Source: Rhodoblastus sp. (GTDB lineage Bacteria; Pseudomonadota; Alphaproteobacteria; Rhizobiales; Beijerinckiaceae). Taken from it: 33,453 nucleotides of DNA. Shown here one piece after another: positions 1 to 33,453 of this stretch. The stretch lies in contig JAGRKN010000195.1 in assembly GCA_020442275.1 (NCBI GenBank), forward strand, positions 578 through 34,030, written 5' to 3'. Position numbers and translations under genes: made by a program. How positions within the stretch are numbered: the stretch's first letter is position 1; each line of letters begins with the position of its first letter. The notes under the pieces were generated by a model that saw only the letters and a list, made by a program, of their open reading frames with translations, made no database searches and was not told where the DNA came from.

Positions 1-1023
1 AAGAAGGTGCGTGCGCTCGGCGAGGATCTCGTGCTGTTTCGCGACGGCGACGGCCGCGCGGGGCTCCTGCACGCTCGCTGCCGACATCGCGGCACGACGC
101 TCTACTACGGCAAGGTCGAGCCACAGGGCATTCGCTGCTGCTATCACGGCTGGCTGTTCGACGCGCAGGGCCATTGCCTCGAGCAACCCTGCGAGCCGGA
201 AGGCGGCCTGTTCAAGCAGGCCGCGCGCCAGCCCTGGTACCCGGTCGATGAACGCTACGGCATGATCTGGGCCTACATGGGCCCGCCCGACCGCAAGCCC
301 ATTCTTCCGCGTTACGAATGTCTGGAGAAGATGGACGACGGCGAGTTCCTGGAGGCGGACGACACCTCGCTCGGCGGCGGTGGCCCGGCCATCATCCCCT
401 GCAACTGGCTCCAGCACTACGAAAACGTGGTCGACCCCTTCCACGTGCCGATCCTGCACGGCTCCTTCTCCGGCGCTCAGTTCACGCAGACCATGGCGCC
501 GATCCCCAACGTCACCTTCGAAATGTCTTCACGCGGGGTAACCGTCAGGTCCACGCGTAAGGCCGACGACGGCAAGACCTTCTACCGCGTGACGGAGGCG
601 GCCCTGCCAACCTTGCGCGTGGTGCCCAATCCACGCGTCGCGCAATATGCGCGCGTGGAATCCATTGGCTGGGTCCTGCCGATCGACGACGAGAGCTTCC
701 GCATCTATGTCGCCGGCCGCGTGAAACAGAAGGGCGACATCGGCCGCATGCGCTCGAAGATGAACGGCAAGTTCTGGTGGGAACTCTCCGAGGAAGAGCA
801 CCAGAAATTCCCGGGCGACTACGAAGCCCAGGTCGGACAGGGCGCGATCACCATCCATTCGGAAGAGCGTTTCGCGCAATCGGATCGCGGTATCGTGATG
901 ATGCGGCGCATGCTGCACGATCAGCTCGACCGGATCGCGAAGGGCGAAGATCCGATCGGCGTCAGTTTCGATCCGAACGCCGCGCCGGTCGAATTCGAAG
1001 CCGGCAATTATATCAGGGATTGA
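1..1023 (+). CDS. Rieske non-haem iron aromatic ring-hydroxylating oxygenase, alpha subunit (5'-partial)
   Basis: This is the terminal oxygenase component that would hydroxylate or O-demethylate an aromatic acid using electrons from a separate reductase. The frame is open from base 1, so the true start lies upstream and about 340 residues are visible. The Rieske 2Fe-2S ligands are clear: CRH, sixteen residues, then CCYH. The mononuclear iron site is present as D-P-F-H-V-P-I-L-H (D-x2-H-x4-H) after NWLQHYENV. The C-terminal stretch with DRGIVMMRRML and DPIG resembles the phthalate 4,5-dioxygenase / LigX-type subfamily; that subfamily is recalled, not computed. No reductase or ferredoxin gene is in the window. 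The ABC binding protein follows after 15 bases, so the two are probably co-transcribed and the binding protein may capture the oxygenase substrate. The substrate cannot be read from the sequence. Confidence 0.93.
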   Translation, partial: KKVRALGEDLVLFRDGDGRAGLLHARCRHRGTTLYYGKVEPQGIRCCYHGWLFDAQGHCLEQPCEPEGGLFKQAARQPWYPVDERYGMIWAYMGPPDRKPILPRYECLEKMDDGEFLEADDTSLGGGGPAIIPCNWLQHYENVVDPFHVPILHGSFSGAQFTQTMAPIPNVTFEMSSRGVTVRSTRKADDGKTFYRVTEAALPTLRVVPNPRVAQYARVESIGWVLPIDDESFRIYVAGRVKQKGDIGRMRSKMNGKFWWELSEEEHQKFPGDYEAQVGQGAITIHSEERFAQSDRGIVMMRRMLHDQLDRIAKGEDPIGVSFDPNAAPVEFEAGNYIRD

Positions 1024-1038
1024 GAGGGAGTCCTTGCC

Positions 1039-2235
1039 ATGATCACAACGTCGCTGAAAGCGGCGCGCTGCGCGTCAGTCATCCTTGCCTTCGGTCTCGG
1101 CGCTGTCTCCGCGCATGCCGCGGACCCCGGCGTCGCCGACACGAGCGTGACCATCGGCCAGACCGCGCCGCTGAGCGGGCCGGTATCGGCCTATTCGACC
1201 TTCAGCCGCGCCTCGCTCGCCTATTTCGACATGATCAACGCCAGGGGCGGCGTCGCTGGCCGCAAGGTGAAGCTGATCAGCGTCGATGATTCCTACAGCC
1301 CGCCGAAGACCGTGGAGCAGACGCGCAAGCTGGTCGAGGGCGATCAGGTCTTCGCGATTTTCGCGCCGGTCGGCGGCGCCTCGGCCAAGGCGGTACAGAA
1401 ATATCTGAACGGCAAGGAGACGCCGCAATTCCTGATCCAGTCGACGCTTCCCTCATGGAACAATCCGAAGGAGTTTCCCTGGTCGATCTCGGGATTGCCG
1501 GCGACCGACATCGAGGTCTCGATGTATGCGCGCTGGATCAAGAAGCACATGCCGAAGGCGCGCATTGCGATCCTCTACCAGAATGACGACTACGGTCGCG
1601 CTTATCTGAGCGCGATGACCGAAGAGGTGAAGGGAACCGGGGCCTCGGTAGTCGCATCCGAAGCCTTCAACATCACCGATCCGACCATCGACTCCCAGAT
1701 CGTGAAGCTCGCGGACGCCAAGGCCGATGTGCTGCTGATCGGCGCTACCGCCCGGCAGACGATCCAGACGCTGAAGAAGACCGCGGAACTGAAATGGAAG
1801 CCGCAAATCTTCATCGCCTATCCCGCGGCCAATATCGAGCGCACCTACAAGGTGGCGGGCGTCGATCTCGCCAAGGGCGTGATCTCGTCCTCCGTGTTCA
1901 AGGACCCGAGCGATCCGGCTGTCGCCAACGACAAGGACGTGAAGGATTATTTTGCATTCATGACGAAGTTCTATCCGAGCGGCGACAGGCTCGACACACT
2001 CAACGTCGCCGCCTACGTCGAAGGCGAGATCATGGCCGAGACGCTGCGCCGCGCCGGCAAGGATCTCTCCCGCAAGACCTTCCTCGAAAAGGCCTCGACC
2101 CTCGCCGGCTTCAAGCCGCCGATGCTGCGCGAAAGCGTGGTCGTGCGCACCGAACCGTCCAACTACACGATTTTCCGCTCGATGCAGCTCCTGCAATTCG
2201 ACGGCAAGGAGAACAAGGCGATTGTGACGCCGTGA
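1039..2235 (+). CDS. ABC transporter periplasmic substrate-binding protein, branched-chain amino acid (LivK/Peripla_BP_6) type
   Basis: A 398-residue periplasmic ligand-binding protein. Residues 1-27 form a Sec signal peptide ending AHA, with mature protein from ADPG. The segment TIGQTAPLSGPVSAYS and the following INARGGVAGRKVKLISVDDSY are the standard opening of the type I periplasmic-binding fold used by LivK-like proteins. A good ribosome binding site (GAGGGAG) precedes the ATG. In alphaproteobacteria such proteins often bind aromatic acids rather than amino acids, and its place directly behind a Rieske oxygenase favours an aromatic ligand. That is inference. No LivH/M/G/F permease or ATPase genes are adjacent; the next gene is on the opposite strand, so the rest of the transporter must lie upstream of the window or elsewhere. 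Confidence 0.93.
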   Translation: MITTSLKAARCASVILAFGLGAVSAHAADPGVADTSVTIGQTAPLSGPVSAYSTFSRASLAYFDMINARGGVAGRKVKLISVDDSYSPPKTVEQTRKLVEGDQVFAIFAPVGGASAKAVQKYLNGKETPQFLIQSTLPSWNNPKEFPWSISGLPATDIEVSMYARWIKKHMPKARIAILYQNDDYGRAYLSAMTEEVKGTGASVVASEAFNITDPTIDSQIVKLADAKADVLLIGATARQTIQTLKKTAELKWKPQIFIAYPAANIERTYKVAGVDLAKGVISSSVFKDPSDPAVANDKDVKDYFAFMTKFYPSGDRLDTLNVAAYVEGEIMAETLRRAGKDLSRKTFLEKASTLAGFKPPMLRESVVVRTEPSNYTIFRSMQLLQFDGKENKAIVTP

Positions 2236-2248
2236 GATGCGCCCGGCG

Positions 2249-2737
2249 CTATCGACGAAGCAGCCGCAGATTTTGCACGATCCGCGGATTGTTCGGGTCC
2301 TTGGCCCGGGCGGCCGACAGGTCGCGCCGCGCCCCCTTATAGTCGCCGCGCAGAAGATGCGAATATCCGCGATTGTTGAGGACCTGCGCGGTCGGCCCGG
2401 TTATCCGGATCGCGGCGCCATAGGCCCGATCGGCCAGATCGAAACGGCCGAGTTCGTCATAGGCCGCCGCAAGGCCAATCCAGGCTTCGGCGTTCGACGG
2501 ACCCGATTCCACGGCATTCTTGTAGGCGTCCGCCGCGAGTCCGAAATTGCCGGCGGCGAACAGCGATTTCGCGCGATCGAGCGAAGGCGTCTCGCCGGTC
2601 GCGCTCGCACGCGCGGGCCGGGCCGCGCTGTCCTGTGTCGCCGCGACATCCAGCGGCGCATGCGCGACGCTTTCGCAGCCAGCCAGCGGCACGGCAAGAA
2701 GAGCGATCAGGAACGCAGGGCGTAACACGTTGAACAT
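2249..2737 (-). CDS. tadD: TadD-like TPR lipoprotein of the Tad pilus system
   Basis: A 162-residue lipoprotein and the last gene of the minus-strand pilus operon. The lipobox is L-A-G-C with the lipidated cysteine at residue 21. From about residue 52 to 155 it consists of TPR helices, for example AKSLFAAGNFGLAADAYKNA and AWIGLAAAYDELGRFDLADR. In Tad systems TadD is an outer-membrane TPR lipoprotein of pilotin type that supports assembly of the secretin, CpaC/RcpA. It is shorter than many TadD proteins (about 250 residues), with roughly three repeats. It starts 12 bases after tadC ends. Its stop codon faces the stop of the ABC binding protein gene 13 bases away, with no obvious terminator hairpin between them. 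The gene name rests on TPR content plus position. Confidence 0.85.
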   Translation of the reverse strand: MFNVLRPAFLIALLAVPLAGCESVAHAPLDVAATQDSAARPARASATGETPSLDRAKSLFAAGNFGLAADAYKNAVESGPSNAEAWIGLAAAYDELGRFDLADRAYGAAIRITGPTAQVLNNRGYSHLLRGDYKGARRDLSAARAKDPNNPRIVQNLRLLRR

Positions 2738-2749
2738 CGGAGGACGCCT

Positions 2750-3706
2750 TCAGCCGGAGGCCGTTTTGACAGCGACCGCGACCGGCAGCAGCAGAACGAC
2801 GAGCAGGACGGGGAAGATGAACATCGTCAGAGGGACGACAAGTTTGGTCGGCAGCGCATAGGCCTTTTCCTCGGCGCGCATCAGTCGCTTGTTGCGCATG
2901 TCGTCGGAGAAAGCGCGCAGCGAATCGCTGATGCTCGCGCCGAGCTGTTCGGACTGATGCAGGAGCGTCGCGAAGGACGACGCCTCCTCGATTCCCAAGC
3001 GTTCTGCGAGGGTTTCGATCGCCTGCGACAGCGACTTGCCATTACGCAGTTCCAGCGAGGTCAGTTCGAGGTGACGGCTGAGCGACGGATAGCCTTCGGC
3101 AAGCTCCTCGCCGATCTTCTGGACCCCCGCCTCCAGGCTGAGCCCGGCCTGCACGCAAACGACCATCAGATCCATAACATCGGGAAAACCGTTGCGATGT
3201 TCTGTCTGGAACCGGTTGATGCGACGGCTGAGGAACAGGCCTGGCGCCAGATAGCCAAAGGCGAGACCGCCTACGCCAGCGAACAGGGGATCGAGCGCCG
3301 GCTTGCCGAGCAACAGGGCGCCGACATAGAGCGCACAGCCGACGATGACCGTCGAAACGACACGCAAGGCGATGAAATAGGCGAAAGCCGATTTCGAGAA
3401 ATAACCCGCCTGACGCAGGCGCGCGCGCAGGCTCTTGCTATTGGTCGGGTCCCGCGCGAGCGCGCTCTGGCCGATCGAGGCGACGAGTGCGTCGATCTGC
3501 GGCGCGCCTCGCGCGCTCGCGACCTTGCCGCCGCCCGCGATGCGATCTCGCGGCGTTCCCTTCAGAAGCCGCCGCCGCGCGGCGCGGCTCGAACGGCCCT
3601 TCAGATAAATGCCGATCGCCACGCCTGCGACAGCGATCGTCAGTCCGAGCGCTCGAAGCGCGACGGGCTGCGTCAGATAGGAGAGGATCGAAAGCGCCCA
3701 GTCCAT
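2750..3706 (-). CDS. tadC: TadC, inner-membrane platform protein (T2SS F family)
   Basis: A 318-residue inner-membrane protein of the type II secretion F (GspF) family, which with TadB forms the platform on which the TadA ATPase drives Flp pilus polymerisation. Membrane segments are visible near residues 13-33, around 110-155, and at the C-terminus (VVPLTMFIFPVLLVVLLLPV). The cytoplasmic F domain shows the usual pattern FPDVMDLMVVCVQAGLSLE and LSQAIETLAERLGIEEASSF. The N-terminal half carries a short basic stretch (RSSRAARRRLLKG). It follows tadB with a 3-base gap, so translation is probably coupled. Confidence 0.93.
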   Translation of the reverse strand: MDWALSILSYLTQPVALRALGLTIAVAGVAIGIYLKGRSSRAARRRLLKGTPRDRIAGGGKVASARGAPQIDALVASIGQSALARDPTNSKSLRARLRQAGYFSKSAFAYFIALRVVSTVIVGCALYVGALLLGKPALDPLFAGVGGLAFGYLAPGLFLSRRINRFQTEHRNGFPDVMDLMVVCVQAGLSLEAGVQKIGEELAEGYPSLSRHLELTSLELRNGKSLSQAIETLAERLGIEEASSFATLLHQSEQLGASISDSLRAFSDDMRNKRLMRAEEKAYALPTKLVVPLTMFIFPVLLVVLLLPVAVAVKTASG

Positions 3707-3709
3707 CCG

Positions 3710-4669
3710 TCACGACCGAAAGTTGATCATCTTGCGCATGATCGCAAAGCCGATGAACATCCAGACCACTGCGGCCGACAGTCCGAAATTGATCCAGGGA
3801 TGGCCCCAATAGGCGCCGTAGAAGGTCGGCGAGATAAGGTTGACCACGCCGAACAGAATGAACGGCACCGCGCCGAGGATGATGGCCGAAACGCGGCCCT
3901 CGGAGGAAAGGGCGCGCACCTTGCGGCTCAGCTTGATGCGCGCGCGGATCGTTCCGCCGAGATTTTCCAAGACTTCCGTGAGATTGCCGCCCGTTTGCGA
4001 CTGGATGCTGATCGACGTGACGAACAGCGGCAGGTCCTGCTGCCCGACGCGCGCCGCCAGATTGCGCATGGCGGTCTCGAGGTCGAGCCCATAGGAAATC
4101 TCGTCCTGAAGAATTCCGAATTCCGCGCCGGTGGGATCGGGCAATTCCTGCGAAACCGCCTTGATCGCCACGCCGATCGGATGGCCTGCGCGCAGACTGC
4201 GCACGATGATGTCGATTGCCTCCGGAAACTGGTCGCCGAATCGCCGTTGCCGCCGCTTTCGCAGGAAGTGCAATATGGCCAGGGGCGCCAGCACGAGGCA
4301 CGCCACGCCGATCGCCATGGCGACGAAAGGATCGATCCACAACGACAATAGAGCGGTCAGTGTCGCGGCGACGGCGGCGCAAGCCGAGACAAGTCGATAC
4401 GGACTGACCGCTACGCCGGATTGCGCGTGGAGATTGCGAAGCCAATCGAAATCCAGGACGCTGCTCTTGTCCGAGTTCAGCCGCCGGCCGCGCCGGAGCA
4501 TCAGCGGCGCCTCTTCGCCGGCGGAGCGCCCGTTGATCTGAAGCCTTCGACTGACCCGCCCGCGACGGCCGGCCTCGTAGAAGATGCGATAGGCGAAATC
4601 CGCCAGAACGATCGCGAGGCCGAAGACCGAAACCGACAATATCCAGAGTGGGTCGATGAACTCGGGCAT
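3710..4669 (-). CDS. tadB: TadB, inner-membrane platform protein (T2SS F family)
   Basis: A 319-residue inner-membrane protein of the GspF family and partner of TadC in the pilus platform. It has an N-terminal membrane segment (residues 8-28), a pair of segments around residues 90-135 (YRLVSACAAVAATLTALLSL and VACLVLAPLAILHFL), and a C-terminal pair (VSAIILGAVPFILFGVVNLI, then FGLSAAVVWMFIGFAIM). The F domain reads FPEAIDIIVRSLRAGHPIGV ... LPLFVTSISIQSQTGGNLTE, typical of TadB. It lies 4 bases after cpaF and 3 bases before tadC. Confidence 0.94.
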   Translation of the reverse strand: MPEFIDPLWILSVSVFGLAIVLADFAYRIFYEAGRRGRVSRRLQINGRSAGEEAPLMLRRGRRLNSDKSSVLDFDWLRNLHAQSGVAVSPYRLVSACAAVAATLTALLSLWIDPFVAMAIGVACLVLAPLAILHFLRKRRQRRFGDQFPEAIDIIVRSLRAGHPIGVAIKAVSQELPDPTGAEFGILQDEISYGLDLETAMRNLAARVGQQDLPLFVTSISIQSQTGGNLTEVLENLGGTIRARIKLSRKVRALSSEGRVSAIILGAVPFILFGVVNLISPTFYGAYWGHPWINFGLSAAVVWMFIGFAIMRKMINFRS

Positions 4670-4673
4670 CGCT

Positions 4674-6053
4674 TCACAATGGCTTCGAAGGATCGAAATT
4701 GGCGCCCGGCAATTCGACGCCGACCGCGCGCAGATCGTTGAGCAGGCGCGGCCGCACGCCGGTCGCAGCGAAATGTCCCAGCACCTCGCCTTTCGGTCCG
4801 AGGCCGGTTCGTACGTATCGATAGATTTCCTGCAGCTGCACGACCTCGCCTTCCATACCGGTGATCTCGGCGATCGAAGTGACCCGTCGCGACCCGTCGC
4901 TCAGGCGCTGCAATTGCACGACGAGGCGTACGGCCGATGCGATCTGCGCGCGAATGCTCTGTTGCGACATCGGCAGGCCGGCCATGCCGATCATCTGCTC
5001 AAGGCGCGACACCGCTTCGCGCGGCGAATTAGCGTGGATCGTCGCCATCGAGCCTTCATGACCCGTGTTCATCGCCTGCAGCATGTCGAAGGCTTCCTCG
5101 CCGCGACACTCGCCGAGGATGATCCGCTCGGGCCGCATGCGCAGCGCGTTCTTCACCAGTTCGCGCTGCCTTATCTCGCCTTTGCCCTCGATGTTCGGTG
5201 GTCGCGTCTCCATCCGCGCGACGTGGCGCTGCTGCAATTGCAGCTCGGCGGCGTCCTCGATCGTGACGAGGCGTTCGCGATCCGAAATGAACGACGACAA
5301 AGCGTTCAGCATCGTCGTCTTCCCCGAACCCGTGCCGCCCGAAACGATCGTCGTGATGCGCGCGGCGACAGCGGTCGACAGAAGTTCGGCCATCTGCGGC
5401 TTGAGCGCGCCGACATCGACGAGCCGGTCGAGCCCGAGCGGCTTCTTGGAGAATTTTCGGATCGAGACGAGCGGCCCGTCGACGGCGATCGGACGGACGG
5501 CGACGTTGACGCGTGAGCCGTCAGGCAGGCGCGCGTCGCACAGCGGCTGCAATTCGTCGACACGTCGACCGACGCCGGCGACGATACGATTGACGATGCG
5601 CAGCAGGTGCGCCTCGTCGGCGAAGCGCACCGCGACTTCCTCGAGCAGGCCCTTGCGTTCGACGAAGACGCATTCGTGACCATTGATCAGAATGTCGCTG
5701 ATGGTGGGATCGCGCAGCAGCGGCTCCAGCGGCCCGAGCCCGATCATCTCGTCGATGATCTCCGCCGCGAATTGCGTCAGCTCCTGCGAGGTGATCGGCA
5801 GGCGCTCCTTGTGCACGAGCTCCGAAACGATCTGGAAAATCTGCGTCTGGCGCTGATCCGGCGGCAAGGCCTCGAGGCTCGCGAGATCGACGTCCTCGAT
5901 CAGCTCCTTGTGCAGGCGCACCTTCGCGTCGAGAAGCTTCTGCTCAGAGAGCTGCGCCCCACGCGAACCATCGGGCGCCGACGGAGTGGCGGCGGGCGCG
6001 ATCGTCATCCGCGGCGGCGGAGGCGGCGCGACGAGGCTGGCGAACCGGCTCAC
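4674..6053 (-). CDS. cpaF: TadA/CpaF, pilus assembly secretion ATPase
   Basis: The cytoplasmic hexameric ATPase (GspE/VirB11 superfamily) that powers Flp pilus assembly. Walker A is SGGTGSGKTT near residue 240. Walker B is in RPERIILGECRGEEAFDMLQ, and the His box is MATIHANSPREAVSRLEQM, followed by an arginine-rich C-terminal subdomain. The length (459 residues) is normal. Start choice: the GTG at 6053-6051 overlaps the cpaE stop TGA at 6052-6050 in a GTGA junction, typical of translational coupling. An ATG at 6080 would add nine residues (MRAGRKARL) and is possible but would overlap cpaE by 31 bases. The proline-rich stretch after the start (VAPPPPPRM) is a flexible N-terminal linker. Confidence 0.95.
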   Translation of the reverse strand: MSRFASLVAPPPPPRMTIAPAATPSAPDGSRGAQLSEQKLLDAKVRLHKELIEDVDLASLEALPPDQRQTQIFQIVSELVHKERLPITSQELTQFAAEIIDEMIGLGPLEPLLRDPTISDILINGHECVFVERKGLLEEVAVRFADEAHLLRIVNRIVAGVGRRVDELQPLCDARLPDGSRVNVAVRPIAVDGPLVSIRKFSKKPLGLDRLVDVGALKPQMAELLSTAVAARITTIVSGGTGSGKTTMLNALSSFISDRERLVTIEDAAELQLQQRHVARMETRPPNIEGKGEIRQRELVKNALRMRPERIILGECRGEEAFDMLQAMNTGHEGSMATIHANSPREAVSRLEQMIGMAGLPMSQQSIRAQIASAVRLVVQLQRLSDGSRRVTSIAEITGMEGEVVQLQEIYRYVRTGLGPKGEVLGHFAATGVRPRLLNDLRAVGVELPGANFDPSKPL

Positions 6054-7201
6054 GAGGCGCGCCTTTCGTCCTGCGCGCATTCGAACAGAATACGCTTCAT
6101 GCCAGTCGAGATATTGTTGCCCGGCTTGACCGTCCCAAGCGGAACGCCTTGATCAATCGCCTCGCGCACGAGCTGGTAATTATTCGCGATCTCGCCGGCG
6201 AATATGCCGTCGAGCGCGCTCGCGACATCGCCGCGCCTCAGGCCGGCGCCAAGAAAGCGCCGCTCGTAGCGATTGACGATGACGCGCGCCGAGGTTTTGA
6301 GGCCCAGCCGCGCATTCACCTGATCGGCGATGCGTCGGGCAAAACGCAGACCCGGAACCGTCATATCCGTGACGATGAACGTGCGGTCGGAGCCGATGAG
6401 TATCCCATCGGTCCACGGATGCCACATGCGCGGCATGTCGATGACGACATTCTGGAAATGCCCTGCCACTACGTCGAGCAGCCTCAGGATCGCGGCGCTC
6501 TGCAATTCCCTGAGCTGGCCCGCGACCGAGGGCGCGGCGACCAACGCGAGCCCGGATGCATGACGCGTGGTCATGGCTTCCAGAAGCTGCTGGTCGAGAC
6601 GTTCGCCGTTCTCGCCGATCTCGGTGAAATCGAGCCTCGGCTCGAGATCCAGGAAGTCGGCGCAGGCGTCGCTGTGCAGATCGAGATCGACCAGCGCGAC
6701 CGAATTGGCGTTCGGCCGCGCGCCGAGAATCTGCATCGCGGCTTCGATGGCGAGCGTGGTGTTGCCGACGCCGCCCGCCGCCGGAATAAAAGAGGTCACT
6801 TCAGCGTAATCGCTCGGCGGATCGAGCGCGCCGGCGAGCAGGCGTCGGCAGGCCCCCAGAACATCGGCGCCGGCGACCGGCTTGCGCAGGAGATCACGCA
6901 CGCCGATCTGGAAGAACCAGCGCTGGACAGCGTCCGAACAGGCCTCCACCAGAACGACCACGGGCTGCCCGACACATTGCATCATCAGCGATTGCAACGC
7001 GAACAGGTGATCGCGACGCGCGGCGTCGACCTCCACGGCCACGACCGCCGCGCGCGCCAAGGTCGAGGCCGCCAGCGACGCCTCGAGCCCGCCGGCATGG
7101 TGCAGCAGCGCGAAGTCCGCGTCGCCTCGCATGGCTTCGCCGAGCGCGTCGGCGAGCGCGCCGTCGGCGCTGATGAGCAATATCGCGGGCCTGGACGACA
7201 T
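6050..7201 (-). CDS. cpaE: CpaE/TadZ, pilus localisation protein (receiver-like + degenerate ParA/MinD-like ATPase)
   Basis: A 383-residue protein that in characterised Tad systems positions the pilus apparatus at the pole and recruits TadA. Residues about 5-125 form a receiver-like domain (PAILLISADG, VVVLVEACSDAVQRWFFQIG) without a clear phospho-acceptor aspartate. A MinD/ParA-type domain follows with AAGGVGNTTLAIEAA at 141-155, VALVDLDLHSDACADFLDL and VVIDMPRMWHPWTDGIL. In the deviant Walker A the signature lysine is replaced by alanine and the P-loop lysine by asparagine, so strong ATP hydrolysis is doubtful; loss of these residues is known in TadZ/CpaE proteins. The start is the ATG at 7201, because the upstream in-frame extension reads through the preceding lipoprotein gene and is basic low-complexity sequence. 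Confidence 0.93.
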   Translation of the reverse strand: MSSRPAILLISADGALADALGEAMRGDADFALLHHAGGLEASLAASTLARAAVVAVEVDAARRDHLFALQSLMMQCVGQPVVVLVEACSDAVQRWFFQIGVRDLLRKPVAGADVLGACRRLLAGALDPPSDYAEVTSFIPAAGGVGNTTLAIEAAMQILGARPNANSVALVDLDLHSDACADFLDLEPRLDFTEIGENGERLDQQLLEAMTTRHASGLALVAAPSVAGQLRELQSAAILRLLDVVAGHFQNVVIDMPRMWHPWTDGILIGSDRTFIVTDMTVPGLRFARRIADQVNARLGLKTSARVIVNRYERRFLGAGLRRGDVASALDGIFAGEIANNYQLVREAIDQGVPLGTVKPGNNISTGMKRILFECAQDERRAS

Positions 7202-7205
7202 GGGT

Positions 7206-7493
7206 CTATCTCGTGACGAGAACGGGCGGCGCGACCACGGTCTCGGCGGCCTTACCTGTCTTGTAACGGACCATCGATTCCGCCACGCGCGCGCCATTGG
7301 TGGAGAAGGCCGTGTTGCGGCTCGCCGCCGGCCAGGGGTCGATGATATGCGCGATCTTGTTGGCCGCGACCGCATCCCCCGAATGAGGCCACAGCGCATC
7401 GCTGCGCGTGAGCGGATCGGCGCAGGCCGAAAGCAGGACGGCGGGCGCGCAGATCAGCATCGCGACGCGCATTCGTTCAATTGCCGGCTGCAT
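7206..7493 (-). CDS. Small lipoprotein in the cpaD position of the Tad operon
   Basis: A 95-residue predicted lipoprotein: signal peptide with core AMLICAPAVL and lipobox L-L-S-A-C, lipidated cysteine at residue 24. The rest is hydrophilic with the segment NKIAHIIDPWPAASRNT (residues 46-61) and a VRYKTGKA motif near 75-82. I chose the ATG at 7493 because GGAGG lies six bases upstream; the ATG at 7472 lacks a ribosome binding site. The gene overlaps the cpaC end by 17 bases and stops 4 bases before cpaE. The slot between cpaC and cpaE normally holds cpaD, a lipoprotein of about 220 residues, but I see no CpaD domain here. I recall similar short proteins with an IDPWP core next to cpaC in other Rhizobiales, which suggests a family-specific secretin accessory. 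Function unknown. Confidence 0.8.
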   Translation of the reverse strand: MQPAIERMRVAMLICAPAVLLSACADPLTRSDALWPHSGDAVAANKIAHIIDPWPAASRNTAFSTNGARVAESMVRYKTGKAAETVVAPPVLVTR

Positions 7494-8871
7494 TGGGCCC
7501 TCCGAGATCAAGAATGTGTCCGCCGCCGGCCCGTCCGATATGGCCCTGCGCCACGCGCAGGTCGGCGGGCGCGATTTCCTGCTTCCCGAGCAGGAAGCGC
7601 TCGACGTCGTTGACGGATACGGTTGCGTCGAGCGGCGAGCGCAACTTCTGTCCGGGGCGCGTCGGCCGCACCAGATGCGGCGTCACGATCACCGCCAGCT
7701 CCGTCTCGCGGCGCTCGAACGCGGTGCTGCGGAACAGCGCGCCGATGACCGGCACGTCGTTGATCCAGGGCAGCGCATTGATGTTTTCCGACGAGACGCT
7801 CTGCAGCAGGCCGGCGAGCGCGAAACTCTGTCCGTCCTTCAACTCAATATTCGTGCTCACACGGCGCACGACAAGGCTCGGGATCGATATGCCGCCGATG
7901 CTGACCGCATTGGTCACGTCGATCTGGCTGACCTCCGGCTCGATCTTCAGACTGATCACGCCATTGGCGAGTACGGTCGGCGTGAAGCTGAGACCGACGC
8001 CGAATTTCTTGAACTCGACGGAGACAGCGCCATTCGCGCCCGCGACGGGAAACGGAAATTCGCCGCCGGCGAGGAAGCTCGCGGTCTGGCCGGACATGGC
8101 GGTCAGATTGGGCTCGGCGAGCCGGCGGGCGAGACCGCGTCCTTCCAGCGCCTGCACCAGCACGTCGACCTTGGTGCCGCCCGACAGCAACTGGCCGAGC
8201 ACCGCGCCGAACGGCGTTGCGCCGGAGATCAGACTGCCGGCGCCGATCGACGCGTTGAGCCGTTTCGACGCCACATCCCATTTCACCCCGAGTTCCTTGC
8301 CCGCCTGCCGGGAGGCCTCGAGAAAACGGACTTCAAGCATCACCTGCTGCGGCGAGGTGATCTTCATCTGGTTGAGCACTTCGCCGCCGAACTGATGCGC
8401 GATCGTGAGCGCCGCGTCCTGCGCGACCGCGTCCGGCGCTTCGCCGCTCAGGAGGATGCGGCCGTTCACGGACGAGACCTTGATGCGCGCGTTGGGGATC
8501 TGCTTGCGCAGCTCCGCGGCCAGACGGCCGGTGGAATAGCCGACTTCGAGATCAATCGCCCCGATACGTCTGCGTTGCGCATCATAGGCCGTTACAGTCG
8601 TCATGCCGATCTTCTTGCCGTGGACGTAGAACGACCGGTCGGTGAGTGGCATGACATCGGCGATTTCCGGATCGCCGACCACGAGATCGACATAGGCAAG
8701 ATCGGTCTGCACGGTCTTGGTCGCGCCCTTGGACACGCTTTGCGCCACCGTGCCGCTTCCGAAGGAAACGCGATGCATCGCGCCGGCGGCCAGCGCGGTC
8801 GGGACAGCGAGCGGCGTCGCGGCGGCGAGCAGCGCGGCGAGCGTCGCTCCGGTCAGACGTCGAATCTTCAA
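7477..8871 (-). CDS. cpaC: CpaC/RcpA, Tad pilus outer-membrane secretin
   Basis: A 464-residue outer-membrane secretin that forms the channel for the Flp pilus. A signal peptide covers about residues 1-29 (ALLAAATPLAVPTALAAG). An N-terminal pilus-formation domain follows (YVDLVVGDPEIADVMPLTDR), then a BON-like domain (RIKVSSVNGRILLSGEAPDA), then the secretin domain from about residue 180: VMLEVRFLEASRQAGKELGV, LVQALEGRGLARRLAEPNL, TASFLAGGEFPFPV, FKKFGVGLSFTPTVL, ISLKIEPEVSQID. These are the canonical CpaC motifs in order. It begins 18 bases after cpaB, and the small lipoprotein gene starts inside its last codons. Confidence 0.95.
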   Translation of the reverse strand: MKIRRLTGATLAALLAAATPLAVPTALAAGAMHRVSFGSGTVAQSVSKGATKTVQTDLAYVDLVVGDPEIADVMPLTDRSFYVHGKKIGMTTVTAYDAQRRRIGAIDLEVGYSTGRLAAELRKQIPNARIKVSSVNGRILLSGEAPDAVAQDAALTIAHQFGGEVLNQMKITSPQQVMLEVRFLEASRQAGKELGVKWDVASKRLNASIGAGSLISGATPFGAVLGQLLSGGTKVDVLVQALEGRGLARRLAEPNLTAMSGQTASFLAGGEFPFPVAGANGAVSVEFKKFGVGLSFTPTVLANGVISLKIEPEVSQIDVTNAVSIGGISIPSLVVRRVSTNIELKDGQSFALAGLLQSVSSENINALPWINDVPVIGALFRSTAFERRETELAVIVTPHLVRPTRPGQKLRSPLDATVSVNDVERFLLGKQEIAPADLRVAQGHIGRAGGGHILDLGGPNAAGN

Positions 8872-8889
8872 AACGCTCTCCTGCTAGGT

Positions 8890-9750
8890 TCAGCGCTCGC
8901 CCTGGCGGGGAACGCTGTAGTCCTGTCGGACGGAATTGCGCGTGACGACGACCGTCGTCTGGCCGCCCTCTTCCCGTTGCGTCGACTCGCGCGCGGGATG
9001 CGACAGATCGCCGGTCGTGACGCGACGGTTCGGTTCGATCTGCGCCGCGCCCGCGCGCCGCAAGACCAGCGTCAACGCGCCGACGCTCTGGGCGACCACG
9101 AGGCGCTGCGCGTCCTGCGTGCCGACCTCGACCGTCACGGAGCGTGCGACTTTCGGTTTTGATGCTTCCTCGTCGACGGTCTGGTCGATGCCCAGGACCT
9201 TGACGTCCTGCGCGACGACATCGGCGACCGCCTCGCTTTCCTTGACGCGGCGAGACAGGAGCACGTCAACGCGATCGCCCGGCGTGATGAAGCCGGCGAC
9301 GCCGACGACATCGTCGACACGAATGGTAAGCGCCTTGAATCCGGGCTCGATCGACGCGGCGAGCGTCGGGCGCTGCCCCGGACCGGTGATCTTGCGTGCG
9401 AGAATCGGTTCGTTCGCCTGAAACGGCGCAAGCGTGTTCCGCTTGTTCTGCCCATCGAGCACTTTGGCTACGGTCGTGAAGGAACCTTGCAGCGGATCTT
9501 CGGCGGGCCAGGGAATTTCACGCAACATGTCCCGGTTCAGCTCGGCCCCGACGGGCAACGTCTTGGCGGCGACCACGATGGTCGAGAAATTCGTCGGCGT
9601 CTCGCGCGGTCGCGCGAGGGATGCGTCGTGCTGCCTTTGCGCGTCGACGCGCAGCGCCACTTCACGTTGTACCCAGGTGCGCGCAGCGTAAACGGAGCTT
9701 CCTCCGAGCAGCACGACTGCCGGTATCATGACGCTCACTCGTAAACGCAC
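8890..9750 (-). CDS. cpaB: CpaB/RcpC, Tad pilus assembly protein with SAF domain
   Basis: A 286-residue protein and the first gene of the minus-strand pilus operon. An N-terminal hydrophobic anchor spans about residues 5-23. A SAF domain follows (VVAAKTLPVGAELNRDMLRE, then QANEPILARKI), then an RcpC-type domain (FKALTIRVDDVVGVAGFITP, GDRVDVLLSRR). CpaB/RcpC is thought to act in the periplasm with the secretin, possibly binding peptidoglycan through the SAF domain. The GTG start at 9750 is preceded by GAGGA seven bases upstream. A later in-frame ATG at 9729 would remove seven residues from the anchor. Usually cpaA and a Flp pilin precede cpaB; here the upstream region is non-coding and then a divergent tadE-like gene. 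Confidence 0.94.
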   Translation of the reverse strand: MRLRVSVMIPAVVLLGGSSVYAARTWVQREVALRVDAQRQHDASLARPRETPTNFSTIVVAAKTLPVGAELNRDMLREIPWPAEDPLQGSFTTVAKVLDGQNKRNTLAPFQANEPILARKITGPGQRPTLAASIEPGFKALTIRVDDVVGVAGFITPGDRVDVLLSRRVKESEAVADVVAQDVKVLGIDQTVDEEASKPKVARSVTVEVGTQDAQRLVVAQSVGALTLVLRRAGAAQIEPNRRVTTGDLSHPARESTQREEGGQTTVVVTRNSVRQDYSVPRQGER

Positions 9751-10108
9751 GTATCGTCCTCACTTCACACGTCTCGTGAAGCAAGGAAAACATCTAGACA
9801 TCGAACAGCCAAACGGGAATTGGCCGTAGGCATGCGGTTTGGTTTCCGCGATAGAGGCAATTCTAACGATATGCGATCGGTCACATTTCCAAGCCGCGCA
9901 AACCCGGGGTTCTTGACGCGCTTGTCTCTCTACACGCCAGAGTTTCCGACCTCATCTTGCTTAACCGTAAAGGTTGCCACTCCATGAAAACGACGATCGA
10001 AATATGCTCTAAATATTTAGAAACATTCGAACATTTGGATCGACGATTTCTCAGCACGTCTTGCCGCAATATCAGAATGACGGCCTGAGACATTAACTCA
10101 ACACGGCA
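9751..10108. promoter_or_regulatory. Divergent intergenic region between cpaB and the tadE-like gene, with AT-rich palindrome
   Basis: A 358-base stretch without a convincing gene, clearly richer in A+T than its neighbours, separating the two halves of the pilus locus; it should hold both promoters. It contains the perfect 12-base palindrome CTAAATATTTAG at 10009-10020, a direct repeat of ACATT in AACATTCGAACATT just after it, and TTAACCGTAAAGGTT at 9961-9975 (AACC/GGTT arms). TTAACC is one half of the CtrA-type TTAA-N7-TTAA box, but the second half here reads GGTT. A TTGACG at 9913-9918 could be a -35 element, though I find no matching -10. None of these sites is proven, and no Flp pilin reading frame is visible here. 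Confidence 0.5.
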
Positions 10109-10657
10109 ATGCAAACGACGATCGCCTCGAAGACACGATCTTCAGCAGAGACAGATGAGCGACACGCGCGGTCGTCGTCCTTGGCGCCCAAGACGTTCGC
10201 CAGCAGACTTCTTCTCGCTTTAACGCAATGTCTGAAGGACAGATCGGGCGTCGCCGCGGTCGAGTTTGCCCTCGTCGCGCCGCTGCTCCTCGGCATCGCG
10301 CTCGCCGCGCTCATATTCGCACTCGCGCTCAACAATTACATACTCGTGACCAATGGGTCTTCGGCCGGCGTCGCCAACCTGATTCTCAGTCGCGGTTCGT
10401 CGACGCCCTATACCGACACCGTTGCGGCGGTTCGACAGGCGGCTCAAGGACTCGTCTCCAACAATCTGACCGTCGCCATGTCGGTCGACGGCGCGGCCTG
10501 TGCCGATGACGCCGCCTGCGCCACGGCGCTGAGCGCGGCCGGCGGAAAGTCGGCGAGCGTCGCAGTGAGCTATCCCTGCCGGCTGGTCGTTCTCGACATC
10601 GACTATGCGCCGGGAAGTTGCGTTCTAAAACAGACAACAGCGGGGCGCGTGCAATGA
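10109..10657 (+). CDS. tadE: TadE-like pseudopilin / pilus assembly protein
   Basis: A 182-residue protein with the TadE signature: a basic N-terminus, then DRSGVAAVEFALVAPLLLGI with the key glutamate in VEF, followed by a single long hydrophobic helix and a periplasmic domain with four cysteines in the C-terminal half. TadE proteins are pseudopilins cleaved by the prepilin peptidase before the AVEF-type segment and act in pilus assembly. The ATG at 10109 has no good ribosome binding site; I see no better ATG before the conserved segment, so up to 45 N-terminal residues are uncertain. The stop overlaps the next start as ATGA. It is transcribed divergently from cpaB. Confidence 0.87.
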   Translation: MQTTIASKTRSSAETDERHARSSSLAPKTFASRLLLALTQCLKDRSGVAAVEFALVAPLLLGIALAALIFALALNNYILVTNGSSAGVANLILSRGSSTPYTDTVAAVRQAAQGLVSNNLTVAMSVDGAACADDAACATALSAAGGKSASVAVSYPCRLVVLDIDYAPGSCVLKQTTAGRVQ

Positions 10658-11958
10658 AGAAGAGAGCGTTTCATGGACTGCGGGCCTTCGCCGAGGACAG
10701 GACGGGCTCGATCGCCGTCGTCGGCGCGATCGTCGCGAGCGTCATCACCGGGTCGGGCGCGCTCGCCGTGCAGCAGGCGCTGGTGCTGAGAACCGAGCGC
10801 GCCCTGCAGGCGTCTACCGACATGGCCGCCCTCGCGGGCGCACAGGACCTCAACGACAGCACGGATGCGGCGATCGCGACAGCGACGAGCTATGCCGCCA
10901 AGAATCCTGTCGCGGGACAGACGGTCACCGCCGTCAGCGGCTATCCGAAGGCGGTATGTCTGAGCAGCACGAACATCGCTTGCGGCTCGATCGGGGCGAA
11001 TGCGATCGTCGTCAAACAGCAGATCGTCATGCCGCTGGTGTTCGGCAAGTATTTCGGCTTCGCGTCGAAGACCATGGTGGCGACGGCGACGGCCAGCGCC
11101 CAAGGCGGCGCGGGCAAGGCGGTCGACGTCATGTTCGTGCTCGACACGACGCGCTCCATGACCAATACGGACGCGCGCTGCAGCATCAGCGGCGCGACAC
11201 GGCTCGGTTGCGCGGAAGCCGGCGTGCGGAAATTGCTGCTCGCCGCCAATCCGTCGCTCGTGCAGGCGGGCCTCTCGATCTTTCCGCCGGTCAAGACCGC
11301 GACGGATGCAGCGCGCGAATATGCCTGCTCCGGCGCCGCGCCAGCCATCGCAAAATACAATGCGACCGCGCCCGTCTACACGATCCTCGGCCTCTCCAAC
11401 GATTACAAGTCGTCGGTCGGCGCGACGACGCTCAACAGCGCCTCCAACATTGTTCGCGCCGTCGGCGGCGTATCCGGCTGCACCGGTCTCCAGGCGATCG
11501 GCGGCGTCGGAACCTATTTCGCGGATGCCATTTCGGCGGCGCAGGCCGAGTTGCAGGCGCGTGGCCGGCCAGAGGCGCGGAAGGTCATCGTATTCCTCAG
11601 CGACGGCGACGCCGGCGCCTCTTCGAGCAATGTCGGTTCGAGCAAGTATTCGAACCAGTGCCACCAAGGCATAGCCGCGGCGCAGGCTGCGGCGGCCGCC
11701 GGGATTTCTGTTTATTCCGCCGCCTATGGCGCAGCCAATTCTGGCGGCTGCTCGACCGACAATCCGGCCATTTCACCCTGCGCGACCATGCAGCAGATCG
11801 CGACCTCCGCGGACAAATTCTTCCCGGATTCCGGCGCGAGCAGCGTATCGTGCACGTCGACCGTCAACACAGCGACCGACATCATCGGCATTTTCACGGC
11901 GATCGGCGCGAGCCTGTCGTCATCCGCGCCGCGTCTGATTCTCAATTCCACGAGCTAG
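10654..11958 (+). CDS. tadG: TadG-like pilus assembly protein with von Willebrand factor A domain
   Basis: A 434-residue protein. The N-terminus (EDRTGSIAVVGAIVASVITG) has one hydrophobic segment in the style of TadE/TadG proteins, followed by RALQASTDMAALAGAQDL, which is conserved in TadG. A vWA domain begins near residue 160 with VDVMFVLDTTRSMTN, giving an intact MIDAS motif (D-x-T-x-S), and continues with VIVFLSDGDAGASSS. Several cysteines suggest periplasmic disulfides. TadG-type vWA proteins are anchored in the inner membrane and are thought to work in pilus assembly or as minor surface components. The ATG at 10654 overlaps the tadE stop by four bases; an upstream in-frame ATG at 10618 lies inside tadE and is less likely. 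Confidence 0.9.
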   Translation: MKKRAFHGLRAFAEDRTGSIAVVGAIVASVITGSGALAVQQALVLRTERALQASTDMAALAGAQDLNDSTDAAIATATSYAAKNPVAGQTVTAVSGYPKAVCLSSTNIACGSIGANAIVVKQQIVMPLVFGKYFGFASKTMVATATASAQGGAGKAVDVMFVLDTTRSMTNTDARCSISGATRLGCAEAGVRKLLLAANPSLVQAGLSIFPPVKTATDAAREYACSGAAPAIAKYNATAPVYTILGLSNDYKSSVGATTLNSASNIVRAVGGVSGCTGLQAIGGVGTYFADAISAAQAELQARGRPEARKVIVFLSDGDAGASSSNVGSSKYSNQCHQGIAAAQAAAAAGISVYSAAYGAANSGGCSTDNPAISPCATMQQIATSADKFFPDSGASSVSCTSTVNTATDIIGIFTAIGASLSSSAPRLILNSTS

Positions 11959-11968
11959 GAGCGCGCAG

Positions 11969-12727
11969 ATGACGCCATTGGATCTCTGGCCCGGCTTCGC
12001 TCACACGATCGTCCGCTTCATCGGGAGACAGGCGCTCGATCTCCGCACCGCACGGGATCGAGCGCGCGCCGCGCATGCGCCCCTCGTGCGAAAGCCCTCG
12101 CGGCGTGTCGTCGCTGAATTGTCGAACACGCTCGTCGTCTCGCCGATCGTTCTCGGTCTGGCGGTTCTTGCGGCCAATCCGTGGCCCGACCGGGCGAGCG
12201 CGCCGGCGCCGGCGGCGTCGGCGCGGGCTTTCGGCGCTCTCGCCAGCCTCACCGGCGAGGAAATCGGCGCAGCGCTCGCCCGCGCCCGGCAGGGCGCAAA
12301 GCTCGAGGAGCGCGCGCCGGCAATCAGGATCAGCGCGCCGCCCCATTCCGATGTGGCGAGCCTCGCACCCGCCGAACCGCCGGAACCGCCGAGAGTGTTT
12401 CAAGCGCGCGCCGGGCAAGCCACCGTCGGAGACGACGGCAACCTGATCGTCGACGGCGAGAAGGTCCGGCTGGAAGGCATCGTTCTGCCGGACGCCGATG
12501 CGGCGTGTCGGCGCCTCGACGGCGTCGAGGTGCGTTGCCTCGAGCGGGTGGCGGCGCGCCTGTCGATCATCGCGCAACAGGGACGCCTGCACTGTCGCAC
12601 CTCGATCGACGCCACGGGCGATCGCGTCGGACGCTGCACGGTCGGCAAGATCGACCTGGCGCAGGACCTCCTGCACGCGCATCTGGCCCGCCGGGCGCGC
12701 GCAAAGCCGGACGGCCAGGGCGCCTGA
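11969..12727 (+). CDS. Membrane-anchored protein with degenerate thermonuclease (SNase)-like domain
   Basis: A 252-residue protein, third in the tadE-tadG operon (10-base gap, AGGAG before the ATG). A likely membrane segment lies at 54-70 (TLVVSPIVLGLAVLAAN), then an Ala/Pro-rich linker to about 145. Residues 150-240 follow the SNase pattern: DGNLIVDGEKVRLEGIVLPD, ACRRL...VRCLERVAARLSI, then GDRVGRCTVGKIDLAQDLLH. The family core RLxGIDAPE is RLEGIVLPD here, so the metal-binding aspartate has become valine and the catalytic glutamate aspartate; the arginines of RL and GR remain. Nuclease activity is therefore doubtful. It may be a periplasmic binding module of the pilus machine. The family assignment comes from motif reading and is moderately sure. 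Confidence 0.65.
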   Translation: MTPLDLWPGFAHTIVRFIGRQALDLRTARDRARAAHAPLVRKPSRRVVAELSNTLVVSPIVLGLAVLAANPWPDRASAPAPAASARAFGALASLTGEEIGAALARARQGAKLEERAPAIRISAPPHSDVASLAPAEPPEPPRVFQARAGQATVGDDGNLIVDGEKVRLEGIVLPDADAACRRLDGVEVRCLERVAARLSIIAQQGRLHCRTSIDATGDRVGRCTVGKIDLAQDLLHAHLARRARAKPDGQGA

Positions 12728-12784
12728 CGTCGATTGTTTGCGGACTTTCGCAATCACCCTGACGAGAGGCGCGCCCGCGCCCTC

Positions 12785-12803
12785 GGCGGACACACGGTCC
12801 GCC
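12785..12803 (+). terminator. Hairpin downstream of the tadE-tadG operon (candidate terminator)
   Basis: GGCGGAC-ACACG-GTCCGCC is a perfect 7-base stem with a 5-base loop, 58 bases after the SNase-like gene ends. There is no following U-tract, so intrinsic termination is only possible, not shown. Confidence 0.35.
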
Positions 12804-12878
12804 CCGGGAACGGTCCTCGTGACAGCCGTCGGGGAGAGCAGGCTTGAAGTTCTCGGCGCCGGCGTCCAGTGTGACGAG

Positions 12879-13178
12879 ATGTCTGAACAGCTCGTCAAAT
12901 ACCAGACGGCCGAAGGCGTCGCCGAAATTCTGCTGGACCGCGCACCCGTCAATGCGTTGAGCCGGCAGGTCATCGATCAGCTTCTGGCGGCGTTGCAGCG
13001 CGCGCGGGACGATACGAAAGTCCACGCCGTCATTGTCGCCAGCGCCCAGAAGGTCTTTTGCGCGGGGCTCGATCTCGACATTATCGATCTGCCGGGCGTC
13101 CTGCGACGCCCGGTCAAGAAATCTCTGGAGGAAACATGCGCGCAGCCGTTCTTTATGAGCCGAACAAGCCGCTGGTGA
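12879..13178 (+). pseudogene. Truncated enoyl-CoA hydratase/isomerase (crotonase) remnant
   Basis: The frame from the ATG at 12879 encodes the first ~70 residues of a crotonase-fold protein: VKYQTAEGVAEILLDRAPVN, ALSRQVIDQLLAALQRA and VIVASAQKVFCAGLDLDII, including the first oxyanion-hole loop (C-A-G-L-D-L). Homology stops at about 13090. The frame then runs through a hairpin and into the start of the alcohol dehydrogenase gene in another frame, ending at 13178 after 99 residues. A whole crotonase is about 260 residues, so roughly three quarters, including the second oxyanion loop and the catalytic glutamate, are missing. I read it as a deletion remnant at the junction between the pilus locus and the catabolic genes. 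A translated short protein cannot be excluded, but it could not be a working hydratase. Confidence 0.8.
13092..13113 (+). terminator. Strong GC hairpin before the alcohol dehydrogenase gene
   Basis: CCGGGCGTC-CTGC-GACGCCCGG is a perfect 9-base stem with a 4-base loop, located where crotonase homology ends and 22 bases before the dehydrogenase ATG. No U-tract follows (TCAAGAAATC). It may be the former terminator of an upstream unit or an mRNA 5' stabiliser for the downstream operon. Confidence 0.5.
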
Positions 13179-14227
13179 TCGAGAACGTCGGGGTCCGCAA
13201 GCCGAAGGCGCGCGAAGTCTTGCTGCGCACCGCCTGCGCCGGCCTCTGCCATTCGGACCTGCATTTCATGGAAGGGCTCTATCCGCATCCGCTGCCGGCC
13301 GTGCTCGGTCACGAGTCCGCCGGCATTGTCGAGGAGGTCGGCGAGGACGTGACCTATGTGAAGAAAGGCGATCGGGTCATCACCTGCCTGTCGGTTTTCT
13401 GCGGCGTGTGCGAGCAGTGCACGTCGGGTCGGCCGGCGATCTGCACCGGCGTCGACGTCAAATTGCCGCCGGGCGTCTCCGACCGCATGGTGTGGTCGAA
13501 GCCCGGCAAGATTCACCAGTTCCTCAACCTCTCGTCCTTTGCCGAGCAGATGCTCGTACATGAAAACGCCATCGTGAAGATCCGCGAGGACATGCCGCTC
13601 GACCGCGCCGCGCTGATCGGTTGCGGCGTCATCACGGGAACGGGCGCGGTGTTCAACACTGCCGGCGTGAAGCCCGGCGAGACCATGGTGGTGATCGGCT
13701 GCGGCGGCATCGGCATGGCGGCGATCAACGGCGGCGCCATTGCTGGCGCCGGCCGCATCATCGCTGTCGACACCAATCCGCAGAAACTGGCGATGGCGCT
13801 CGAACTCGGCGCCACCGACGTGGTGAATGCGCGCGACGGCGATCCGGTCGCGCAGGTGCTCGAACTGACCAAGGGCGGCGCGCATCACACATTCGAGGCG
13901 GTCGGCGCGAAGGCGACCGCCGAGCAGGCGTTCAAGATGCTCGGCTTCGGCGGCGTCGCCACCATTATCGGCATGATCCCGTTCGGCACGAACATCGAAC
14001 TGCACGGGTTCGATTTCCTGCGCGGCGAGAAGAAAGTCCAGGGCTCGTCGATGGGTTCGAACCGCTTTCGCACCGACATGCCGCGCCTGATCGAGCATTA
14101 TCTGCGCGGCAAGTTGAACCTCGATAAATGGATTTCGGCGCGCATCAAGCTCGACGAGATCAACGAGGGCTTCGCGAAAATGAAGTCGGGCGAGGTGTTG
14201 CGCTCGGTCATCATGTTCGACGCGTAA
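13136..14227 (+). CDS. Zinc-dependent alcohol dehydrogenase (medium-chain, class III-like)
   Basis: A 363-residue NAD(P)-dependent medium-chain dehydrogenase that oxidises an alcohol to an aldehyde or ketone. Catalytic zinc ligands are visible in AGLCHSDLHF (Cys38) and LGHESAG (His59, Glu60). The structural zinc lobe is complete: FCGVCEQCTSGRPAIC with cysteines 89, 92, 95 and 103. The nucleotide-binding motif is GCGGIGMAAINGGAI with an acidic residue at the end of the next strand (IIAVDTN), favouring NAD. The C-terminal half has the HTFEAVGAK and GSSMGSNRFRTDM pattern of the Zn-dependent class III-like group. The ATG at 13136 has GGAGG 5 bases upstream; longer upstream starts lie inside the crotonase remnant. 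It likely heads the operon with the acyl-CoA dehydrogenase, CoA-transferase and SDR. Substrate unknown. Confidence 0.93.
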   Translation: MRAAVLYEPNKPLVIENVGVRKPKAREVLLRTACAGLCHSDLHFMEGLYPHPLPAVLGHESAGIVEEVGEDVTYVKKGDRVITCLSVFCGVCEQCTSGRPAICTGVDVKLPPGVSDRMVWSKPGKIHQFLNLSSFAEQMLVHENAIVKIREDMPLDRAALIGCGVITGTGAVFNTAGVKPGETMVVIGCGGIGMAAINGGAIAGAGRIIAVDTNPQKLAMALELGATDVVNARDGDPVAQVLELTKGGAHHTFEAVGAKATAEQAFKMLGFGGVATIIGMIPFGTNIELHGFDFLRGEKKVQGSSMGSNRFRTDMPRLIEHYLRGKLNLDKWISARIKLDEINEGFAKMKSGEVLRSVIMFDA

Positions 14228-14318
14228 CACATGCAACGAATTTCGGGGCGCGCGTCGGGATTTTCGACGCGCGAACCTACTCCCCTATTCATCCAGACCA
14301 GCAACGAAAGAGCGCCCC

Positions 14319-15473
14319 ATGGTCCGGGACGACGCTGCCTTCGGCGGCTTTCTCGACAACGTCCGCCGCTTCGTGCGTGAAAAGGCGATCCCGCGCGAAG
14401 CGGAAGTCGAGGAACGTGACGAAATCCCTGAGGATCTCGTGCAGACGATGCGCGAGGCCGGCTTTTTCGGCTGGAGCATTCCCGAGGACTATGGCGGCGC
14501 CGGCCTGACCACGGAAGAGCTGGTGCTCGCCGCGCTCGAACTCTCGCAATGCGCCGTCGCGTTTCGCGCGCGGGTCGGCACCAATACGGGCATCGGCGCC
14601 GAGGGTATCGTGGTCGACGGCACGGCGGCGCAGAAGGAGCTTTATCTGCCGCGCCTCGCGAGCGGCGAATGGACGTCGTGTCTCGGCGTCACCGAGCCGG
14701 ATGCGGGCTCGGAAGCCTCCAATGTGAAGACGATCGCCCGTCGCGACGGCGATTTCTACGTGCTGGAGGGTGAGAAGCGCTACATCACCAATGCGCCGAT
14801 TGCCGACCTCTTCACCATTACCGCGCGCACCGAGCCCGGTAGCAAGGGCGCCAAGGGCGTGTCCGCCTTCATCGTGGAGCGTGGCGCGGCCGGCCTGACA
14901 ACCGGCAAGCCCTATCGCAAGATGGGGCAGGCCGGATCGCCTGTCGGCTCGATCTTTCTCGACGGCTGTCGCGTGCCTGCGGAAAACCTGCTCGGCGGCC
15001 AGCCGGGCGTCGGCTTTCGCACTGTGATGAAGGCGCTCAACAAGCAGCGCATTCATCTGGCGGCGCTCTCGACCGGGCCCGCGATCCGAATGCTCGAACT
15101 GGCGATCGATCACGCGAAGACCCGCGTGCAATCCGGCGCGCCGATCTGCGAACATCAGCTCGTGCAGGCATTGATCGCGGATTGCCAGACCGAAATCTTC
15201 GCCGCGCGTTCGATGATTCTCGAGACCGCGCGCAGGCGCGATCGCGGAGAGGACGTCACGCTCGAAGCCTCCATGTGCAAATATTTCGCGACGGAAATGT
15301 GCGGACGCGTCGCCGACCGCTGCGTGCAGATTTTCGGCGGCGCCGGCTATGTCGCCGACTATGCGTCGATCGAGCGCTGGTATCGCGACGTTCGTCTGTT
15401 CCGCCTGTACGAAGGCACGAGCCAGATCCACCAAATCAACATAGCGCGCCGCACGCTGAACGCGCACGCGTGA
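14319..15473 (+). CDS. Acyl-CoA dehydrogenase
   Basis: A 384-residue FAD enzyme that introduces an alpha,beta double bond into an acyl-CoA and passes electrons to ETF. The N-terminal helical domain ends with GWSIPEDYGGAGLTTEELVL. The FAD/substrate signature is LGVTEPDAGSEASNVKTIAR, followed by YVLEGEKRYITNAPIADLFT. The C-terminal domain has VQIFGGAGYVADYASIERWY and RLYEGTSQIHQINIARRTL, which includes the catalytic glutamate at about residue 365. It is a standard short-chain type dehydrogenase of normal length. It follows the alcohol dehydrogenase after 91 bases and precedes the CoA-transferase by 46 bases, consistent with one operon that activates and oxidises a carboxylic acid. The chain length or ring specificity cannot be read. 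Confidence 0.95.
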   Translation: MVRDDAAFGGFLDNVRRFVREKAIPREAEVEERDEIPEDLVQTMREAGFFGWSIPEDYGGAGLTTEELVLAALELSQCAVAFRARVGTNTGIGAEGIVVDGTAAQKELYLPRLASGEWTSCLGVTEPDAGSEASNVKTIARRDGDFYVLEGEKRYITNAPIADLFTITARTEPGSKGAKGVSAFIVERGAAGLTTGKPYRKMGQAGSPVGSIFLDGCRVPAENLLGGQPGVGFRTVMKALNKQRIHLAALSTGPAIRMLELAIDHAKTRVQSGAPICEHQLVQALIADCQTEIFAARSMILETARRRDRGEDVTLEASMCKYFATEMCGRVADRCVQIFGGAGYVADYASIERWYRDVRLFRLYEGTSQIHQINIARRTLNAHA

Positions 15474-15519
15474 CATCAGCGGCGCGCCGCGCAGGCCGTC
15501 GCCAGGAGAGGAAAAGCTG

Positions 15520-16716
15520 ATGAGTGGGCCACTTGCAGGTCTCAAGGTTCTCGATATCGCGACCATCATCGCGGCGCCTCTGGCGGCGACGCTGCTTGCC
15601 GACTACGGCGCGGAAGTGCTCAAGGTCGAAATGCCCGGCCAGGGCGATGGCGTGCGCTACTTCCCGCCCTTCAAGGAGGGCAAGCCGCTGTGGTGGAAGA
15701 CCGCGAACCGCAACAAGAAGTTCGCGACGCTCGATCTGCGCACGCCCGAAGGGCTCGCGCTCTTCAAGCTACTGCTGCCGAAATTCGACGTGCTGATCGA
15801 GAATTTCCGGCCCGGCACGCTCGACCGCTGGGGACTGACGAAGGAGGTCCTGTGGGAGATTCAGCCGCGGCTCGTCATCCTTCGCGCGACGGGTTTCGGG
15901 CAAGATGGTCCCTATCGCGACAAGCCGGGCTTTGCGCGCATCTTCGAGGCGATGGGCGGGCTCACCTACATCACCGGCGAGCCGGACGGCGAACCCATGC
16001 ATCCGGGCTACCCGATCGGCGATGCGATCGGCGGCCTGTTCGGCACCGTCGGCGTTCTGGCGGCGCTCTGGAAACGTGCGCGCGATCCCAATGCGCCCGG
16101 CGAAGAAATCGACCTCGCACTGACAGAGGCGACCTTCCGGCTTCTCGACGTGCTGCCGATCGAATTCGACCAGCTCGGCGTCGTGCGCACCCGCATCGGC
16201 AACGCCAACGGCTATTCGGCGCCGGCGGCAGTCTATCGCACGAAGGACGATCGCTGGGTGACGCTGGCGGGCTCCACCAACCCGCTCTATGCCGCGAACT
16301 GCCGGGCGATCGGGCGGCCGGAGCTGATCGACGATCCGCGCTTCGCCAACAATGCGCAACGCGTCGAGCATTCCGGCGAACTCAACGCGATCTTCTCGAC
16401 CTGGTGCGCCGAACATACGCTCGACGAGGCGCTGGAAGCCTTCGGCCGGGAACAGGGCACGATCGCGCCGATCTATTCGATCGACCAGATCGCGGCCGAT
16501 CCGCAGGCGCAGGCGCGCGAGATCATCACGCGTGTGCCCGACAAGGATTTTGGCGAGGTGGCGATGGCGAATGTCGTCCCGCGTTTTTCGCACGATCCCG
16601 GCAGCGTGCGCTCCACGGCCGGCGACATCGGCCAGGACAATGCCGAAGTCTTCGGGCGCTGGCTGGGGCTATCGGTTAATGAAATGAGCGAACTCGCGCG
16701 CAAGAAGGTGATTTGA
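15520..16716 (+). CDS. CaiB/BaiF family class III CoA-transferase (copy 1)
   Basis: A 398-residue family III CoA-transferase that moves CoA from a donor thioester to a carboxylic acid. It starts with the family signature LAGLKVLDIATIIAAPLAAT and LLADYGAEVLKVEMPGQGD. It contains LDLRTPEGLALFKLLLPKFD, LIENFRPGTLDRWGL and ILRATGFGQDGPY, and the conserved catalytic aspartate in YPIGDAIGGLFG. The ribosome binding site AGGAGAGGAA is strong. No acyl-CoA ligase is present in the window, so this enzyme and its second copy at 30091 are the best candidates for activating the pathway acid. The acyl-CoA dehydrogenase upstream and SDR downstream probably act on its product; that is inference from order. 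Confidence 0.94.
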   Translation: MSGPLAGLKVLDIATIIAAPLAATLLADYGAEVLKVEMPGQGDGVRYFPPFKEGKPLWWKTANRNKKFATLDLRTPEGLALFKLLLPKFDVLIENFRPGTLDRWGLTKEVLWEIQPRLVILRATGFGQDGPYRDKPGFARIFEAMGGLTYITGEPDGEPMHPGYPIGDAIGGLFGTVGVLAALWKRARDPNAPGEEIDLALTEATFRLLDVLPIEFDQLGVVRTRIGNANGYSAPAAVYRTKDDRWVTLAGSTNPLYAANCRAIGRPELIDDPRFANNAQRVEHSGELNAIFSTWCAEHTLDEALEAFGREQGTIAPIYSIDQIAADPQAQAREIITRVPDKDFGEVAMANVVPRFSHDPGSVRSTAGDIGQDNAEVFGRWLGLSVNEMSELARKKVI

Positions 16717-16804
16717 AGCGACCAACGCGACCTGTTGAAAACTGAAGCGAACGCGACCGACAGAAAACCGATTGCGTCGGGCGAGGCGGTGCGGGGAGGA
16801 ACAT

Positions 16805-17644
16805 ATGGCCAGACTGGCGGGCAAGGTGGCGATCGTGACGGGAGGCGCCAGCGGCATCGGTCGCGCGACTGTCGAGCTTTTCGTTCAGGAAGGCGCGAGC
16901 GTGGTCATAGCGGACCTGCAGGACGACAAGGGCGAGCGCCTTGTCGAGGAACTCGGCGAAAAGACGCGTTATCTGCGCGTGGACGTCGGCGAGGAAGGCG
17001 ATGTCGCGGCGCTCGTCGCGCATGCCGTCAAGACCTTCGGCCGTCTGGATTGCATCTTCAACAATGCGGGCTTTCCAGGCGTGACAGGCTCGATCATCGA
17101 TACGCCGATCGATGAGGCGGACGCGACGATGCGTGTGCTGTTCCGTGGCGTTCTGCTTGGCATGAAGCACGCGGGGCGCGTCATGCGCGCGCAGGGTTCC
17201 GGCTCCATTATTTCGACGGCGTCGGTCGCCGGCATCGGCACGGGCTTCGGTCCGCATGTCTATAGCGCCGCCAAGGCGGCGGTCATTCATCTGACCGAAA
17301 CGGTCGCCAAGGAGCTCGGCGAATCCAACGTCCGCGTCAACTGCATTTGCCCGGGCGGCATCGCAACGCCGATCTTCGGCAAGGGCATGGGTCTCGCCAC
17401 CCAGGTCGCCGACCAGACGGTCGAACCGATGAAGGCGGTTCTTGCGGGCATGCAGGCCATTCCGCGCGCGGGCCTGCCGCATGACATCGCCAAGGCGGCG
17501 CTGTTCCTCGCCAGCGACGACTCGAGCTTCGTCAACGGCCACGCTCTGGTGGTCGACGGCGGCTTGATCGGCGGACGCAAATGGTCGGAAATCGAAGAGC
17601 GCCGCAGGATGACGCGCGCCGCCTTCGGGCTTCCGCCAGAATAA
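16805..17644 (+). CDS. SDR-family NAD(P)-dependent oxidoreductase (copy 1)
   Basis: A 279-residue classical short-chain dehydrogenase. It has the cofactor motif TGGASGIG near the start, an acidic residue after the second strand (IADLQDD) pointing to NAD, the NNAG motif, the catalytic serine in ISTASVAG, and YSAAK. It ends with a basic tail after VDGGLIGG. I take the ATG at 16805, which follows GGGGAGGAAC; the frame is open further upstream but without a ribosome binding site. It is 88 bases downstream of the CoA-transferase and probably the last gene of that operon. Family members oxidise hydroxyacyl-CoAs, cyclic alcohols or diols; which applies here is not visible. Confidence 0.93.
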   Translation: MARLAGKVAIVTGGASGIGRATVELFVQEGASVVIADLQDDKGERLVEELGEKTRYLRVDVGEEGDVAALVAHAVKTFGRLDCIFNNAGFPGVTGSIIDTPIDEADATMRVLFRGVLLGMKHAGRVMRAQGSGSIISTASVAGIGTGFGPHVYSAAKAAVIHLTETVAKELGESNVRVNCICPGGIATPIFGKGMGLATQVADQTVEPMKAVLAGMQAIPRAGLPHDIAKAALFLASDDSSFVNGHALVVDGGLIGGRKWSEIEERRRMTRAAFGLPPE

Positions 17645-17885
17645 CGCTTGCCATCGAATTGCATTTGAGCAACCGCCGACGCGCGATGTTGCATGCGAAC
17701 AGTCAGACATTCCCAAGCTGGCGATGCTCCCGCCGGCGATCCGCGTCGGATTTCGGCCGATTGTGACAAACTTTGCCCATGGCCGCTTTCGGCGGCTTCG
17801 CGGCGATCAATTCTGAAAGCGCGTGCGCAAATTGTCGCCGCGCATCCCGGCGGCAAGTATCGGCGCCATGTCGCGGCGCGGCAGG

Positions 17886-18983
17886 CTACAAGCGCGCGAC
17901 GCGCTCCCGGAGGCGATCGAGCGCCGCATTTGTTTCGGCGGTCAATCGCTCAAATATTTCGGCGACCGTGGTCTGCTCGCCGAACCAGGCGACGCTCTGA
18001 CCGGCCGCCTCATAGACCAACGCCTCGACCTGATGCTCTTCGATGGCGGCCAGAAGTTCGCCCGTCAGCGCATGCTGGTAGGGCATGGGCAGGGCGTCGG
18101 GCGCAGCGGGCGCCGCCCATTCGTCCGTCCATGCGCTGCGCACGACCCGGCAGGATTTGCCGCTGTGAGCGCGCGTCAGCACCGTGTCTTCGGCGCCCGC
18201 GCGCAGAAGCCGTTCCAGGAGTTTCGGCGGCGTGTGGTTTTCGCGCGCGGCGAGCCAGGCAGTGCCGAGCCAGACGCCTTGCGCGCCCATGGCGAGGGAG
18301 GCTGCGATCTGGCGGCCGCTGCCGACGCCGCCGGCAACCAGAACCGGAATGTCGCCAGCCGCGTCGATCACCTGAGCGGACAGCGTGAACGTGCCGATCG
18401 GGCCGGTATGGCCGCCGGCGTCATACCCCTGCGCGACCAGGAAATCGGCGCCGGCCCTTTTTGCCGCAGCCACGTGGCGCACGGAGCCAACGAGAGCAAA
18501 AGTCGCTTTGCCACGCGTCTTTGCCGCCGCGACGACTTCCGGCGGCAGGCCGACGGCGGTGGCGATAGCGTCTGCGTCGGAGGCCAGGACCGCCTCGGTT
18601 TGTGCGCGGATCAGCGCGGAGTTTCGAATCTCGCTCGAGAAGAAGTTGGGACGCGTCGCGGGCGGCACATTATATTTGGCGCGAATGCCGTCGACGAAGG
18701 CCTTGTGCTGATCGGAAATCTTCGCGCGGGCCGAGGGAAGATCGGGCTCTTCGCCGGCGAGCTTGGGATACATGACGTCGACCGCGAACGGCCGCGATCC
18801 GAGTCTTGCCCGGATCGCGGCTATTTCGCGTTCGATATGTTCCGGGGTTTCGCGCGCGACGCCGAAGATCGGATAGCCGCCGCAATCGGAAATCGCGGCG
18901 ACAACATCGGGCGAATGCGAGAAGCCGAAGATCGGCGTCGCGATCCCCAGCCGATCGCAGATCGGCGTTCGAAAGCCCGGCAT
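17886..18983 (-). CDS. NAD(P)H-dependent flavin oxidoreductase, nitronate monooxygenase-like
   Basis: A 365-residue FMN-dependent TIM-barrel protein of the nitronate monooxygenase / FabK-like family. Motifs seen are PICDRLGIATPIFGFS at the start, FLVAQGYDAGGHTGPIGTF with the active-site histidine, IPVLVAGGVGSGRQIAASL and MGAQGVWLGTAWLAA, which bind the FMN phosphate. The middle region with VGSVRHVAAAKRAGAD is also typical. Members range from true nitronate oxidases to NADH:quinone reductases and 2-enoyl reductases, and the sequence does not decide which. AGGGG precedes its ATG. It lies 9 bases after the TctC-like gene, so the two share an mRNA with the IclR gene. Its link to a carboxylate transporter suggests a role in the same catabolic pathway rather than nitroalkane detoxification; that is inference. 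Confidence 0.9.
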   Translation of the reverse strand: MPGFRTPICDRLGIATPIFGFSHSPDVVAAISDCGGYPIFGVARETPEHIEREIAAIRARLGSRPFAVDVMYPKLAGEEPDLPSARAKISDQHKAFVDGIRAKYNVPPATRPNFFSSEIRNSALIRAQTEAVLASDADAIATAVGLPPEVVAAAKTRGKATFALVGSVRHVAAAKRAGADFLVAQGYDAGGHTGPIGTFTLSAQVIDAAGDIPVLVAGGVGSGRQIAASLAMGAQGVWLGTAWLAARENHTPPKLLERLLRAGAEDTVLTRAHSGKSCRVVRSAWTDEWAAPAAPDALPMPYQHALTGELLAAIEEHQVEALVYEAAGQSVAWFGEQTTVAEIFERLTAETNAALDRLRERVARL

Positions 18984-18992
18984 CGATCGCCC

Positions 18993-19964
18993 CTATTGCT
19001 GCTTGACGCCCGACGCCTTGACGACCGCCGTCAGCCTCTCGTGATCTTCCTTCATCAGCCCGGCGAGCGCTTCGAGCGACATGGGCTTGCCCGGAATGTC
19101 GGCGCGCGACAGGCGCTCGATCACGTCAGGCGCGGCCAGCGCCTTGTTGATCGCTTCGTTGATGCTCTTGAGCACCGGCTCCGGCGTCTTGGCTGGCGCA
19201 TAGATGCCGTACAGGGGCGTATAGGCCGCGCCGGGATAGCCGGCCTCCGCGATCGTCGGCGTATCCGGCAGCGTCTTGACCCGGTCCTGCGTGAAAACCG
19301 CGAGCGGGACGATCGCGCCGCTCTTGATCTGCGGCATGGCCAGCGCCAGCGAAACGATTTCGAACTGCACCTGATTGCTCATGAGGTCGAGCAGCGCCGG
19401 CGGCTGTCCCTTGTAGCCGACATTGGTGAGCTTGATGTCCGCAGCCGCGAACAGGTTGCGCGCGGTCAGGTCGATCGACGAGCCGACGCCGGGATTGCCG
19501 AAATTGAGTTGCCCGGGCTTCGACTTCGCGAGATCGATGAACTGCTTCATCGTCGTGACGCCAAGCGCCTTCGGCACGACCGCGACGCTCTGGTTCCAGA
19601 CCGCGACGCCCACGCATTTGAAATCGCGGATCGGGTCCCAGGCGGCGTCCTTGTAGAACGTCGGATTGACCAGCAACGCCGGGCCCGTGATGATCCATGT
19701 GTAGCCGTCTGGCGCGCTGCGCGCGGCGAGCGCGGTCCCGATGTCGCTGTTGGCGCCGGGCTTGGCCTCGACAATGATCGACTGGTTCCAGTCGCGGCTG
19801 ATGCGATCGGTGAGGGTGCGGCCGACGAGATCGACGATGCCGCCGGCGGGATAGGGCACGATCAGATGGATCGGCCGCGACGGAAAATTCTCCGCCGCGA
19901 GCGCGGCTCCGCTTGCGAGTATGATGGCGGCCGCGGCGGCGACGCCGGCAAATTTCCTGAACAT
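18993..19964 (-). CDS. tctC: Tripartite tricarboxylate transporter substrate-binding protein (TctC/Bug family)
   Basis: A 323-residue periplasmic binding protein of the Bug family. Signal peptide residues 1-23 end ALA before AENF. The family start PSRPIHLIVPYPAGGIVDLV and the segments IIVEAKPGANSDIGTALAAR and PDGYTWIITGPALLVNP are characteristic; the loops bind a carboxylate through two waters in known structures. A strong GGGAGGAGC site precedes the ATG. Its membrane partners TctB and TctA are encoded on the opposite strand at 22265-24228, so the complete transporter flanks the divergent promoter. The ligand is a carboxylic acid of unknown identity and may be the pathway substrate. Confidence 0.93.
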   Translation of the reverse strand: MFRKFAGVAAAAAIILASGAALAAENFPSRPIHLIVPYPAGGIVDLVGRTLTDRISRDWNQSIIVEAKPGANSDIGTALAARSAPDGYTWIITGPALLVNPTFYKDAAWDPIRDFKCVGVAVWNQSVAVVPKALGVTTMKQFIDLAKSKPGQLNFGNPGVGSSIDLTARNLFAAADIKLTNVGYKGQPPALLDLMSNQVQFEIVSLALAMPQIKSGAIVPLAVFTQDRVKTLPDTPTIAEAGYPGAAYTPLYGIYAPAKTPEPVLKSINEAINKALAAPDVIERLSRADIPGKPMSLEALAGLMKEDHERLTAVVKASGVKQQ

Positions 19965-20021
19965 GTTGCTCCTCCCTCTTTGCGACGCTTTCCAGCGCCT
20001 TCTGCGTTTCCGAAGCAGCCG

Positions 20022-20837
20022 TCAGCTTTTCATGGACGCCCGGATCGCATTGGCCAGTCCCAGCATGCGCGGCCCGCATTCGGTTTCGATCTGTTCCGGG
20101 CTGAACCGAAACGCCGGAATGCCGCAATTGACCGCGACGCATTCGCCGCTGGCCGTCCGGAACAGCGGCGCGGCGACGCCGAAAATTTCCGGCCGCCATT
20201 CGCCAATCGACATCGCAAAACCTCTGACGCGGCACTTCTCGAGTTCCGGGAGCGTTCGAGCCTGCACGTGTTCGCTTTCGTGCGGCCGCTCGCGCTGCGT
20301 CCGCGCGACATAGGCGCCCAGTTCGTCGTCCGTGTAGAGCGACAGGAGCGCGCGGCCTGCCGCGGCCTGCGACAGCGGCGCGGTGAACCCGATGTCGGGC
20401 AGGTGCGGAATGGAATCCGCCATGCGCACGGTCTCGATATAGATGTAGTCGAGGCCGAAGGGCATGGCGAGCGAGACCGTGCCGCCGGCGTAGGCCGCAT
20501 AGTCGCGCATGTAGGGGCGCGCGAGCCGCCGGATCTGCAGGCTCGCCAGCAAAGGATAGGCGGTCGCCAGCACGCGCAGGCCGAGCCCGAACTTGCCCTT
20601 CGCACTGCGGCGCAGATAGCCGAGTTCCGTCAGCGTGTGGGAGAGCCGCGTGACGGTCGGCCGCGACAGGCCGACGCGCGCCGCCATCTCCGCATTGGAC
20701 AATTGCTCCTCGCCAGCTCGGAAGGCCGCGAGCAGATCGAGGCCATTCGCCAGCGTGGTCGCGAAATTGGGGTCGAACGCGCGGTCGGCGCTAGGTGGCG
20801 CGTGGCGCGGAGAGGAAGCGACAGGGGAGTTCACCAC
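20022..20837 (-). CDS. IclR-family transcriptional regulator
   Basis: A DNA-binding regulator of about 271 residues. The winged helix-turn-helix is LANGLDLLAAFRAGEEQLSN, then AEMAARVGLSRPTVTRLSHT. The effector domain follows with MRDYAAYAGGTVSLAMPFGL, RMADSIPHLPDIGFTAPLSQ, AAAGRALLSLY and SIGEWRPEIFGVAAPLF, the normal IclR order. The start is uncertain. A TTG at 20870 opens the frame, but the 33 bases between it and the GTG pair at 20837/20834 are AT-rich with codons unlike the rest, and TTGACA there looks like a -35 box, so I prefer the GTG. The gene heads the minus-strand unit with tctC and the flavin oxidoreductase and faces the acyl-CoA dehydrogenase gene; it probably controls both directions and itself. 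Confidence 0.92.
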   Translation of the reverse strand: MVNSPVASSPRHAPPSADRAFDPNFATTLANGLDLLAAFRAGEEQLSNAEMAARVGLSRPTVTRLSHTLTELGYLRRSAKGKFGLGLRVLATAYPLLASLQIRRLARPYMRDYAAYAGGTVSLAMPFGLDYIYIETVRMADSIPHLPDIGFTAPLSQAAAGRALLSLYTDDELGAYVARTQRERPHESEHVQARTLPELEKCRVRGFAMSIGEWRPEIFGVAAPLFRTASGECVAVNCGIPAFRFSPEQIETECGPRMLGLANAIRASMKS

Positions 20838-20941
20838 CAGATTTTGCGAAATTTTGCGCAGTTTTGTCAAGATATCAAAACAAATATTGCAAAAATGACC
20901 GACATATGATGTCCTCCGGAAAACGACAGGGAAACGCCGGG
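20838..20941. promoter_or_regulatory. Divergent promoter/operator between the IclR gene and the acyl-CoA dehydrogenase gene
   Basis: A short AT-rich region between divergent genes. GTTTTG at 20861-20866 and CAAAAC at 20876-20881 form a perfect 6-base inverted repeat with a 9-base spacer, the right scale for an IclR operator. Reads of TTTTGCG at 20842-20848 and TTTTGCGC at 20853-20860 give further related half-sites, and TTGCAAAA at 20887-20894 is the opposite orientation. On the minus strand TTGACA (20870-20865) with CAAAAT (20846-20841) at 18-base spacing is a fair promoter for the regulator unit. On the plus strand TATGAT at 20905-20910 could be a -10 without a good -35. Confidence 0.5.
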
Positions 20942-22183
20942 ATGGATTTCGAGATGACGCCGCGCGCCGTGGAATGGCGCGATCGGCTGTGGTCTTTCTT
21001 CAATCGCGAGGTACTGCCGCGTCACCGTGAGTGGACGCGCCACGTCGTCGAGCTCGGCGAACCCGCGCCCTTCATGCCGGCGTTGCAGGCAAAAGCGCGT
21101 GCGGAAGGTCTGTGGAATCTCGGTCTGCCCGAACTGGCCGACGACGAGCCGGGCACGCGCCTCACCAATCTCGAATATGCGCCGCTGGCCGAAATTCTCG
21201 GCCGCCTGTTCTGGGCGCCGGAAGTCTTCAACTGCCAGGCGCCCGACGTGCCGAACATGATCGCGCTGCAGAACTGCGCGAACGCGCGGCAGAAAAAGAC
21301 ATGGCTCGCGCCATCGCTCAATGGCGAGATGCGCTCCGCCTTCGGCATGACGGAGCCCGACGTCGCCTCCTCGGATGCGACCAATGTCGCGACGACCATC
21401 CGTCGCGACGGCGGCGACTATGTCATTCGCGGCCGCAAATGGTTCATCACCGGCGCCGCCCACCCGAACTGCAAGTTCCTGATCGTGCTCGGCGTGACCA
21501 ATCCGGACGCCGAGCGCACGCGCCGCCAGTCCTGCGTGATCGTGCCGATGGACGCGCCGGGCGTGCGGCTCGTGCGGCCGCTACGCTGGATGGGCTGCAT
21601 AGATCACGTCGCGCCGATCGGCGAACTCGAATTCGACGACGTGCGCGTGCCGCAGGAAAATCTGATCGGCGCGGAAGGCGACGGCTTCAAGGTCGCGCAG
21701 GTGCGGCTCGGGCCCGCGCGCGTGCACCATTGCATGCGCTCGATCGGGCTTTGCGAATTGCTGATCGAGCTGATGATGGCGCGGGCCGCCGAGCGCAAGG
21801 CGTTTGGGCGCATGATCAACGAATACGACACGGTGCAGCGCTGGATCGCGGAGTCGCGGGTCGAGCTCGAACAGGCGCGCCTGCTGACCTATCGCTGCGC
21901 CTGGGCGCTCGATCGGGCCGGCCACCACGGCGCGTGGCGCGACGTGTCGATCATCAAGGTCGCCGTGCCCGCCATGCTGCAGCGGATCGCCGATCGGGCG
22001 CTGCAGGTGTTCGGCGCCATGGGCGGCTCGGACGATGCGCCGATCCATCAGGCGCTCGCCTGGGGGCGTCTGCTGCGCATCGGCGACGGTCCGGACGAAG
22101 TCCACCTGCGCCAGATCTACAAGATGGAGCAGCCGCCGAACTGGACGATTGCGACATCGCCCTATCTCGCGCGGCGCGCGTGA
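20942..22183 (+). CDS. Acyl-CoA dehydrogenase of the ACAD10/11 type
   Basis: A 413-residue acyl-CoA dehydrogenase-fold flavoprotein of a different branch from the one at 14319. The signature GMTEPDVASSDATNVATTIR (residues 135-154) and C-terminal GDGPDEVHLRQI (381-392) are those I associate with ACAD10, ACAD11 and LvaC-like proteins. YVIRGRKWFITGAAHPNCKF and the helix ALQVFGAMGGSDDAPIHQAL are also typical. In ACAD10/11 the dehydrogenase domain is fused to an APH-type kinase and removes a phosphate from a 4-phosphoacyl-CoA; here the kinase is encoded separately at 25436, three genes downstream. I place the start at the ATG at 20942; in-frame ATGs at 20906 and 20909 are alternatives. It is the first gene of the plus-strand unit opposite the IclR regulator. 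Confidence 0.93.
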   Translation: MDFEMTPRAVEWRDRLWSFFNREVLPRHREWTRHVVELGEPAPFMPALQAKARAEGLWNLGLPELADDEPGTRLTNLEYAPLAEILGRLFWAPEVFNCQAPDVPNMIALQNCANARQKKTWLAPSLNGEMRSAFGMTEPDVASSDATNVATTIRRDGGDYVIRGRKWFITGAAHPNCKFLIVLGVTNPDAERTRRQSCVIVPMDAPGVRLVRPLRWMGCIDHVAPIGELEFDDVRVPQENLIGAEGDGFKVAQVRLGPARVHHCMRSIGLCELLIELMMARAAERKAFGRMINEYDTVQRWIAESRVELEQARLLTYRCAWALDRAGHHGAWRDVSIIKVAVPAMLQRIADRALQVFGAMGGSDDAPIHQALAWGRLLRIGDGPDEVHLRQIYKMEQPPNWTIATSPYLARRA

Positions 22184-22264
22184 GCGCGCAAACATTCTTT
22201 CGCGACGTCGCGCCTTGAGGCGTGCAACAGAACAAGACGCCTGACGAACAGGGCGGAGGAGACC

Positions 22265-22720
22265 ATGACGCGCAGCGAGATACGGATCGATCTCTATGGC
22301 GGCGCCCTCTGCGCGCTGCTCGGCTGCGTGGCGGCCTTCATCGGAACACGCTACGGGCTTGGAACGCCGGCCGACATCGGCCCCGGTCTGTTTCCGACAT
22401 CGGTCGGCATTCTGCTGGCGATTGCCGGCGTGGCGATCGCGGCCCATTCGGCGCGCGACCGGCGCGAGGCCATTGACGCGCCCGACCTGCGCGGCGCGCT
22501 CTGCATCGCCGCCGGCATGGTCGCCTTCGGCATCGTCGGCTCCTACGGCGGTCTGGCGCCCGCGAGTTTCGCGCTCATCCTGATTTCCGCGCTCGGCGAT
22601 CGCGACAACACGCCCGCGCGCGCAGCCCTCCTCGCCATCGCGCTCACCGTCATCGGCGTCGTCGTCTTCTGGTGGGCGCTCAAATTGCAGATGCCGCTGT
22701 TCGCGTGGGGGTGGTCATGA
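22265..22720 (+). CDS. tctB: Tripartite tricarboxylate transporter small membrane subunit TctB
   Basis: A 151-residue inner-membrane protein with four predicted membrane helices: ALCALLGCVAAFIGT, VGILLAIAGVAIAA, IAAGMVAFGIVGSY plus the following ASFALILISALG, and LLAIALTVIGVVVFWWAL. The GLGTPADIGPGLFPTSVG segment between helices 1 and 2 is the usual TctB landmark. GGAGGAGACC before the ATG is a strong ribosome binding site. Its stop overlaps the tctA start as ATGA, so the two subunits are translationally coupled. It works with TctA and with the binding protein encoded divergently at 18993. Confidence 0.92.
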   Translation: MTRSEIRIDLYGGALCALLGCVAAFIGTRYGLGTPADIGPGLFPTSVGILLAIAGVAIAAHSARDRREAIDAPDLRGALCIAAGMVAFGIVGSYGGLAPASFALILISALGDRDNTPARAALLAIALTVIGVVVFWWALKLQMPLFAWGWS

Positions 22721-24228
22721 TCGGCCAGGCGCTCACGGATCTCTGGTCCGGCTTTTCTGTCGCGCTCGCGCCCCACAATCTCATGTGGTCGTTCTTCGGC
22801 GTGCTCGTCGGCAATCTCGTCGGCGTGCTGCCGGGCCTCGGCGCGCTCTCGGCGATCGCCATGTTGATGCCGCTGACCTTCGTCATGCACCCCGTGCCCG
22901 CCACCATGATGCTCGCCGGCATTTTCTACGGCACGATCTACGGCGGCGCGATCGGCGCGATCCTGCTCAACCTCCCCTGCCATCCGCCGCACGCCGTCAC
23001 CTGCATCGACGGCTATCCCATGACCAAACAGGGTCGTGGCGGCGTCGCGCTCGGGATCACGATGATCGCCTCCTTCTTCGCGGCGTCGATCGGCATCATC
23101 CTGATGATCTTCTTCTCGCCCGTGCTGGTGGCTCTCGCCTTCAAGTTCGGACCGGCCGACCTGTTCGCGATCATGCTGCTCGGTCTCGTCGCCGGCTCGA
23201 CCATGAGCGGCGGCACGCCGATCAAGGGCGTGGCGATGACGCTGCTCGGCATGCTCTGCGGCTTTTGCGGCACGGATGTCAGCACCGGCTCAATGCGCTT
23301 CACTTTCGGCTTTCCCGACCTTGCCGACGGCGTGGGGCTCGTCGCGATCTCGATGGGCCTGTTCGGCGTCGCCGATTTCATCGTCAACGTGAACCGCGCG
23401 TCCTTCGTCGCCGGCGGCGCGACGGTGCGTCTGCGCGACATGCGCCCGACGCGGAAGGACCTGAAGGAATCCTTCATGCCGATGCTGCGCGGCACGGCGA
23501 TCGGCTCGCTGTTCGGCGCCATGCCGGGCACGGGGCCGACCGTCACGACCTTCATCGCCTATGCCCTGGAAAAGCGCCTGTCGAAGACGCCCGAGCGTTT
23601 CGGCCAGGGCATGATCGCGGGCGTCGCCAGTCCCGAGGCCTCCGCCCACGCCAAGACGCAGGTCGACTTCATTCCGACGATGTGTCTCGGCATTCCCGGC
23701 GACGCCGTCATGGCGCTGATCATGGGCGCCCTGATCATTCAGGGCGTCGCGCCCGGCCCGCAGCTCATCACGACGCATCCCGATCTCTTCTGGGGCCTCG
23801 TCGCCAGTTTCTGGATCGGCAATGTGCTGCTGGTCATTCTCAACGTGCCGCTCATCAGCGTCTGGGTGCGATTGCTGCAAGTGCCCTATCGCTATCTCTA
23901 TCCCTCCGCGCTCTTCTTCATCGCGGTCGGCGTGCTCTCGACTCACAATTCCCTGTTCCAGGTCTACGAGGTGCTCGCCTTCGGCCTGTTCGGCGCGCTG
24001 CTGCTGACCTTGCGCCTGCCGGTTACGCCCATCCTTCTCGGCTTCGTGCTCGGCCCGATGGTGGAGGAGAATTTCCGACGCGCGATGCAATTGTCGCACG
24101 GCGATCTCACGATCTTCCTGTCGCGCCCGATCAGCGCCACATTCGTCGTCCTGTGCTTCGCGCTGATCGTTTTTCAGCTCTGGCCGAAGCGACAATTCCA
24201 GGCCTTCAATGAAGGGGTCGATGCGTGA
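22717..24228 (+). CDS. tctA: Tripartite tricarboxylate transporter large permease subunit TctA
   Basis: A 503-residue permease with about twelve membrane helices, the normal size for TctA. The conserved GVLPGLGALSAIAMLMPLTF loop near residue 40, FYGTIYGGAIGAILLNLP, the mirrored second half with GAMPGTGPTVTTFIAYALEK, and LGFVLGPMVEENFRRAMQLS near the C-terminus are all family hallmarks. It imports a carboxylate with a cation gradient. The ATG at 22717 overlaps tctB by four bases; the earlier in-frame ATG at 22672 lies within tctB. Transporter genes inside the run from the ACAD-like gene to the kinase gene suggest that the imported acid feeds these enzymes. Confidence 0.95.
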   Translation: MIGQALTDLWSGFSVALAPHNLMWSFFGVLVGNLVGVLPGLGALSAIAMLMPLTFVMHPVPATMMLAGIFYGTIYGGAIGAILLNLPCHPPHAVTCIDGYPMTKQGRGGVALGITMIASFFAASIGIILMIFFSPVLVALAFKFGPADLFAIMLLGLVAGSTMSGGTPIKGVAMTLLGMLCGFCGTDVSTGSMRFTFGFPDLADGVGLVAISMGLFGVADFIVNVNRASFVAGGATVRLRDMRPTRKDLKESFMPMLRGTAIGSLFGAMPGTGPTVTTFIAYALEKRLSKTPERFGQGMIAGVASPEASAHAKTQVDFIPTMCLGIPGDAVMALIMGALIIQGVAPGPQLITTHPDLFWGLVASFWIGNVLLVILNVPLISVWVRLLQVPYRYLYPSALFFIAVGVLSTHNSLFQVYEVLAFGLFGALLLTLRLPVTPILLGFVLGPMVEENFRRAMQLSHGDLTIFLSRPISATFVVLCFALIVFQLWPKRQFQAFNEGVDA

Positions 24229-24311
24229 GCGAAAGCGACGCCTCGTCGGATCCTGCGGCCTGCCGCGACAATCGACGAACAAAAACTCAATAAGCCGCCG
24301 GGAGAGACGCA

Positions 24312-25436
24312 ATGCTGTCGCGCTTTGACGATTATCCGATCCATCAGACCCCGGAACCGATCCGGCATCCCGCGACAACAGATCGAAACGTCTACGACCG
24401 CTACTGGTTCAACGGCTATTCCGCCGACGGCGCCTATTATTTTGGAATTGCGCTCGGCCTCTATCCGGCGCGACAGGTGATGGATTGCGCATTCAGCGTC
24501 GTATTTCAGGGCAAACAATATTCTTTTCACGCCTCGCGCCGCGCGCCGTCGGACCGTGACGAACTGGAGGTCGGACCGTTCCGGATCGAGGTGGTCAAGC
24601 CCATGCGCGAACTGCGCGTTCGCCTCGCGCCCAACGACACCGGCATATCCTGCGATCTTCTGTTCGAGGCGACCACCGCCTGCATTGAGGAGGAACGCCA
24701 GATCCTGAAGCGCGAGCAGCGCGTGTTCATGGATGCGACCCGCTTCACGCAATTCGGCCGCTGGTCGGGTGAGATAGGCTTTCCCGGCGGCAGCATACAC
24801 GTGCAGCCCGAGACCGCGCTCGCCACGCGTGACCGCTCATGGGGCGTGCGATCGGTCGGCGAGCCCGAAACAGGCGGCGCTCCGGCCAGCGCGGGACCGC
24901 AGATATTCTTTCTCTGGGCGCCGATGATCTGGGACGACCTGTGCACGCATGCCTTCTTTTTCGAGGATGCCAGCGGCCGGCAATTGCACGGCGAGGGCAA
25001 GGTCGCGCCCCGCTATGCAACGCCGGGAGGCGTGCCGGGAACGGAAGACCCGCGCCTTCGCCGCATGGCGGGCGTTGCGCACAAGCTGAATTACGCGCAG
25101 GGAACGAGGCGCGCCGAAAGCGGCGAGATCATCATGCTCGACGAATTCGGCGAACGACACACGATATCCTTCGAACCCATTCTCCGTTTCCAGATGAAAG
25201 GACTCGGCTACCGGCACCAGAAATGGGGTCACGGCGTGTGGCGCGGCGAACTGGCGATGGAAGGCGAGGCGTGGGATTGCAACGCTCTCGATCCGCTCGC
25301 TCTCGACAACGTGCACATCCAGCAACTCGTGCGTGCGCGCTGGGGCGACAGGGGGGGCGTCGGCATCGTCGAACAATTGTGCCTGGGGCCGCACGCCACG
25401 TCGGGCTTCGCCGGCTTCCTAGATGGAGCGCCCTGA
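24312..25436 (+). CDS. Conserved hypothetical protein, possible CrtC/AttH (lipocalin-like) fold
   Basis: A 374-residue soluble protein without signal peptide or membrane segment. I do not recognise a characterised function. It is rich in beta-strand-like sequence with many aromatic residues: VYDRYWFNGYSADGAYYFGI, then FFLWAPMIWDDLCTHAFFF. The motif RDRSWGVR at 173-180 resembles the H-x-W-G type motif of CrtC (carotenoid hydratase) and AttH-like proteins, which have a double lipocalin fold, and I recall similar proteins in catabolic clusters for terpenoids, steroids and alicyclic acids. GGGAGAG precedes the ATG. Its stop overlaps the kinase start (TGATG), so the two proteins are made together. 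A hydratase, isomerase or binding function for a hydrophobic CoA-bound substrate would fit; none is demonstrated. Confidence 0.8.
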   Translation: MLSRFDDYPIHQTPEPIRHPATTDRNVYDRYWFNGYSADGAYYFGIALGLYPARQVMDCAFSVVFQGKQYSFHASRRAPSDRDELEVGPFRIEVVKPMRELRVRLAPNDTGISCDLLFEATTACIEEERQILKREQRVFMDATRFTQFGRWSGEIGFPGGSIHVQPETALATRDRSWGVRSVGEPETGGAPASAGPQIFFLWAPMIWDDLCTHAFFFEDASGRQLHGEGKVAPRYATPGGVPGTEDPRLRRMAGVAHKLNYAQGTRRAESGEIIMLDEFGERHTISFEPILRFQMKGLGYRHQKWGHGVWRGELAMEGEAWDCNALDPLALDNVHIQQLVRARWGDRGGVGIVEQLCLGPHATSGFAGFLDGAP

Positions 25437-26473
25437 TGGGACGCCTCGAAGAAGCCTTGGCGAGCTACCTGACACGACATTTTGGTCATGCCGTGCGCGT
25501 CGAGAGCCTCGACCGCATCCCCGTTGGCGCCTCGCGCGAAACATACCGTTTCGTGATGCGCGCCGATAGGGAAGCGGAACTGACGGCGCGTCGGATGATC
25601 CTGCGTCTCGATCCGCCGACGAGCCTCATCGAAACCGATCGACGGACTGAATATGCGGCGATCCGCGCTTTCCACGGTTCGGACGTTCCAGTTCCCGAAC
25701 TTCTCTTGATAGAGGAGGATCCCGAAGCGCTCGGGGCCTCCTTCATCGTCATGCAGGAAATCGTCGGCGGCGAGGCGGCGCCCTACAGGCTCATAGAGCC
25801 GCCCTACAGAGCCAATCTCGAGACGACCGGACAGCACAAATGGTCGATCCTTGGATCGATCGCGAAAACCGATCCTGCCGCTTGCGGGCTCGACCGCGTC
25901 CTGCCGCCGGTCGCGGCCGAAGACTGCTGGCGCCAGGAGCTGCAGCGCTGGGAAACGATGCTCGACGCCGACGAACTCGAGCCTCAGCCGATACAGCGAG
26001 CCGCGATCCGCTGGATGAAACGCAATCCGCCGCCGCCTGCACAACGCATTTCCGTCGTTCACGGCGACTACCGGACAGGCAATTTGCTCGTGAGCGACAC
26101 GGGCGCGGTCATCGGCGTCCTCGATTGGGAGATGGCGCATCTCGGAGACCCGCTCGAGGATCTCGCCTGGAGCATTAATCGCGTCTGGTGTTTCAGGAAA
26201 GACGAACGTCGCGGCGGCATGCTGCCCAAGGACGAGGCGATCGCAATCTGGGAAAAGTCGAGTGGCTTGGCCGTCGACGCCGATGCGTTGCGCTGGTGGG
26301 AATTGCTGGCCTGCCTCAAGGGCCAGGCGATCTGGATATCCGCGACTAAGGAATATCAGACCGGCGCCACGCACGACCCTTTGATGGCGCTCGCCGGCTG
26401 GATGCAGGTCAACAGCCAGGACCGCGCGACACTCGAACTGATGGGCCGTCTATCGCACGGGATCTCGACATGA
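25436..26473 (+). CDS. Phosphotransferase family (APH-like) kinase, candidate hydroxyacyl-CoA kinase
   Basis: A 345-residue protein kinase-fold enzyme of the APH/ACAD10-11 kinase branch. Visible motifs are the N-lobe ARRMILRLDPP and IVMQEIVGGEA hinge, the catalytic loop VVHGDYRTGNLL (HGD at 209-211, Asn216) and the metal-binding aspartate in VIGVLDWEMAHLGDPLEDLA (Asp230). Antibiotic resistance is unlikely, because the kinase sits between a translationally coupled upstream gene (TGATG) and a coupled downstream gene (ATGA) inside an acyl-CoA operon. In LvaA and in the N-terminal domain of ACAD10/11 such kinases phosphorylate the hydroxyl of a 4-hydroxyacyl-CoA. I infer a similar role here, with the ACAD-type partner at 20942 and the small protein at 26470. 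Confidence 0.9.
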   Translation: MGRLEEALASYLTRHFGHAVRVESLDRIPVGASRETYRFVMRADREAELTARRMILRLDPPTSLIETDRRTEYAAIRAFHGSDVPVPELLLIEEDPEALGASFIVMQEIVGGEAAPYRLIEPPYRANLETTGQHKWSILGSIAKTDPAACGLDRVLPPVAAEDCWRQELQRWETMLDADELEPQPIQRAAIRWMKRNPPPPAQRISVVHGDYRTGNLLVSDTGAVIGVLDWEMAHLGDPLEDLAWSINRVWCFRKDERRGGMLPKDEAIAIWEKSSGLAVDADALRWWELLACLKGQAIWISATKEYQTGATHDPLMALAGWMQVNSQDRATLELMGRLSHGIST

Positions 26474-26916
26474 AGCCCGACGTTTCCGTCTACTTCCGCG
26501 AATTGGTGCGCGCCTTGCGCGAGGACTTCGCGCCCAAGTTGCCGACGGCGTTCGAACAGGGCGCGGCACTCCGCCTCGCCATGTTGTCGCAGGCCGCCTC
26601 CGAGGAATTCGACCGCGCCGCGGCGCGGCGTTTGGAGGAAAACGAGGCGATGCGTAGACTGTTCGAACGCGCGTCGTCGATCGTGAAAACGCCGGATCTG
26701 TTGACGCGCTTGCAAACCGTCGGTTGCCTGCGTGAAGACTCCATCCATGTGAGCGCACTCGATCGCGTCAACCAGACGTTGCGCGATCTCCTCATCGAGC
26801 TGCACGCGCATGTTGAAACGCTCGCCGGGGACGACGCGCGCGCGCTGGAAGCGGACATCTGGTTCGAATTCTCGGCTTCGACCGCGCGGCGAGCCTTGTC
26901 GATCGGGCGCTTTTGA
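26470..26916 (+). CDS. Small helical protein coupled to the kinase, possible LvaB-like partner
   Basis: A 148-residue, mostly alpha-helical soluble protein that I cannot assign with certainty. The N-terminal YFRELVRALREDFAPKLPTA, then LRLAMLSQAASEEFDRAAAR and the later LDRVNQTLRDLLIELHAHVE give a pattern like the small DUF6285/LvaB-type proteins that accompany APH-like kinases, though I cannot run a profile. The start overlaps the kinase stop in an ATGA junction, a strong hint of a stoichiometric complex. LvaB of Pseudomonas putida is needed with LvaA to phosphorylate 4-hydroxyvaleryl-CoA, and this protein has the same position. Positively and negatively charged residues alternate without a catalytic motif, as expected for an accessory subunit. 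Confidence 0.75.
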   Translation: MKPDVSVYFRELVRALREDFAPKLPTAFEQGAALRLAMLSQAASEEFDRAAARRLEENEAMRRLFERASSIVKTPDLLTRLQTVGCLREDSIHVSALDRVNQTLRDLLIELHAHVETLAGDDARALEADIWFEFSASTARRALSIGRF

Positions 26917-26952
26917 AGCGAGTATGGAACCTGCCAGCGTGAGGACTCGCCA

Positions 26953-27390
26953 GTGAATCGACCGCCCCTGCAGTCACACGCGCTTCGTATCCAGACCGGC
27001 GAAGACGATCTGCCCGCCGATCGCTTCAACGATCACGTCAACAACGCGCGCTACTTCCACTTCATCAATCTGACTTTCCAGTCTTGGTACCGGGCGATGG
27101 ACATTCGCGGCGGCGTACCCGGCCAGGCCGCGATGATGGCGCATGTCAGCTACGATTTCAGAGGTGAATTGAAGCCGCCCACAATCGCGGAATGCCGCAT
27201 CGACGTTTCGCGCGTCGGCGTCACGAGTCTGGAGCATGCAATCGAGATTTTCGACCTGGGCTTGGACGGCGACCAGACGCCGAGGTCCGTTGGACGCGGG
27301 CGCGCCGTGCATGTGTGGGTGAACAGGCGCGCAAGCACCAAGATGCCCTGGCCGACCGAAGTCCTGTCCAAATGCTGGCCGGGCAAATAA
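26953..27390 (+). CDS. Hot-dog fold acyl-CoA thioesterase (4HBT type)
   Basis: A 145-residue thioesterase. The 4HBT signature is visible as DRFNDHVNNARYFHFINLTF, where the HVNNARY core caps the long hot-dog helix; the helix continues into QSWYRAMDI. The strands AHVSYDFRGELKPPTIAECR and VGVTSLEHAIEIFDLG complete the fold, which dimerises or tetramerises. It would release a free acid and CoA from a pathway thioester or protect CoA pools. The only plausible start is GTG at 26953 with GAGGA about eight bases upstream. It follows the small protein by 36 bases as last gene of the kinase operon, and its end faces the convergent LysR gene. Confidence 0.88.
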   Translation: MNRPPLQSHALRIQTGEDDLPADRFNDHVNNARYFHFINLTFQSWYRAMDIRGGVPGQAAMMAHVSYDFRGELKPPTIAECRIDVSRVGVTSLEHAIEIFDLGLDGDQTPRSVGRGRAVHVWVNRRASTKMPWPTEVLSKCWPGK

Positions 27391-27462
27391 CGGCGGGAAA
27401 GTCGAACCGCGAAATCTTCGAGCGCCGTCGGACGAGAACTCCATCGCCGTTGACGCAGGCGA

Positions 27463-28359
27463 TCACCGTCTCGCTGACAGCATGTCTCTCACCATGCCCG
27501 TGAACACCAGCGCGGGACGAGGTTCCGGCGAGTCGGTCCTGACCAGGGTGATTTGCGCTTTCACGGAGGTTTGCACCAACGGCCGGTAGACGACGCCGGT
27601 CGTCGTCACCTGGGCGATCGAGGCAGGTACGATCGACAGGCCGATGCCCGTCGCGACGAGATTGACAATCGAGGTGAGCTGCGGCGCGATCTGCAGCACC
27701 TTGGGCGAGAAGCCGGCATCGCGGCAGGCCGATACGATGAGGTCGAACAGGGCGCGCCCGTTTTGCCGCGGATAAAGGATGAACTCCTCGCCCGCCAATA
27801 ACTTGAGATCGACGCGTTTCCTGGCGGCCTGCGGATGTTCGCTCGGCATGGCGACGACGAGCGGCTCCGTCAAGACCGGCGTCGCCCAGAGATGATCGAC
27901 CTCGCCCGGCGCCGGCCGAAGAAAGGCCACGTCCAGCCGGTTCGCGCGAAAGCGTGCGAGCAGCGAAGCGGTGGCTTCTTCGACGAGCTCGACGTCGACA
28001 TGCGGATAGAGAGTTCGATAGTCGCGAATGGCGCGGGTCACGAAAGGGTGGAACGACGCTGAGCCCGTGAAACCGATCCGCAGAAGCCCGATCTCGCCGC
28101 GCGCGGCGCGCCGCGTCTTCTGAACCGCCGCCTCGACATCGGCGAGAACCGCTCGCGCGACGTCCATGAAGATACGTCCCGGCTCGGTCAAGGCGACGCC
28201 CCGGGATAGACGACGGAACAGGGTGACCCCGACCTCTTGTTCGAGCGCCTTGATCTGCCGGCTCAGCGCGGGCTGCGCGACCCGAAGCCGCGTCGCGGCG
28301 CGACTGAAGCTCTCCTCGTCCGCGACCGCGACGCAATATCTGAGGTGTCGAAGCTCCAT
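27463..28359 (-). CDS. LysR-family transcriptional regulator
   Basis: A 298-residue LysR regulator. The winged helix-turn-helix is at residues 1-60: MELRHLRYCVAVADEESFSR, then AATRLRVAQPALSRQIKALE. The effector-binding domain follows with GEIGLLRIGFTGSASFHPFV and DVAFLRPAPGEVDHLWATPV. The N-terminus resembles the CatM/BenM-like group that senses aromatic or muconate-type acids. It is divergent from the aldehyde dehydrogenase gene with 293 bases between them, the usual arrangement when a LysR protein activates the neighbouring operon in response to a pathway metabolite. Its likely targets are therefore the aldehyde dehydrogenase, CoA-transferase and SDR genes. Confidence 0.94.
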   Translation of the reverse strand: MELRHLRYCVAVADEESFSRAATRLRVAQPALSRQIKALEQEVGVTLFRRLSRGVALTEPGRIFMDVARAVLADVEAAVQKTRRAARGEIGLLRIGFTGSASFHPFVTRAIRDYRTLYPHVDVELVEEATASLLARFRANRLDVAFLRPAPGEVDHLWATPVLTEPLVVAMPSEHPQAARKRVDLKLLAGEEFILYPRQNGRALFDLIVSACRDAGFSPKVLQIAPQLTSIVNLVATGIGLSIVPASIAQVTTTGVVYRPLVQTSVKAQITLVRTDSPEPRPALVFTGMVRDMLSARR

Positions 28360-28652
28360 CTAATCGATACCTTTCGAGAATAGCATGGTGTCAAATTATG
28401 TATTGGACAGCAATCGAAATCTGTCGTTTTTCTGGACCTATAAGAACGGCTCACGGGAGGAGCCCGGCTTTCGGATCCCTGACACTGTGATCGAGCGCGC
28501 AGCCAAATTCGGTTTCGCGCAACGGGCGCGATTGCGCCTGCCCGACCGTCAGGCCGGCCAATGCGGACCACCTCCCGACGATTCCGAAGTTTGACGCGCC
28601 AGCGGTAGCGATTCGCCGCTGCCTGGCGCCTGCCCGAAACGGAGCATGCAAG
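28360..28652. promoter_or_regulatory. Divergent lysR / aldehyde dehydrogenase intergenic region
   Basis: A 293-base non-coding stretch. The part next to lysR (28380-28450) is AT-rich. TCAAAT-TATGT-ATTGGA at 28391-28407 is an imperfect dyad (five of six arm bases match), 31 bases upstream of the lysR start, and is a candidate LysR binding site. TATAAG at 28439-28444 could be a -10 for the plus strand, without a good -35. A 69-residue open frame at 28385-28594 has no ribosome binding site and no recognisable family, so I do not call it a gene. Confidence 0.4.
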
Positions 28653-30086
28653 ATGGACGTTCATCAGAATTTCATCGACGGGCGCTGGACGCCTTCCCGC
28701 GAAACAGTGGCGGTTCTCAATCCGTCCGACGGGGCCAAGATGGCGGAGATCGCGCGCGGCGGCGCGGCAGAGATCGACGCGGCGGTTGCGGCCGGACACG
28801 CGGCGATGAACGGAGAATGGGGCAAGCTCGACGCCGTCTCGCGCGGGCGCCTCCTGATGAAATTCGCCGAGCTCATTCGTCGCGACAGCGAGAAACTCGC
28901 CAAGCTGGAGAGCGAGGACGTCGGCAAGCCGATGACGCTGGCGCGCAACGACGTCGCGGTCTGCGCGCGCTATTTCGAATATTACGGCGCGGCGGCCGAC
29001 AAGGTGCATGGCGACACGATCCCGTTCCAGAACGGCTTCTCGGTCATGACCTTCTACGAGCCGCACGGCGTCACCGGCCATATCGTGCCGTGGAACTATC
29101 CGCTGCAGATGACCGGCCGCTCGGTCGCCCCCTCGCTCGCCATGGGCAACGCCATTGTCCTGAAGCCGGCCGAAGACACGTCGCTCACGGCTCTGGCCCT
29201 TGCACGGCTGGCTGAAGAGGCGGGCTTTCCGGCGGGCGCGTTCAATGTCGTGACCGGCCTCGGCGAGGAAGCCGGCGCCGCGCTCGCCGCGCATCCCGGC
29301 ATCGGCCATGTCAGCTTCACCGGTTCGCGCGAGGTCGGCGTTCTCGTGCAGACGGCGGCGGCGAAAAACACCATTCCCGTCACGCTCGAACTCGGCGGCA
29401 AGTCGCCGCAGGTCGTGTTCGCCGACGCGGATTTCGCCGCGGCTGGCACGACTATCGTGCGCGGCATCACGCAGAACGCCGGCCAGACCTGCAGCGCCGG
29501 TTCGCGCGTGCTGATCGAGGACAGCGTCTACGACGAGTTCGCCGGCGTGCTCGCCGAGGGTTTTCGTGCATTGCGCGTCGGCTCTGGCAGCCAGGACCTC
29601 GATCTTGGACCGGTCGTCAACGCGACGCAGAAGGCGCGGATCGAGCGCTATCTGGACATCGCGCGCCGCGACAATCTGCCGATCCTGGCCGAAGGTTCGT
29701 TCGGCACGAACGTACCGGAAGGCGGCTATTACGTGAAGCCGACGCTGATCGGCGACGTGCCGCCCGACCATGTGCTGGCGCAGGAGGAAATCTTCGGGCC
29801 TGTGCTCGTCGCCATCCGCTTCAAGGACGAGGAAGACGCAATCCGCATCGCCAATGGCACGCCCTATGGTCTGGCTGCCGGCGTCTGGACAAGCGATCTC
29901 GGTCGCTCGATGCGGCTGTCGCACAAGATCCAGTCGGGCCAGGTGTTCGTGAACAATTACGGCGCGGGCGGCGGCGTGGAACTGCCGTTCGGCGGCATGA
30001 AGGGTTCCGGCCACGGCCGCGAGAAGGGCTTCGAGGCGCTCTACGCCTTCGGCGCGCTCAAGACCATCACGATCAAGCACGGTTGA
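28653..30086 (+). CDS. Aldehyde dehydrogenase (NAD(P)+-dependent)
   Basis: A 477-residue enzyme of the ALDH superfamily oxidising an aldehyde to its carboxylic acid. Active-site residues are all present: Asn148 in VPWNYPLQM, Glu246 in VTLELGGKSP and nucleophile Cys280 in NAGQTCSAGSR. The cofactor motif SFTGSREVG and the C-terminal EEIFGPVLVAIRF and FGGMKGSGHGREKG are standard. It is preceded by GGAG at a suitable distance. It could act after the alcohol dehydrogenase at 13136 to make an acid that the CoA-transferases activate; the two are about 15 kb apart, so this is only an inference. The CoA-transferase gene begins 4 bases after the stop. Confidence 0.96.
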   Translation: MDVHQNFIDGRWTPSRETVAVLNPSDGAKMAEIARGGAAEIDAAVAAGHAAMNGEWGKLDAVSRGRLLMKFAELIRRDSEKLAKLESEDVGKPMTLARNDVAVCARYFEYYGAAADKVHGDTIPFQNGFSVMTFYEPHGVTGHIVPWNYPLQMTGRSVAPSLAMGNAIVLKPAEDTSLTALALARLAEEAGFPAGAFNVVTGLGEEAGAALAAHPGIGHVSFTGSREVGVLVQTAAAKNTIPVTLELGGKSPQVVFADADFAAAGTTIVRGITQNAGQTCSAGSRVLIEDSVYDEFAGVLAEGFRALRVGSGSQDLDLGPVVNATQKARIERYLDIARRDNLPILAEGSFGTNVPEGGYYVKPTLIGDVPPDHVLAQEEIFGPVLVAIRFKDEEDAIRIANGTPYGLAAGVWTSDLGRSMRLSHKIQSGQVFVNNYGAGGGVELPFGGMKGSGHGREKGFEALYAFGALKTITIKHG

Positions 30087-30090
30087 AGTC

Positions 30091-31275
30091 ATGACGCAGC
30101 TCAAAGCCTCCTCGCGCAAACCTCTGGAAGGCCTGCTCGTGGTCTCGCTCGAGCAGGCGGTGGCGGCGCCCTATTGCTCGTCACGGCTGGCGGACGCCGG
30201 CGCGCGCGTCATCAAGATCGAGCGCGCCGAAGGCGATTTCGCGCGCGGCTACGATACGGCCGCAAAGGGATCGTCGAGCTATTTCGTCTGGCTGAACCGC
30301 GGCAAGGAAAGCCTCGTCGCCGACATCAAGAAGCCGGCGGACGCCGCGCTCCTGCACAATATTCTGAAGAAGGCCGACGTGTTCATCCAGAACCTCGCGC
30401 CGGGCGCGGCCGAGCGCGCCGGCCTCGGTTCGGCCGCGTTGCGCGAAGAGAATCCGAAGCTGATCACGGTCGACATTTCGGGCTATGGCCCCGGCAATTC
30501 CTACACGGACATGAAGGCCTACGACCTGCTGGTGCAGGCCGAGAGCGGGCTTGCCGGCGTGACCGGCCATCCCGCGGGCCCCGGCCGCGTCGGCGTCTCG
30601 GTCTGTGACATCGCCTGCGGTATGGCCGCGCATGCCGCGATCCTCGAGGCGCTGATCGCGCGCTCGATCACGGGCAAGGGCTCCGCGATCGAGACCAGCC
30701 TGTTCGCCGGCATGGCCGACTGGATGAACGTGCCGTTGCTCTATTTCGAAGGCACGGGCGTGGAGCCGAAGCGGATGGGGCTCGCCCATCCCTCGATCTG
30801 CCCCTACGGCGCATTCGCGCTGAACGACGGCAGCCTTGTCCTGATCTCGATCCAGAACGAACGGGAATGGGCGAATTTCTGCCGCGTCGTGATGGACGAC
30901 GCCGACCTGCCGAAAATAGCAGGCTACGAGAGCAACAACACCCGCGTCGCCAATCGCGACAAGGTCGACGCCCATGTCGGATCGGCTTTCGCCGCCCTGA
31001 GCCGCGACGAAGCGGAGAAGCGGCTGCGCGAAGCTGGCACGGCCTACGGCTTCGTGAATACGCTCGCCGAACTCGCACGTCATCCGGCATTGCGTCGCGT
31101 CGCGGTCGACACGCCGAATGGCGCCGTCTCGATCGTCGCGCCGCCGACGACGCGCGACGGCGCCATGCCGGAACTCGGTCCGATCCCGAAGATCGGCGAG
31201 CACAGTCGGAACATTCGCGACGAATTCTCGAACTCAAGCGAAGCGCCGGCCGGCGCGATGGAGAGTATGCCATGA
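30091..31275 (+). CDS. CaiB/BaiF family class III CoA-transferase (copy 2)
   Basis: A 394-residue family III CoA-transferase. The start shows LEGLLVVSLEQAVAAPYCSS and RLADAGARVIKIERAEGDF, followed by SYFVWLNRGKESLVADIKKP, FIQNLAPGAAERAGL and ITVDISGYGPGNSY. The catalytic aspartate is in VSVCDIACGMAAHAAILEAL and the glycine-rich GKGSAIETSLFAGMADW follows. Only the family motifs are shared with the copy at 15520, so the two are not a recent duplication; this one resembles the mesaconyl/itaconate-type or formyl-CoA transferase branch more by its shorter insertions, but I cannot name the substrate. It is 4 bases behind the aldehyde dehydrogenase and overlaps the SDR start by four bases, so aldehyde oxidation and CoA transfer are directly linked. 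Confidence 0.94.
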   Translation: MTQLKASSRKPLEGLLVVSLEQAVAAPYCSSRLADAGARVIKIERAEGDFARGYDTAAKGSSSYFVWLNRGKESLVADIKKPADAALLHNILKKADVFIQNLAPGAAERAGLGSAALREENPKLITVDISGYGPGNSYTDMKAYDLLVQAESGLAGVTGHPAGPGRVGVSVCDIACGMAAHAAILEALIARSITGKGSAIETSLFAGMADWMNVPLLYFEGTGVEPKRMGLAHPSICPYGAFALNDGSLVLISIQNEREWANFCRVVMDDADLPKIAGYESNNTRVANRDKVDAHVGSAFAALSRDEAEKRLREAGTAYGFVNTLAELARHPALRRVAVDTPNGAVSIVAPPTTRDGAMPELGPIPKIGEHSRNIRDEFSNSSEAPAGAMESMP

Positions 31276-32021
31276 GACTGAAGAACAAGATCGCAATCGT
31301 CACCGGCGCCGGCGGCGGCTTCGGCGAAGGCGTCGCCAAACTCTTCGCCGCCGAAGGCGCGAAGGTCGCGGTCGTCGACATCCGCGAGGCCGAGGCGCAG
31401 CGCGTCGCCAGTGAGATCGGCGCGGCGGCGATCGCAATCAAGGCCGATGTCGGCGACGCCGGCGATGTGCAGCGCGTGGTCGACGAGACCAGGGCGAAAT
31501 TCGGCGCGCCGCATATTCTCGTCAACAATGCCGGCGTCACGCACAAGAACCGCCCGATCATGGAAGTGGACGAGGCGACCTTCGATCACATGTTTCGCGT
31601 CAATGTGAAATCAATCTTCAACTTCGTGCGTTCGACAGCGCCCGTCATGCGCGACAATGGCGGCGGCGTGATCCTGAACGTCGGATCGACCGCCGGCATC
31701 CGTCCGCGTCCCGGCCTGACCTGGTACAACGCGACAAAAGGCGCGGTGAACCTCGCATCCAAGTCGCTGGCCGTCGAGCTCGCGCCCTGGAAAATTCGCG
31801 TCAACGCGATCTGCCCTGTGATCGGCGAGACCGGCCTGCTCGAAGCTTTCATGGGCATGCCCGACACGCCCGAAAATCGCGCGAAATTCCTCGCGACCAT
31901 TCCGCTCGGCCGCATGTCGCGCCCCTCGGACATCGCCAATGCCGCGCTGTATCTGGCCTCCGACGAGGCCGAGTTCATCACCGGCGTCGAACTGCCGGTC
32001 GACGGCGGCCGCACGGTCTGA
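31272..32021 (+). CDS. SDR-family NAD(P)-dependent oxidoreductase (copy 2)
   Basis: A 249-residue classical short-chain dehydrogenase. The cofactor motif TGAGGGFGEG is slightly unusual (the last position of TGxxxGxG is normal). VVDIREAE gives an acidic residue consistent with NAD. LVNNAGV, catalytic serine in LNVGSTAG and YNATK are present, and the end shows ITGVELPVDGGRTV. The start ATG at 31272 overlaps the CoA-transferase stop in ATGA, so it is the third gene of the aldehyde dehydrogenase operon. A 3-hydroxyacyl-CoA or cyclic alcohol dehydrogenase role fits its position. Confidence 0.94.
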   Translation: MRLKNKIAIVTGAGGGFGEGVAKLFAAEGAKVAVVDIREAEAQRVASEIGAAAIAIKADVGDAGDVQRVVDETRAKFGAPHILVNNAGVTHKNRPIMEVDEATFDHMFRVNVKSIFNFVRSTAPVMRDNGGGVILNVGSTAGIRPRPGLTWYNATKGAVNLASKSLAVELAPWKIRVNAICPVIGETGLLEAFMGMPDTPENRAKFLATIPLGRMSRPSDIANAALYLASDEAEFITGVELPVDGGRTV

Positions 32022-32038
32022 ACGGAAGGAAAAGAACC

Positions 32039-33133
32039 ATGGTTGCGGCGGGCCGCACGAACGATCGCACGACAATCCCGTCGCCGGCCGAAGCGCCGGC
32101 GGCGCGGGGGCTTGCGGGCGGCCTTGCGCGTCAGCCCGTATCGCACCCCCCCGCGCCGCGGCTGTCTCCCCTTATGCAGGCCACGGAAGGAAACTCACAG
32201 CCGGCGCGCGCCGCGCAGCCCGTCAGGCGGCCTTCGCTCAACGCCCTGCGGGCTCTTGAGGCGACTGTCCGGCTCAGCAGCATGACGGCAGCGGCCGAGG
32301 AGCTCTCGGTAACGCATGGCGCGGTCAGCCGCCACATCAAGAGCCTCGAGGACATGTTCGGCGTCGCGCTGCTTGCGCGCGGCGCCCGCTCCGTACAGGC
32401 GACGCCGGAAGGCGCGCGGCTCGCGAAGGACCTGTCCAGCGCCTTCGCATTGATCAATGCGAGCGTCGAGCAATTGCAGCCGGGCCCGCTGACGCTCTCG
32501 TGCTCCTCGACGATCATGATGTCGTGGCTCATCCCGCGCATCGGCGGGTTTCACGCACGCCATCCCGATACCGAACTGCAGTTCAACATGAACTACGACC
32601 GGATCGATTTCGTGCGGGACAAGATCAGCGTCGCGATCCGTAACAATATGATCGAACCGCCGAAAGACGTGGTCATCAAGGATTTGATCGACGAGTGGAT
32701 CGGCCCGGTTTGTTCGCCGGACTATCTCGCCGCGCAAGCGATCGAGACACCCGCCGATCTCGCGCATTGTGCGCTGTTGTCGACAAAGACGCGGCCGAAC
32801 GGCTGGCGTGACTGGATTGCGGCGGCCGGCCTCGACATGAGCGTGACGCCGCAGAATTCCTACGAGCATTTCTATCTGCTGATCCAGGCGGCGGCCTGCG
32901 GGCTCGGCGTCGCCATGGCGCCGAAAATGCTGGTTCTGGACGATCTGCGGTCCGGCAAGCTCGTGGCGCCATTCGGATTCGTGCCGGGCCCCTACAGGCT
33001 CGTCCTGTGGGTCGCGCCACATCTGCGGCTGCGGGCCGACACGCGCGCGCTCGTCGACTGGCTGACCTCGGAATTTCGTAAACCCGGCATGCAGGACGAG
33101 GCGATCGAAAGCCTTGCGGGGCCGGCGCGATGA
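32039..33133 (+). CDS. LysR-family regulator of the GcvA type with long N-terminal extension
   Basis: A 364-residue LysR regulator. The helix-turn-helix begins only near residue 65: PSLNALRALEATVRLSSMTA, then AAEELSVTHGAVSRHIKSLE, a GcvA-like pattern. The effector domain has PLTLSCSSTIMMSWLIPRIG and FVRDKISVAIRNNM. The first ~62 residues are an Ala/Pro/Arg-rich segment without known domain. I keep the ATG at 32039 because GGAAGGAAAAG lies before it; the ATG at 32174 lacks any site. It follows the SDR by 17 bases on the same strand, which suggests co-transcription with the operon it may control, unlike the usual divergent arrangement. Confidence 0.92.
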   Translation: MVAAGRTNDRTTIPSPAEAPAARGLAGGLARQPVSHPPAPRLSPLMQATEGNSQPARAAQPVRRPSLNALRALEATVRLSSMTAAAEELSVTHGAVSRHIKSLEDMFGVALLARGARSVQATPEGARLAKDLSSAFALINASVEQLQPGPLTLSCSSTIMMSWLIPRIGGFHARHPDTELQFNMNYDRIDFVRDKISVAIRNNMIEPPKDVVIKDLIDEWIGPVCSPDYLAAQAIETPADLAHCALLSTKTRPNGWRDWIAAAGLDMSVTPQNSYEHFYLLIQAAACGLGVAMAPKMLVLDDLRSGKLVAPFGFVPGPYRLVLWVAPHLRLRADTRALVDWLTSEFRKPGMQDEAIESLAGPAR

Positions 33134-33275
33134 CGACGAACGATCTGATTTTTTCTCACAGCGCGGCGAAATTAACTCGTTTGTTTTTCGCGCGCATTCG
33201 GCCGAATAACGAAACTGCGGACGACAACCGCCCGGCAGGAACCATCGACCGAACAACCAGGGCAGGAACGCAACG

Positions 33276-33453
33276 ATGACGACGATCGCATTGTTCGGCG
33301 CAGGCGGCAAGATGGGCTGCCGCCTCTCGGCGAACCTCAAGAACACCGATTTCAAGGTCCGGCACGTCGAAGTGAGCGAGGCCGGCCGCAAGCGGCTCGC
33401 CGATGAGCTCGGCATCGCCTGCGTCGACGAGGACGCGGCGCTCGACGGCGCCG
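33276..33453 (+). CDS. NAD(P)-binding dehydrogenase, N-terminus only (3'-partial)
   Basis: Only 59 codons are in the window. The start MTTIALFGAGGKMGCRLSAN is a Rossmann dinucleotide motif (G-x-G-G-x-M-G) like that of 6-phosphogluconate / 3-hydroxyisobutyrate / prephenate-type dehydrogenases, followed by VRHVEVSEAGRKRLADELGI with an acidic residue (Glu) at the end of the second strand, pointing to NAD. GGCAGGAACG provides a ribosome binding site. It lies 142 bases after the GcvA-like regulator, in a region with AT-rich stretches that may hold its own promoter. The exact family cannot be fixed from this fragment. Confidence 0.75.
   Translation, partial: MTTIALFGAGGKMGCRLSANLKNTDFKVRHVEVSEAGRKRLADELGIACVDEDAALDGA

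Follow-up and report, generated by a model that had tools for sequence, protein, structure and literature searches.

The ATP-dependent dehydration of 25-hydroxysteroids has been described as a two-step process in which a 25-hydroxysteroid kinase acts first and a C-O lyase follows, according to two papers (PMC8449060, PMC11061730). In Pseudomonas putida, a pulldown showed the 12-kDa LvaB to interact with LvaA, and the lvaB gene was required (PMC6692424). In Mycobacterium tuberculosis, deletion of Rv3167c is reported to increase Rv3168 and Rv3169 strongly (PMC5340868). When sterols, terpenoids and branched acids are degraded, a hydroxyl that is tertiary or unactivated is difficult to remove without oxygen. 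To our knowledge there is no biochemistry for a trio of kinase, small protein and lyase, and none was present in the literature searched. In this study, we propose, with a probability of about 0.62, that such a trio forms the core of a locus in the window (the whole stretch of 33,453 nucleotides that was analysed) and that its three genes together form a module that dehydrates an alcohol at the expense of ATP. An APH-fold kinase, probably together with a small helical protein, would phosphorylate a poorly reactive, possibly tertiary hydroxyl on a hydrophobic or isoprenoid-like alcohol, and a relative of 25-phosphosteroid lyase (25-PSL) would then eliminate the phosphate and leave a C=C bond. 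Conversion of an alcohol to an alkene by the trio is probable as a variation on known chemistry.

Seven genes at 20942-27390 lie on the forward strand with gaps of no more than 84 bp. They encode an ACAD10/11- and LvaC-type acyl-CoA dehydrogenase (20942-22183, 413 aa; PDB ACAD11 8v3u, 1.7e-107), the small and large membrane subunits of a tripartite tricarboxylate transporter, TctB (22265-22720; Pfam TctB, 3e-16) and TctA (22717-24228; Pfam TctA, 3e-136), the phospho-lyase candidate (24312-25436, 374 aa; NCBIfam NF053593, 1.2e-115), the small-molecule kinase (25436-26473, 345 aa; Pfam APH, 5.4e-36), a small five-helix protein (26470-26916, 148 aa) and, as the final gene, a 4HBT-type thioesterase (26953-27390; Pfam 4HBT_2, 9.8e-7, and 4HBT, 2.6e-4). 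The TGA stop of the lyase gene overlaps the ATG start of the kinase gene, and the kinase gene runs into that of the small protein through an ATGA overlap, which together with the gene neighbourhood marks the small protein as a probable kinase partner. A TctC solute receptor (18993-19964; Pfam TctC, 2.9e-53) and an IclR-family regulator divergent from the dehydrogenase (20022-20870; Pfam IclR_C, 1.9e-17) are encoded on the reverse strand, and CoA-transferases occupy the flanks of the run, including a Class III enzyme on the forward strand (30091-31275; Pfam CoA_transf_3, 3.4e-96). A terminator scan gave 7 candidates against a mean of 6.7 in shuffled sequence, and 3 promoter-like sites were found against a mean of 1.0 in shuffles, two of which fall on the minus strand where the IclR frame begins (20841-20878). 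Given the family E-values and a gene order conserved in other genomes, chance is ruled out as the source of the locus features. The dehydrogenase, the kinase, the ATGA-joined helical protein and the embedded TctBA genes had all been named in a sequence-only reading of this DNA, and all are present with the signatures given there. The lyase reading frame lies inside the range covered by that reading (20942-26916) and is absent from it.

The lyase candidate scored 386.3 bits with the NF053593 model (Rv3169_fam), whose cut-off is 150, and its PDB matches were 25-phosphosteroid lyases only (9fzn, 6.7e-47; 9g4c, 2.9e-46). Its D174 aligns with D176 of 25-PSL, which is replaced by N in 9g4c and, judging from that entry, would be the catalytic residue. 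D174, R144, S176, W177, G178 and R180 each have a frequency of 1.0 among 102 aligned sequences, and the active-region motif RDRSWGVR fits the RSWGxR next to D176 of 25-PSL. These alignments mark the window lyase as a distant homologue of 25-PSL for which phosphate elimination is predicted. Rv3169-family lyases are often annotated as hypothetical, as seen among plasmid matches, and a literature search, which found the 2021 and 2024 sterol papers, returned no paper on 25-PSL structures and none naming 'Rv3169 family', DUF6285 or PF19802. Among 81 distinct lyase loci that were compared, the small protein occurs in 6, and a kinase of any kind stands in the flanks of 36, in some cases kilobases off.

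Lyase, kinase and small protein are the genes that stay together from genome to genome. The small protein was found by profile in 18 of 386 genomes of a class-level sample, with the three genes side by side in all 18, and five more loci bring the adjacent trio to 23 of 23, in two gene orders, the gene content being read by six-frame searches. A culturable species, Chelatococcus reniformis, carries the trio at L072. The sequence-only reading had named co-occurrence of dehydrogenase, kinase and small protein across genomes as a check; the conserved partner is instead the lyase. Removal of a hydroxyl by way of phosphorylation, which it had also proposed, is still the best reading. The trio is found at L177 too, more divergent versions lie on a Rhodococcus plasmid (L140) and at L176 of the same genus, where the small protein has an E-value of 0.013, and L139 is without the small protein. 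On a quick lyase tree, which was built without bootstrap, carries a long-branch warning and scores L176 as being without the small protein, the label for its presence changes 6 times, at least 4 of them forced by starred branches. Since the trio kinases form a single clade and this label changes repeatedly among the lyases, kinase and small protein seem to be one unit that has been joined to different lyases. Neighbouring genes include P450s (L063, L083), an RPE65-type oxygenase (L017), a Rieske oxygenase (L083), zinc-binding reductases and ligases, with annotated P450s in L139 and L140, and a homologue of the Class III CoA-transferase of the window (1.5e-101) lies near the trio in L083. These neighbours vary between loci and point to no single substrate.

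The small protein had been likened to LvaB, which we take to be a member of DUF6285, and this likeness stands in part: it is not an ordinary DUF6285 protein, and it is probably a remote relative. Its AlphaFold2 model is all-helical (mean pLDDT 90.2). The protein had no match to Pfam DUF6285 (PF19802) at E <= 10, and there were 0 matches to this family in the whole genome at E <= 0.001. A shallow profile comparison by hhalign (6 against 7 sequences, Prob 1.7) spoke for no relation at all, a view which deeper alignments did not bear out: Prob rose to 40.9 with 23 rows and to 81.5 with 26 rows including diverged members, the latter over 64 N-terminal columns only and with E-values for a single comparison. 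The 26-row score of 36.0 compares with 18.3 and 19.6 for reversed profiles, and none of 60 permuted ones exceeded 14.8. In a control, rotations of the DUF6285 columns that keep the N-terminal block whole reached 29.4 at best against 28.2 for the real order, as expected, and those that cut this block gave 17.5 to 24.6, reversed profiles 18.1 and 19.3, and permuted ones at most 13.9. Matched by position, the helices of the small protein (5-23, 27-68, 75-85, 94-115 and 121-140) and of the DUF6285 model (7-25, 28-66, 72-84, 95-110 and 112-126), both from AlphaFold2, follow the same layout, and a search of the PDB for folds like either model gave no match at E <= 0.001. DUF6285 loci carry a kinase in 33 of 33 cases (31 distinct places). 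Deep profiles, the helix layout, the kinase phylogeny and the position of the gene all point the same way, and a remote relationship to DUF6285/LvaB is probable; and by analogy the small protein is probably the partner of its kinase, as LvaB is to LvaA. The first search for the protein gave matches in 6 of the 99 genomes covered; two of these are from the window and from Chelatococcus, and the other four were rejected, as they lie in long frames with no family-profile, kinase or lyase match at E <= 1, frames which presumably are shadows of a ribosomal-S1-like gene.

The kinase carries HGDYRTGN (D211) and DWE (D230), and its PDB matches were 3dxp (2e-17), ACAD11 (6.9e-11), Rv3168 (2.3e-7) and 9fsg (5e-6), the last of which we take to be the 25-hydroxysteroid kinase. 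By sequence it thus stands nearer to the ACAD11-type kinases, for which hydroxyacyl-CoAs are the known substrates, than to the steroid enzyme, and its substrate may therefore be a CoA ester. In the kinase tree, from which 20 near-duplicate or long-branch rows had been removed beforehand and in which LvaA was not among the rows, the trio kinases including that of the window form one clade (19 rows, 100/99) and group with the DUF6285-partner kinases (97/88). Ten ACAD-adjacent kinases, ACAD11 and 3dxp form a different clade (97/98) without the window kinase, and Rv3168 stands apart on a long branch of its own in the kinase trees. A role in aminoglycoside or macrolide resistance was rejected, the NCBIfam resistance models giving at most 36 bits against cut-offs of at least 205 and the neighbours being catabolic.

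The dehydrogenase is truly of the ACAD11 type, as had been claimed: starting from its ATG (an upstream GTG lies at 20795), it carries TEPDVASSDATN and GDGPDEVH and scores 363 bits with ACAD11 against 122 with MCAD (2.6e-34). Its R255, R260, H263, R266 and D382 align with R626, R631, H634, R637 and D753 of mouse ACAD11, residues whose roles are described in PMC12440821 and which include the phosphate site and the catalytic Asp. With every compared phosphate-site residue in place, a single compact run flanked by CoA-transferases, and a kinase that groups with the partners of DUF6285/LvaB, one may read the locus as a split LvaABC-like route, in which kinase and small protein would phosphorylate a 4-hydroxyacyl-CoA, the dehydrogenase would eliminate the phosphate to give an enoyl-CoA, and the lyase would be an accessory. 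However, we consider this account, which follows the sequence-only reading, unlikely. The flanks examined of the other 22 trio loci hold no ACAD11-type enzyme, the kinases that adjoin such enzymes belong to another clade, and the strictly conserved partner, the lyase, would be left without a role. The dehydrogenase belongs instead to a separately conserved TctC-IclR-ACAD unit: its 79% and 78% relatives (L209, L210) belong to such units, where about 20 kb of sequence holds neither kinase nor lyase nor small protein, and in a one-contig genome (G287) the unit at 2.16 Mb and the trio at 6.06 Mb are unlinked. In addition, the HxMR motif is found in 29 of 30 order-level relatives of the dehydrogenase and a kinase within 1.5 kb in 9 of the 30, thus the motif does not single out kinase-linked dehydrogenases. 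ACAD11-like enzymes are not always apart from lyases, since L053 and L056, two among the 80 other lyase loci, have one with HHCMR nearby and five more have a related dehydrogenase with DGPDEVH and without the HHCMR pattern.

Both types of phospho-eliminating enzyme are encoded in the run on the forward strand and have their motifs intact, and the genome holds eight further APH matches, one of them adjoining an ACAD11-type gene on C394. Two successive phosphorylation-dependent eliminations could be envisaged on this basis, the lyase acting on one alcohol and the dehydrogenase on another phosphoacyl-CoA, with one kinase serving both or a second, unlinked kinase taking part; but the combination is found in no other trio locus within the flanks examined and the co-location could be recent and incidental, which makes this scheme improbable. 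Least probable is that the lyase relative is no lyase here (e.g. a same-fold hydratase or binding protein) and the phosphoester an end product, stored or detoxified, for while in the searches only the 25-PSL entries assign a function to this protein, its active-region residues are invariant, including the Asp replaced in 9g4c, and kinases recur in the flanks of lyase loci at the frequency given above.

For the three-gene dehydration module, the adjoining carboxylate-uptake and CoA-thioester unit (TctC-IclR-ACAD11-TctBA, CoA-transferases and thioesterase) may feed or consume the substrate, and carboxylate import by TctABC followed by CoA transfer is plausible from the neighbourhood. A bolder and doubtful extension is that the trio represents a widespread unnamed system, in which an LvaB-like subunit activates alcohol kinases in general and has been recombined with lyases of the 25-PSL type in place of ACADs, and that here the lyase and the dehydrogenase act one after the other on the same imported acid, which would open a new route, independent of oxygen, for hydroxylated isoprenoid or branched acids. 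A cassette of kinase, helper and lyase that is conserved and has overlapping genes would give a genetic handle on an often-hypothetical lyase family, suggest roles for LvaB-like proteins beyond levulinate, and supply candidate enzymes for turning alcohols into alkenes.

Compared with the known systems, the trio shares with the 25-hydroxysteroid kinase and 25-PSL of Sterolibacterium denitrificans, from which 9fzn and 9fsg presumably derive, its lyase family, a phosphotransferase kinase and, as predicted, the phosphorylate-then-eliminate chemistry. PMC8449060 describes that chemistry and reports no candidate for the lyase close to the gene of the kinase. In the window, by contrast, the genes overlap, a third small protein is present and the kinase is only distantly related. 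The Rv3168-Rv3169 operon of M. tuberculosis also has an APH-type gene beside one of the Rv3169 family, which follows it there, but the passages of PMC5340868 mention no small third gene, and Rv3168 stands on its own long kinase branch. The LvaA-LvaB-LvaC system of P. putida (levulinate) and human ACAD10/11 are matched by a kinase that groups with DUF6285-partner kinases, by a small helical protein, the probable partner, whose gene overlaps that of the kinase, and by a nearby dehydrogenase with HCMR and the catalytic Asp. Unlike LvaABC, the window has a small protein that fails the DUF6285 model and a kinase outside the ACAD11-partner clade, and the conserved partner of this kinase is a 25-PSL-type lyase rather than an ACAD.

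Every open reading frame and motif named in the sequence-only reading, which proposed a split LvaA/LvaB/LvaC-like module of acyl-CoA dehydrogenase (ACAD), APH kinase and small partner, was present at its place in the window (G000:C74:578-34030; draft assembly of 433 contigs, 76% complete). The same-strand run opens with the ACAD (20942-22183) and continues with TctB, TctA, a 374-aa gene (24312-25436) absent from that reading, the kinase (25436-26473), the 148-aa small protein (26470-26916) and a thioesterase (26953-27390); TctC and an IclR regulator are divergent and upstream. A 1028-aa open frame (17823-20909) antisense to TctC and IclR is read as a shadow ORF of high-GC DNA rather than a gene. 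Elsewhere, 2249-11958 holds a Tad/Flp pilus-type cluster, in which a TadE-like gene (10109-10657) has a Pfam match and the remaining members are assigned from sequence. A 99-aa enoyl-CoA hydratase start (12879-13178; presumably crotonase-like, of the enoyl-CoA hydratase family) forms the end of the ORF 12498-13178, ends just within an alcohol dehydrogenase gene at 13136 and looks truncated.

The 374-aa protein had no Pfam match and reached 386 bits against NCBIfam Rv3169_fam (cut-off 150), and the only PDB sequences it matched at E <= 1 were those of 25-phosphosteroid lyase (25-PSL; 9fzn, 6.7e-47, and 9g4c, 2.9e-46). Within the aligned stretch, the Asp in RDRSWGVR of 9fzn is Asn in 9g4c; the corresponding D174 of the window lyase, together with R144, S176, W177, G178 and R180, is invariant across 102 aligned relatives, and from the Asn in 9g4c we infer that this Asp is probably catalytic. 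Two papers describe two steps in Sterolibacterium: once a kinase has phosphorylated the tertiary alcohol at C25, the phosphate is eliminated by a distinct C-O lyase (PMC8449060, PMC11061730), whose gene was not yet known in PMC8449060. On plasmid pROB02 of Rhodococcus opacus B4 (L139, 447-13119), a lyase relative adjoins an ecdysteroid-kinase-like gene, a second phosphotransferase, a PEP-utilizing enzyme and a P450.

A lyase scan of genome contigs gave 80 loci, the best 80 of 542 confirmed. With the window and L008, which is the same place as the Chelatococcus reniformis locus L072, 82 loci (81 distinct) were searched; among these, an APH kinase, sometimes not adjacent to the lyase, lay within the fetched flank in 37 of 82 (36 of 81 distinct), and the small-protein family occurred in 6 of the 81. 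At class level, the small-protein profile found matches in 18 of 386 genomes, one of them the window's. The trio of kinase, small protein and lyase was contiguous in 23 of 23 loci, which comprise those of all 18 genomes and five that the lyase scan had given (L017, L063, L070, L072, also matched in an earlier small-protein search, and L083), in the order lyase-kinase-small or kinase-small-lyase; the weakest trio was L138 (kinase 1.6e-13, small protein 6.2e-6). At order level, the lyase family was above cut-off in 3 of 297 genomes: the window's, G287, which has the full trio (L177), and G016 of the window's genus (L176), in which a gene lying between those for kinase and lyase weakly resembles the small protein (E 0.013). 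A Rhodococcus plasmid has overlapping genes for a lyase, a phosphotransferase and a hypothetical protein of 177 aa, arranged as in the window; this last protein reached only 16.0 bits with the small-protein profile and 10.4 with that of DUF6285 (PF19802).

The claim of an LvaB-like partner stood in part: Pfam, NCBIfam and PDB sequence searches gave no match for the small protein, yet profile comparison, helix layout and kinase adjacency point to a probable remote relative. The probability of the comparison with DUF6285, of which we take LvaB to be a member, rose from 1.7 to 40.9 to 81.5 as diverged members were added. The best comparison scored 36.0 across 64 columns; decoys stayed lower, at 18.3 and 19.6 for reversed profiles, no more than 14.8 for 60 column permutations, and 12.0 and 11.6 for the profiles of kinase and lyase. 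AF2 models of the small protein and DUF6285 each have five helices, alike in length and spacing, and neither matched a PDB fold at E <= 0.001. An APH kinase was found in the flank of 33 of 33 DUF6285 loci (31 distinct places) and the lyase in none of them. At four distinct places (L160, L162, L163 = L165 and L164 = L166), kinase and DUF6285 share one open frame of 455-495 aa, and these natural fusions support a kinase-subunit role. The profile comparison, the five-helix models and the DUF6285-kinase loci and shared frames therefore make the small protein a probable remote LvaB-type partner. PMC6692424 reports a pulldown interaction of the 12 kDa LvaB with LvaA.

In the kinase tree (84 rows), trio kinases grouped in 19 rows at 100/99 (81/54 with the Rhodococcus row added) and DUF6285-partner kinases in 31 rows at 99/95. 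Both fell with the L176 kinase into one group (97/88), whose inner order this tree did not resolve; ten kinases adjoining ACAD11-type dehydrogenases formed a separate clade with ACAD11 and 3dxp (97/98), and a distant group held 14 of 17 kinases from lyase loci lacking the small protein. A 90-row tree, with ACAD-adjacent kinases left out, recovered the same groups. On a quick lyase tree, presence of the small protein needs six changes, at least four of them forced. Taken with the kinase grouping, this means that kinase and small protein behave as a single cassette that has apparently been combined with different lyases. Apart from the window cluster, the same genome carries an ACAD11-type dehydrogenase beside an APH kinase (L213, G000:C394, 9249-11299), and this kinase was placed in the ACAD11-partner clade.

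The window ACAD is indeed ACAD11/LvaC-like, as had been proposed (363 bits to ACAD11 vs 122 to MCAD), and has equivalents of ACAD11 R626, H634, R637 and D753, residues which PMC12440821 reports to hold and process 4-phosphoacyl-CoA. Its proposed place in a conserved unit with the kinase and small protein was not borne out: no ACAD11-type gene was found in the 22 other trio loci within the fetched flanks, some of them short (5.3 kb in L129, 6.9 kb in L136), nor TctABC or a window-type thioesterase at E <= 1e-10. In G287 (one contig, 7.3 Mb), a TctC-IclR-ACAD unit at 2.16 Mb is unlinked to the trio at 6.06 Mb. The closest ACAD relatives (79% and 78% identical) lie in TctC-IclR-ACAD units (L209 and L210) with no trio in the surrounding ~20 kb. 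Among 30 order-level ACAD relatives, the window included, 29 have the HxMR motif, and nine have a kinase and none a lyase within 1.5 kb, counts which cover close neighbours only, since the window's own kinase and lyase lie farther off. The relative without HxMR belongs to L211, where CaiB, TctA, TctC, this ACAD11-type gene and a second ACAD are grouped without the trio. However, HHCMR-type ACADs occur near lyases in two of the best 80 of 542 lyase loci (L053, L056), and five further loci have a related ACAD with DGPDEVH and without the HHCMR pattern. The seven same-strand window genes could also form one transcript; all three points count against a clean separation of ACAD and trio.

Most simply, the conserved trio would act as kinase and helper followed by lyase: the former would convert an alcohol to a phosphoester, the latter the phosphoester to an alkene, and the window links the trio with an uptake and CoA-thioester unit. 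As for the substrate, the window operon would be consistent with a hydroxylated carboxylate that TctABC imports. An isoprenoid-like substrate would fit 25-PSL and L017, whose trio is the closest relative of the window trio; an RPE65-type carotenoid oxygenase just upstream of it (L017:6143-7513; Pfam, 1.4e-107) hints at such a substrate. A literature search, which had most subscription journals outside its reach, did not find the lyase/kinase combination with an LvaB-like third component; the components themselves are of known kinds.
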